Source: Macrocystis pyrifera
Taxonomy: Eukaryota; Sar; Phaeophyceae; Laminariales; Laminariaceae
NCBI GenBank assembly: GCA_031763025.1
Contig: JASSKH010000037.1
Span: 1,426,001 to 1,490,000, forward strand
Length of the DNA: 64,000 nucleotides
Reading direction: 5' to 3'
Both the position numbers and the translations under genes were made by a program. This document shows positions 1 to 64,000 of the stretch, piece after piece (the first letter of the stretch is position 1; each line of letters starts with the position of its first letter). Under the pieces are notes generated by a model. It saw nothing but the letters and a program-made list of their open reading frames with translations, searched no databases and was not told the origin of the DNA.

Positions 1-226
1 GGCACACACTGTCGCGAAGGTGCATTTACCTCAACAGTGCTCTCTGCGGGGTACAAAATTAAAGATTAAACTGTTTTCAATGTGTCGACCCGCGGGCTTG
101 ATCCGCTGATCAAGCCCATCGGTGGGGAGAAAAAGCCTTAGGGGTCACGGTGACTCGACCCGCGACGTGTCCCATACATCACGGGTCGTACGGAGTCTGG
201 CGGATCGGGTAAAGTCAGGAGGCGCT

Positions 227-456
227 CATAATCTTATGGGTGGGGTCGGAAAGTTTTTCAATATAATGGGTCGAGTCGGGTCGGATTGGGTCTTGAGGTT
301 TTCCAATACTCACGGATGGGGTCGAGTCAGATCGGGAAGTTTTCATAATATCACGGGTTGGTTCGGGTCGGGTCGGGTCGGGTCGGGCCAGATGTCGACA
401 GTTGACGTTTTTCGAGTCTCGGGCTGGGTCACCCGACCCGACCCGACCCGACTCAG
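227..456. repeat. GGGTC pentamer array with inverted end
   Basis: The stretch is built from GGGTC/GGGTT-type pentamers. It has a pure run at about 361-386 and the complementary pure run (GACCC) at about 429-452. The two pure runs can pair, so the array ends in a potential hairpin with a loop of about 45 bases. The open frames on both strands here (113 and 93 codons) are repeat-driven and show no protein family, so they are not called as genes. Confidence 0.8.
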
Positions 457-975
457 CCCGTGAGAGGTGACCCAATCCGTGACACGTGGAGAACACTGAA
501 TGATTTCAGCACGATGAGGCCGCCCGCTGTGAGCGTCTCAACGAGGTACAACCGTGCGGTCATCCTTGAGCGCGATATTAGAGAGTCCCCGCTCCAGAAA
601 CGCAGGCAGACGCGCTGTACCACGGCATGACCCCCCGCAACTGTACTGCTAAGCATTCTCACAACGATCACATTGACATATAATATAGTGTAGGTTTTGG
701 CGCTTAAGTCGCAGCGTATCCGCAATATATATATATATATGGGTGTGCGATGATGCTTACTGGTGTAACCTATTATCGTTGGTTTGAGCAACGCGGTCGC
801 TCCGGCTGCGCCCACAAGGTGGAGAACAAACGTTCTTGGTAGGCATCGATCGCCGAGAAGGACACAGCAGCAGTCGTTCCCTGGGTTGACCTTCATGACC
901 CCACCCCCACACATTTGCCGATTTTCTGCCCTACCCTCCCTCTCGTGACGCCCCTTCTTCCTCAATGCGCCGCAG
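457..975. other. No gene recognised; (TA)n at 725-742
   Basis: I see no supported exon here. A short TA dinucleotide run lies at about 725-742. The 176-codon minus-strand open frame has no recognisable family and no convincing composition. Confidence 0.5.
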
Positions 976-1190
976 TCAACCATGCCTACGGGAACAACAC
1001 CGTCGAAGCTGGCCCCACTCTCGGCGTGGCAGTGGTGGCTTGGCTCCTAGGTCTTGCCGGCACCATCACCATCCTGGTACTGCGCTCACGTGCTACAAAC
1101 GACCATGAGGGTCCCTTCAGGAAGTTCATGTCTGGAGAAGGCAGCATGGCCGGAGGAGCTTCGGCGGGACACAATGTCTCGACGGTGTAA
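976..1190 (+). CDS. Possible last exon of a single-pass membrane protein
   Basis: Open frame ending in TAA at 1188-1190. A pyrimidine-rich stretch ending in CGCAG at 971-975 is a good acceptor and would give entry in phase 1. The exon reads an extracellular-looking stretch (NNTVEAGP), then a strongly hydrophobic helix (TLGVAVVAWLLGLAGTITIL), then a basic stop-transfer RSR and a short polar tail rich in Gly and Ser. This is the pattern of the C-terminus of a type I membrane protein. No family is recognised and no upstream exon was found, so it may belong to a gene lying mostly to the left. It could also be a chance open frame. Confidence 0.35.
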
Positions 1191-2105
1191 CCGTTTCCAA
1201 TGCGCAATGGGGCGGGGCAAAGAAAAAGTAGGATTGCGCGCCTTGTGCGGGCTTGCAGCTTAAGTAATATTAGAATCACCGGCCGAAATTTGTAGGGGGT
1301 TTCGTCGAGTTTAGTATGACGGAATTCTCCTTGATACAAAGCAGGCATGATTCTCTGTGTTTTTTGCACGCAGGCTGGGTGCTGCTGTAGAACAGCGCCG
1401 GGCCCGTTTTCGCCCTGCCACTGTAATCCCTGCCATGCTGCATAGTCCCTGTAGATTGTATTGCTGTTGCCTCTTACAGTAGGATAGAAGCTGTGTATTG
1501 CGTGACTGCCAGGTGCTCGACCCAGCCATCGTTTGAATAATATCCTGCATAGGTCTCACCATTCGCCAAGGTTAGTACTCCGAGCACCCGGTGGCTTGTT
1601 AGGTGGTCCGCGTGCCTACTGAGATCAATTTCGTGGGTTCAAGTATCACCGAGTACATACTTGTAAGGACTTTTTCTTGCATAAAAAAAAATAATTGGCG
1701 GAAAGCGGATGAGTCAGCTACTTCGATGAAAATCGACGAGCAGTGGGAATGCCGAACCCTATGCGCGACAAAAAATGAAGGCACGTACCGGGGGGGAGAA
1801 CGGACGACACCTGTGACCACGGCTTGTCCAGAAGACCGCTGAGGGTAAAACCTCATTCGAGTTAAGCTGGAAAGTGAAAGTGATGATTAAAATAAAAAAT
1901 AATCAAGTTTCGGGTAGATGCCTGTATCTTATTGTACTAGTACTCGTGGTCGTTCTTGAATAATGGCACCCGCGTGCTGGTCCTCGGTGTGCTGTTGTTT
2001 ACTGTATTGCACCCGATGATATGCATTCGCGTGCTATCCCACAGTTTGTCTTTTTTATTTGTATGTAGTGGGCTCTGTGGTGAGTAGGGTGGTAGGGGGG
2101 ACTGT
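1191..2105. other. No gene recognised
   Basis: The open frames are short and unconvincing on both strands. No repeat family recurring elsewhere in the window was noticed. Confidence 0.5.
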
Positions 2106-2214
2106 TATTACTGGGGACCATAGTAAATAGGACCAAATATTGTTAGTAAAAATAGGTAAATATACAGGTTTTTATGTATGACATAGGTCCTATTAACTAT
2201 GGACCCCCGTAATA
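2106..2214 (+). mobile_element. MITE family A, copy 1
   Basis: A 109-bp element with inverted ends TTACTGGGGACCATAG / CTATGGACCCCCGTAA, flanked by TA. The interior carries the family motif TATTGTTAGTAAAAATAGG. At least nine near full-length copies and one remnant lie in this window. It is non-coding. The TA flanks and length suit a non-autonomous element mobilised by a Tc1/mariner-type transposase, which is an inference. Confidence 0.9.
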
Positions 2215-2403
2215 GCAGTACCTCGTATAGCAGTGATGGAATGGGGAAGGTCGGTCGGACAAGGAGATCCAAACGAGACGAAGCAGGACGTTCGCCCAAA
2301 ATGGGAACAAAAGCAGCTTGGACATTAGTCCGAGGGGGTGTTGCCTTGCGTGTCATACGCCGATGTGTATCATCAGGTGCCGGTATGATGCGATGACGAC
2401 GCT

Positions 2404-3730
2404 TGTTAGGTGCAAAGGCAGTATGGACCTAGGGGCCGACTATAGTGCTACCAGGTGTGCCTCTGACTCTGCTCTGGTCACTCACACAAGGTGCTTGACG
2501 ATGTTGGAAGTTATAGACTCCTATATTAATTGGTGCTTGCCTCGCTCTAGACTGCGCTCGATGTCTTCTGGGCGAAGGGGCGGGGCATTCAGCAGTCGGG
2601 CAGACGATAACGCCTGCCAGGTATGATGAGGGGACGCTTGCTACAAATCAGAACGCCCTAACAGGGGAGAGGGGATATCATAACACTAGCCCATCCTGAA
2701 GGGCCGTATATGCAGATTCATATGAAACTCAAGCAGGAACCAAACCCATCCAGAGAATTCGGAGAATGGATCGAAGATGCGGTGCTTCACAACCAACTCC
2801 CACACCTCTAGCATGTAAGGCTGAAGTCGATTACACGTGTACACTGTGCCGTTTACGCCGGGGGCAGGAGGGCTTTGCGCTCCTGGTGCTCGCGGCGGAG
2901 AAGCTGCTGCGGCGGCAGAAGAACGGCCGTCTTCGCGGGGACCAGGGATGATAAGCACACCTGGTGCTGGCGGTGAGGAACATGTAGTGCCTACATTCCC
3001 AACCAGGGGACCGTCTTTTCGTGGGGACCAGGGGCGGTACGATTCCCTGGTGCCGGCGGTGAAGAACACGTAGAACCTACGTTCTCAACCAGGAAGCTGT
3101 CTTCGCGGGGGCGAGTGGCGGTAGGTACGCATACCTGGTGCCGGCGGCGAAAGGACAACGCTTGCGCCGGAGAGGCGATGGTCAGGGCTACGTCACTCTC
3201 TGCTGCAAACAGCTGCGACTATAGCGCTGTCGTCGAGGACAACAGTAGCGCACGGTTGTCGGTGACACGTTCGCTACGTGGCAGTTGGGTGAAGACGACC
3301 ACCGGAAGAAACGTCGAGAACGGAACGAACCACTTGCCTGGGAGTCTTCAGCTGAGCGATGTCCGTGTCGGTGCCGTTGTCCGCTGTTTTGGCAGAGGGC
3401 GAGCGCTTGTGGGGGCCCTTGCCCAGTTTGCCTGACTTCGGTCCTGTCGAGGACGCCAGTGTTAAGTGTAAAGGCGCTATTGACCTAGGGACAGACAACT
3501 GCTAGCAGGTGTCCTCTGGCTATGCTCTTGTCACTCACACAAGGTGCTTGACGACGTTGGAAGTTATAGACTCTTGTACTAGTAGTTGCTGTTTGCCGCG
3601 CCGGATGTCGTCTGAACGAAGGGGCGAGGCATTCATCAGTCAGGCAAGCGATAACGCCTGCCAGGTAATGATGAAGGAACGCTTGCTACAAATCATCACG
3701 CCGCAACAGGGGAGAGGGGATACCACAACA
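2404..3730. mobile_element. Small LTR-like relic (TRIM-type candidate)
   Basis: Two direct repeats of about 270-280 bp (2404-2685 and 3460-3730) begin TGTTA and end TAACA or CAACA, the inverted termini expected of LTRs. They share a long common core including CTCACACAAGGTGCTTGACG. The 774-bp interior has no recognisable retroviral-type protein and holds a tandem repeat. Total length of about 1.3 kb is the size of TRIM elements. Arms are clearly diverged and no clean target duplication is seen, so it is old and broken. A plain segmental duplication is the alternative. Confidence 0.45.
2925..3160. repeat. Minisatellite, about 2.5-3 units of 83-89 bp
   Basis: The motif CCGTCTTCGCGGGGACCAGG recurs, with changes, at about 2927, 3010 and 3099. 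Each is followed by a CCTGGTGCYGGCGGYGA-like block and an AACCTACRTTC-like block. The array lies inside the interior of the LTR-like relic. Confidence 0.75.
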
Positions 3731-5008
3731 CGTTCCTAATTTTTGTTTTGTCGCGTTTATTCACTTGAGCAGCGATAACTTAAATCACGCTCAAGCACTT
3801 GAGTAACGAGAACTCAAAGCACGCCAGTGGCGAGAACGCTCAAGCACTTGAGAGTAACGGCAACGATTTTTTGGCTGCAGACTACAGACTACAATATACA
3901 GGGGATATTGGTGCATGGAACAACGCTAAAATGACGCATCTCCTGTGACCACACGCATGGTAGAGAAGGCGCTCGCTCGCCAACACGCCCCTTACGGCTT
4001 GCGAAGGAGTTCGTCGAGCACAGCGCTCGCTCACCGACAGGCCGCCTGTGCGTGTACCACCACGGGCCAGTTGTTGGCACGGGTAAACAGTGGTTGATAC
4101 TGTCAGATGTACTGCAGGTGATGCTCTTGGTGCAGACCATTATGAAAGGTATGAAAACTGCACATTGCTTGGAAAACGGGCTGTGGCAAATATCGTGATG
4201 CTCAACACACACGGCACCCCAGAAGGTGATGATACTTCGCGCCCGTCTGTGTTCCGGCTATTCGTACTTGTGGACAGGATCGTTGGACTCCACGAAATCG
4301 AAAATATGGGCAGAGTCACGCCTGAGGGGACTCTTTACTAATAAAAACGGCTCCAGACACACCAGAAAACAGTTTCCGTTATAGAGACCACAGATGAAGC
4401 TGGGGATTTTTTTTTCTTGGACGGTCGTATGCACGAGCGATATGGTCCAAATGAGACCAGGGGACGGTGGGAGCGACGCGCTGCTTCGTGCTGGTTAATT
4501 TTCCCTGCTACATACGGTGAAAATGCGAAAACAGTATGACTTTTCAGGAATTAAAATTCCAGGAACGTTATTCCCGGGACGTTTTCTACTTTTTCTCGTA
4601 TGACCGGTTTCATCTGTTAACAAGCTGCAACCGAACCATGCTGTCGTTGCTTTCTTTCGCACAGGCTACACGTGTGTGCCCCATATTTCAGCTGTTCGCT
4701 CTGCGGCGACCAGTGCTCCAAACCAATCGAAATGAAGCACCCGACTGGCGGCCTGGCGGCAACATACCGGCTTCCGGCGGCGCGCCGAGAAATAGAAAAA
4801 TATCGAAACGCCAAGAAAACGTTGCGCCTCGCATTTTCACGTGTTTTAGTGATAAAAAGTTGTTGTGAACAATTGTGGCAAGAATTTCCGGACCTCAGCG
4901 GCTGCTGCGGCCTCCCAACGACAGTGCAAGCTCCTTCCGTGATAACAGCGTGCTCGCGCAACGCGAAACAAAGCGATAGACGCGTAGTGTCCTACCATCT
5001 CACCTTAC
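3731..5008. other. No gene recognised
   Basis: Diverse open frames exist, the longest being 125 codons at 4672-5049, but none shows a family, a plausible exon structure or a repeat match. The ACTTGAGTAACG-like words near 3765-3860 form a small local repeat. Confidence 0.4.
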
Positions 5009-5117
5009 TATTACGGGGGACCATAGTACACAGGACCGAATATTGTTAGTAAAAATAGGCAAATATATAGGTTTCGGTGTTTGCCGTAGGTCCTATATAC
5101 TATGGCCCCCCGTAATA
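5009..5117 (+). mobile_element. MITE family A, copy 2
   Basis: Inverted ends TTACGGGGGACCATAG / CTATGGCCCCCCGTAA flanked by TA. The interior is the family TATTGTTAGTAAAAATAGG block. It is non-coding and lies just downstream of the 2-oxoglutarate oxygenase gene (transcribed leftward). Confidence 0.9.
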
Positions 5118-5391
5118 ATTGCCTGTGCCGAAAACGTCCCACAACTACCTACCAGGTACTTGGTATGATATTTTATACCAGGTACAAATTATTGTTGTTG
5201 ATATGCGTTGTGCTGTTGTGAGTGATCTGAAACAAGCAACGCCGCAAAGGTGAGCTGTTGTGAGTGAGTTTTAAAACGAGCAACACCGCAAAGGTGGTGA
5301 ACATTCGTTGGCACTTTTACTTTTCCGTTCCATCTACCACACCCGTCCCAAAAAATTAAAAAAAAAAAGAAAAAAGTACACGTTTTCTTTC

Positions 5392-8300
5392 TCAATTGTC
5401 CAGGACCAGAGCCTTGCCCTTGTCAAACGTCAGGAACGACTGCACGCTCACACGCGTGCCCATGGGAAACCCCTGGGCAGCGTGCGGGCGCTGCACGCAC
5501 AGAACGACCAAATCTCCCGGCGCCACCTTGATGAGCCTTGGGCGGGGCAGCCGTCTCCGCAGCAGCGCTTGCCCCTCCTCTCCCTGCACCGTGAGATGCG
5601 ACAGCGTCTCCGCGTGCCGGTAGAAGTCCCAGCGAGATCGAATCGCCAACGGCCACACGGCTAGCTCTCCTCCCGTTGGCGGAACCTTCAGGTAAATGTT
5701 CGCACTGAACGTCCCCCTGCTTTCAACCATGGGGGCCAGCTCGTCGACGTGCATGAACCCATCCACGTATTTGGTGGGTCCTCTCATGACCCTCGCCACC
5801 CCGGCTAGGAACGCTCTGCCCTCCTCGTTTTTCTTTATGCTCGAACCTTGCGGCCAGACCTCGTCCAGCTCAAGCCTTAGTTTGTCTAGAGGTCCTAGGT
5901 GCGGCGGCTGTCCGGCAGCGGCTCCCTCTCGCCACCAGCGCATGTTGGGCAGAGCACCGTCAAAATAGGCTGTTCGATCATGCGAGCGCGGCACAAGGCA
6001 GGCGTTCGGGATTGGCGCGGATTGTCGGCGTCCTTGGTCTCTTTGTAACAGGAACCGGCATACTATTACGGGGGACCATAGTTAACGGGACCAAATTTTG
6101 TTAGTAAAAATAGGAAAATATATAGGTTTTTATATATACCATAGGTCCTATTAACTATGGACCCCCGTAATAGGTACCAGATGAAATGGTACCTGGTACA
6201 CAATAAGATAGCGTCATGGGCGACTGAGTGCGACGGACTCGACCCATGCATGAATATAGGTATCTGCTTCGAAGGAGAGTACGAAGTTACAGCTGTTGTA
6301 GAGACTACGTTTACCCTCGTGCCCTACAACATGATTTCTACTGCAGTGGAATCAAGTACCGCCCGAACTAATTAAGTGTTGACTAGCGCAAAAAAGCGTA
6401 CCGGCACGTGTTGACGGCTGGTCCAACTAACTGCGTACTTTGTACGTAGACCAAAGGAGCAGAATTGTAGGAGAGGCTACGGCAGCGGCCGCCATTCCTA
6501 CCTATGATACACGAAAAAAGTAAAGAAATTGCGTACGTAACACCGTACATCATAGACCACTAAAATCGACTAGGAGTACGTACTCGTCCCTGCGTTTCTA
6601 CCCTGCGTTTCTATAACGGAAAATCAAGATGAGTCCGGTTCGTAAAGTATCACTGCAATAAATATTGTTTGGAAAAAGAGAGCATGCTGTAATCAAATGA
6701 ACACTCCTTCATCAAGTGAAACACCACAATCCAGGATATATAGCAAAAAAAAACAAGCCAAAGCAGCAATCACAGAACAAATCACAGCCAACAAACTTAT
6801 AAGTGCAACAACAGAGGCACACCAGCACACAGTCCACAACTCACACAGCACACGATTTCCCTGGGTGTTGTGGCATTCGGGGGTGGGTGCCTGGAATTTG
6901 CGCCAGGGAGTCTTCCGCTCTGTTTGGTTCTCACACACACCACACAACGACACCAAGCAAGGGGGGTACAATATGCGCTACGTAGTGACCTATCAACGAG
7001 AGGATTGCTGTGCGCCGCAGTGCTGCTGTGCTCGTGGCATTCGGGGGTCCATGCATGCATGGAGTCGGCGCTAAAGGGTCTTCCGCTTCATTGGGTTCCA
7101 CACACAACAACGACACCAAGCAAGCGAAATGTGTGCTACTGAGCCATCAACGAGAGGATGATTGCTGTATTCGTAGGCTACGTCGTTTTGGTGCTCGTGG
7201 CATTGGGGGGTCTGCACCTGGACTTGGCACCAGCGGGCTTTCCGCTTCGTTTGGCTATCACTCACTCACAACACGCAACGACATCAAGCATTTTGCGTAC
7301 AAGTAGTGACTTTGCAAACGACAAGCACGTACATTATTCGAAACACGTTTCGAATCTTTTCACGAGCGAACACGGTTTTTTAATTTTCTCGGCGCCTGTT
7401 TTTTTCGGTGGTCCTTCCGAAATCGCTATGGCATGCATCTACGTACGACCGCGATGATCTCCCAACACAAAGAAGAAAAAGAAACACCGTCCACCCACTA
7501 CAAAAAACAAGAAGAGTTCGCGGACCATCAGCAGCGGTTGATCGGCATCGCATCAGCGCAGACAGAGAGCACAGTGGGCACACCCGCACAGCACCACGCG
7601 GCAGGACAGCCACCGCTGAGGCCGTGCGCATCCAGTGTCTCAGATGGGAACGGCTCGCTGGGCGCTACCTGCTGCGGGTCTCTCGTGTGCTTCCCGTTAG
7701 GGCCTAGGGTAACCGGAAAACATAAAAAACAACTTTCGAAAATGTTTTTTCCAACTTGGATTCGATTTCATGAACAATACGTGTTGGCGTCCTATCGGGA
7801 AAGGTAAATTACTTGTCCAAATATTTCTGAAATCGAAAAAACGCAGCACGTATCACAACGCCCAGCTAAGAAGCTAAAAAACGTCGACGAGAATAGACGA
7901 GAGCGAAGGCACGCGTTGGCGCGTGCGCGCCGACAACAGCCTCATTTCGTTTTTGGCGGCGAAGGCTAGCTCAGGGTATCTTGGGTGGGCGGAGGGATTC
8001 CTAAAAAGATACGGGCGGGACAGCGACGGCGATGCAGCTGTCGCAGTCTTGAGCGTATCCTCTAGTTTTTTTGGGTCGATCCTTCGGTTCTCGTGCAGTT
8101 TGGCGCATCGAGTCGCTTGAAAAGTTGGAATTGCGACCGCCATGATTGTTTTAGAGGCGCCACCGCCGGGGTACTCTGTGCTATGGTTTGTAGGCGTGGG
8201 CGCGGCTGTTGTCCCGGTGGCCTCGCGTTGTGGTTCACGTGTTATCGCCTCGGTCCCGGTCATCGATGCGATCAACAAATGCACTGGGATGTCCCAGGGG

Positions 8301-10488
8301 CGTTGACCCACCGTGAACATGCCGGCCGATTTCGGGTCAACTCTAAATTTCGAATTTGATTCACAACAAAAGAAATTCCTGGGACCTTTACTTTTTCGTC
8401 CAATTTGAATTTGATATACCCCAAAATCCTAATCTTTGGTGGTGGTGCGTTTTTAGGCCGATGAAAAAAAAATGATTTTACTTTTTTCCAACTTGGATTT
8501 AACATTTCTTCGTTAACACGGGCCCTTATGCGATCCCTTCCACAGAGTCCGCGGCCCACGGACAATCAGCCGCAAGCAGCCGCAGTTGATCGCTATCGAT
8601 CAGCCCAGACAGAGAGCACAGCGGGTCCACCCACACAGCACCGCGCGGCAAGACAGCCGCCGCCGAGGCCGTGCGCACCCAGTGTCTCGGATGGGAACGG
8701 TTTGCTGGGCTACCTGCCGTGCTCTGCTGGTCTCTCGTGTGCTTCCTGTTGCGCGATCCCTTCTAAACCTCTACCTCCGAACTAACTTTACACTTGGGTA
8801 TTCAAGAGTAACGCTTGCTGCTGTACGAGTAGACTAAAGCAGAGGAGGTTTTTGCAGGTATAGCGGGTCAAAAACGATCTAGCTGTACGCCGAAGCACAG
8901 AGGACGGCTAGGGGAATGAGGAGGTGTGATCGGCGGCGTGTAGGTCAACGGTGGCTGGTGGAGTGCGGTGTGATCGGCATACTCGTGTGGTTGTCGCATG
9001 TTCTGCTTTTCGTACGCAGTACGTTCGATCTATACATTTGTTGATTTGTTTATCGACACACCCAACACACACAATGGCGACAGTTGTAAATATCCTGCTA
9101 CGCGAGTTCCTAGAGACAGCTTTACTGTCTTTGGCGTACTCTACGTACTGCTGCTGCTATGCCGCAATCGTTTGCTGTGCAGTATACTTCAAGATAGTTG
9201 CGTATCAGCAGAAAAACGGGAAGATGCCTGCGTCCACGGACGAGGGGAATCGACGAACTGGTACGTACCTATTTTATTCCTGGTTCCAAGTATATGATGC
9301 ATGCCAGGAATGATGTCGGATTACGGCCGGATAAGCCTTTCTTACGCGTATTTCGGCAAAACTATTAATAGTAAAAAACATGGTCCATGGAAATTACGTC
9401 AAAACCAGGGGACGTTTACAGAGATATATCCCCGATAGGATCAAAGCGCAACCTCAAAGTCCAGATGTGGCTGCTGGAAAGTAAAAATGCAGGGGTTTCC
9501 TACTACAGATATTTTTTTTTTCGGTTTTTCGTTTACAGGGGGCTGGGGGGGTCGCGTAATTTCGCCGGCCCAGTCCTGCTACGAGTACTTACTGGCAAAC
9601 GGCTCGCCGTAGACGTAATTACGCAACCCGATATCACTACATGCCAGTACAACGTTCTTAAAAGCCCCCCTTCCTGTAATATAGGAGAGTAGTGGTGTAG
9701 TACTGCTGCACACGTACGTACCTGGTCACAACAGCAGCAGCAGCAGCAGCAGCAGCGTACGCTCGTGTGATACCATCCAAAATATTTTGGGGAAACGCAG
9801 GACACGGCCATTCACTGGGGCTGCGGTATTATACTGCTGTACTCGTACGAGACTTGAACTTCTGGCTGGGCCGGCACAACTGTCTGACCAAGGAGGCGCC
9901 ACCAACATTTTCACGACCTCGCTTTTTCAAAAGTGGAGACGATATCGCACCAGCACCGCCATATACTATGTACCCACCCGCACCGACGGCCGCTACCGGG
10001 TACCTCGTAGGCTGGTAAGGCAGTGGTGATTCGATGCAACGTGCGCTTGACACACCCTACTCACCTTCGACGGCGCCTGGACCTTCTTGAGCAGCCACGT
10101 TGTACGGTTTTCCCACGCTCAAAACATCGCTGCTTTCTAGCCCTCGCGGGGAAGATACCTTCCAGTTCTGTGTCGTCTGCCCCTCTAATCTACTAGCTGC
10201 GCTGGCGGAAGCCTCCTTCGGGTAGAAGCCCGGTACATGCACAGCGCAAGCTTGATGTCGAAAGAGCTTCTCCAAGTCATCCTTGGCGAGGTATTGGCGC
10301 GTAATGATATCAACGGAGGGCTCTTCGAAAAGATCTTCGATGCGCCCAAACCTTCGTTCTAGCTCTCTAGCAAACATTGCAACACCATCCCGGCGCTGTG
10401 AAATCGACAGCAGCCCACCTAGATTCCTAGCGCGCTTCATTAGTTCGGTGAAGTGGGCAGACAGCAGCACAGCCCAAGTGAGCAGCAT
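5392..10488 (-). CDS. 2-oxoglutarate/Fe(II) oxygenase, two exons
   Basis: Exon 1 (10488-10065) starts at the first ATG of its frame with a hydrophobic N-terminus (MLLTWAVLLSAHF, signal-like). It reads through HVPGFYPKEA, NWKVSSPRGLESSDV and GKPYNVAA, and ends at the donor TCGAAG/GTGAGT in phase 1. Exon 2 starts near 6033-6041 at one of two acceptors of matching phase and ends with TGA at 5392-5394. It holds KLRLELDEVWP, the iron-binding HVDELAP (HxD), GTFSANIYL, and the distal RPHAAQGFPMGTRVS (third iron-ligand His, and the Arg ten residues on that would bind 2-oxoglutarate). This is the HxD...H...R set of the double-stranded beta-helix oxygenases, so an oxidising enzyme is likely; the substrate is unknown. 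The intron of about 4 kb holds MITE, tandem and foldback-derived repeats. Using only the first ATG in exon 2 (5943) would lose exon 1, so the joined model is preferred. Exon 1 start is the least certain point. Confidence 0.8.
6064..6172 (+). mobile_element. MITE family A, copy 3 (in oxygenase intron)
   Basis: Inverted ends TTACGGGGGACCATAG / CTATGGACCCCCGTAA flanked by TA. On the minus strand it ends only about 22-30 bases before the acceptor of oxygenase exon 2, so the branch-point region of that intron must lie in or next to the element. Confidence 0.9.
6860..7305 (+). repeat. Three tandem units of about 164 bp
   Basis: Three units begin GTGGCATTCGGGGG (or GTGGCATTGGGGGG) at about 6868, 7032 and 7196. 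Each continues through TCTTCCGCT and ACAACGACACCAAGC-like blocks and ends in a CATCAACGAGAGGAT-like block or its remnant. The open plus-strand frames crossing the array reflect the repeat and show no family. It lies inside the oxygenase intron. Confidence 0.75.
7525..7707 (+). repeat. Dispersed repeat B, copy 1
   Basis: About 185 bp shared with 8550-8750 in the same orientation. Shared blocks include CAGACAGAGAGCACAG, GAGGCCGTGCGCA, AGTGTCTC and TCTCTCGTGTGCTTCC. No coding potential is recognised. Confidence 0.75.
7720..8525 (+). repeat. Single-arm copy of foldback family C
   Basis: This region matches, on the opposite strand, the arm at about 31490-32260 (shared blocks GGCGCCACCGCCGGGGTA, GGGCGCGGCTG and CCGTGAACATGCC-like). 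It also matches 32380-32700 in the same orientation. The right edge carries CGTTAACACGGGCCC, a motif repeated at the ends or centre of related elements. It lies between the two copies of repeat B inside the oxygenase intron. Confidence 0.6.
8550..8750 (+). repeat. Dispersed repeat B, copy 2
   Basis: Direct copy of 7525-7707, diverged by scattered substitutions and small length changes. The two copies flank the foldback-family segment, so they may be a target that was duplicated or the ends of a larger composite element. Confidence 0.7.
8760..10064. other. Oxygenase intron, left part; (CAG)n at 9731-9756
   Basis: No exon is recognised here. There is a CAG trinucleotide run at 9731-9756 and a TACTGCTGTACTCGTACGA compound word at about 9834-9852. 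The plus-strand open frames of 80-120 codons show no family. Confidence 0.5.
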
Positions 10489-11410
10489 GTTCTTTGCAGC
10501 GGGGGGATTTTGAACATTTTCCCCGTACCAGCAAGCCTTCGAGGTTTTAAAAACTCTGAACTCCGACGAAATCTCTTCAAAGCAAGGCTGGGTGACTGCA
10601 GCAAGGAAAGGACGCACTGCTGCACCACCAGCGAACTCACAGAATTCCAGAGGTTAGGACCGAGAGCAATGCGGAGTGAAAGGAAACCGAAAGCCAAGCC
10701 TCACAACTTCGATACCTTAATCCAGACATTTCAGCTGACAACAGGAGGCCTTCCGCAGCTACTGCAAGACGAAATCGAGATTACGTCCAAACAGTGAGTT
10801 CCTCTTGCCACATTTTCCTTGAATGCCACGCTTGTCACAGAATGCCACAAAGAAGAGAAGGACACATGGACAAGGACAGCAGTGCGGTGGTATTAACGTC
10901 TTGATAGACTTCTGGGAGTATACTTGTGGGAGCATCTATGAGACTGCCATTTTCCATTTTTCCGCACTTGGGGTCCCACTTAGTGCGGTTCCGTGTTACG
11001 TACGTATGATGGTGCGGTGAGATTTGCTTGTCCAACGAGTTCGTCCCACTTTCTTTAGTGTGGTTGACTCCTTCAACCTTAGCGCAGCAATCGTGTGGGG
11101 CTGGTCCTTCATTCAGACGGTGCCTGCATCACAGCAACCTTAAGAGAGTCGTGTGTTGTGTTTTTTCCCTTGCCACTTATTATCTTCGCCTTTCTTACCT
11201 CTCTCTCCTACGTGCCATTAATATTAATACGTTCTGTATTAGTAGTCGTAACTCAGATCCAGGATCAGCAAGCACGCTCTTTTTTTACCCGCCCCACTAC
11301 GGTACGTGTCTTTTACTTACCACGTCGCGAGAAGCGCTTTCTTCACTCGTCGACTCGCGTCGAAATCTGCATACACACGCAAGGATTTTTTCTGCAGTCG
11401 ATCTGTTAAA

Positions 11411-11443
<33 letters not shown>

Positions 11444-12741
11444 CACGGCGAGGTTCGAAACCCTAACCTTCGACCTTACCAGTACAAGGTGGTAGTAATC
11501 GAGGCTAACCACATCAGTACTCGTAGACCACCGGGGGACCGGCACTGCTGCTGTACAGCGCCCCTCACGTACAGCACACAGCAGCTAAGTACGAGGGCGA
11601 CAGTTCAAGACACGCGCCTGTGGAAAAAAACCCACAGGTCGGTCACAACTATCCTTGCAGCAGCAGTAGTGTTGTTCCCGTCTTTGCTGTGACCGTTCTG
11701 GTGGGAACCCCGATTATGGTGGGTAAGGCCACGTTGCGTCAGGGCGCCCTTGTGGGCCGTCGGCTAATTTTATACCCAGGGTCAATCAGGTCGACGTGGG
11801 ATGAGTTCGGCGTACGATCACAATGCCAAGTGGGAGCAGAGTCGGTAAAAGCGTTGACCTCTGAAATTATATATATATATCAGGCTCCTGCCTACAAATA
11901 GTTCCTGTCTTCTTTCACGGCATTTGTGGTGGAGAAGAGGATCCAGACAACGATAACTCACTCCACCGCATTTGTCCCACATGCCCTTACCGCCAAGGCA
12001 GGCAGGCTACTCATGACGCCTCGGAGGTGGGGGAGTCGAAGCTATAAGCGTAGGTCGTGTGTTCGGGCTGGTGCAAAACTTTTGAGATCTCCAGATGGAA
12101 ACAAGTCTCGCACGCGGCTGCCTCTAGCCCAGCAGCTTGAGATCCTATCAATAGGGCTACTGAAGCAGAAAGCTACCCACATGCAGCAATATGAACATAC
12201 TGCTCGTGCTTATTCATATCATATCGTAGCAGGTAAGTATCTCGGCGAGAACGGTGTCTTCAATCTACAAGAGTAATACAAGCATCCCACTTCAGTGCGG
12301 TACCGCGTTAAACCGGGATAGTTAGGGATCCCACTTTATATAGTGCGATTATCGCACCGCACTCAAGTGAGACCCTCACTGCTGTGTCGATTACCAGTAT
12401 CTATTACCGTATACGATTGCCGCAGTAAGTATCATGAGGTCCTTGTAGATACCATATAATATTATTTTATGTACGTGCCGGTATGATATGATACAATGTA
12501 CCAAATCCTCCACACTCCAAGTCACTGTTAATAGTTTCTGCTGCAAACCTGTGCACGAAGTGCAGCATCATCAGTACATCCACAGATCCACAGCAACATG
12601 GTACCACGACGCGGGACACCGGGCTGCTGTTGTACGATGTGCGTTATTCGTACATCTACAGCAGCATTCGCGAATCTCAATTCCGCCTCTTGTGGGATCA
12701 ATCAATTAATAAGTGTGCTGGCTTCGCTCCCGTCACTGCAG
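10489..12741. other. Divergent intergenic region; VPS36 5' exon not found
   Basis: This separates the oxygenase (leftward) from VPS36 (rightward), so promoters for both should lie here. Visible items are a CA dinucleotide run at 11414-11442 and two related GTCCCACTTAGTGCGG-type words (10974 and around 12330-12380). A strong donor, GCAG/GTAAGT, lies at about 12231 after a 100-codon open frame of unknown family. Its phase does not match the VPS36 exon at 12742. Confidence 0.4.
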
Positions 12742-15221
12742 GGATGCAGTCTTGTACGCCTGCACAGGGGACGATGTGGAGGAACGATTGCGGGGAGGCA
12801 GGGCGACGCTAACGACGCATCGGATACTCTGGGCCGGAAGCTCGTCAACGGGGCGTTCCAATGTTTGCATTCATCTGTCGGGTAAGACGCGATCTATTGG
12901 TATTGTGCATTTATTGCCAGGGGATATGGAGGTTTTGAGTCTATGTACAGCAGTACGTGCCAATCTAAGGCAAACCGCGGTCATCCTCTTAGGGTTACAT
13001 TAACTCGTTTCAACTGCGTTACTCGTCCGCGTGATCAGTGTACTGCGTTTGCTCCGGAGCTGCGACGTGAATCATTTTTGAAGCTGACAATGGCGGTGAG
13101 CACGCGCGGTGGGCTTCTGCGCATACCTGGTTAAGCTTCGACGCTGGGCAGCGTGGCGTAGCCAAGCAATTCGACCCCGCTGTCATGACCAGCCTCGCCA
13201 TGAAACCCCGGATTATTTGGTTATTCTGGTAGGATGAAGAGTGCTCGATAACCAGCATCAGAAATCAGGAGGGGCGGGGGGAAGGACGAGAAAGAGTTTC
13301 GCTGTCATGTTTTCCGAGTGTATTTCATCACATGTTGGCGAAAATGCAAACATAGACTGGTGTAGCGTGAAAAATCCAATACGAAGTATATAAGTGTCCC
13401 CCGCCAGGTGTTGCGGCCGTGAGACCAACCACTTCTGGCACATACTGTGTACGGTGTGAAATAATTATCCTGCTGCAATGTCATCTGTGTTTCCACTGTC
13501 GACTTTGCTCTGCTGCTGCCACTCCTTTGTGCGTGTATTGCTCAACGCCAGACGTTCGGGAGGTCAGGCCACAACCTCGACGAAGATTCGTCCACTCGTC
13601 CAAGATACAGATATTTCCCACCGGTCAGGTCCAGGGGACCGTCCCAGGTGAAAAAAACGGTTTCACCTCGGGCGGGTGCGCTCCGAATCCGGTTGCTGAT
13701 GGCAATGCTGCAGTAAATCCTCTTGGGGTCCAGGTGTAGCGACCGACCTGAAAAGAACGACCTAGAAATAGTTGCTGTCTTACGAACAGTTTAATATTCG
13801 CAAGAGCGTGCAGCAGTACAAGCATCATGCTGTGCGCAGCATCGTGTATTTATATACACCTATACGTTGCACTTCGAACACATCCCCTATCGACTACCCC
13901 AGCAGCCCGGAGTGCTTCTTGTGGCCGATGCTACTGTATTCGGCACGTTTCTACGTGCCTGGTACGATGTGTTTTCCCTGTGAAATCCCAAAGGGGGTCA
14001 ATAGCCTCCTATCCATGTTTGTTTCGCTGCGGCCGAGTGCTTCATGTGCACCAGTGACAAAGTCCGCCCCCCCCAAGGGCTAACCCTGCTGTATTTTTTG
14101 TGTTGGTCTTCCTCTGTTCGACAGCAGGAATCAGCAGAGCTCATATATGCCTCCGTTTATCCCTCACCTCACCACCCCGTTTTTGTGATTTAACTTGCCC
14201 CACCTCTGACACAGCGGTGATGCTCTCGGTCAAGGGCAGAGACGAGTTTATCGACCACCTAAATTCAGCCTTGTCGAGGGAAGCGTGGGTCAAAGAGACC
14301 GCAGCGCAGGTCATGGAGCGGCGGACGGGCGACGGGAACGGCAGTACCACCTCCAACGCGGGCATCGCTGGCATCCTGCGAAGGCAAGAGGCCAACCGAA
14401 AAGCGACCGCTGAGATCGCAACGGAGGCGTTTTCCGACCTGAAAAGCCTCATGGACAAGGCCAAAGAAGTAGTGGCAGTCGTTGAGCGCTACTCGGCGGC
14501 GCTTCAGGAGAAGCAGAAGCAAGAAGCGGCGCAGGAAGAAGGCAAGTCGTCCTCGGAAGCCGACGGAGGAGGGGGGGATGTCGACTCTACGCGAGAAGTG
14601 GAAGACTTCAGCAACATTCTCCTGGACATCGGTATCGCGAGCCCCGTGACCAAGCTAAGCGCCGGCACGCGCTACCACCAGCAGTTGGCTCGCCAGCTCG
14701 CCGATTTCCTCTCGTCGCCCCCGGGAGGACGCCCCGGGGCTCGCACGCTGCTGGACCGGTTCGGTGGGATGATGACTCTACCAGACGTTTTCTCGATATT
14801 TAACCGCGCACGAGGTACGGCACTCGTATCCCCCGCAGATTTGCTCACCACTGCACGGCTGCTGGGGCCCACTCGGCTCGGCATGTCGCTCCGAAAATTT
14901 GCGTCGGGGGTGCTGGTCATCCAGGCGGACACCCACAGCGATAAGGCGGTAGGGGAGAGGCTCGTCAAGGCGGCGGAGGCGGCGGATAAGGGGGCAGGGG
15001 GATGGGGGGAAGGACTCGTAGCGACGCAGGTCGCGAGGGACTTGCGAGTGTCGGTGACGCTGGCTGTAGAGCACTTACGCACAGCCGAGGCTGCCGGTAT
15101 GCTATGCCGGGACGAAAGCGTAGAGGGAACACGGTACTACGTGAACCCCTTCGACGCTTTCTTGGAGGGGTTGGAGGAGGCCCAAAAGGGTCGAGTCGCT
15201 GAAGAGAAATTCAAGGGTTGA
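12742..15221 (+). CDS. VPS36, ESCRT-II subunit (first exon missing)
   Basis: VPS36 is the ESCRT-II subunit that links endosomal membrane and ubiquitinated cargo to ESCRT-I and ESCRT-III for multivesicular-body sorting. Three exons are visible: 12742-12881, 13552-13647 and 14215-15221 (TGA at the end). All are joined by GT-AG introns with matching phase 1. Exon one here encodes the GLUE-domain core (DAVLYACTGDDVEERLRGG then LTTHRILW). Joining gives HLS-DVREVRP, then SSKIQIF, then SVKGRDEFIDHLNSAL, which is the end of GLUE. The last exon continues with a charged linker and the EAP30/VPS36 winged-helix region (ILLDIGIASPVTK, TLPDVFSIFNRARG, LLGPTRLGMSLRKFASGVLV, LRVSVTLAVEHLRTAEAAGM, YYVNPF). 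Length and order match the family. A 5' exon with the GLUE N-terminus must lie upstream and was not identified. No inserted zinc finger is seen between the GLUE exons. Confidence 0.92.
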
Positions 15222-17028
15222 TTGATGTCAAGCAGCGAAGGCTTGGGTAGTATGTGCTTTTTATAGTAGCCGCAGGCGTTTCTTCATTTTTCTTCTGACA
15301 CAAATGACCAACAGGAAAACTTCGGGCAGGAATTGCCCTTCTCTCTGGTTTGTTGTGTCTACCCTGGGCGCTTGCACTAAAGTTCCTGCTGTGGTGCTGT
15401 TTTGGCCTGTGCTGGAGCACTCAAATGTTCGAAATGGCGGGGTATGGTTGTGTCCTCAGGTGCCGTGGCGATGCGCGACTGGCGGAGAAAGCGTGAGAAT
15501 TAGCATGTCTGCTGGTGAGTTAGAATCGAATATGAGCTGTAGTCGCGAGCTGTGCAACATGTGAACGTATTGAACACGCATAAACTTGCGGATCAGAACA
15601 TAATTAGATAGTTCTAGAGCACAAAGGATTGCTATAGGCCCGAGTGGGAGATGGCCCCTTTATCGCTCGCGCCTCTTCATAAGAACAGCCGACTTTTTTG
15701 GTGGTGCTAGAACTTCACCATTCCATGTACTGCGTAGATTCATTTCTTTGTTATACTGTACGCACAGATTGCCAGCAAGCAAGGGTGTCGCTTTTGAAAA
15801 CCGATGCATCAGTGCATGACAATTCTGGAAAAATCGCGCGTTCCTGCCGGCGCACGCCCTCGCCACTCTCTTACCCTGGTATGGCGCACATTTTGGCGTC
15901 GCTTAACACTCCGTTCAAGAAACAAACAAGTGGACGAACACGTGGGTGATCATCCTCCTACCTCGGTACTTGGCAGGACAAAAAACGCATCCTCCGACGC
16001 AGCGGTTAACGCGTACGTACGCAGAGAAACTCACAGTTACACTCCGCACAAAGGCGATATATATCTCCCACACGCGAGCAACACACGTTACAACTCAGTT
16101 CTTGCCCTTACCCACGCAATCTGCAGCAAGAAAAAAACACGACGCTGCACAGGAAAACAAAAACAAGAAAAAACTTCCATGAGGCCTCCCCTCGTCACCA
16201 TCAAAACAATAATATACAAAAAGCCTCCACCCAGCCGCATAAAACAAGGGCAGCAAGGACCGAGCCGGGTCGGTGGGAGGCAGGCTTACCCTGGGCGCCG
16301 TTCGCAACAGTCCCAGCACCAACTATCATAACACGGCCGCTGGCGAGCCGTTTATCTGGTGGGTGCAAGTGTACCATACGAGGGAGACATTGGCAGCGGG
16401 GTATGACAAGTACGCTCGCTGGGCTCTCCTCGACTGAAAACGTGACCACCCGTCAGGTGCGCATGGAAACCGCAACACTGGATACTACAGTACAACTCTT
16501 CCCTTTTATGTTACAAAATCCCCTTTTTTCCATGTAACTCAGTCCCGCGCGCTTCACGCTGCTCTCGCCTGTTGGGGGCATTGCCATGAAAAGGCACCCC
16601 CGATCGTCACGCGACACAACAAGTACCCCACAGCTAGTTGGGATAAGTGAGGGGCGCAAAATAAAAAGCACACGCTGGCATGAAAAAACAAAAACGCTTG
16701 ATAAAAAAAAGCACCAACATCAAACAAAAAACAGCGCACGACAGCCCAGCCAGCGACAGCACGCGAATCACTGACGCATCGAAAGTTACTTACTGCCTGT
16801 GCGGGGGCATAACGCCATCGGCAAACCCTCTCCGCGGCACAACCAGCACGGTACAACATTATTCCAGGGCCGAGGCCACACTAGGTACCGGCGTCAGGAA
16901 CAGTCAACAATAAAAGTGCAGCAACAGCATCACCGCGGCACCGGAAGGTGTTCTATTCAGCGACCGTGCCTGCGCCAAAGGACCAGGGCAATAGCATCGC
17001 GTTGTCATGCTCGGCCAGCCATCGCAGA
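15222..17028. other. No gene recognised
   Basis: Region between the convergent 3' ends of VPS36 and the ankyrin gene. Open frames are short. The 175-codon plus-strand frame at 15804-16331 is Lys/Gln/Arg-rich without a family and is probably chance. Confidence 0.5.
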
Positions 17029-20000
17029 CTAGCTGTGGCACCTAGCGCTGTGCGGGGAGCGAGTGCTCATTGTGGGTCCTCGGTTCCTCGCCGTGCGCGC
17101 CTGCTTCTCGAGCTTTTCGATGTGGTCCATTATCACCTGAGGCAAAATGGAGGTGACAACGGAAAACATCAATTGGTTAATAGACGCCTTCCAGACCGGG
17201 GCTTCAATTTTCGTCTCGTTGACGCGGCCATGCTCTTGTCTGCGGCCGTCGTACAAAGCTGGGAAGCACGTTAACTCCTTCATAACTGTATCCACAATTT
17301 TGGGTACAAACTACTTGTAATTAGTGTGGATTGATTTTTGCAGTAGTACAAGGCTTTCACGTTGTCTACCGGACCGCTCAGATACCCGGTATCATGGTAC
17401 CTGATGTGCTTCCATGGTTTTGATTCTGTGGAAAGGAAGGTCTACTCACCGTACGGACTCACTAAACCCTGGAGGTCAAAACTTGCGGTACATACTTGAC
17501 CCAAACGTATCGACGGTGCTGAATGCCTAACTTCGATACAGACTTGAACCAAGCATGTCCATTCCTCTGTATGTCAACGAGATGCGTACAGGAACGCAAA
17601 ACCGGAAGAACCAGAGACGACCTTACATCATCGTCGGTCACGCGGAAGGCTCGTGGGTTCGATATCGTTCGTTGAAGCTTCATTTCGCGAGACTCGTCTA
17701 GAAAAGAAGGGCGGAGGCAAGCATCACACAAGGCGTCACGGTTCCAGGAGAGGTCACCACCACACGCAACAGTAGCTTACACGACTACGCCGACCGGCGA
17801 GGCATGAAATGACAACGGCTCCCACCTTAACACAGCGGGACCCCTGGTTGTTTAGCGCCACCTGCAGGGGAGTCATACCCTCGTAAACCTGTACTACCGA
17901 TGCCCCGTGTTCAAGCAATGCCCGCGTTGTCTCGGGGAGGTCCAGCGCGCACGCCTGGTACAGGGGGCTGCCACCGTACTGCAACATTATTGGGGCGGCG
18001 TAGGGCAGCAGGTTGGGTTGTCAACGATGTTTTCAAACAGCCCAGTTATCTCACGGGCGTTCGTCAGCAGGAGCTACGTACCACTCGTACAGCTGTGCGT
18101 TGAGTCGCCAAAAAATGAAATGATAGCACTGCGCGTTGATTTTGCCGAGAAACGAACTCCCAGCACTGCAAACACAACGCCCTCCTCGCACGAATGTTAT
18201 GACATGCGCAAGCTTGGACTTGGGGTACGCACGCCGTCAGCCATCGGCTATGGCACGCAATCGCGGTTGTGAGTGCTTGGTGACTAAGAGAGCCAGTTAT
18301 GTAAGTTGTGGGACATACACACTACACACACCGCTGCGCGTTGCACGTATAAAATACGAGAATACATGGGTCCAACACATTGAGATATATACAGCAGCAA
18401 CTGGTGGTAGGCAGCAACATAACATTTGCTGCCGTACTCGCAAACACTAGTATGGCGAAGAGGCTTGGTTCGAGCGCGATGCTATCATACTGCTGTCCAT
18501 GCTCTCTTAGCCTCCGATGGAAATTGCGCTCATTGCGCTTCACCAAGAGCTACTGTATATACTTCCTGCTGTCTAAGCTTTGCCGATAACCTACATACCA
18601 TGCACCGTGTGGAATATCGTGCACGAAGCATACGTCGTAGACTTGGTTCTGGACTTGTACGCAGACGGTACGAATAAGTGTGCAGCACGGGACCGCAGTA
18701 CTATAGCTTGTCACAGAGCGGCTGGCGCTTGTTGGCCCTGTACGTGTACTCGCGTATCTCCATCGCAGCTCAAGCTTTCACAGGGTGTCCAGCGCCTATT
18801 GAAAAACGCTTTTCATGCAGCAAAAAAAAAAATGGTCCTAGACTAGTTGCACGTACGTTTTCCCTCAAAGCTAAAGCTAGGTTGCGGCTGTGTCCTATTG
18901 CAAGGTTGTTTGAACCTAAATTCTAAATTCCAAGTACGAAGTGCATATTTTGATAATTACGTAAAGTTTGCCCCCAAAACGTGGGTGTAATTCGAAGGGG
19001 ATGATGACGATAAAGGCAGTGCAAATATGGCACACGTTGGACAGGTCAGGTTGGTGTACAGATCACACAGATCATGTTCACGGATCGGCAAAAAAAAAAT
19101 CATGTCTCCACGGGGCTGGTTCGAAGGATCCGAATGATCTGAACAGGTACGTGTTCCCGCAGTAGTTACGTATCTACAGGGTGTGGTCATGTTCATCGCG
19201 CGTCTGCCCAGGCTTATGATGATAGGCACATTCTACGGCAGTGATCCGGTATGTACTATCTGTGTCATCTGTATAAGTTTCTATTTGATGACCTATAGGA
19301 TACGAATGAGCCATGCATAGGCCCCAACCCACCGATCTGTGCGATCTACGTCAGGCAGATCATGATCTGTCCCACGTGTGAGATGTTGTCTCGCAAACAT
19401 CAATGCCGCGTATAATAAGAGTAAAAAAGCAAGTAGAGACAGTAGAACTCCCGGTTCAAGTTCAAGTTCAGTGTGCTCAATCGAACACCTTGAGGCACGA
19501 AAAAAGGGCTCACCGTTCTCCACGAATTTTCGTCCCGAGCGTTGGGGTCAACCCCCTCTTCAGCCAGTAGCTCGGCAAGAAGCTTGAGAGCGTCTTCGTC
19601 CTCCTCATCATCCACACTCGACGATATCACCGCGTTGTAGAGAGCTCGGAGCATTCGCGCGGTATCTGGGACATCTCCCTGGGGCACATGGGAACATGAT
19701 GTATTTGAATTGCTTGTTGTTTGGCATAGAATACTCCCCGCATCCCGCATCTCCGGGCTGCAATTTGCTGCGGTTGCTGCTCTACGAAGTATGTGTGCAA
19801 GCTTGTAGCAGCAGTGCTACGAGGTATGCATAGATGAATACCTGGTAGAGCATGCCGCCGCCCGAAATGAAACAATAGACCGGCCAAAAGTCTACTTGTG
19901 TAGCTCCGCAGACAGCAGTCAGTTGCACGACAGCAGCAGTCACTATTAATACATGAGGCAGGTGGAAGTGAAAAATGGCTGAAAAATGAAAAATACAAGT

Positions 20001-20145
20001 CGAGTCTTGTACCCGTTGAGTTGAGCCGCAGGGCCAGGTAGGTACCGGTACGTATTATTGTTGTCATCGTCGTCGTGTTCTCGAGACGGCACCCCAAACA
20101 TGTCATTCGGTGGTTCTCATCCGGTATCACCAGGGATTGGGCCAT
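17029..20145 (-). CDS. Ankyrin-repeat protein, partial multi-exon model
   Basis: Two exons are well supported. 19678-19514 (GDVPDTARMLRALYNAV, an acidic stretch, then LLAEEGVDPNARDENSW) follows acceptor CCCCAG and ends at donor ACG/GTGAGC. 17978-17826 (YGGSPLYQACALDLPETTR, LLEHGASVVQ, GMTPLQVALNNQ) lies between GTTGCAG and TTAAG/GTGGGA. Both are phase 0, and the join rebuilds an ankyrin repeat (VDPNARDEN...GGSPLYQAC...LLEHGA). A tiny first coding exon at 20145-20131 (MAQSL, donor CCCTG/GTGATA) fits the phase. Downstream, 17697-17637 (clear donor GATGAT/GTAAGG, but a phase-1 entry that does not match) and 17277-17029 (INQLMFSVVTSILPQVIMDH, ending TAG) are candidates only. Ankyrin repeats bind partner proteins; the role here cannot be told. 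The exact exon count is open. Confidence 0.65.
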
Positions 20146-21400
20146 TGCTTGCTCCTAGGCAATGCCGTGCGGTAGAGAATTTGCGCACGAGGGCATCACG
20201 AAAGCAATTTTGAAATGGAGTTCTGGACTGGGCGCGTTGCGGATACCTCGACTAGCTACCTCGACCGTTCAGTCAATGCCAGCATGGCGGCGTCAGGCCC
20301 GGCATCGATTGCCCATGGCAAACGTAGAAGCAGTGCATGTTGCCACTATCTCCCATTCACTTCAGGCTACGCACAGTCCACCTCGACGACTGCATACTTG
20401 GCATCGGCGTGTGCAGATATCGGAAACGAGAGCAAGAATACCGTTTCGAAGGAAAAGCTGATCATTCCGATCATAGGAACATAGCTCACATGTTTGACCT
20501 GCTCTAGCACACGCGATGGAGTGTCGAGTAATGTAGAGGGGGTCATTCTCATTCTCTTGACAACAGGAGTGTTGGATGCGGCTCCAGCGAAAATCTTCTC
20601 GGCGGGCATCGTATTGCAGGCAGAGCAACAGATAGACAGCAGTGTGCCAGTGTGAGGCAATCACATAATCACAACATATCGACTACAAAAGTTCGCCGGA
20701 CAAAGAAAAGCTTCCCAGGACTCTACGTAAGCTCCCCAAAATTTTGAAAAGTAGAGTCATTGCATTGGTACGGAGCAATGGGAATGACTCAACGTGTCAA
20801 TTCCCATTGGTTGGTGCAGATTTTCATTTTTCATATTCATTTTTCACTACCTTTTTATTTCGTGCGATCCCTCGAACTGCTATTATCGAGAATTGAGATC
20901 GCTCTCGGCAGTCGAGAGGACTCTCGTCCGCAAAAAAAAATGGTACAGCAGAGAGGTTTGTCCGTTCTCCGCCTCTCTGACCGGTTCTATACGGCTGCTG
21001 TAGGTATACTTATAATTAAAAAAATGCCAGGTGGGGTGTGGTATTAATAGCAAATATTTTTTCACGTTAACCAAATGCATTTCCACGCCCCCTCCCCCCG
21101 CCCGGCGCTGGGGATGGGTAGCCATAGCAGTAGTGAATGAAGTGGTCTTCGGCGCTGCGAACATTATTTCGCCCCCCCCTCCGTCTCGAAAGGGGTGCGT
21201 GGTCGTCAATGGTCAAATGACTAAGGCAAGCAACAAATGAGTACGCTCCCCCCCCCCAACCCGCTGGCGGTCAAGTTAGATCATTTTTGCGGGGGGGGAA
21301 CCTTTGCTCCGCACAAGGGGGATGATGTTATCACGTAGTGTGTATATGGTGAGGCACTCACGCGGCAGTTACATAGTAACCCCATTGCTGTCTCTGGAAG
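20146..21400. other. No gene recognised
   Basis: Short open frames only. A C/G-rich segment with GGTGCGTGGTCGTCAATGGTC at about 21193-21262 resembles 55719-55765 and may be a remnant of a dispersed repeat. Confidence 0.45.
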
Positions 21401-23362
21401 TAGTGTGTGTGTGTTCTTCACATTAAACCGTTCTTCTACTCGTCGACATCCAGCAAGCCCAGTGTCCGTGCTGATTCACCTTAGAAAGATACGAGCTCTG
21501 TGGTCATAGACTACGACACAGAGATAACACACCGTAATGCATTAATAGCCTACGCAATACCATGCCTTCGCACTAGGTGCGGCCGACACAACATACATGC
21601 ATACGCCAGCAACCAAAATACACCATAAAGAAAGAGAAGCAACGAAGAAACCAAACCGAAAAAGAAAAGGAGAAGAATCCCAAAATAAATAAATAAAATG
21701 GGAAGCCAAAGCTCAGACACATACCCCGAGCATGAGCCAAAGTGGACGTGCAAGGGAAAAAACGGGAAGGAAAAAGGGAAAAGGGAAATATGCATCCCGG
21801 GGAACACTTAACCAAGTAAAAAGAGAAAGAATGAGTGAGCCAAAAAATATAAAAACAAAATAAACACGCTCGTCACCCACCCACTATGTAGTACTTATTT
21901 CATAGGATAAGAAGGGGAAAAGATGGGGAAAAGTTAAGTCATGGAAAAAATCAAAGCACCAATCCAATACATACCGAACGGCCGCAGCAGTTGGCGGTAC
22001 GAGTAGCAAAGAAAAGCCCAACCTATTAGTCGGCCTGGTACCTTGCTACCCTGTCTGCGGTCTCTTTGCTACTCTCTTCTACCGCGGTTTCCCTTCTACT
22101 CCTCCCGTTCCCCCCCCTGCCCCCATACACTTGTACGGTGTTCCTTCTACCTCTCCTGCTGCTACCCCTCCCCCCGTTCCCTCTAACACTACCCGCAGCG
22201 GATGCACGGCGCTGTCTACTCAGCTTTGCCTCAGTCTCGTGCCACCTGCCCATGAACTGTTCAGCTGCTTCGAGGATTCCCCGGTACCACTTTCCCGTCT
22301 GTTTTGCTGCAGTGTGCCACAGTGCGGTCCCAACTCCAAAGACTAAGGGGGAGTCTTCCGTTGATCCCTCGGTGGCTTTGAACATCTAAGGTCCTCAGCA
22401 ATGGCCTAGGCTTGGGCTGCCCGCCTGGTTTCGGGCTCTCCCCACCAGCGATCGTCCCGAACATCAACCGACTGGGCAATCGCCCCTCGTGTTGCCGCAC
22501 CAGAGCCCCCGCAAAGAAGAGTCGTCGTTTACGGATGGTCGTTTCGATACTTTCGCATCGTGTTATCCTGAGCGCCTTCGCGTACGAGAGGGTGCGTAGT
22601 CGGCGCTGGAACCCAATGACTCGCAGAAGGACTTCGTGGTGGGCTGATCGAAGCTTGACGAAGTGGTCTGCATTGAGGGTCCACGTCACGCAACCATACA
22701 GAAAGGTCTCAATCACCTCGGCCTTCAGCATACGGACTTTCAGACTAAGCGGTGCGTTCGTCCTATCGTGCAGTTCCGGACCATACCGTTTGAGGCATAC
22801 CCCCATCAGACGGATTCGTCGCTCGATTTCGCAGGAGAGGTCAGCGTTCTCGTGGGTAATGCCTCCTAGGTATAAAAACTGGGTCGTCTGTTTATACTTC
22901 TGGCCTGCAGCTTCGATCGCGAGCGGTGAGGTGGTAAACGTCTGATCCGGTGTTCGTAGGAGCATCGTCTCTGTCTTCTTTTCGGATACCGTGAGACCTA
23001 CTGCTTCGAAGACAGTCACGATGACTGTCATCATTCTTGCAAGGCCTTCCGCCGACTTCGAGACTATTCCTGCGTCGTCTGCATACAACATGCCACACAC
23101 AGCCCTTTGCACGCATGCCAACGGTTCCTCTTTTCCGACAACCCTGTCTTCTTCGAGATGAACCAAATCCCTTACGATGCATTCGTCTTTGCTGAGGCGT
23201 ACCAGCACGATGTGTATCGCAGCGGCGAAGAACACGTTGAACAGTAACGGCGATAGTACGCAGCCTTGCCGCAGCCCCTGGGTTACATTGAACCAGTCCG
23301 AGTGTTCACCGTCATCCGCACGCACGCGAGTCCGGATGCCTTCGTGAAAATTGTGGCCACAC
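21401..23362 (-). mobile_element. 5'-truncated LINE (non-LTR retrotransposon)
   Basis: The minus strand encodes the middle and end of a LINE reverse transcriptase. Coding starts abruptly near 23362 ([20 protein letters not shown]). It continues through [16 protein letters not shown], the catalytic LYADDAG and [11 protein letters not shown], then [20 protein letters not shown] of the thumb and a C-terminal [10 protein letters not shown] / [13 protein letters not shown] block, to a stop at 22261. The frame is open for about 366 codons. The 3' untranslated part reaches about 21401, ending with ACGGTTTAATGTGAAGAACA, a terminus shared with 61990 and 58640. The 5' loss is typical of incomplete target-primed reverse transcription. 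Clade not determined. Confidence 0.9.
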
Positions 23363-23440
23363 CAGAAGAAATTAAATCAATTCATTGATGATGCTGTCAT
23401 CCATATGCAAGAAAATCCGCCTCTACATAGAGCGGTTCAT

Positions 23441-23630
23441 AGTAGGATGCAGCTCACCCTTCACGCGACTCGCCCAACACCCCACGCCGCTTCGCGCTTG
23501 GTGCAAGCAATGTCTGCCTGATCGGTGAAAACCCGACGTGCTCCGTCCCGGCGTTGTAGGGATGCGAGGGTCTATGGTCATATGACTACGGCCATGCATG
23601 ATAATGAGTACACCCCCCTCCCAACCCAAC
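23441..23630 (+). repeat. Dispersed repeat D, copy 1
   Basis: About 190 bp shared with 44801-44982 and in part with 55780-55858. Common blocks are GCTCACCCTTCAYGCGACTC, CGGCGCTTCGCGCTT-like, GGTCGGTGAAARCCCGACGT, CCGTCCCGGCRTTGTA and a C-rich 3' end. It is SINE-sized, but no clear tRNA head is seen. Confidence 0.75.
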
Positions 23631-25396
23631 TCTCCCTGGGGGTGTGGTAGAGGTTGTGCTCTTTTCTTGTGTGCTTTCAATCACATTTTCGCCCCGCCTC
23701 CTACCCTCCTCCTCGTTGGGGCTGTGGTGGTACCTTCGGTGTCTGGCGTTTTCGAGCCCCTTAGAGAAACGTGAACGTGGGGTTTCGGGAGCCGCACCAT
23801 CGATATATGTCCCACGGTGGTTCGAGGAGCCGGTGTTACCCCAAACTTCCATAGATCTGCTTACTACAATATACCTGATATATAGCTCATCTCGAGGTGT
23901 GGGCCAACATTCAATTGTAATTAATTGCATTACCCTCCAAGCTTTTAAGGCACGGACATGGGAAAAAGCTGGTAAAATGGTGGCGAATTACTTAGCAGGC
24001 CTGGGCAATACATGCAGGGGACAGGGGATTCTGGACGAGGCAAGAGCCAGAGTCCCCCTTCCCCAGACCGTCCTACCGCCCGCATGATTGGAAAGTACAT
24101 ACGGTATACCAGGTACGTATGGTGGTGATGCGTGATGTGTGACCAGAGACAAGAAGTAAATACTTGCGACAAGACAAAAAGGTGGGACAGTGATTCGCTT
24201 CATCGCAACACCGGGCAGCCATACAGACAACATTTGACAGTTGACAGTGCGTTGGGAGTTAAAAACAAAAAAAACTCCAGGTTTTCAGGACGGAGCATAA
24301 TGAGAAGACCATACTATTCAAGTTGACAAATTTAAAAAATACCTGGTAGGACACAACCTGCCTCATTCAAGAAATTGATCCACGCCCAAAGAGTTCCTAG
24401 TGTCGTCGGTATACTCTTTTTGTTTCAGTAAGGTTACCACAGTATATGCTTCGTACAATATCATGTATATATTCGATACAAAATTGAATGCTTCATTGTA
24501 CGGCGGTGAGGATGTGTTGAAGGTGCTGCTGTGAGGCTAGGCCACACCCCGCCCTCAAGATACAAGGATTTCCTAAAACCCCCAAGGTACATTAACTGCC
24601 ATTAGTAGAAACAAGATATATACGAAAATAACATTGCATCAAAAGGAGGCGGTACTTCCGGGAATACGGGGGAGTAGGCCTAGTTTTACACAGGGAGTAG
24701 GCAGAAGATAGGCTAAGAACCAAAACCATATAACACGCATCACGCGTTTGGTATCTCTCCGCCAACAAAACAATGCCCCTTTTTACTATAAAAATGAATA
24801 GTAAATCCACACTAACCATCCCCCCCCCCCCCTCATCAATAACAACAACCAACCCTCAATCGTAGCTTTCTTTACAGCTATACGAGAGCCTACCTATAAC
24901 GAGCTACTACTGCTGCCGTAAACGCTAAATAAAATATGGTCAGTGTAAAATAACAACGGTACACCTGGCAGTAGTAGGCTTTCACACTACAAATTACGAA
25001 GCATCGCAAAATCTAAGCAAGTCTAAGGCATACCGCACAACTCCACGATTTGCTGTACATAGACGTAGCAATGCCAAAATGAGCTACTGCTGTAGGGTAT
25101 GTCCAGATGCTACAATCATGCTTCGATGTGCAGGGAATAGTAAACCAGGAAATATTCCATACGACGCACGCCCACCGGCCACAGAGACATCGTTGGATAC
25201 GGCCGGCCGCAAAGTTGCTGCATTTCCTCACGCCAAAGCGACACCTAACCTGCACTCCACGCGACGATCAAGCCACTGGCGCGGGGAGTCTTGGGAAACC
25301 AAAAAGGAGGCGTTGTCTGATGGAGGACACAATTGCCGCCATGATCTGTACTCATCATCCATAATGTGAACTACTGTAACCTCTCCGACCGGTAAA
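23631..25396. other. No gene recognised
   Basis: No family or exon structure recognised. There is a C homopolymer at about 24820-24831 and two TACCWGGTA words (24107 and 24340). Confidence 0.45.
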
Positions 25397-25884
25397 AACT
25401 ACCAAAAGTTACCGCTGTAGTGCCCGTACTATACTATTGCTCATATACTTCTACCGTACGCACATACGACGCATATCGCTGAACAATGAGAACCACGGTC
25501 AGGTGGTCCAACTATATACAGCGGAGACTAACGTGGTCCACTCGCTATAATACAAACGTGCCCTGAGATTCACAGTGTCCCACATCTCTCAGACAACAAA
25601 TAAATCGTCAGGATCGCGAGTAAAGGATTGCACAAGTAACTACCAAAAACTTACCGCTGTAGTGCCCCTACTATACTATTGCTCATATACTTCTACCGTA
25701 CCCACATACGACGCATATCGCTTTTTTGCAATGGGAACCGCGGTCAGGTGGTCCAACTATACACAGAGGAGACCAACGGAATCCGCTCGCTATAATACAA
25801 ACGTGCCCTGAGATTCACAGTGCCCCACATCTCTCAGACAACGAATAAATCGGCAGGATTGCGAGTAAAGGGTTATACGACAAG
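25397..25884 (+). repeat. Tandem duplication, two units of about 242 bp
   Basis: 25397-25637 and 25638-25884 are near-identical in long blocks (CTATACTATTGCTCATATAC, GACGCATATCGCT, CGCTATAATACAAACGTGCC, CACATCTCTCAGACAAC). The unit holds no recognised gene. Confidence 0.85.
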
Positions 25885-26285
25885 TAATATATACCATGCG
25901 CGTATGTCTTGCGCAGTGGAAGCATGCCATTCCATAATACACAGACGATGCGCTCGCGATACTTGAAACGCCGGCCGTATTGGCGCAACAGTGGCGTAAG
26001 GCTAAAGGGATAATGACACACCTCCGAAACGCGTGCTTCTCGTGCTGCACACTCATTTAACTTATCTACATAACAAACAGAACGATGCGCTTGTCTAACT
26101 TCAAGCCAAGGCTCCTCCAACTCAAGAACACCCCCGATGTAATACTATAGATACAAACCCATCCATGGTGTTCTAGCGTGGGCTGCAAGGCCAGGATACG
26201 CACCAAAGAACACCTAAGACCAAGTGCAATGCTGCAAACAGGTGAGGTACCAACGATAGCGAAACGCTCTCCGAGCTCGATCGAG

Positions 26286-29200
26286 TTACGAGGCCAATAC
26301 CATCCGCTCGACTCGTTGGCGCTTCGGCGGTACAGAAGGCTGCGCAAGCCCCGCCCTCGCCCCCGCCCCTGCCTCCGCCGCCTCCGCCGAAGCTGGCGAC
26401 CGGCAGGCGGGCAGACCGAGCAAACGACAAACGGCGTTGCAGTCATGAGTCTGGAAGAACCTGTGCATTCCCTTCTTGCCAAGGTCGGTCCTCCCGTATA
26501 CCTGCTTGCGTCCGGACTGCGACTTGTAGTGCACTACCGGGTCTGTCAGCTCAAACACCCCGGCACAGCTTTCATCCTCGGGAGGGCTGTCAGATATCAC
26601 TCCTTGGAGATCGCACACCAGCATCTTGCGGCCAGAGTTCCAGTACGAGAAATGCGAAAACGCCTGCAGGTAATCGGACGGCCGTGGCTGGAAGACTGTC
26701 GGGGTCTCCTCTAGGCTTCGCTTGCGGTTGTAGACCTCGACCCCCGCGCCATAATCAACCTCCTCGTCTAGCTCAGCGCTGCCAGCACTGCCTGCACCGT
26801 CGCTGTCGTAGCCGTCAGCGCAATCGGGTAGATTGGTCCCCCCGCGTTCCTCCGCAATCGCCTTGAGCGCGTCAGTCGGGACAGGCCTTGAAGAGGGCCT
26901 GGGTGCAATGCGTCCTCGGCCTCGAAAAACGTAACCGTTGTTTCCGTTCCACTTTGTGTAACGGTTGGCCGGCAGCAGGCGCTTCTCGGCTAGAAGCTCG
27001 CGCTTGACACCGCCCTCCATGTAGGTATAAAGGGAGCAGCGGAGGAACGTGACCTCCCAGATGCGCTGGTCTACGGACTCGCTGGGTTCGGTATAGATGG
27101 ATAGATGCGTCTTGACGCTCAAGTTGAAAGCTGTCGCGCTCTTGGTGGCCTCAGCCAGCGAGCTCGCGGCGTGGTCGAAGGAGGTCTTGCCTTGGCGTCC
27201 CTCGTATTTGCTCTCCTTCGCGACGAGCTCCGGTCCCACCAGCTGGTCCGTGCGTGAATCGTACTCCTGGTGAGAAGACGAGTGAGGTATCGCACAGGGG
27301 GGGGCATATCTTGCTCTTATGGTTTCCAAACAGAGTACCAGACATCATAGCAACGACTCGGGACGAAAAGTGCACTGTTTTACAAGATGGGCTGTTTTAA
27401 AAGCCTCCGCGTGCTCCATGTGAATTCGGCGGCATATCGCAAAATGGATTGATCGGGTAGCACTTTGAGTGTCCAATCTATACAGTCCAGAACGCGCGGC
27501 TACTTGTTCTAGAGGATACGCATGGTGAACGTACAACCCTTGAGCGATAGCACCATCAAAGCAGACAGAGCAGACAGAAAATTACAAGCCCAAGGCGACA
27601 TCATCAACAGCACGAGGCTAGATATTATTGAGGTTCATATATAGTGTTTGCTAAACGCCCTTCTCCCCACCCTACTCGGAAAATATCCATATATCTTACC
27701 GTTGGATGCGAAATTGGTAACACGTGTCCGCGTGCGGCAGGCATCAATCTCCTCGGCATGATGCATTTTCCGGGTGGGTCAATGCTGCCAGGAGACGGCC
27801 ACGATGTATACTCAATTGCGATATTTCGTCAGCGAAAATATTACCGCGAAGGGAACTAGACCTGGCTATTGTGCGACTCGTTATCGTGTCCATGCTAATG
27901 ATACACACCGCTGTGGCTGCCTCCGAGCGCAATTGCAACACACAGTGGCGCGGATTGCGCATTCATACATCGGTACACCTCCTTCGGCAACCACGGCCCT
28001 CGAAAAAAATAAGTGTCAACGCGAGCTGAGCTTATATAGGAGATAATTATGGCGCACACAGTGAAACCGTTTCCAAATATTTCCAGGTATTTTCCTGCGT
28101 ACAACGTTGGCTGAACAGATCGTAAGAATCAGAAAACAAAGCCAACACCACTCACACATCGGTCCTTTTTTTGTTTGCTTTGTTTTCGTGGCTGCAGACA
28201 GTGCTGATGATCGGCTCTAGGCAGCGTCGTAGCTGTACGTGTTGATGGTCGGCTCCAGTGCTTGAGCCAACGGGGTCAGACAAAACCGCAGTGGATGGTT
28301 CGCAGCTCTAATTAGACTACATTTTACCGCGGTGAGGAAAAAGCCTGGAGCTGTAGTCTGAGTATGTACTCATAGCTGCGTTGTATCGCTGTGAACAGTG
28401 AGTTTCCTGTGTAATCTGGTTGCCGGGTGTAGACTCATCCGTGCCTTCGTGTGACCAAGGAGTATCCGTTGGACAAGTTGGACTAAACTAAATCAAATCG
28501 ACGAACTTACGTGTTCACACAATTTTCTTTCACAACCAACAGGAACACACACAAATATAAACCGAGGGAATCTACACATATCAACCATTTTCGAAAGAAC
28601 ATCCCAATCAATTTCGAGAGGACATAATTTTTCGTTCGAAATACAAGGCGGGAGTCTCAGGCATACCTGCAACCCGAACACTAGCCGTTCAGCGCCCTCG
28701 GCGAACGCCTTGCGGCGAATGACGATACCGTCAGCCCGGTTCGAAAACAACCCCGCCGCGACCCAAGGATTGACGTCCAGCCCGGGGACCGACTCCGGCC
28801 GAAACTCGAACCGCTCCACGCTGTCCATGTATGGCACCCAATCGTCTCTCGACTGAGATGTCACAGGTGCGAGGCACCAGTGGCTGGCTCCAGCACGTTC
28901 CCTTTCCACCTCCCTCAATACGGGAAGGTCCCTCCGCTCTGCAGCCGGCAATGGCGCCATCAAGGTCGTTAGCTTGGTCTTCGTGGCCGTGAGGGACGAT
29001 ACGCTGTTGGCGATGGCGGATCCCAGGCCCGACGCGGACAGCTCCGGCCTGTGGAAGGTCCCCTTAGCACCGGCTTCACGCGCCGCCTTGGCCATGGTCT
29101 CGAGGACCGAGAAGTCCTGTTGGCTGCTGCTGGCGAAACCAAGAGTTGCGACGCTGAGTCGGTGGGGGAACGTCGCTGCCAGTAGGCTCATGCGGTTCGA

Positions 29201-29865
29201 TATCGCTTCAGCTGTTACTCGGTGGTTGCCGCGGAGTATCCCCGTTGCGTTGTCGCTTGGCTTGCCGTCGGAGAGGAAGAGGAGGCAGAGGGCGCAGCCA
29301 CCGTCGCCCGAGTTTCTCCTGAGAAGCTCCTCGGCTTGGTCAAGGGATGGCAAGAAGTTGCCATGGGATCGCGGCCTGACTATGTCGTGCATCCTTGCGA
29401 ACTTGTTGTACAAGACGAGCCCCATGGGCTCTCTCTCGAAGACGATGTCGACTCCGTCGTGCATGAGCAAGAGGGACACCACGTCGTTGCTTGTGGCCTC
29501 TCCGGTTAGCCTTTGCTTCGCCACGAATTCGAGCGCTAGCATCCCGAACACCGCTTTCGCTCGGTTCCGAAAGTCGAAAACGTCGCACGTGCGCATCGAC
29601 GCGGAGTAGTCGACGACGATAACGGTGTGCGACGTGCACAGGGATGGGTTCATCGCCAGACGCTCTCTCGCTGCGTTGTGCTCCAACATGTGTTCGAATG
29701 ACAGCACCGCTCGGGGGATGTCCCGATTTTCAGCGTACGACGTAATTTCTCTTGTGGATGTTCCGTCAGTGATGTAGACTAAGTTGGCGTAGGTGTACTT
29801 CCATCGAATCTCCCCGGTTTTTCGGTCGGATCCGGCCCGCTCCCTCTTCCCGTACTTGACGGCCG
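26286..29865 (-). CDS. vWA-domain alpha-kinase, two exons (5' end missing)
   Basis: Exon 29865-28667 enters in phase 1 after acceptor CTTCAG. It starts with KTGEIRWKYTYANLVYIT...REITSY, then a von Willebrand A domain with the metal-binding DYSAS (about residues 85-89 of the visible part), LLLMHDGVDIVF and LFLSDGKPSD. It ends in the glycine-rich start of an alpha-kinase (FAEGAERLVFGLQ) at donor TGCAG/GTATGC. Exon 27266-26286 follows acceptor CACCAG in the same phase (0). It gives PELVAKES (ATP-binding Lys), RCSLYTYMEGG, NRYTKWNGNNGYV, FSHFSYWNSGRKMLVCDLQG, FELTDPVVHYK, YGRTDLGKKG, and the zinc-binding end FFQTHDCNAVCRLLGLP, then a basic tail (PPKRQRVERM). This is the Dictyostelium VwkA/MHCK type of atypical Ser/Thr kinase. 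All expected kinase landmarks are present. The insert before the C-lobe, rich in Asp/Gly/Ser, is long. At least 725 residues; upstream exons not found. Confidence 0.93.
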
Positions 29866-31380
29866 CTGAAGCCGTGGATGCACATACAGCGTACGAGTAC
29901 GAGGAATGTTGGGTACGACGTTGTATTTCAGGCAGGGGGTTAGGTCATGTTGTTACTACTGTTCCATTTGCCTTCCCGCAAATGTTCAGTGCAGAATTAT
30001 ACGAAGAACAAAAAATACTCGTGTCTACTTTGGGCGGTACGCAATACCAAACATGAAGACACAATGTACCAGGTATGTATCAAAAAGCACTTTTTGCACA
30101 TTTGCAAGCTCTTCTCTGGCGGCCGCAGGTCATTTCTCGCGCTACCGGTTGTGGGTTCGCAGGAGCCCCGTCCGTACGCTACCGCGCACGTTTGAGCCCC
30201 GGCCGGGCTTCGTGGTGCGTGATCTGAGCGTCCAAAGTCGCGCGAGCTGGCTCCTTTTTAGTTTTTAAGGAATGGCGTTCCGACCCGCCTAGCCGAGTAG
30301 GGTCGTGGAAACCCCTTACAAGTCGGGGGGGGGGGGGGGGGGGGGTCGCTCTGCAGCTATATCTGTTACAAGTACCACACCAGACCTCAAAACCTGTACA
30401 CTTTGATGCAGGCACGGTACAACAGCAGCCGCGCTTCCGCGTGTGTGTGACCGCGCGTGTGTGTGCCATTCTAGAATCCTATTAATAGGACCTTGATAGG
30501 ATGCTAGAGCAAGTGGTATGCACTAGGACTCAAAAAGCGGTGCGATTCCACTCCTTTTTTTCTGCGCTGTCTGCTGTCTGCCGCTGCTATGTAGTCGGGT
30601 TGTCACAGTCTTCTTTATACGCTGTGGCAGCCGTGGCGCAACAGCAGCAGCACTTCAACGTCCTCCCTTTGTGACAGCCACGATCGGTGCTTCTGTCTGT
30701 GTTTACGTGTGCTACTTTGAATACAATCTTGACGATCCCAACCCACATCGCTGAATTTCAAACGCACCTGCGCAGTAGACAGACAGCATCGAACCTCGCA
30801 TAGGCTCATGTACACATCCTAAGAAGGCCTGTGTTCCTCATTTTCAACTTATGACACCCCCGGGATTTCAAGTCAACCACAATGCCCAAGGAGAACCTGG
30901 TACTGGTACATGATACCACCACGTCCACTCAACCCCTTCTACCCTTCCCTGCGTGCACTTAGATGTTGTCGAAGACACCCACCGAGGGGCATTCCGCGCA
31001 AAATTGAAATTGAGACAGGAGTTTAAGGTCGGGGAATATTGAGTTTAGAGTCATACCAGTATACGAGTAAAACAGACATAGAGTAGTATTGAACCAACAT
31101 CACCTACCTACGTGTGCGTAACATGGTGCCGGTGATAAGGATGCACACTGACGAAAACGTTGGGCGCAACATTTTGTATTGGAGCTATACTTATCTTGAC
31201 CCCGATACGGACTGACGTTAGCCAGCTCCACGATCAACATCAAGTAAAACAAACCGAAAGCGCGGTCTCACCAACCGTTTAAGTTGGGGACCTCAAGCGA
31301 TATTAATAAACTTGTCTGTGATTGGCGCTACTTGGCAAAAATTTCGAGAATTTTCAAGATAAATCCCAACCAAAACGTGT
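29866..31380. other. No gene recognised; G21 at 30325-30345
   Basis: The N-terminal exons and promoter of the alpha-kinase should lie here but were not recognised. A 21-base G homopolymer sits at 30325-30345. Confidence 0.4.
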
Positions 31381-32980
31381 TTTTTTTAAGTCTGATTTTA
31401 TTTTATTTTTCTAATTTCATTTGCATCTGATTTGCTGAAGCGTGAATCACCAAGCAGGCATTCTTAAGGCAAATTAAAAAAAAACAAAACATTTCCGTGA
31501 AAAATCTTTTGGGACTTTTTTTGTGTGATTTTTTTTCAATTTCAATTTCCTTCTGAGAGTAATCCGCCTTGATGTGGCATGTTCATGGTGGGTCAACACC
31601 CCCGGTGGAGTCTGGGGTGATTCTTGGCCGCTTCGGTGACCACGACCGAGGTGATAAAACGCGAACCTCAACGAGAGGCGACCGGAGCTATAGCCGCGCC
31701 CACACCCACAGACCATAGCACATCGTACCCCGGCGGTGGCGCCTAAAAAAACCAGGGCGGCCGCAAGCCCATTTTTTCGGCCTGCTCGATCGGCCAACCA
31801 TCACGAAAACCGAGCAAGCGAGCAAAAAAACAGAGGATACGCTCGAGACTTTGATAGCTGCATCACCGTTGCTGTTCCGCCCGTGGCGCTTGAGGGCTCC
31901 CTCCGCCCACCCAAGAGACCCTGAGAGTGACAGCTTTCTATCCTACGCCATCAAAAATAAAAAGAGCCGGGCAGCAGCGCGCACGCGACAACGCAAGCCT
32001 TCGCTCTCGTCTACGCTCGTCGCTGTTTGTCGGCTGGGCGTTGGGTGACGTGGTGCGTTATTCCAGGTTATTCCGAATTATTTTTCGTTCGACAATTAAT
32101 ACGCCGTTTCCCGATAGGACTCAAAGTCGTATTTTTCATTAAATCAGATTCAAATTCGATTTATTTTTTCCTAATAGGACTCATTTCAGTCTTCGTTGAG
32201 ATGGGCCCGTCTTAACGAGAAACCTTCTTTATGATAATCGAATAGGAAAAAATGAATTTGATTCGATTTGAAAAGAATTTCGTGAAAAAATATGCCTTTG
32301 GGCCCTATCGAGGAATCGCGTATTTTGCTGAAAAACTCGACTAACGCACAAGGGTCAACGAACACCCGAGGGCAACCAACGACGAGGCGAGCGACGGCCC
32401 GCGTCCTCTCCAGGGCGCCGCGGTCAGCGACCGATTGTTTCTGCCGGCACCGCCGAAGAGGTTATCGCTCTTGGGATGTCTTGGGTCGCTGGCGCAGCCC
32501 CGAAGCCCCATGCAGGCAGCAGCGACGGGGATACAGTGATCGAACTTCTGAGCGAAGTCTTGAGCTGGTCGGTGCTCGTGTGGTTGCGAGGCAAAGAGGG
32601 ATGAAAAACTGGGTTTGCAACGGCCTTGTAATTTTTTGAGGCGCCGCGGATGGTCTACTCTGTGCTAGGGGCCGTCGGACCTCGCGCTGCGGCTGCTCCG
32701 GCAGCCCTGTCTCTCGGGAATGGTGGATCTCACCTGTGAAACAGTCGACGACACGGCTCAAGTTTGCGTGGCTGGCTTCGGTTTCAGCAACATGCCACGT
32801 CGAGTTGGACAAACTCCCCAAATTGAATAGCACGAAGAGCAAAAGATGTCCCAAAATACTTCTTGTCGAATTCGTTTTTTTTTTCGTTTTGTTCGAATCT
32901 CAAGTCATAGTGCCTGCTTGGTGATTCACCTTTCGACCAATCAGATGCAATTCAATAAAGCAAACGAAAAAAATGTTGTC
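31381..32980. mobile_element. Large foldback element, family C
   Basis: The left outer edge (TTGCATCTGATTTGCTGAAG then GTGAATCACCAAGCAGGC) is mirrored at the right (GCCTGCTTGGTGATTCAC then CGACCAATCAGATGCAA). Inner blocks are also inverted around a centre near 32200-32300, for example GTACCCCGGCGGTGGCGCC against GGCGCCGCGGATGGTCTAC. The element is thus about 1.6 kb with two arms of about 0.75 kb, well diverged. CCGTCTTAACGAGAAA near the centre recalls the CGTTAANACGGGCC motif elsewhere. It is non-coding. Confidence 0.65.
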
Positions 32981-33599
32981 GGAATATCATGTTGGTTGTA
33001 CTCAGAAACACGACATATAAGATCCATCGTAGATTGAGGAGTTCCATGCTGGAAAGGGATTCTGGCAGTAGGGCATTGGGGTATCGGGGTAATGTGTGCC
33101 CACCAATGCCACTCGTTAGATGTAGCTCCATATGAGGCGAGTCGACTCGACAGCTCGGATATAAATATAAGAGGAGGTCCGTGTTACTGTCTGGAGTCAA
33201 CCACGCGTTCCCGTACCAGCTGCGTCTATACCTTTGGAGATCAATCAACACACTAGTGAAAGCCGGTGATCTTCTACCGGCAAGCGTAGCCCAGGCCAAC
33301 CTAGAGAGGTGGGAATCTGCTTCCAGCATGTCTGTTCTTAGATGATGTGCTTATTGATAGTCAGGGAGCCAGCGTGTGTATTTTGAAGAAAAGATCGAGG
33401 TCCTGGAGGAGAGGACGTGGGAAGGAGAGGCAGGAGATGCCGCACCAGAAGCAGCAGCGACCCCAGCAGGGCCAAGTATGAGCCGGGCCTGGTAGATTCG
33501 CTTGGCGCTGGTGGCGAAGGCGCTGGAGAGTAGCAGTTGCAGGGGCAGCAGCAGCTCCAGCAGCACCGTCAGCAGTCAGAGGACTGCTGCACTTTTGTT

Positions 33600-33690
33600 G
33601 AGACGATGAAGCGCATGCAGTAACCACCGTCACCGCCGCCGCCGTGACCACCGCCGCCGCAACCGCCGTCTTCGCTACCGCCGCGCAACC
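33600..33690. repeat. GCC/ACC trinucleotide-rich tract
   Basis: Imperfect CCGCCGCCG and ACCGCC runs. This accounts for several Gly/Ala/Pro-rich open frames on both strands between 33.35 and 34.1 kb, which show no protein family. Confidence 0.7.
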
Positions 33691-35836
33691 GTCGCTGCAA
33701 CACCCGGGATAGCCAGGCATCTTCCTGAATCTGTGGGTTCGCTTCGCGCTGGCGACGTAGAGGTAAAAAGTAAGAATATAAGAGAGCATGAAAGAGGGAG
33801 TTTGGCCGGCAGGAGCAGGGGGAGGAAGGTGGAGACCGCGGGAGCGACGCTGAAAGTGTTTTGGCGGAATCGTTTGCCTGGACTGCGGAAGCACCACGCC
33901 CGCAGGTGGTTGATGGGGGGGACGTTGCCCCCGAGGAACGAGACGAGGGAGAGAGTGAAGATGGGCGCAGGGGCAGGAGTTTGCATCGTCTGTTCTGGAT
34001 CAGCGCACGGGCACACAGGATGCGCTGCCCCAAGAGAGAGGATGAAACAGAAAGGACCGAGGCGCCACCAGCAAGGACTTATATCTGCACCAGGCACGTT
34101 TGACTTTGTTGATTGATTGCTGTGGTGATTTTCCGTTTTTAGATTGATTGTGTATCGATTTAAGAATGGTAAATAATCTCTGAACATTGGAGATTGAGGC
34201 TAGGGAATGTTGGAAATGGAATGGGGTGCACAAACGAATACGTATATAGCTTCCCTCACTGAAGTTCGAGTTATCCTGTAGACGCACTGCAGGATTATTA
34301 CGTCTGTCTGTTTTTTATGGTTGACTGGTCGAGGGCTCTGGCTGGGTATCGATGCGAGTACGAGCTATGAAATGAAAAGGGTAAAGGGACTCTAGAATTT
34401 AGTTGAGATACATGCGAATGATGTGAGCTCAATGACTGCACAAACACCCTTCACCCATGTGCGCACCTATTTGAAGCCATTACGTATCATATACAGTAAG
34501 AGGATTGATAAGCCCACCCTATTGCTGAGTTTGGTATTGCGTTGGTCTGGTGCTGGCAGAACCCAGCAAGTACAGCAGAAAGAGGTTTATGTGTTGAACC
34601 CTTGTGCCCAACTACAGCAACACGTCTGTTTGCGGCAGTTCACATATTTTCATCTATGTATGCGGGTAACTCGTTTTTGGTTTGTTGGGATCATGTGTAG
34701 CTGCGTAGCACGACCCGTGCTACTTGTTACGTGCGAAGATATTTGTGGACGGAGTAATATATTATACGAGTACAGCAGCAGAAGCAGTATGGTCCTGAGA
34801 GCGAAACGTCAGAGTATACATTGCACAGATTTGAGTAAAATACTGACTGGACTGCAGAGTACAACACCCCCTCGTCCGGCGTCTGTTGCCCCGGTACTAC
34901 TGCTGGTGACGGTAGCGTTATAGGTATGAGCTGAGACGAAAACAGCTTGCTTGGTACTGCTGTATATGTTCACCAAGTACGTACTGCAGTATGTAGTGGT
35001 CGAGGAATACATGGGTTTGATGTGGGACCAGGTATTCTCGTTGGCAAGAAACTGTTTATTTGCAGTAGCGTTTGAGAAGTTGAACTATAGTGGTAAAGAG
35101 GAGTTTGCAAGCTGTGAATGCGTGATGAGAGCAAAACACCCAATGCAGACCTAATCGCTCGAATGCACGCCCCATCCCCTGTGTGTGCCGGGTCAATGCT
35201 GCGGAGGCGACGTTTTATTTAACCCAGGAGGATAAGCTGGATGACCCGAGCTGCGGTGACGCCATGAGACCGTACGGAGAGGCAGCCGCGGCGGAGGCAA
35301 CAGCAGTAGTGTTTGGGGCATTGGGGTGGTTCTCATTGAATGTGGTTGCCTGTGAATCTGGATGAATATTTTCATTGCTTGTGTTTTTCAGTTGTGTTCT
35401 GGTCGATTTGGATTGCGCCGAGAGTTTTTGGTGTTTTCGAGTAGTTTCAACGTCAAATAAAATTCAAGTGAAGGAATGTATGCTATCTCGCATTACCGTC
35501 GCGATCTGTGAATCTATGGCTAGAGTAGAGGGGACAAGGGGAGACTCTTGTCCGGAGGAACGGGGTTCCTTGATATCTCTAACATTAAATTTCTTGGCTT
35601 AATTTTTATTTTGATGAGCATGACTACTGTGATATTTTCCATGATTTGCATTAATTTCTCATGAAATAGAGGGAGAGGTTTTGGATAAGGCTGAAGAGAG
35701 GCTATGAAGCGCCTGGGGGCGTGTGCGGTCCATATTAAATGTTTTCTGACTTGGAAGGCTTGGGTAGTACTTCGGAAATTTAGACTCTGATTTTTTTGGT
35801 TGTTGAAAATTTGTGCTTTTGTTCTTCAGAGTCAGC

Positions 35837-35912
35837 GCTGACTGAGTGGTCTAGCAGGTAGTGCTATATAATTCCCTAGGGTGGGTCGGGGGTTCAAATC
35901 TCGGCGAATTCG
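35837..35912 (+). repeat. tRNA-like sequence, possible SINE head
   Basis: TGACTGAGTGGTCTAGCAGG resembles the D-arm/A-box of Ser or Leu tRNAs. GGGGGTTCAAATCTC 45-60 bases on resembles a T-arm/B-box. The anticodon arm and acceptor do not fold well, so this is not called as a working tRNA gene. It may be the Pol III promoter of a SINE or a decayed tRNA copy. Confidence 0.35.
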
Positions 35913-36640
35913 TAAGTTGTTCTTTTCGACCGTGCGCGCTGGAGACAATACGAACGATTATGATAGTGTGCCTCTAGACACCAGTAGCTTATGGCGAGGG
36001 GAGGGCCCCGGAGATCACTGTTACGAAGTCGACGAGATTTCCACGAATATCTTTGGACCAATTCCGCGGAGAATGCCGTTTTACCTGGCATTGAATTTCA
36101 AGAGTTTTATGTGTTTGCAACAGAGAGGCTGTGGATTTGAGCATTTGAATACTGATTTGAGTGTTGATTCAAGAATTGATTTTTGAATTACAGATTGGAT
36201 TTTTGACTTTCTGAGTTTGATTTGAGTTGATTATAATACTGAGATATATCAGCCCTGCGATGTCGTACATTTTCATGTACAGAGCTGGGCGGAATATTGA
36301 TATGGTTATGCACAGGAGCAGGGGGATATTAGTATGGTCGTGTATACCGAGTAGGGGGGATGTTGGTTGTACTCAGAAACACGACATGTAAGATCCATCG
36401 TAGATTGAGGAGTTCCATGCTGGAAAGGGATTCTGGCAGTAGGGTATCGGGATATCGGGGAAATGTGTGCCCACCCATGCCACTCGTTAGATGTAGCTCC
36501 GTATGAGGCGAGTCGACTCGACAGCTCGGATATAATATAAGAGGAGTTCCGTGTTACTGTCTGGAGTCAACCACGCGTTCCCGTGCCAGCTGCGTCTATT
36601 ATACCTTTAGCTATCAATCAACACATCATCAAAAAGTTTC

Positions 36641-37403
36641 TCGTTAATACGGGCCGTAAGGCCGTTTCCTATACGGTTCAATTTTTGAGCTTCAGATTTT
36701 GACCCGATCGTATTTTTAGATGGCAAATCGAAACAGTCGTTCTATGCGGAAAAATCAGATTTCTTACGCGTGCTGAGATTCGACCAAACGCCAAGACCAA
36801 CTGCTTTTGTTGTGGTCTGGCGCCGCGAAGAGACGCGCTGGGTGCGCTGCCCTGTGCGTAGGACCCAAGCGTCCGAGCCAAGGCTGACTGCCTGCGATGG
36901 TCTGGCGGCGGAGAGACGTGGCGCGTGCGCTAGAGTCAAGCTATCTTGGTATTTTGCGTTTCGAAATGTGTCTTGAGTGTTGCTGCAGCAGTGTAGTCTA
37001 CGAGTACGTACCCATGGAGAAGTGTGCACCGAGTGCGCTTGTCTTGGTCTCTAGGCCCGAGCCCGCGCCACCCGACTGTAGTCTGGCCACGGAGGGACGC
37101 GCCGCCTGCCGACCGCGCGTCGGGCGCGAAGCAACGTCGCTATACAGCTGTGTCACCATCGAACTCGTCGATCGTTCTGCTGCTGTTTGCTGTCGTGGAT
37201 AACATCTTGAATTTAGAGATCATGCCATTTTTCGATTTGAAAATCTGATGGCCCAAAATCCGACGACTTGGGTCATCGGATTCTCAAATCGAAAAAATTC
37301 CGGTCGGATTTTGCATAATTGGAGTGCATAAGCAGGGTCATTGGTTTTTGACATCGAAAAATATTAATCTGAAGCTCGAAATCGAACCGCATAGGAAACA
37401 GCC
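36641..37403. mobile_element. Inverted-repeat DNA element, about 0.76 kb
   Basis: Arms at 36661-36700 (GCCGTTTCCTATACGGTTCA on) and 37366-37403 (its complement, ending AGGAAACAGCC) are inverted copies with few differences. A second hairpin sits inside at about 37225-37305 (TTTTTCGATTTGA against TCAAATCGAAAAA). The left edge carries TCGTTAATACGGGCC, the motif shared with foldback family C. No transposase is recognised; the open frames inside are GC-rich but without a family. Confidence 0.65.
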
Positions 37404-37568
37404 TAGGTGCTCTGGGATTTACGAAAAAAAACGAAATGTGACAACGAAGGTATCGGGATCTCAACTTCTATTTTTATTTTATTTGGCCAATAAAACTCAC
37501 GTGCTCTTTAGTTCCGCTCTTCGTTTATTTATTTCGTTTGTTTTTTCCTCGTTAGGACCGGCCCTAAA

Positions 37569-38183
37569 AGGCTGACTCTTATGGGAGCCGAAACCGGAAA
37601 GCAGTACAAGATCTCCCCTTTATGGTGTTGAAACGCACAAGGCCGATGGGAGATATTATTTCGTATGCCGCAGGAGGAAAAAGCTGCGCTTTCAACACAC
37701 AACACCTACCACCGCCGATGATTCCTCGCCTCACAGGGCACGAGATGACGCCAGAACCTTCGAGGCTGGTACGATGCTCCACCGCTCTGAAAGTGCTCGC
37801 TACCAAGTTTGAGGGTCGTTGATGCTATGTGGCCGGAGTTCTCGCTCGAGACGTGAGAGCCTGACCCATTTCTGGCCGGTTTTTCTTCAGACGGAAATGA
37901 GACAACTCCGGCCACACAGCATCAACGACCCTCAAACTTAGCAGCGAGCACTCTCAGAGAAGTAAGGCGTACCGCCTCGAAAGTTTGGCGTCATCTCGTG
38001 CCCTGTGAGGCGAGGAATCATCGGCGGTGGTAGGTGTTGTGTGTAAAGCACAGCTTTTTATGTTTGGGCAATTATCGGCAATGACTCATGTCTGCGGACG
38101 GCACCACCCTGGGGTTTCTACGCGATGAAGGGAAAATCCTGTTTTGTTTTCCGGTTTCGGCTGCCCATGATAAGATTCAGCCT
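37569..38183. mobile_element. Foldback element with arms of about 275 bp
   Basis: Left arm 37569-37845 and right arm 37904-38183 are inverted copies. The outer ends are GGCTGACTCTTATGGGAGCC and the mirrored GGCTGCCCATGATAAGATTC. The inner blocks CACCTACCACCGCCGATGAT, CACAGGGCACGAGATGACGC and TTTGAGGGTCGTTGATGC match almost exactly. The loop is about 60 bp. In the middle the two arms differ by a replaced segment. It is non-coding, and the near-identity of the inner arm suggests a fairly recent copy or gene conversion. Confidence 0.85.
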
Positions 38184-38282
38184 ACAAGCAAGAAGAAACT
38201 ACCTGGCACAGCAGCAGTACCGGCGACACAATCCTGAGGGTCAACAGGAGGACACTCAGAACGAGTACGTATTAATAGCAAC

Positions 38283-38392
38283 TATTACGGGGGTCCATAG
38301 TTAATAGGACCTACGGTATACATAAAAACCTATATATTTACCTATTTTTAATAACAATATTTGGTCCTATTTACTAGGGTCCCCCGTAAATA
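38283..38392 (-). mobile_element. MITE family A, copy 4
   Basis: Inverted ends TTACGGGGGTCCATAG / CTAGGGTCCCCCGTAA; the interior reads in reverse relative to copies 1-3 (ATAACAATATTTGG). It lies 100 bp right of the foldback element. Confidence 0.9.
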
Positions 38393-41300
38393 GGGCAGCA
38401 GGGAAGGGCAGGGAAGGAAGGGTGCCCAAAACGTCCCTTCGTGGGTCGTCATGGGGGCACAGGCAAGGAAGGACATACCAGAACCTGGTTTGCGTATGAA
38501 CACGCCCATTGCATTTTATCTGACACGGGGACGGCATTGAACAGCAAAGTTCGTCCGTCATGGGCTCAACAGCAATCTTCTCGGGACGCTGCTGCTCGAA
38601 TCTCCAAACTCTAAATCGGACGAAAACCCAGCCGAACAGTTCCCAGGACGAGCTTTTTTCGCGTGTTTTTTTTCTTGTTCTACTGCTGTACTAGCTTGTG
38701 GCATGCATACATACGAGCGGACTGAACTCGATAGTATACGACAGAGTTACATGTAGTACGTAGCGTTTGGACACTGCTGTTATTGAACTTGTTTTGTCCG
38801 CAAAGCAACATGAGCTCAAACCAACAAGCGAGTGGAGAACAGCGGTCATCCGAGCACTGCCGACTTCGCCCCCTGTACATGCCATACACCAGCAGGAGCT
38901 GGGTAGGCGGGAAGCAGAACAAGCCGCCAAGATCTGGAGCTGTAACACACAAGTTGGAAGAAGGACTCGACTTTTGCCATGGACTTGACTTTGACTTCGT
39001 TGACATGTTGACTTTGAAATAGAGTTTTTTTACTCATGGCAGAAGACGGAAATGAAACTACTAGCAGTATGTCATAGCCCACCTTGTAGATCTCTTCTTT
39101 CGATGCCTCTCATCTCGCGCTGAGCTCTGCCATGAAGGCTGGAGAAGAAAGGGATATCGCTTGTGTGGGGCACTTCGTACGAAACTGAGCTCATCGTGGT
39201 CGGCTGTACCCTGCTGTGGCTGTGCAGTGTGTTTCGCGTTATTGTGATCCTGTGCCAAAGGTTAAACGATCACGATTCTTCCACGATGTAGGAACGTAAA
39301 GGGTTGGAAGGCTTTTTCACTTCTGTAACCGAACCGGCGAGAAAAAATAAAAAATTGTAATTTACGAGTACAAGGAGCACTCGACGACCCACGAGTAGTA
39401 AGTAGCAGGGTACGCGATGACGGTATTGTGCGTCGTGCCGGAGAGATACTAATATTTTCCGGCGTGTAACATAAGCAGGCAGATGTCAAAGTGCAGCCGA
39501 TTCCCTGATAAACCTAGCCGTCTGCCAGAAGAAAATCACCCAGAGGGAAAACTAAAATTACTGTTGTTGTGTCCTGTTAATCCCTTTTTCCTTTCCAGCT
39601 TCCCACTGCACTGCCGATGGTACAGCCGTATTATATCAGGTACGGTAACCGCTCATACAGCAACGCATGTCCTAAATCGAGCGCACGGGGGGCATGACAT
39701 GTCTCTATTCACCTATTCAGTGAGAGAGGTGAAGCAGAAAGCGAAACGTATCATAGCAGGTACAGCAGAATGATACAACAAGCCAAGCACACGTAACCTT
39801 CGAAAACGGCAACGAATCGGGGCGAAACGGGGGCATCAGTGAACAATGAAAGGCACGGGATAGTAAAACAGTTGTCTTCCTCGGTAATGACTCCGAGAAC
39901 AGGTGAAAAAATGAGTCGATACCCGCTCCTCCTTCTTGGTGACCTCGCCGGTTACCACTAACCCCTGTTCAATAGGAAAAGTGATAGCATTTTACTTAAA
40001 CAGTTTCGCGTTTCTACGCGTTCCAGAATCAACACAGGAATAGGCGAGTAGGGAGATGATGCGAGTGAGCCGGGGGACGCGCGTGGGCAAAGGGGCGCGG
40101 ACAAAGGGGGGCAATTGAGCGCGGATATGGGGGGAGCTGGTGGAGCGGTAGGTGCACTGTAGCACCGGTACGAGACCTGCGACTAGACAGAGAGCAAGGA
40201 GTCGACGGTGACATCACAGTAGAGCCACGGCGGTTAGGTACGCGAGCAACGGGTGAGACTGAAGCAAGGTACGAAACGTACGTGGAGGGGGCGCCGCCCG
40301 CAAATTCAGAAGACCTCACGTGGGGAGTGCTATGGACAATGGAGAGGGGCAACCAAGGATAGACTATGGGGGCGTGGGTGATAATGAGCAGGCTGGCGCT
40401 AACGCGCTTGCTTACCGACACTGGGGATGCCGGGGCTTTTCACAAAGAGAGCGGACGGTGACTACGGTACAGTAGTACGCCAAATGAACTACATTGTATC
40501 CAGAGGGGAATATGGTGTTCTTCCAGGGGGGGGTGGAGTGCTAGACGTGAGAGAGGGACGGGAGGTGGCCAGATCAGACTTTCTAAAGTAGTTCCAATGT
40601 CCTAGATAAAGCAATCAGGGTAGAGGAGGTGCTCCTGAGGACCACGGGGGGGTGGGGACAGGAAGGGGAGAGGTATCGACACGGAGGGACAGAGGCGGAG
40701 CATGGTAGACGGAGCCAATAAATGATGCTCCGTACCAAGGACCGAAGTATTGGCATGTGAAGGTTGCAGGGGTGGAAGAGCGCAGAATATTAAAACAGCG
40801 AAGGACAACAAAAACACGACGGTTTATGATTGGGAGTGTAGGCCACCGGTCATAGTTGCTGTTTAAGTGGTTTAATTTCGAACTATTGATAGGGGTGGGC
40901 ATTCAGAGAGGGGCGGGAGGGAGAGAGAGGGTATGCGACCCTCTCCCCCATCCCTCCATTCGGGCAAGGGTTTGATTTCTCGAGAAAATTGAAGCAAGCA
41001 GTAGTTTGTGCTCCTTGACACGCAGGGACGTCTACGTGTTGGTTGTCGATAAGAGGATGATCGTAAAATATTCTGTTTCGGTCTATCCGTGCTGCCTCAG
41101 GGGGGTCATCTTGGCCACCCGGGTGGAGCATGTATAGTACGCCACGCGTCCCCGCTATTCAAAATACTCGTGCAACGACACCAAGCGTCGTCAAACGCAT
41201 CACATATCTCCACTACCTCTTTTTCGCATGCTTGAACTCGCTGCGCACGTCGTTTTCGGCTTTTCTTTGTGGCGCGCGTGTTATGGCCATTCACTCCGCG

Positions 41301-42006
41301 CAAGCTTTACCACCCTCCCGGTGGAATAATCCGAACAACCTGGCATTCCACAAAGATTACCGTCTTTGAGGTACTACCGCTGCATTCACTACTGGCACCA
41401 CCTGCGAGGCGATAAAGGCACAGCAGTGCACGCCAGGAGGATACCCCCTCGCAACATGATGCTTCCCAACGTTATGCCACACACCGTTCAGAGGGAGACT
41501 ACACACCTTGTGTCTAACTAACCTTACATCTAAACCTCGTAATGGAGAAAAAAACATCGATTGGGGAAGCCGTACAAACAGGATTATCGCTGTCACTCTA
41601 CGCGCCACGCACAAAAAAGGACCAACACCCCGACAAACAGGGGGAATCGTCCGCCAGCGCAGATGCACAAATCGTTTGTACTACTCGTACGTACGTACGT
41701 GCGTGCGTGCGTGCGTACGTCGTCTTAGACTCCTCACCCTCCGACGCGTATATCTTTGTCTGTTCGCTTCCTTTGCTTTACCAGCGGCACAAATAGTTTC
41801 CGCCCAAAAATTCAGGTCCCTGGCCAATTCAATGCACCCGCCGCAGTCTGCCCATCAAAGAGCCTTTCCGGCTACTGCCAAGCGAATCGTTCCGTAGGGT
41901 AATAGGTAAAAGGACCACACAATACCATCAGTGCACCTACGAAGCATAGGTGCGATTGCCGAAAGACCACAGACTACGTTCGGGCCTGATGCCGCCGATC
42001 GACTAT
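38393..42006. other. No gene recognised; GTAC/GTGC run at 41684-41722
   Basis: No exon with a family or coherent splice structure was found. There is a tetranucleotide run of GTAC and GTGC units at 41684-41722. Open frames up to about 130 codons (40029-40421 minus, 41508-41897 plus) look like chance. Confidence 0.45.
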
Positions 42007-45000
42007 CTATCTACCACCCTTCGTCAGTTCGCTTCGCTCCATGCTCTTGATTTCTTCTCTTGGTGCTTCCGGCGACGCTCGTCTCTGATTCTGCATGAGC
42101 AGGCCACTACGAACACCGTCGATCCCGCTAGCTGAGCGACCCTGCTCGTTCTGAACGGCATAATTCGAGAACGATGCAGTGGCACCAAACCCTCGTGAAG
42201 GAGGAGGGGGGGCACCACCCGCTTCGATGCTAAGCTCCGCTGGGCCAAGGAGCGGCGAAACCCGGGTCCCAAGGTCCGTGTCTTGTTCCGTCAAACCCTG
42301 CGAGACACGGTGCGTGTGTTTGGTTTCTGGGCTGTCTCGTTGCTGAGGGGGACCTGATTCAAGTAGATGCCTTTGCGGTTTATAGGGCCAATACGTGGCC
42401 CTGATGAGTGTCCGCGTAAAACTGCACTCACACTTCGATGGACAAACTATATACTTGGAAGTAGCATGGGGTATTTTTTTGCAAGTTCCCCCGAAACGAC
42501 AAAGGTACAAAACGATAAAGGTACGAAACGATAAAAATACGAAACGATAAAAATACGAAACGATGAAGGTACGAAACACAATCATGGGTGAACCAATCGC
42601 TTGCGGCGACGCGACGATTGGCCATCTACCATATACCCCACCTCGAACCGCCAAGATTAATTTGTTTTTCACCATGTTTTCAATGCAACTTGGACGGAGT
42701 CCCAGCCTTATCCTAGAGCGTATATTTTCCCGACTACTTCGTTAGAAATTTCGGGCTATCGCACCTTCAGCCGAAGGTCCGCCCTTCTTGCCTCAGCCTC
42801 CTCCTGCCGAGACCGAAACCGCTCCTGCCGCTGCCTTTTCATCGCCTCCAGCTGGGCAATACTGCCTCTGTCGTCGAAAATAGAACTCGTGACTCGTCGG
42901 AGGGTGCCCTCGCCATCGAAAAAGAACGAATCTGGGCTGGAAATTTCGTCGATAATGGACTGGAGGCCTTTCGCCTGTATTGAAAAAAAAAAAAGTCGGC
43001 ACGCTAGTTACTGATGTGGCAGGCAAAGTGATGGCAGCCGCGCAGGAATGCTGTGGCAAAACATGCAGAAGAAGCCACAGTTACTGCAAAGCTTGACGCA
43101 GCACAACGTCCATTCGTATTTTCCATCCCATTTGTTTTTTTCGCCCTTTTTCCTCCTGCGCCCTCCTATATCTTAATAGTCGACCTCGGATGCGGGGTTA
43201 CAGAGTAGGCTCTTCTCCCTCCTCCTGACTACGGGTACGTGCCTTGCAATTTTATCGCGAGAAGACTTCACTCATCCTTTCCTTCCCTCGTCGACTCGAG
43301 GCGATCTTGCTCAGCGAGGACTAAGTGTTCCATGCTAGTAGGTTACACCTGCTATTACGGGGGACCATAGTAAATAGGACCTATGGTACATACAAAAACC
43401 TGTATATTCCCCTAATTTTACTGACAATATTGGGTCATATTTACTGTGGTCCCCGGTAATAGCGAACCATACTCGAGATATGGGTGCAGGGTCTACTGTA
43501 TGACCCCGGATCTGAGTTACGACTAGGAGGGAGAGAGAGAAAAAAGGAGTAAATATTATAAATGGGAAGGACAAAATTCAACAACTAGCAGAAAAGATCA
43601 TGCATCGACTTTGTGCTTTGTGATGTCGATTCCCCAGAGGTCACCTGAAACGCCATCGCTGGTCGATACCGGGCACTAAAAACGCTTCAATACATGGTCG
43701 TTTCCAAGGAGCCGTAGATCGTGCCTCGGTCTTTTGGGTATCGATATCCAAGTCAATACTTCAAATACGACTGATTGTCGGTGTTGTCGGGCAACTACGA
43801 TGATACCAATCGCTCGTTGTTAACCCTCCCAGAGCTGCACCCACGTTTTTTGGAGATTTCCGTGGCATTATTTCAACTGTGGGATAATTTGTTCAGTTCT
43901 AAACGGCTTAACGTACCAGCTTTTTGTGGCTTGCTCCGTGGATTTCGTCGGCCGTCACGAACACGTAGACCTTGCCGGTGTCTACTTGGATCGTGAAAGT
44001 CTTGCTCTTATCCGGGAGGGGCGTGGCGCGTGCCTGCATCGACTTTGTCGGGAAGTTTTGCTTCGGGTACCCCGTGTAGCAGCTCTGAGGAAACAAAAGG
44101 GAGACCGTTTTCGTGGTGGGTGCAGATGGTCGATAGTTGCCATCGCGTATGTACAACATGATACGCGATGGAAAACTAGACGGGTGGAGATTGTCTTCGT
44201 GATGCTATAGTACGCACCTGGTATGCGTTTCTTCTGCAGAAAGAAACGAATTCGCGGGTCTGGTTTCGGCAGAAAGGAGAACCAGCTTTCATGTTGTTGT
44301 GTTGTACTTTTTTGTGTGTTTTTGACGCATGTCGTGCCTTACACTCCACAGCAGCATCAACGCCATCAAACAAAACTAAATCGTACTCTTGCGAAGTCGC
44401 ACCTTGAGAGCGATGAGAGGAACACTCCCGGTTTTGACTTTTGCAACACCCCTGCTCCAGCAGAGGCAGTTCAATTTTCCGTTGGGCTTGAGGGTCACCT
44501 TAGATAAAGCTCCATCCTTTGGGCGGTAGATATGGACGACGAACCTGTCAGTAGCCAACGATGGCAAAAAAAAAGCAACACAACTCTGGCTTATGATGTA
44601 ACAACTCCGACACCCGGTGGTTGCGGAGCTCCCTCGAGAATAGTTGTATTCGGAGGCTATGCTGTTAACGAGTGACATATTTAAGGCAATCTTGTACGTA
44701 GCAATGCCTCTGACGAGTGCCTGATTTAAAGTGCATATTTAATGGACTAACTCCCCCTCCCCCAGCACGAAACCCCAGACAATATCACACGCGATTCGAA
44801 GTAGGATATAGCTCACCCTTCATGCGACTCGCCGAACTCCTCACGGCGCTTCGCGCTTTGTGTTTGATGCATGTCTGTCTGGTCGGTGAAAGCCCGACGT
44901 GTGCCGTCCCGGCATTGTATGGATGCGAGGAATTGTGGCCATAAGACTACGACCATGCATGACGCATGAATGCACTCCCCCCACAAAAATAAATGCTAAA

Positions 45001-45873
45001 AATGTTCGATTCCCGTTTGTCCATAGAGTAGGTCTCGATCCTTATTTTGACGAGAAGGCCAGAAAACATGCGCTGATTCCGTAGGAGCGAAGGACGGGAG
45101 GACTTCGACAGAGTTCGTAAGGCTACACATGCCAAACAAGACTTAACGAATTTAGCTCTCACCCGTCGTTGCGAAGCTCCCTCTTGAACAGCTTATACTC
45201 CATTTTTATCTTCATGCGAATGGTATGTTGTTCACGGATGGTAGGTAGCGACAGTCTTGTAGCGATCCCTCTGACCAGTGCCTGCACACGAACCGCCGCT
45301 CTCACCTCGCGTTCGCGACGTCTTGCAGTGATCCGTTCCTTGCGAAAATATACGACCAATCAAGCACAATAATGTTATTTATAACATTTATAGTGATATG
45401 GCCCTCAGGAACATTACCAGAAATTGCCACTTCGAAACACATGTAATCCAACCACAAGTGGAGGGCTTTCAGGTGTAGTCCACTCGGTCTTGCAACCAAA
45501 ACAAAGTGATATTGAGGCTTTTCCCAAGCGTTGCCCGTTTTGCCCATCCCTCACCAACGTTTTACCTTGGAGAGATCGAAGTCACCCTGTACCCTATTAA
45601 AACGGTGTCTGTATCATATTCGTGTGTTATGACAGTCACAAGGAGATACGGAACCAGACTCCCCTTACTAAACCGGAAACTCCGTGCACCTGGGCATTCA
45701 ACAAAAAAATGGCGATACTTGTGTGTATAGACCTTGTGTTGAACGATCATGTTATTTACCTTCAACCGCTTGCGTAGAAGCAGCACCGCAAGAGCCTGTT
45801 GAATTCGCTTCACGGCTTCAAATTCGGCGTCACTGAAGAGCTTTGGCGCCTCAGAAATACTCAAGTCATAGTT
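42007..45873 (-). CDS. IQ-motif and PH-like domain protein, six exons seen
   Basis: Six exons join in phase: 45873-45760, 45338-45163, 44544-44403, 44084-43917, 42974-42765 and 42342-42007 (stop), all with GT-AG introns. The first two give consecutive calmodulin-binding IQ-like helices (KRIQQALAVLLLRKRLK, then VRVQALVRGIATRLSLPTIR) joined by a basic helix. The next two plus the start of the fifth give a PH-like fold: FVVHIYRP, LNCLCW, SVPLIALK-SCYTGYP, KTFTIQVDTGKVYVFVTA, then the closing helix KKL-AKGLQSIIDEI. A charged coiled coil follows (LEAMKRQRQERFRSRQEEAE), then a disordered tail rich in Ser/Pro/Gln. A calcium/calmodulin-responsive membrane or cytoskeletal adaptor is an inference; I know no named family with this order. 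The upstream start is unsettled (see 46958-47169). The introns hold MITE copy 5, repeat D and a 15-bp tandem repeat. Confidence 0.8.
42500..42575 (+). repeat. 15-16-bp tandem repeat, about five units
   Basis: Units of ACGAAACGATAAAAAT and variants (GGTACGAAACGAT) repeat between exons 5 and 6 of the IQ/PH gene. The repeat explains the repetitive Phe/Arg/Tyr-rich stretch of the minus-strand open frame there, which is intronic. Confidence 0.85.
43353..43461 (-). mobile_element. MITE family A, copy 5 (in IQ/PH intron)
   Basis: Inverted ends TTACGGGGGACCATAG / CTGTGGTCCCCGGTAA flanked by TA, reverse interior. It sits inside the 942-bp intron between IQ/PH exons 4 and 5. Confidence 0.9.
44801..44982 (+). 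repeat. Dispersed repeat D, copy 2 (in IQ/PH intron)
   Basis: Same blocks and order as 23441-23630, ending in a C-rich run. It lies in the intron between IQ/PH exons 2 and 3. Confidence 0.75.
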
Positions 45874-46820
45874 CTGAGGGAAGGCGATGAGCGGCACGAC
45901 AAGCAGACCGCCGGGACGAAGGCGCCAAACACGATCGAGCAGTGGTGTAGAAAAAAAAAAAGGTCGTCAAAATAGCTCAGAGCGGGAGCATCGCCCGTCT
46001 GCAAACCATACCATACCAGTATAGAAGGCCATCTAGACTATAATGGCACTATGATCACCCGAAACCCTTACGAAACATAGCCAGTTAGTACATACCGTAG
46101 TGTAGTATGTACATATTGCATTTAGTATTTGAAGTAGTACTGCAGTATTCAGAGCCACGCGTACGTCTTGCTATTAAACGTATGAAGGAAACATCACCTA
46201 CCTGCCAATATTTATTGATGTCATCAACGCCATTTTCATGCGCTCCCTTGGGACCACCATCGCGACTTGAATGGTAATCTACCGGGCGATTGCTTGACCT
46301 ATCGATGGAACGTTAGAGGAAAGAGGGAGGTCGAGGGGGGGGGGCGTTACGGCAAAGGAAGGTGTCCCCCAACGCCTCTGAGAGGGTCTTGGCGACACGC
46401 AAGTGGATCGCTGCGTTCTGGAAACTCTCTAGCTTATAGGTATAAGAGCACGGACACACAAGGTTTGGAACCTCAAGACGCCGCTTCGAAGGTTGAACGA
46501 CAAACTGCGCTGTGAACAAACTCCAGAGATGCACGCTAATATAACACGATAGGGGTGTTATCCTATTATTTTCGGAGGCTCTTGACTCCTGACTTGAGGG
46601 GCTCTATTCTGTCTGTAAGTAACTAGTAAGCCACCCAGAACCTGACCTTGCCGAAAATTGAAACTGCAACCCGACGAACAATGCCACCGCCTACCACAAC
46701 AGTACTAAGTTTACATATGAAAGTATTTATGAGTGTTGCATTAGACACATTGCCGTAACAGCTGCCACATGACACATCTATTGTCATCGTGATATTTGAT
46801 GCCTCTGGTACTACTTATCG

Positions 46821-46935
46821 TATTACGGGGGACCATAGTGAATAGGACCACATGTTGTTATTAATAGTAAAAAAATGTAAATATATAGGTTTTTATATAT
46901 ACCATAGGTCCTATTAACTATGGACCCCCGTAATA
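46821..46935 (+). mobile_element. MITE family A, copy 6, with TTAATA micro-insertion
   Basis: Inverted ends TTACGGGGGACCATAG / CTATGGACCCCCGTAA. Against its siblings (TTGTTAGTAAAA) it reads TTGTTATTAATAGTAAAA, an extra TTAATA at a TA. It starts 22 bases inside the intron following the donor at 46958. Confidence 0.9.
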
Positions 46936-46957
46936 GTGATCTTTCTCTCTTGCTCAC

Positions 46958-47169
46958 CCGAAAATCCCTGCGAAAGCACTACCAGTCAACCCCTGGTGCT
47001 CGTTGTCGTCATCGTTGTCGTGCTGCTTGCTTGATCCCGATGATGCACCGGAATCACTGAAATCCCCCACCTGGTGCGTAACACTCGCCTCCGACCCTCC
47101 GTCATGTGAGTCGTCTCTGCCGCAACGTACATACGTCTCGATCACCGCTGTACTCGCGAACAACGCCAT
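46958..47169 (-). CDS. Candidate first exon, possibly of the IQ/PH gene
   Basis: A true ATG at 47169 opens 70 codons of acidic, Ser/Asp-rich sequence (MALFASTAVIETYVRCG, then GDFSDSGASSGSSKQHDND). It ends at a strong donor TTCGG/GTGAGC in phase 2. It is the right strand and position to start the IQ/PH gene, but the first mapped exon of that gene (45873) enters in phase 0, so at least one linking exon is needed. A stretch at 46415-46340 (NAAIHLRVAKTLSEALGD) is a possible piece. It may also be a separate gene. Confidence 0.45.
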
Positions 47170-47562
47170 CCGTGATACAAGGTTGTTGCAGCACCGCTAA
47201 TAACATAGATCCCGAAAGAAGTGTTTTCATTATTGATGCGTGGACAGCAGTGCGCGCGACACGTACGTTGACGTGCTCGCTGGCGAGGTCGGTAGTCGGT
47301 AGTCGGGAGTCAGGAGGTCGGAAGTCGGATGTCGGCCACTAAAATATTCCCATTCGAATAAATCGAGCGGTTTCATAAAAGCCATTGGTTTTCATACAAA
47401 CTCCATTTTTGAAGAGGGAGGAAACAAGGGGGGGGGGGGAGAGACGGCTTGCAGGCGGCTGCAAGCTGAATTCAATCGCTTTGTAGCTGCTTCTGCAACT
47501 CTCTAGTCGCGAACAAACGACATTACAGTAGTCTTATCACCACCTTCGACAAGACCAACGCG
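47170..47562. promoter_or_regulatory. Short divergent intergenic region, likely shared promoter
   Basis: Only 393 bp separate the ATG of the leftward candidate exon (47169) from the ATG of the rightward YEATS gene (47563). Core promoters for both would have to lie here. A G10 tract is at about 47431-47440, and AGTCGG-type short direct repeats lie at 47290-47335. No TATA box is obvious. Confidence 0.4.
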
Positions 47563-50500
47563 ATGAACCACTCCGGGCCTTCATTGAATCCATCGAATCA
47601 AGTGCTCAAAGTCGAACCAGGCACACCGCTTTCCCTCGAAGCAGAGCAATCGACAAATGGAACTGTGGCTGGAGGTACAGCTGCAGGAGGCTGGACCAAC
47701 CAGGGACTAGCGACTGGGTTGGGCATGACGATGGGAGGGGCGGGCGTGATGGGAGCAGCTTCAAAGCCGCCTCCTCCACTGGAGGCAGTGAAGACAAGGA
47801 AGAAGGGACTCTCGGTGGGTTCAGCGGCTGCTGTGCCTGTGACGGCGTCTCTGCTATCTTGATGCAACGAAAACAACCAGACACCGCCTTACGTTCCGCA
47901 GAAGGTCCTCGGTATGCATGTTGCGGCCTTTTAGCAATGCAGGCGGACAGGATAGCGATGAAGGGTGAAGCCGTGTTCCCTTGAGTCCTTCGTGGTTCCT
48001 GGACGCGTGCCATTTGTGTATGTACAGCAGCACAGCAGCAGTAGTGATATTCATTTATTCCAGGTTCAGTTTGAATTCAGATCACACCGCGTCTTTTTTC
48101 CCAACCGCGATCGCCGTTCAACGTTCAAACGAGGCAACGAGAAATGCTGGGCAGGCCGGCCTCCCACCTCCCACAGCAGTACGTACAGCTGCTGTGTGCA
48201 TTCCACCGCAGTTTGCATTTCTCGCTGTGCAATCCAATGACCACATAATGCTGTACGAGGTGCCATGTTGTGTTTGTCAATTGCCCAACATATGATAGGG
48301 AGCTCTCGTGAGGAAGGTATGACATACCTGCGCGGGCACCAGCAAGATATCAGATATCAGGTACCAGGTATCAGATATGACCTACCTACAGCAGTACTGT
48401 AAACTGTAAATAAACATCAAAGATGTCAGCAGACAGCACTTTCACCCGTGACAGACAGCAACTTTGCCTTGCCTTGACTGACTGACGCCAAACTATTAGG
48501 TTTTAGTGTGGAACACTCTGCCCTGCACCCTTGACAGCGCACATTTTGTGTGGCTTGACATGTCTCCTGACACCTTCGGTAAACACCGTACCTGCTATAT
48601 ATTACTTTACAGACCTCGCACAGATATTCCATTCTCACTTGATGATCTAGATCTTTCAAGGCAGATCTGCTCCCGGTCGTGTATGATCCAGCTCGTGTTG
48701 CCGGGTGGGACCCGTATAACCTGCATGATCTGGTGCTTGTTTTCTGGATTGGATCTGTACTAGGCAGGTCCTGAAAAATCTCTCACTAAGGCTAGTGAGG
48801 AACTTGATCTGTTGTAGATACAGTAGATAGATCATGATCTGTCAGAAGCGTGAACCTTTATCTCTGGCAGGTGCCCTATATCGCGACACGATTCCAGTCT
48901 GTTCACGCCGCTTGTTGCTACGTGCCGTACACCTCCAGGTTGCCTGTCCCATAGCCTACGGATCCCTTGCTTTCCTCCTGGAAAGGAAGAAGCAGAGCGA
49001 ATTCGTCACGCACAGATGGACTCGTGAGTGCGCTATTTATTTGCTGTATGAAATAGGCACTTCGGGCGTGTGGGGTTGTCGTACATGGTTGGTGCCGAAG
49101 CGGCATCGCCGGAAGCATGGGGAGAAGAAGACCCATCGGTACGCAGGTAGAGCGTGTGCAGCCTCGCTTACAGCGTGTGCTCTCATGCACGCTTGAAATG
49201 CTGCGTGCCTTATCTCGTTGTCCTTCGATTAATGATCCGTGCCTGTCCCGCCCGTGCTTTCTCCGGCAGTGTTTGTGCGAGGACCTAACGGGGAGGACAT
49301 ATCGTACTTCGTATCCAAGGTGGTGTTCACGCTGCATCCCAGCTTCGCGGAAGCCACTAGGGGTCAGTCGCAAGACAGCAGCATCGATATCGTATTTTCT
49401 CTGACCACTCGATCACGGCCAATCTCCACCCCGGTCTGGCTTTCTGGACTGCCTTTGAGTTGTACATATCTTAAGAGAGTCCGAGCGAAGGCACCCTTTG
49501 AAACATAAATCCTGGTTCCGTTCACCTCCCGCCTTCTTCCGATTTTGCAAAATCCGCGTTGTTCGCTTGCAATTGTTTCACACCTTGGACAGATCATCTA
49601 CAGTTCACAATCTAGATCTTTCAGGGCAGATAGATAGATAGATAGATAGATTCCTGATCTGTATGATCTGTATGATCATAGATCATGTTGTCGGGTGGGA
49701 GCCGTGTAGTGTGCATGATCTAGCGCACATTTCCTGGGTTGGACATGTACTGCAGCAGATCCTGCACGGCATCTTATATCGGCAGGTTAGGATCTAGATT
49801 ATCTATCTGTAGATGATGATCTATCTGATCTGTAGATGATCTATTCGAGCTGTTAATTTTTTGTGTTTGCTGCGATCGTGTGATGTTTGGCTGCCGTTGT
49901 GTGGCCTGCGTGGGGTGCACACTTTTGGGAGTGTGCTGGTTATGCCTGTTGCGTCTGAGCACGACGGCCGCCCCGCTGTCCCGATCTTTCATTTGTCGAC
50001 ACTGCCGCCCGTGTTGCAGGGTGCCCGTGACGCTCCCTGTTCTCTGCTGAGTAGCGGACCGCCCTACAGTAGTATTGACCATGCAATGCCGTCATGGTAG
50101 GGATTTATGCAGGCTGTACTAGCGATGGACAGGGCGTAGAGTCGTGGGTGCGACTTTTCTAGGCGAAACCGTCTATTTTGTTCTCTACCGGCAGCCAAGC
50201 GGCGATAGTGCACTGCTACTGTAGCCATGTTGTTGGTGTGGTGTGGGTCATGGTGATGGTGTTGATGTCGGTGTCGGTGTTGCCGTTAGTGCTGGTGTTG
50301 GTGCTGGGGTTGGTGTTACTGTCACTGTTGCTGTTGTTCTTGGCGTCGGTGTTCGCAGTTTTATCCATCGCCGTAATCGAGTCCACGGTCTCAAGACAGC
50401 CTCCATTATTTTCTGGTCGGGTGGCAAATTCTGCTTTCAAGTCAGCACGTACGCTTCGGGCGTGTCTTATTTCACGTTCCCTGATGTTGGAACTCTGTCA

Positions 50501-51484
50501 TACCGATAATTGGTCCATCCTACTGCCTCGCCGCGGTTTCGCTCCTTGCCTGCGCTTTCGCCTCCTTCCAGCTAATCACTAGAACAAATTTATTGTCATG
50601 AACACCAGATAACACTGCTGCAAACACTCCATAGCACTGATGTGAACACGCAACAGCACTGCTGCTGTAAACACTCAATAGCACATGTGGCAATCACTAT
50701 TTATATTTACCCTTGTGCGGTAAAGACTATTCGTCCTTGTACTGTTGATGCACTACATATAACTTTTTACGGGGGAACATACCAGGTAGTAGATAGGACC
50801 AAATATTGTTGGTACAAATATAAAAATATACCTGGTACAGGTTTTTTGTGTGTACCGTAGGTCCTATTTACTATGGTCCCCGTGATATCAACACTGTCAG
50901 CACTACGTGCATAACGCTACATACTGTTAACTCTATTCGCCCTTGTTTGCACCGTTGCCGCAGAGATAAAGTCGCCGCCTTTCGAAGTGACCGAAATGGG
51001 GTGGGGAGAGTTCGAGGCGAAGATGACGATGCACTTCAAAGACCCCAATGAGAAGCCCGTCGATGTGCTGCACCAGCTCCGTCTCTACCACGACCCCGCA
51101 ACGGGAACAACCCAACCCAAGAAGGTAAGGCCGGAAATATTGTGCCCGTTTGGAATCGGACATGAACATGAAGCGTATGTTATATTCTCGGCCAGAGCGG
51201 TACTAGTTGTAGTGTGGTACTATTAATAGTTGCGAATGGCCTCGGCTGCGAGCATGTGCATTTTTTTTTTTTGTGTTTATTTCCTTGGGCATTCTTCCAC
51301 TCCAGAGTTTTTGGAGCCTGTCTCCACAGACACTAGGTGACGGCGGTTAACTCATGCGAGAACTACCGCTGTACCAACAGCAAGCACGAAAACAAAAACA
51401 GCAACAACAAAGCGAAAACAACAATAGCGCCCACAGCAACAGCAACAAAAAAAACAGCAACAACAACACAGGCAACAACAACAA

Positions 51485-51515
<31 letters not shown>

Positions 51516-53256
51516 AATAACTTGCTATTGATAATAAAACTATCCATATCTTATTCCAAGCAAACTGTCTTTGAAACGTGAGTGCAGTTCGAGGCTGGAT
51601 GCAGTCCATGGTGGACATGGGGGCCGCACGACGGTCGGGAAGAAGGACGTGTAGGCTAGCGTTGCTCAGATGGGTGTTCATGGCGCCGTTTCAGGGGAAA
51701 CTAACCTTACATGACCAGCACTGTACAGGGCGCAAGTCACTCACGGCAAGGATTTCTCGATGCCGTTCGTAAGCCCTCGTACACGCCGGTACCGTACGCG
51801 GAGGAGGGTTTCATCAACCTTGTCCCGGATTTTTTTCACTGAATGGTTCACAAATCTGACAGATGAGATAGATCAGACCCCCGTTTCATGATCTAGATAC
51901 CTCAGGGAAGATTGATTCCTGGTCTGTATGATCTAGCTCGTGGTGCCACGCGGGATACCGTATAATCTTCATGACATAAGCACGTATTTCCTGTGTTGGA
52001 TCTATACTACGCGGATGCTGCATAACGTATCATGACGGCAGGTTAGGATCTACCGTTTATGATCTAGATCGTGACCTGCCCGACCTGTAAAATGGTTGAA
52101 AAATTACCGACTGTAGTCCCCGACCCTAACCCCGACCGCCTGGAAAAATTATTGAGGATATTTTAGTGTGAAGAGTTAGTGTGGACTACGAACAATTTTG
52201 TCGAAGCTTGAGCTGCTTTGTAGTCGTAATTTGTTTTTGCGTTCCGTCAGCCTGGGCTATCGTCAGGTTCACGTCACGTCAGGTTCCGGTGTGCTGCGGT
52301 TGGAGTGTGAGCGGTTTTAGAACCTTCGTGTTACCGGTATATGCTGTTTTGGAGGCTTAGCCGGGGGCTTCGGAGATGGGTTCGTGCTGTGTGCATAGAG
52401 TGGTTTCGTCCGCAGTGTTCCATCCACCCTGTTAAATGGTGTACGCTTGCCGAGGGGGCACGTACGTGGGGGCCAACTTGGTCCCGCAAAAGGCTCGGGG
52501 TTTCCATACGCCGGGATAGCGAGAGGGTGGTGGGATTTATTTATATACGTAGCCAGCAGCCGAATGTGCGAAGGGTGTAGATTCAAGGGTGTATTCGCAT
52601 GTTCAGGAGAGCACCCCCCAAGCCATTGTAAAATCAAACAGCGACCAAGGAAAGGAAGCTCATGGACATTGTCGGTTTTTATCCCCCCATCTGTCCCTGC
52701 CCCCCCCCCCCCTCCCCCCGCCCATACCCCCCCTCCGGCATGAATCATAGGCGGTGGTGGCGGAATTCTACGATGAGGTGGTTTTCACCGACCCGTATGA
52801 AGAATTCTACAACACCCTCATGCAGGGGCAAAAACTGCTGCCCCAGCGAAAGCACGAACACCAGGAGCACTTCTCCACCTTTTCGGACGGTGATACGCGC
52901 AGCGATTGGCGGCCGCGAGAGAATGGGTTCACAACCAACTGCGAGGTGAGATAAGACACAACCATCAGCATCGAGAAACGTTCAGTAGCATTCGAGATCG
53001 TGCGCAGGTGTATCGTATGTACTGCACCAGCAGGAAAGCAAAAAACGCTGTTGTTGAGCTAAGACGTTGCGCACATGAAATGAACCGGCAACTAACCCCC
53101 CGCATTTTCTTTTTTGCCTGACGATTGTTTGTAACGGCAGAGACAAAGGACAAGATACGCAAGGCGGACATGGATATAGCCCAAATGAAGGCCAGTGCTA
53201 CACCCACGGCCTCCAGGGGCCAGGGTCGACCCGCCCCCGCGCAATCACGCCGATGA
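47563..53256 (+). CDS. YEATS-domain chromatin reader, GAS41/YAF9 type, complete
   Basis: Six exons: 47563-47814, 48939-49023, 49270-49362, 50964-51124, 52751-52945, 53143-53256. Phases 0,1,1,0,0 agree at every join, giving 299 codons and TGA. After a Gly/Ala-rich N-terminal extension of about 84 residues come VACPIAYGSLAFLLERK, THRWTLFVRGPNGED, SYFVSKVVFTLHPSF, SPPFEVTEMGWGEFEAKM, HFKDPNEKPVDVLHQLRLY and VVAEFYDEVVFTDP, the complete YEATS fold. The His of THRWT and the WGEF loop would contribute to the acyl-lysine pocket. A short helix, TKDKIRKADMDIAQMKAS, ends the protein like the GAS41/YAF9 coiled coil. Such proteins read acylated histone H3 within SWR1/NuA4-type (SRCAP/TIP60) complexes in the nucleus. 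The last exon has tandem acceptors (CAGAG); phase demands the second. Introns hold MITE copy 7, three GATC-family repeats and a CAA tract. TAF14 or AF9 relatives are less likely from the C-terminus. Confidence 0.93.
48640..48845 (+). repeat. GATC-rich repeat E, copy 1
   Basis: Shares with copies 2-4 the blocks GATCTAGATCTTTCARGGCA, TGTATGATCYAGCTCGTG, GCCGGGTGGGA, GGATTGGATCTGTAC and a GATCATGATCTG end. About 200-240 bp, non-coding. It ends just before YEATS exon 2. Confidence 0.8.
49608..49848 (+). repeat. GATC-rich repeat E, copy 2, with GATA expansion
   Basis: Same block order as copy 1. A GATA run (about 49628-49651) has expanded inside it. It lies in YEATS intron 3. Confidence 0.8.
50766..50887 (+). 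mobile_element. MITE family A, copy 7, with two 7-bp micro-insertions
   Basis: A family member of about 122 bp whose ends are worn. Against siblings it carries CCAGGTA inserted after ACATA (50782-50788) and CCTGGTA inserted after ATATA (50831-50837). Both sit at a TA and both create the palindromic-looking words TACCAGGTA and TACCTGGTA. It ends 76 bases before YEATS exon 4. Confidence 0.9.
51395..51520 (+). repeat. CAA/CAG trinucleotide tract
   Basis: Imperfect CAA repeat with scattered CAG, in the intron between YEATS exons 4 and 5. It accounts for the Asn/Gln/Thr-rich and Leu/Cys-rich open frames on either strand. Confidence 0.9.
51862..52095 (+). repeat. GATC-rich repeat E, copy 3
   Basis: Starts AGATCAGACCCCCGTTTCAT like copy 4 and runs through ATGATCTAGCTCGTGGTGCC and GGCAGGTTAGGATCTA. 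In the intron between YEATS exons 4 and 5. Confidence 0.8.
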
Positions 53257-53494
53257 TATTAGGGGGACCTCGTGCATTAATAATTAATAGTGGTATGGTG
53301 TTTGTTATCGGTCGGGGCTGCGGCGGTAACGGCTTTTACATAAATCCGGGGGAGTTGCTTTTGCTCGTACGGTCGGGATATGGTGTTTGTTTTTCAGGGT
53401 GATTGGCTGGAAGCCCTCTTCAGTTTGTGTTGCGGCGGGGCATATTAATCAGAACCCACCTTGAGCCTGAAAAACGTGCTGTCCCCCTATGTTC
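53257..53494. other. 3' flank of YEATS gene
   Basis: No further exon is seen. It probably includes the 3' untranslated region; no clear polyadenylation signal was identified. Confidence 0.4.
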
Positions 53495-53534
53495 ACGAAG
53501 CATATTCGGTCCTGATAACTATGCTCCCCCGTGA
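53495..53534. mobile_element. MITE family A, remnant of one end
   Basis: ATTCGGTCCTGATAACTATG followed by CTCCCCCGTGA matches only the right end of the family. The rest is missing. Confidence 0.5.
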
Positions 53535-53752
53535 CTTTACGAGTCGAAGGCTGATCGATGGTGTTACGCTTCTTTCATGACAGTTCGGCAGATGGGCCTG
53601 CGTTAGCTGTACGGTAGTGTACGGTACCTGTAGAATCCAATCAAAGGGACGGACGGTGGCTGCTGAGACTACGCGGAAATCGAAAACATGAAATATACAA
53701 GGATGATGGCATTCTCTTGTTTCAGTATGATCCCAGTAGTACAGCAGTAGGT

Positions 53753-53868
53753 AACCCCTTTTGCCCCTTGTAGGGCCGCAGACCCGTTTATAGGACAATC
53801 CAGTCAAATTCCAAGTAATTTTCCCCCCAAACGGGACTGCAGTACTAAAAGGGTTTAGGGACCCGGTC
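53753..53868 (+). mobile_element. MITE family F, copy 1
   Basis: Inverted ends AACCCCTTTTGCCCCTTGTA.. and ..GGACTGCAGTACTAAAAGGG around a short interior (CCAGTCAAATTCCAAGTAAT). It is related to 56352-56444 and 58401-58500. The left end is more decayed than the right. Confidence 0.7.
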
Positions 53869-53879
53869 CATACGGGACC

Positions 53880-54420
53880 TCAATTTTTTGCACCGTTTTT
53901 TTTTTTTCCCAGTTTCAAGGGACAACACTCGCTCAAGGGAAGATCGGCTAGGTCCCTCGGGTTGGGCTAGGTCTGATAAGGGGCGTTTGGTATATAGAGG
54001 GGATCCCTCCGCCCGACACACTGCGCAGGGATGCCGTGAAGGGGGTCACCTACTGTACCCAATTCCTGCACAGAGTGGTCGCGGTCTTGCACGATTGCAA
54101 GCAAATACAAGGAGGCGCAGGCGCGCTCTTCGGCAAAGGTCTTCCGCTGAACAGCCGTTCGATCCGGCTGGGAGGTGCCCCCGCACAAGTCTCGCCAAGA
54201 GCCAGCAGGCTATATACGCGCGGCGTTAGATTCGTTGACCCCGTTCACACAACAATTTGCGGATACATCGAGGAATTCAATGTTGGAAAGCTCTCGTGGG
54301 AGTTTTATGCACGTCGTCCCTTCGGATACGAGACGGTGGAGACGGGGCGGCCATCTGCCCGGTGGCCCACCAAAACGTCACGTAGCAGGTACCTGACGGT
54401 ACAGTGGTGTTAAATTAATA
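53880..54420 (+). other. Unrecognised open frame at 54036-54413
   Basis: A 125-codon plus-strand frame (with RLYTRGVRFVDPVHTTICGY) has mixed, protein-like composition. It has no recognised family, and a competing minus-strand frame overlaps its left part. It may be an exon of an unknown gene or a transposon fragment; I cannot decide. Confidence 0.25.
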
Positions 54421-54555
54421 GGTGAACAGTGGCAATCAAACCTTACTGTAGTGCACGTGAGCGCAAGTTGGGAGGACTACCAAACACTCGCCACCACACT
54501 CACGGCACGCGGCACGCGAGCGCAACATGGGCGGTGTACCAAACACTCCGGACAC

Positions 54556-54776
54556 GGGACATATCAGATATAGATCAGACCCCCGCTTCATGACCCAGAT
54601 CTTTCTGAACAGATATATCCCTGATCTGTGTGGTCTAGCTAATATCGCCGGGTGAAAAGTATATTCTGTACGATCTATCACCTGTTCCCGGGTAGGGATC
54701 TGTACCATGCAGATCCTGCACGTCCCAGGCGGGTTAGGATCTAAATGATCTACAGCCGTAGATCGTGATCAGTACG
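54556..54776 (+). repeat. GATC-rich repeat E, copy 4
   Basis: Starts AGATCAGACCCCCGCTTCAT-like and keeps the block order (CTGATCTGTGTGGTCTAGCT, GGGATCTGTACCATGCAGAT, GGTTAGGATCTAAATGATC). Most diverged of the four. Confidence 0.75.
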
Positions 54777-56351
54777 ATATTGAGACACTTGCCACGAAAC
54801 TACGGTATACTTCGTATGAACGCAACTTGGATTGGACGGTCTACCGCCCTCTGGCTGCACCATCAGCACCCCACCCTGATTCACAAGTTCTAACTTTTTT
54901 TTTTTCTTCTTCTCCCGCCTCCAAATTTATTTCCCACACGCAATGAAAAGCCTGGCAGCATATTTTCAGAACTATGATATTGTACCGCACACGCTTCCCT
55001 ATTTCGAATTCTCGCCGAAACTCCCGTAAAACCTGGTGCGTACGTAAGACATTTTTCTTGTTGCTACTAATTTCCGAGACTGGTGAAAGGCTTGCCCCAC
55101 AGCAGACCCCGCCTAATGGGTTGAGAATATAGGGGGCGGTGGGGGGGGGCAAAACCGCGACACTCAGAAAAATAATGCATACGTAACAAACAGATCGATC
55201 GGATCACAACCTTCGTAAAATATCTATGATTGGTACGCCCTAAAGCTCTACGGTAGCTAAAATCACCCGCTTTTAACATACACACTTTTTCATCGAACCG
55301 GAACCACAACAGTTGGTAGTATAGAATGTAGCGCAACTTGAAAACTTCGGTACTTGGCTATTTTCTTGGCCGAATTTTCATCGATCGCGGTCCGCGTGGA
55401 ACTTGTCTCTCGACTATCGCCCCGACACTCAACGAGTACGATTGGCCGCGCAAAGTCCTCTCGAACACCCGCTACTGTAATACCAGGTACAAGGTACCGC
55501 CTTCCTACAACCTCACCCCCCCCCCCTTCGACCAACATCAACACGTTGTTGGCATTCGATCCGCACGCGTCAAGAGAGACTTCTTTAAAACTTGAACACG
55601 CTCCCGGAAACGATCCGCACGCATCAAAGCGAAAATAAACTACGCGAATACCGCTCCAGGCGTCCCATGAAAACTCCCGCCCCTCTCGAGCCCCCTCACC
55701 CCCCCCCCCCGCCCAAAAGGGATGCGTGGTCAATGGTCGAACGACTAAGGCAAACAAAAAAGTACGCCTCCTCCCCCCCTCCGTCCCGGCATTGTAGGGA
55801 TGCGAGGGTCTATGGTCATACGAGTACGGTCCTGCATGATATCAAGTACACCCCCCCCCCGCGCGCCGCCCCTCCCCCCCCCCTGCCCACCAGTGGATGG
55901 CTGGGATGACGCGCCACTGCCCCCCCCCCCCCCCCCCCCCACCAAACTTACCGACGTACCCCAGCGGGAGGGTCTAGTCAAGCGCGTGCATCTGTGTGCG
56001 ACAAATAAAAAAAAACTAGAAGTGTACCTACCGTCCCGCAGGAGGTTAAAAAAACACCCCGTATGGGAGTCCGCGGCCCACTCGTCTGGTATCGTATCGT
56101 ACCCACGCCCTATCTACTCCGTCTGAATTCCGCGGACCGTAGCCACCCCTCGTACTATCTTCACCTTCTCCTTCCTGGCCGCCTCAAGTTCACGTCTTTG
56201 TGCTGCCTGCAGCAGCGGCGCACCGGCAGCGGCAGCGGCAGAGGCAGGAAACACGATAGTACGAGGTACACCAGGGGAAACAAGGGTCAATTCAGTAATT
56301 TTATGGGCCAGTGGGTGAGAAGATGCAACAGCAGTAGGAAACACTAGTTGG
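54777..56351. other. Low-complexity, C-tract-rich DNA; repeat D fragment
   Basis: Long C runs lie at 55838-55880 and 55919-55940. A partial repeat D (CCGTCCCGGCATTGTAGGGA) is at 55780-55858. No exon is recognised; Pro-rich and Gly-rich open frames follow the C/G tracts. Confidence 0.5.
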
Positions 56352-56444
56352 ACCCTTTTAGGACTGCAGTCCCGTTTTGGGGACAAATCAGTCAAAATCT
56401 GAGCAATGTCTCCCCAAAACGGGACTGCAGTGTTCGAAGGGTTA
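56352..56444 (+). mobile_element. MITE family F, copy 2
   Basis: About 93 bp, with inverted ends CCCTTTTAGGACTGCAGTCC and CGGGACTGCAGTGTTCGAAG around GGGGACAAATCAGTC. Best preserved inverted core: GGACTGCAGTCCCGTTTTGG. A decayed relative may lie at 56625-56815. Confidence 0.8.
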
Positions 56445-58400
56445 AGCGAGACTCTAGGGAAGCGTTTCTACTAGGCAAGACTCTAATTTGTTTGAGGCGG
56501 GGTTGTTCTACACTAAACCAGTATTAAAAAAATAATTTCCAATATATACCTTGCATATGTTTCGGGCAATAGTAGAGCCAATTCCTTCTGAACGATTTCT
56601 CGCAACCCTTTCATCACTACAAAAAACCACACTAATTCCAAGTAATTTCCCCCCAAAAACGTCGCAACAAACACTACAACACAGAGTACAGCAGTTCTGA
56701 AGGAGTGAAAAGTGATACGACTGCAAAAAAAAAAATCCTGATTCCAAGCACTGTTGTGTCCAGAAAGAATGGTTGCAAGTTCGAAACGGCTTTCAACCCT
56801 TTTAGTGCTGCACTGCATAGAAACATACCAGGCATACCACTCTGTCCCTTAATATAAGCAACTTTTTTGTTGGAATACTAGTGTAAAAAACGTCCTTACA
56901 TTCAGGGACAGATATATTGGTAGAGGGTACTGGTAGTGGGTATCCCGACATATGAGAGGGCACGCGCAGCGCGAAAAGAATAGTGCAGCAGGCCAAATCA
57001 GCTGGACCCGCCTACACTAAAGCCACGTATTTCCCGTTGCTGTGGATAAGAGAGAACGTTAGCCAACAGAGAAGCGTCGTCGGCCTGTGCCACACCTCTC
57101 GTAAGTCGGGGTACCCACTGCTGTGTCTGTAATTCGTCCCCACGTAGGGAGCGCAGCCCTTAATGGGCTAAGCGCTGTCGCCTCCTGTAAGGCTGGCCGC
57201 TGCTCCCTCCCAGAGGGGACACTTTATTTCATCACCCATGTTCAGTGTTTGCATGCGGCTCCGAGAATAATCCGGGGTCATACATGATGAAACGTGAGAA
57301 TGCGACATACGAGTGAGTGCCAGGTACATACTGGAGCTCCCTACGAGTCCTCGCGATACGAGCAGTCATCGCGCGACCAAAAAAAAGTTCGCGATTCGGA
57401 GCATTACGAACGCTCGTGGAATCAAGAAGGGGAAGCTTGAGCTTCCGCAGATTGTCGCGAGCAGTCGGTGTGGGCCCAGACGGCACGGTCGGTGCCTTCG
57501 GTCGCCCGCTCTACTCCGTGCGTGTGTTGCGTGTGCACACCAAAAACGAGTACAGCCATCAGTCTACTGCTGCTGTTGTACTACCACCACTATCGCACAA
57601 CGGCCTGATCTCGCGAAAAAACAAGCAGCGTTCGAGGCCAGCCAGCGCCTACGGTGAGTACATGCATGCCCGACAAGTTGCAATTTGTACACAAGTACCA
57701 GTACACCAGCTATTACTACGTAACCTATGTGGCGCGTCTGCTATCTCGGCTATCGGACAGAATGGTGATCAACCTCCCATATTTACCGTTGTGTACCGGT
57801 ATTCATTTACGCAAATTTCCTGGAACTATGTAGCTCAATACTGCCGAGACATCTCGCCAATTTCGAGCTGAATAGTCCCAGAAGCTTGGCGTAATATGAT
57901 ACCGGTAAGAAGTCAACAAGGGAGGATGGTCACCATTCTGTCCGACAGCAGACGCGCCACAGCAACAGAGGATACACGCAGTACACTACGACAGTACCAA
58001 CAGGTACAGCAGTACAGGACACCTGCAAAGAAAACCAGCAAAAAGCAAGGCATGCCGAGAATTACAGAAATTTAGGAAATTCGGATGCGTCATTACACTG
58101 CGAGTTAGTGTAGAACTCACCCATTCCCAAATAAGAAATCCAGCCTGGATCGGTTTTCATGTTTCTTACTTTTGGGTGCTCTTTACTACTAGTATCTGGT
58201 ATGTTGTATGCCACAAAGGCAACGGCTGTGCGCGGGTCACGCCACGCCATCAAGTGCTTGGGTGCCACTCGCGGCCTGCGAGTCAAGTGCTGGCAGTGCT
58301 GGTAGTATTGGCAGTGCTGGATGAGGGGTGTCACGACATGGGTATAAAACTACTACTGCTGCCGCACTTTTGGGCCAAAATGTTTCCGACTGATCTGATC
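56445..58400. other. No gene recognised; orphan donor at 57653
   Basis: A good donor context (CTACG/GTGAGT) at about 57653 follows a frame reading RPDLAKKQAAFEASQRLR, but no matching acceptor or partner exon was found. The 184-codon frame at 57317-57871 has no family. Confidence 0.35.
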
Positions 58401-58500
58401 GGGGCTTTAGTACCGCAGTCCCGATTTGGGGACAAACTATTACTAGTCTAATTATAAGTGATTTGTCCCCAAAACGGGACTGCGGGACTAAAAGGGTTAA
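58401..58500 (+). mobile_element. MITE family F, copy 3
   Basis: Inverted ends GGCTTTAGTACCGCAGTCCC and GGGACTGCGGGACTAAAAGG around a divergent centre (ACTATTACTAGTCTAATTAT). About 100 bp, non-coding. Confidence 0.8.
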
Positions 58501-58599
58501 CCCAATATCATCGGAAAACCGTTATTAGTGTTGAACTATCAGGTATATTTTTCGTGATATATCTATACACCTGCATATAGTCTTTGCCCTAACCCTAAG

Positions 58600-58642
58600 G
58601 GTAGAAAGAATGGTTGAATGTGAAGAACGCACGCACATTTAG
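58600..58642 (+). repeat. Short LINE 3'-end remnant
   Basis: GGTAGAAAGAATGGTTGAATGTGAAGAACGCACGCACATTTA matches, in parts of under 20 bases, the terminal block of the LINE 3' untranslated region seen at 61970-62010 and 21401-21440. A doubled CCCTAA lies just before it. Confidence 0.5.
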
Positions 58643-59059
58643 GCTTTCGGAATGCACTGATTGATCATCGGGTTGCACTTTTAGCGTGTCTCGACATCAG
58701 TTTTTGGATGACTCGGCAATGGCTTAGTGATGACTTTCTGTAGTAGTGATGTCTCACTAATAGTATAGAGCTCCTCGAGTCAGGAGCTCTGAAAAATTGG
58801 ACGCTAGCAAGCGTCGCATAGAGCGACACAAGGACGTCCAACTTGCTATAAATACGAAACATCGCTCCTTGGGTCACAACGTCAACATGATCAACCATAC
58901 ACCGTCATCAACACTACTTTAATATATTATACCTGCTGTTTACTACAAGCAGTATATAAAAGTTGAAAATACACCTCAACTACTTGTCAGATAGAAAAAT
59001 TCGTCGAAAAACTCACATTTTCAGTGATGATGATATTAATACTAATAGTACTGAACTAC

Positions 59060-59168
59060 TATTACGGAGGGCCATAGTAAATAGGACCAAATATTGTTAG
59101 TAAAAAAAGGAAAAAATATAGTTTTTTGTGTGTACCGCAGGTCCTATTTACTATGGTCCCCCGTAATA
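59060..59168 (+). mobile_element. MITE family A, copy 8
   Basis: Inverted ends TTACGGAGGGCCATAG / CTATGGTCCCCCGTAA flanked by TA, with the usual interior. It is set in AT-rich DNA with many ACTATTAATAG words. Confidence 0.9.
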
Positions 59169-59582
59169 TTAACAATACCAAGTACTATTAATAGTAATAT
59201 TATATTAACAAAACCAAGATCATACAAAGCGTGTTAGCAGGTATACGAGACACCGATTACGGGTTTTTTGTGACCTCGTCTAGGACACATAGGTACAGCA
59301 GCAGTAGGTCGGTGACTTGCCTAGTTTTACAGCCAACTGGGTAGTCAGTCTACGTACAGCAGCATAATTAATTTCCATGCATAAATCATGAAAAAGGAGA
59401 GTATGGCTATTGGTGGTTGCTAATGCGGCAGCATATTTACAACTGCTGCGCTCAAGAAATGGTGAAAGGTTCCAAGAAATTTATGATAATTTTCTAGAAG
59501 GGTTCGGTGGTCGTAACATCCGTCTAAAAAATCAAGTAAAACCCGGCTTCAGCCAGCTCGAAAGGGGTCCCTATCTTTCGGC

Positions 59583-61260
59583 GCCGTGTACATGAAGCTG
59601 CTTACAATTAGCCGCACTTGCGACGACAGCATGCTGGCTCGCGTGCGCACGGATGACGGCGAGCACTCGGAATGGTTTGAAGGCACGCAGGGGCTGTCAC
59701 AAGGCTGCGCGCTATCACCGTCACTGTTCAACATGTTCTTCGCTGCTGCGTTACACGTCGTACTGGCACGCTTCAGCAAAGAAAGACGAAGACATCGTAA
59801 GGCATTTGGTTCATGATGCTGGAGTAGTCGGAACAGAGGAGCAGGAGCCGTTGGCATGCGTGCAAAGAGCTGTATGGGGCATGTTGTACGCCTGTGATGC
59901 AGGAATTTTCTCGGCGTCGGCTGAAGGGCTCGCAAAAATGATGGCAAGTCATCGTGACTGTCTTCGAAGCAGCAGGCCTCATGGTATCGGAAAAGGAGGA
60001 GATCATCCTTCTACGAACACCAGACCAGACAACTCTCGCCCCACCGCTCGTCATCGAAGCAGCAGGCCGGAGGTATAAACAGACGGCCGTGCCAAAACCA
60101 ACGAAGCCTTGTGACCCTCTGCAGGTAGAAGCAGCAGGCCAGAGTTATAAACAGACGGCCCAGGTCTTTCGCCTAGGCGGCATTATCCGCGAAAACGCTG
60201 ACTTCTCGCTCGAAATCGACCGGCTGATCCGTCTCATGCGGGCATGCCTCAAACGGTTCGGCCCGCAGCTGTATGATAATAGGACGACCGCCCCTCTTAG
60301 TCTGAAAGTCCGAATGCTGAAGGCCGAGGTGATTGAGACGCTGCTGTACGGGTGTGTGACGTGGACCCTCAGAGCGGAGCACTTTGCCAAGTTTCGAACG
60401 GCCCACCACCAAGTCCTCTTGCGAGTCATTGACTTCCAGCGCCGACTTTGCGCTGACCACGCCACCCTCTCGTACGCGAAGGCCCTCAAGATGATACGTT
60501 TCGAGAGCATCGAAACGATCATAAGTAAACGGCGGCTCTTTTTCGCGGGGGCCGTGGCACGGCAAAGCAAGGCGCGATAACCTAGTCGGGTAAAGTTCGG
60601 GACGATGGCTGGCGGGGAGAACCCGAGACCTGGTGGACAGTTAAATACTTGACATAGATGCATAGTCGAAGACCTTGGAGAGTTCCGAACCACCGAAGGG
60701 TCAACGGAACAATTATCCTTGGTGTTTGGAGTTGAGACCGCGCTGTAGTCCACTGCAGCAAAAAATGTGGGAAAGTGGTATCGGGGGGTCCTTGAAGCAA
60801 TCGAACAGATCATGGTGAGGTGGCACGAGGATGAGGCACAGCTGAGACAGCGCCGGGAATCCGCCGTGGGCGGTGCCCAAGGGAATGGGGGGGGGGGGGG
60901 GGGGAACACGAAGGAATGGAAGGAAACCCAACCAAGGGAACGCGTGGAGGGGGGGCAACCGGAGGAGTAGAAGGGAAACCGCGGTGGAGGAAAGTAGGAA
61001 GGAGACGGCAAACAGGGTACAAGGCACCAGGGCGACTAAGAAGTAGAACATGTCTATGCTACTCGTGCCGCCAATTGCTGCATCTGGTTCGAACGCGATA
61101 TTCATTTGTCTTATTTTTCATTTTGCGCTTGATATTCCATGATGTTCTGTAGATTACTTTATCTTTCTTTCTTCTTGTCCGTACGAAAGGAGTCGTGTGG
61201 TGTGGGTGGATGACGAGCCTGCTTTGCTTGTTTCGTATTGTCTGATGCATCCTCTCCGGG
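59583..61260 (+). mobile_element. Second 5'-truncated LINE copy, disrupted
   Basis: Same family as 21401-23362, opposite orientation. It reads MLARVRTDDGEHSEWF, GLSQGCALSPSLFN, then the catalytic box as YACDAG instead of YADDAG. There are frame changes after about 59790 and again near 59950. A duplicated EAAGRRYKQT...EAAGQSYKQT segment is followed by RLGGIIRENADFSLEIDRLI, the thumb and LLRVIDFQRR to a stop at 60580. The untranslated tail holds a G run (60889-60903). The copy cannot make active enzyme: a catalytic Asp is lost and the frame is broken in at least two places. Confidence 0.9.
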
Positions 61261-61269
61261 GGTGGGGCA

Positions 61270-61670
61270 TAGTTGACGAACGCAGGACGGAGACGGAGAC
61301 GGTAGACAGGGTAGCAAGGTACCAGAGAGCCTAGTAGGGAGAACCTGGCTATGCTACTCGTACCACAAACTGCTGCAGCTACCTGGAGGGTGCTTTGTGC
61401 TTCGGTTTGCTGTTGTTTTCTATTGGTTCTTAGTCTCACTCTGTTTACAAGTAGAGTGGTGTTTATTTTCTTTAGCACGCTTTTTTCAAGTGTTTGCCAC
61501 ATTCCGTGCGCGGGGAGGCATTACAATTTTTTCTCTTTCTTTCACTTTTCCTCTTCCTTTTTCTCTTGGATTTGTTTCTTTGCGTTCTGTTTTCTCGTTT
61601 GTATGTTTCCTTTCGTTACCTCACTTTCATAGAATGTGTATGTCGTGCCGTATTCAGTGTTGTTGTCGTT
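61270..61670 (+). mobile_element. Third LINE 3'-end fragment
   Basis: GACAGGGTAGCAAGGTACCA and GCTACTCGTACCACAAACTG match the 3' untranslated part of both other copies (about 61010-61080 and 21990-22050). Only the non-coding 3' part is present, so this is a severely truncated insertion next to copy two. Confidence 0.75.
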
Positions 61671-61675
61671 TTCTT

Positions 61676-61990
61676 AACATTAAACCGTTCTTTCTACCCG
61701 TCGACATCCAGCACAACCAGTGTCCGTGCCGATTCTTCAATCCTAGAGAGATGGTACAAGTTCTGTGGTCACAAAACTACGCCACAGAGATACTACAGCA
61801 GTCCGTTGCCACGTATGCAATGCAATGCCATGTCATGGAATTGCGTTGTCTACTCTGCTTACTGCACAACAATGTAGTAACTCTGTGGCGTAGTTTTGTG
61901 ACCACAGAACTTGTAATTCTCTAGTTTTGGAGAATCGGCACGGACACTGGTTGTGCTGGATGTTGACGGGTAGAAAGATCAGTTCAATGT
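61676..61990. repeat. Hairpin: inverted copies of LINE terminal sequence
   Basis: Left arm 61676-61795 and right arm about 61870-61990 are inverted copies (TCTTTCTACCCGTCGACATC against GATGTTGACGGGTAGAAAGA; ACAAGTTCTGTGGTCACAAA against its complement) around a loop of about 75 bp. The right arm matches the 3' terminus of the LINE at 21401-21545 in sense direction. An independent foldback element is the alternative. Confidence 0.8.
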
Positions 61991-62164
61991 GAAAAGCACA
62001 AACACATTAATCGCTTTCGCTCGTAATATCGCTGGCAATAGACCATTGTGTAGTACATACAGCAGTATACCGAGGGCATATACAGATGTCATATAACAAT
62101 ACAAAATCACCCCCTGGACAACAGACAATGGCCATTGCAATAGCAATAAAATATGGCGCGATGG

Positions 62165-63545
62165 ACGTGCCGTGCCCTTTGCCGTCGGTAGTGTCTATCG
62201 ATTTACTGTTAATAATACTTCCTCAGTCTATTGTCGCCGGTGGTGGCTATCGATTGGCCTACTTCCCAACACGTTGTCGTCGGTAGTAGCTACTGATTGA
62301 CTATATCCCCACTGCTGTATTATGTCACCGGTAGTGGCTATCGACTGGGTGTTCCACAATCTGCTGTGGCTGGCGATGTCTATCGATGGATCACATCCCC
62401 AATCTATTGTCACCGACAATGTCCATCGATGAATACTCCCCACAATCTATTGTGGCAGCAATGTCCATCGATGGATCACATCCCCATTCTACTGTCACCG
62501 ACAACGTCCATCGGTGGATACTCTCCACAATCTACTGAGGCAGCGATGTCTATCGCTGAAGCACATCCCCAACCTATTGTCACCGACAACGTCCATCGGT
62601 GGGCACGGCTCACCACCTACTACTATGTCGGCAATGTAAATCGATCGACACACGCACAACGTACTCTGCTGAGCACAGCAAGGTATCTATTGCGTGACAA
62701 CAGCAATATAATATATCGCGACGACGACATATATAGTAAAAATAACGAGTGCATGGTGTATAATATCTGAAAACAACTTGACACGATAATGAGTGTATAG
62801 CACGGTATATCGTGACCACGTCTTCTCTGATAGGCTGATAGGCCAACCAATGAAACAGGAAGGATGGGCGTTTCGATAAATAGTTGATAAGATCTCAAGC
62901 GTTTACATAAACGTGGTTTTCGATCCTGGACAACAGGCAATGGCCGCTGCAGCGCTGCAGCAATAATGGGGATATACTATTGCTGCAGCGCTGCAGCAAT
63001 AATGGGGATATACTGCTGTGGGGCATTGGACGCGAACATTTTGCTGTCGGCAACGTCTTATCTATTGTTACCGTCCCCAATACGTTGTGACTGGCAATGG
63101 GCATCGATGAACAGACTTCTCAATCTATTGCGGGTGGCAACGGCCAGCGATGGACACGCTGCACAACCTATTGTCGTTAGCAATATACCAGGTACTTCGT
63201 ATATCGATAGATTCCCCCCCCGTCTGCTGTCACTGCCAATGTATATATATCAAGAGTTTTTCCCCTCGTCTATTGTCGCTGGCAACATATATCGACAGAT
63301 TTTCCCCCCGCCTATTGAGGCTGGCGATATCTGTCGTTACATTCTTCCTTGGCTCATTGCCGCTGGAAATTTATATCGATACATTTCTGCATCGTCTATT
63401 GCCGCTGGCGATATCTATCGATGGATTTTACTCTCGCCTTTGGGCGCTGACCATTTCTATCCCACTGATTCTCCTCTGGTCTATTGTCGCTGGTAATATC
63501 TGATCGATGGATTTTTCCCTCGTCTATTATCGCTGGCAATAGACC
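62165..63545 (+). repeat. 42-43-bp minisatellite with two-unit higher order
   Basis: Units start near (C/T)ATCGATGGAT and end CGACAATGTC or GCAGCAATGTC. In 62375-62600 two unit types alternate: CACATCCCCAATCTATTGTC then ACTCCCCACAATCTATTGTG. A more diverged block runs on from about 63040 (ATCTATCGATGGATTTTACT type). 42 bp equals 14 codons, so open frames carry 14-residue repeats such as IYRQIFPPPIEAGD. No host protein is recognised. Non-repeat DNA at about 62680-62930 divides the array. Confidence 0.85.
62940..63018 (+). repeat. Palindromic 37-bp tandem pair in the minisatellite
   Basis: GCTGCAGCGCTGCAGCAATA followed by ATGGGGATATACT occurs twice in a row. Each unit holds the perfect palindrome CTGCAGCGCTGCAG, so the pair can form cruciform-like hairpins. 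Confidence 0.85.
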
Positions 63546-63557
63546 ACTGCTGTGTAC

Positions 63558-63669
63558 TATATACGGGGGTCCATAGTTAACGGGACCAAATTTTGTTAGT
63601 AAAAATAGGTAAATATATAGGATTTTTATGTATACCATAGGTCCTATGAACTATGGACCCCCGTAAATA
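63558..63669 (+). mobile_element. MITE family A, copy 9, with paralogous empty site
   Basis: Ends TACGGGGGTCCATAG / CTATGGACCCCCGTA in a TA-rich flank. The flanks (CGCTGGCAATAGACCA on the left, GTATACCGGGGGCATATAC on the right) match 62030-62085, where the element is absent. It lies about 52 bases inside the intron after the donor at 63722. Confidence 0.9.
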
Positions 63670-63721
63670 TACATGAGTATACCGGGGGCATATACACATG
63701 ACATACAACAATATATCGCAC

Positions 63722-64000
63722 CTCTTCGCGCTGTCGAATTCTGTCATCGGCGGCCTGCTCTGTTTCGTCTCGCTGCAATGCCACCACGTGCCAATTTTGC
63801 TCGAAGTTCCGGTCGTGCTCCCTCTTGAAGCCCGTGTCATTCTCCACGTCCGGTTGCTCCGGCACACCCGCTAGCGGATCTGGGGGGGAGTTTTCTGCGA
63901 GCGACAGAAGAAATACAAAAAGCACCAGTACCAGCACAATAACCAGCGGCAGCAGTGTCGACAGGCGAGGCAGAAACAGGGTGACTAAATTATACGCGTA
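63722..64000 (-). CDS. Exon of a membrane protein, cut by window edge
   Basis: The minus-strand frame is open from the window edge to a donor CGAAGAG/GTGCGA at 63722 in phase 0. It reads VTLFLPRLSTLLPLVIVLVL then VLFVFLLSLA, a long hydrophobic helix that could be a membrane span or an uncleaved signal anchor. A Pro-rich and then charged region follows (DVENDTGFKREHDRNFEQNW, VALQRDETEQAADDRIRQRE) that may form a coiled coil. No family recognised. No ATG lies in this frame inside the window, so translation starts to the right or in another exon. Confidence 0.55.

Follow-up and report, generated by a model that had tools for sequence, protein, structure and literature searches.

Why should a handful of short words, each bounded by TA, recur so often in the DNA of the giant kelp Macrocystis pyrifera? 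The question is raised by a 64-kb stretch of its genome (hereafter the window), in which TACCAGGTA and TACCTGGTA (jointly TACCWGGTA) occur 12 times, against a mean of 0.34 and a largest value of 2 in 100 dinucleotide shuffles. A first-pass annotation had listed about 12 such words, and every listed position was exact (Table 1). It had also reported an excess of two further word pairs. The excess stands, while the counts required correction: TACTCGTA/TACGAGTA occurs 13 rather than about 12 times (1.95-2.41 under order-2/3 Markov models) and TACAGCAGTA/TACTGCTGTA 9 rather than about 8 times (0.11 in shuffles). TATTAATA is found 11 times in the window against 0.67 in shuffles.

These words are very probably end-joining excision footprints of TA-targeting cut-and-paste elements that work in the manner of Tc1/mariner and its Stowaway-type MITEs. 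Such elements would insert at TA and duplicate it. When an element leaves, its transposase would cut slightly inward of both termini and end joining would then close the gap; the residue would be two TA dinucleotides with a short remnant of each terminus between them. The words themselves are inserted at TA and are very numerous. Their surroundings are for the most part unrelated, and they form classes that differ in flank preference.

Table 1. TA-bounded words and copies of the 109-nt MITE in the window.
Feature	Position	Strand	Basis
TACCAGGTA scar-type word	5150..5158		exact word count
TACCAGGTA scar-type word	5176..5184		exact word count
TACCTGGTA scar-type word	6190..6198		exact word count
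TACCTGGTA scar-type word	19839..19847		exact word count
TACCAGGTA scar-type word	24107..24115		exact word count
TACCTGGTA scar-type word	24340..24348		exact word count
TACCAGGTA scar-type word	30067..30075		exact word count
TACCAGGTA within run of TA-bounded words (~48350-48400)	48362..48370		exact word count
TACCAGGTA, CCAGGTA gained at TA of MITE copy 7	50780..50788		absent in 18 aligned sibling copies
TACCTGGTA, CCTGGTA gained at second TA of MITE copy 7	50829..50837		alignment; event split by script aligner
TACCAGGTA scar-type word	55481..55489		exact word count
TACCAGGTA + CTTCGTA, 14 nt gained at TA of minisatellite unit	63186..63201		by eye against unit at 63283
TATTAATA, TTAATA gained at TA of MITE copy 6	46859..46866		alignment and word count
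TACAGCAGTA word, one of nine in window	62058..62067	+	word count
MITE copy flanked by TA at either end, termini TTACTGGGG...CCCCCGTAA	2107..2214	+	alignment
MITE copy	5010..5117	+	alignment
MITE copy	6065..6172	+	alignment
MITE copy	38283..38389	-	alignment
MITE copy	43353..43460	-	alignment
MITE copy 6, one TTAATA insertion	46822..46935 (stretch 46813-46943)	+	alignment
MITE copy 7, two CCWGG insertions	50766..50887 (stretch 50757-50895)	+	nhmmer and alignment
MITE copy, diverged	53430..53533	-	nhmmer E 1.1e-7
MITE copy, TATTAATA on either side at 59034 and 59186	59061..59168	+	alignment and word count
MITE copy	63562..63666	+	alignment

The excess of such words extends across the genome. TACCWGGTA stands at 121,279 places in the whole 537-Mb genome, about one per 4.4 kb, whereas the same word reversed, taken as a control, has 2,421. 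A further 130 kb of other sampled loci hold 18 TACCAGGTA/TACCTGGTA words against 1.09 expected; three of the 18 fall in L011, which nearly duplicates a portion of locus L007 and was omitted from several word counts. Recurring spacings among the genome-wide matches listed indicate that part of the 121,279 are copies within larger repeats, and L007 and L011 share three of the words inside one large repeat. Both observations fit the idea that the words merely survive from dispersed repeats in which they happened to occur, a reading that we regard as extremely improbable and that, as an account of the excess as such, is largely refuted. When distinct flanks are counted, TACCWGGTA is still the top complex 9-mer by enrichment in a 234-kb sample (29 against 2.47), and its flanks are mostly unrelated: when the 30 nt downstream were compared, none of the 70 TACCAGG occurrences paired with another, and the 67 of TACCTGG gave a single pair, which is a local duplication. 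Among the flank pairs around CCWGG, TA alone is strongly enriched (29, against at most 6 for any other pair). If the sample's distinct-flank rate (29 in 224 kb) holds genome-wide, some 60,000-70,000 independent scars would be present.

That the words arise by insertion at TA, as the first-pass annotation had proposed, is confirmed by aligned copies of a 109-nt MITE with and without them. After exclusion of 33 of 102 MITE stretches for identical flanks, the 69 independent copies contained 20 insertions of at least 4 nt; 12 of these by script (null 3.4%) and 17 by eye had the form TA-core-TA, an insertion bounded by a duplicated TA as in Tc1/mariner excision footprints. CCWGG forms the core in seven of the 17 recognised by eye; on visual inspection, these seven occupy no fewer than five distinct TA sites. 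Without the window's own copies, which had been the source of the idea, the TA type still made up 10 of 17 insertions by script and 14 of 17 by eye. Alignment likewise upheld the single events described from the window, namely the extra CCAGGTA at one TA and CCTGGTA at another in MITE copy 7, and the extra TTAATA at a TA of copy 6. The gain of CCAGGTA plus CTTCGTA at a TA of the minisatellite was verified by eye: the unit at 63180 reads GCAATATA[CCAGGTACTTCGTA]TATCGATAG, against GCAACATATATCGACAG at 63283. A TCG scar is present in one of eight paralogs of a larger repeat, with identical flanks. The three TTAA gains in MITE copies share one site and may represent one inherited event.

In repeats other than the MITE, TA-type events made up only 5 of 53 insertions and none carried CCWGG, as scored by an all-versus-all indel script that misplaces split events and called three of six MITE events TA-type; this counts against a general TA bias. 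Between the 98%-identical paralogs L007 and L011, no new TA scars were found in two stretches of 2.5 and 3.2 kb. The general TA-C...G-TA form claimed for the scars is over-represented in the sample. CAGCAG does not fit a simple end-fragment form with fragments of up to 3 nt, and in a scan of all 64 three-base ends CAG scored 2.8, under the median of 4.8. The best series in that scan, apart from the AT-microsatellite TAT, was CCA, with CCG, CCGG, CCAG, CCAGG and CCATGG above expectation.

A host process acting at TA without any transposon, such as templated end joining, quasi-palindrome correction or short-patch slippage, is a quite improbable source of these words. It would accord with the failure of the searches described below to find a source element or transposase, and with the self-complementarity of the general form TAC..GTA, which lies above baseline at every gap from 0 to 6. 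TAC..GTA is nevertheless the sole self-complementary trinucleotide frame so raised besides the AT-only TAT..ATA, and one precise 5-nt core at more than a hundred thousand places, together with core-specific flank preferences, is hard to obtain from repair alone. It is very improbable that TACCWGGTA is instead a functional palindromic motif, for example a protein-binding site, maintained by selection and abundant through use rather than excision. The word is indeed palindromic, heads the enrichment list of complex 9-mers in the sample, sometimes occurs in close pairs (5150/5176 and 50780/50829 of the window) and has mostly unrelated flanks; against this, MITE copies have gained it at several sites, as 7 nt added to a TA, one minisatellite unit has gained it too, and other cores have been inserted likewise. 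Words that differ from it by one base are also over-represented (80 against 43.2), the pattern expected of neutral words in decay, although this value passes just the 95% point for random words and falls short of the 99% point.

Under the excision reading, CCAGG and CCTGG may derive from a putative element ending TA-CCA...TGG-TA, with three bases of one end and two of the other retained; alternatively, 5-nt overhangs could have annealed to each other and the A:A mismatch been repaired. Published Tc1/mariner overhangs measure 2-3 nt (PMC3878927), so a 5-nt core calls for either the three-plus-two reading or another cut. A search for TA-flanked terminal inverted repeats (TIRs) over about 234-253 kb returned the MITE and fold-back repeats, and yielded no CCWGG- or CCA-ended element and no pair with CAGCAG ends. 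For CTCG it gave one candidate, at L016 5178-6781, in which 9 of 12 further TIR bases match (chance about 0.02). A 213-nt candidate at 19057-19273 of the window, with CAGATCACACAGAT ends, was dropped and set beside a GATC-rich repeat family without clear ends. The transposase domain DDE_3 (PF13358) had no matches genome-wide, with three candidates scored, in a search whose control rang in 3 of 14 genomes. The earlier suggestion of several TA-targeting elements is supported in part: the flanking-base preferences vary between core classes, as expected of several elements. The putative CCWGG source may be extinct, rare or diverged. We tentatively consider the possibility that an undescribed family of TA-targeting kelp transposons leaves the 5-nt CCWGG core and was so active that its scars came to head the complex 9-mers of the sample by enrichment and outlived the element. 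With similar reserve, its cut perhaps exceeds the 2-3 nt known from Tc1/mariner, and the family may persist.

For one word a well-supported source is at hand. The MITE carries the TIR TTACGGGGG.CCATAGT, and exact matches to its ends, the two ends taken together, number 52,601 across the genome; short TIRs and high copy number are features of Tc1/mariner-type MITEs. TA duplication is another. Once 28 of 85 copies had been set aside for identical flanks, TA stood at both ends of the MITE in 48 of the 57 that remained, and one side was altered in the other nine. This test is partly built in, as the pattern that picked 77 MITE stretches demanded a TA at one end. Viral contigs gave no match to that pattern, and the window gave no hits in searches with Rfam or for tRNAs. 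The element resembles the Stowaway MITEs of grasses in being a short, non-coding TIR element with TA duplication; Stowaway-type ends are CTCCCTC, whereas those of the kelp MITE are TTACGGGGG, and a Stowaway assignment was rejected. So was piggyBac (TTAA duplication, seamless excision), since the duplication here is read as TA and extra bases stay behind.

The TTAA word of the first-pass annotation is best read more sharply, as the footprint of this MITE itself: it is well supported that TATTAATA retains TT from one end and AA from the other. The outer bases beyond the TA flanking the MITE (G 69%, T 44%, A 57%) resemble those around TATTAATA (G 52%, T 50%, A 61%) rather than those after TA in general (G 20%, T 26%, A 26%). 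Equal outer flanks are predicted equally if TATTAATA is the preformed target of the MITE, the element then being CGGGGG...CCCCCG and the duplication the TA in TAT-TA-ATA. This alternative concerns TATTAATA only, is compatible with footprints for the other words and is unlikely. Since the MITE ends read TATTA|CGGGGG...CCCCCG|TAATA, the empty site would be that same 8-mer; yet three MITE copies have acquired TTAATA where there was a plain TA, all of them at one site, and TATTAATA is absent from the site of the L020 MITE in three sibling repeats, a site that is complex.

Other TA-bounded systems offer comparisons. The internal eliminated sequences (IESs) of the ciliate Paramecium are TA-bounded elements removed from the genome, and their excision leaves one TA without extra bases; extra bases remain only in the kelp words. 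Tc1/mariner elements, including Sleeping Beauty, share the TA target and its duplication with the elements proposed here. For these, 3-nt overhangs sealed by end joining (PMC7827188) and a footprint C(A/T)GTA (PMC3878927) are described. The corresponding TACWGTA is also raised in the kelp sample (49 against 27.7). The main kelp core differs in being 5 nt long, and the searches yielded neither an element with CCWGG ends in about 234-253 kb nor a DDE_3 match genome-wide. Stowaway footprints are described as keeping 1-4 bp of the ends beside TA, for example TACTC...AGTA (PMC1925063; PMC4561436).

Published footprints, in the passages cited here, were studied at a single locus or with a single vector at a time, and the kelp density of TACCWGGTA goes far beyond the single loci described for Stowaway. 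A literature search covering titles and abstract openings found no report of genome-wide footprint words in brown algae. Here one scar word can be counted throughout a genome, which gives direct access to how many excisions took place, which targets were chosen and how old the events are, even when the element itself has vanished. Slippage should not be the default reading of TA-bounded short indels in giant kelp, and a 5-nt cut by the CCWGG source, if it exists, would be a new cut geometry for TA-targeting transposons.

The short TA-bounded words of this DNA are best read as footprints of TA-targeting cut-and-paste elements, ordinary in kind; what is unusual about them is their scale, together with a 5-nt core that has no visible source. 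The word counts in the first-pass annotation were borne out when the window was recounted. In 130 kb from elsewhere in the genome, TACCTGGTA and its complement occur 18 times against 1.09 expected, with 3 of the 18 in L011, a sampled stretch that partly repeats another, L007. Across 234 kb, with only distinct flanks counted and low-complexity words excluded, TACCWGGTA ranks first among the enriched 9-mers (29 vs 2.47), with TATTAATAG, TACTGCTGT, TGCTGCTGT and TACGAGTAC next. The genome searched comprises 537,376,219 bases in 223 contigs (window at C127:1426001-1490000); the Macrocystis pyrifera assembly is described as 537 Mb in 35 scaffolds and 188 contigs, with a GC content of 50.37% (PMC10498591). 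TACCWGGTA is found there at 121,279 places, compared with 2,421 for the reversed word. These places are not independent events, and recurring spacings among the matches listed indicate that part of them was copied along with larger repeats. Extrapolation from the distinct-flank rate (29 in 224 kb) gives ~70,000 genome-wide, or ~57,000 without the window, which holds 12 of the 29. One-base mutants of TACCAGGTA are also in excess (80 vs 43.2), as expected of scars that are old and decaying, but the ratio of 1.85 falls between the 95% (1.75) and 99% (2.0) points obtained for random words of the form TA-N5-TA.

The cores are enriched between TA flanks. TA stands on both sides of 29 of 454 CCWGG occurrences, and the remaining 15 self-complementary flank pairs reach 6 at most; the corresponding figures are 19 against at most 5 for TTAA and 16 against at most 7 for CAGCAG/CTGCTG. 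Among 64 self-complementary trinucleotide frames, TAC..GTA lies above baseline at all gaps from 0 to 6 (1.2-1.9 times), as does only the AT-only TAT..ATA. In the flanking bases, A is scarce around CCWGG (5% vs 20%), C is abundant around CTCG and CAGCAG (58% and 50% vs 31%) and G around CWG (52% vs 20%), which is what different transposases would give.

By eye, internal insertions of at least 2 nt in an alignment of 19 copies of a ~109-nt MITE (10 from the window, 9 from the sample) sit at TA (CCAGG, CCTGG, TTAA, CTG, TG); the diverged copy at 53430 has a 3-nt AAG insertion at its edge. A larger set added 77 stretches at first-listed pattern-search ends, not picked for insertions, and 6 from L018-L020, giving 102 stretches, 69 of them independent. 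These 69 hold 28 insertions of at least 2 nt, scored by script as 13 TA-type, 3 homopolymer and 12 other. The claim that some words are real insertions at TA holds: among the 20 of at least 4 nt, 12 are TA-type by script and 17 by eye, against a null of 3.4% when the script is run on random genomic pieces put at random places. The script missed five events (L080 second, L009, window 50831, L020_2780, L090) in which the aligner had broken up the insertion or one base differed; the by-eye calls leave one base over in L009 and four unexplained in L020_2780. The remaining three are not TA-type (L026, L051, L090 CACA). The window's copies prompted the finding, and excluding them leaves 17 insertions, 10 of which are TA-type by script and 14 by eye. 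The 17 TA-type cores comprise CCWGG (7), TTAA (3), CA/TG (2) and CG, CTGG, TCG, AGG and CTG (1 each). The scar of L033 is unique within a group of eight paralogs sharing its flanks, and the window's minisatellite shows a further gain, read by eye. A run of 5-nt TA-bounded words (TATCAGA TATCAGG TACCAGG TATCAGA TATGACC TA, then TACCTACAGCAGTACTGTA) looks like either scars nested within one another or a degenerate tandem repeat with a 7-nt unit.

Counted against the footprint reading are the non-MITE repeats, where 5 of 53 insertions are TA-type and none contains CCWGG, the 98%-identical paralogs, between which no new scars were seen, and CAGCAG, which does not fit the modelled end-fragment form. 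That model joins n bases of one end to m of the other. Of all 64 three-base ends scored, CCA does best, the AT-microsatellite TAT apart, with CCT next; the CCA score is driven largely by the CCAGG count, and CCG, CCGG, CCAG and CCATGG likewise exceed expectation. CCA+GG or CC+TGG would leave CCAGG or CCTGG; the A/T ambiguity would arise equally well from 5-nt overhangs that annealed to themselves with a single mismatch. An element with matching termini, anticipated by the first-pass annotation, was looked for in the sample and none fitting CCWGG was seen. A DDE_3 profile search of the genome gave 0 matches; it scored only 3 candidates, and its control gives a signal in 3 of 14 genomes. L016 contains a possible TIR element, flanked by TA and with CTCG at its ends, that is a candidate source of TACTCGTA.

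For TATTAATA the MITE itself is probably the source: TA + TT + AA + TA would be two bases left from each of its ends. TA stands on both sides of 48 of 57 copies, although for most copies a TA on one side was already part of the search pattern. The bases outside this TA (G, T, A) agree with those outside TATTAATA, an agreement equally predicted were TATTAATA a preformed target of the MITE. Against a preformed target stands the gain of TTAATA at a TA without further bases of the word in three MITE copies, all at a single site and possibly inherited from one event; the siblings of the L020 site weigh weakly in the same direction. One L020 MITE, within a GATC-rich dispersed repeat and beside two TTAA-containing stretches, has a complex site history.

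Features of the window and of sampled stretches
Feature	Location	Remarks
VPS36-like ORF	window 14100-15221	
Inverted repeat pair, diverged	window 21981-23129, 59843-61379	reverse-transcriptase domain (PF00078) in one member; also matched in L011
Alpha-kinase domain ORF (PF02816)	window 26286-27329 (-)	
ORF near the alpha-kinase ORF	window 28493-29707	weak von Willebrand A match
Run of TA-bounded words	window 48350-48400	
GATC-rich dispersed repeat, ~230 nt	window 48621-48850, 49589-49834, 51861-52089, 54563-54783	also in L009, L007, L020
Minisatellite gain	window 63187-63201	
Possible TIR element	L016 5178-6781	
MITE within GATC-rich repeat	L020 2413-2521	repeat at 2348-2658

We take the window to be eukaryotic DNA because its VPS36-like ORF has a relative in Laminaria digitata at 90% identity, the best named match, three unnamed entries being closer. 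L018-L020, contigs filed in bacterial MAGs, carry the kelp MITE, probably through host contamination; L018 and L020 additionally carry other repeats of the window.
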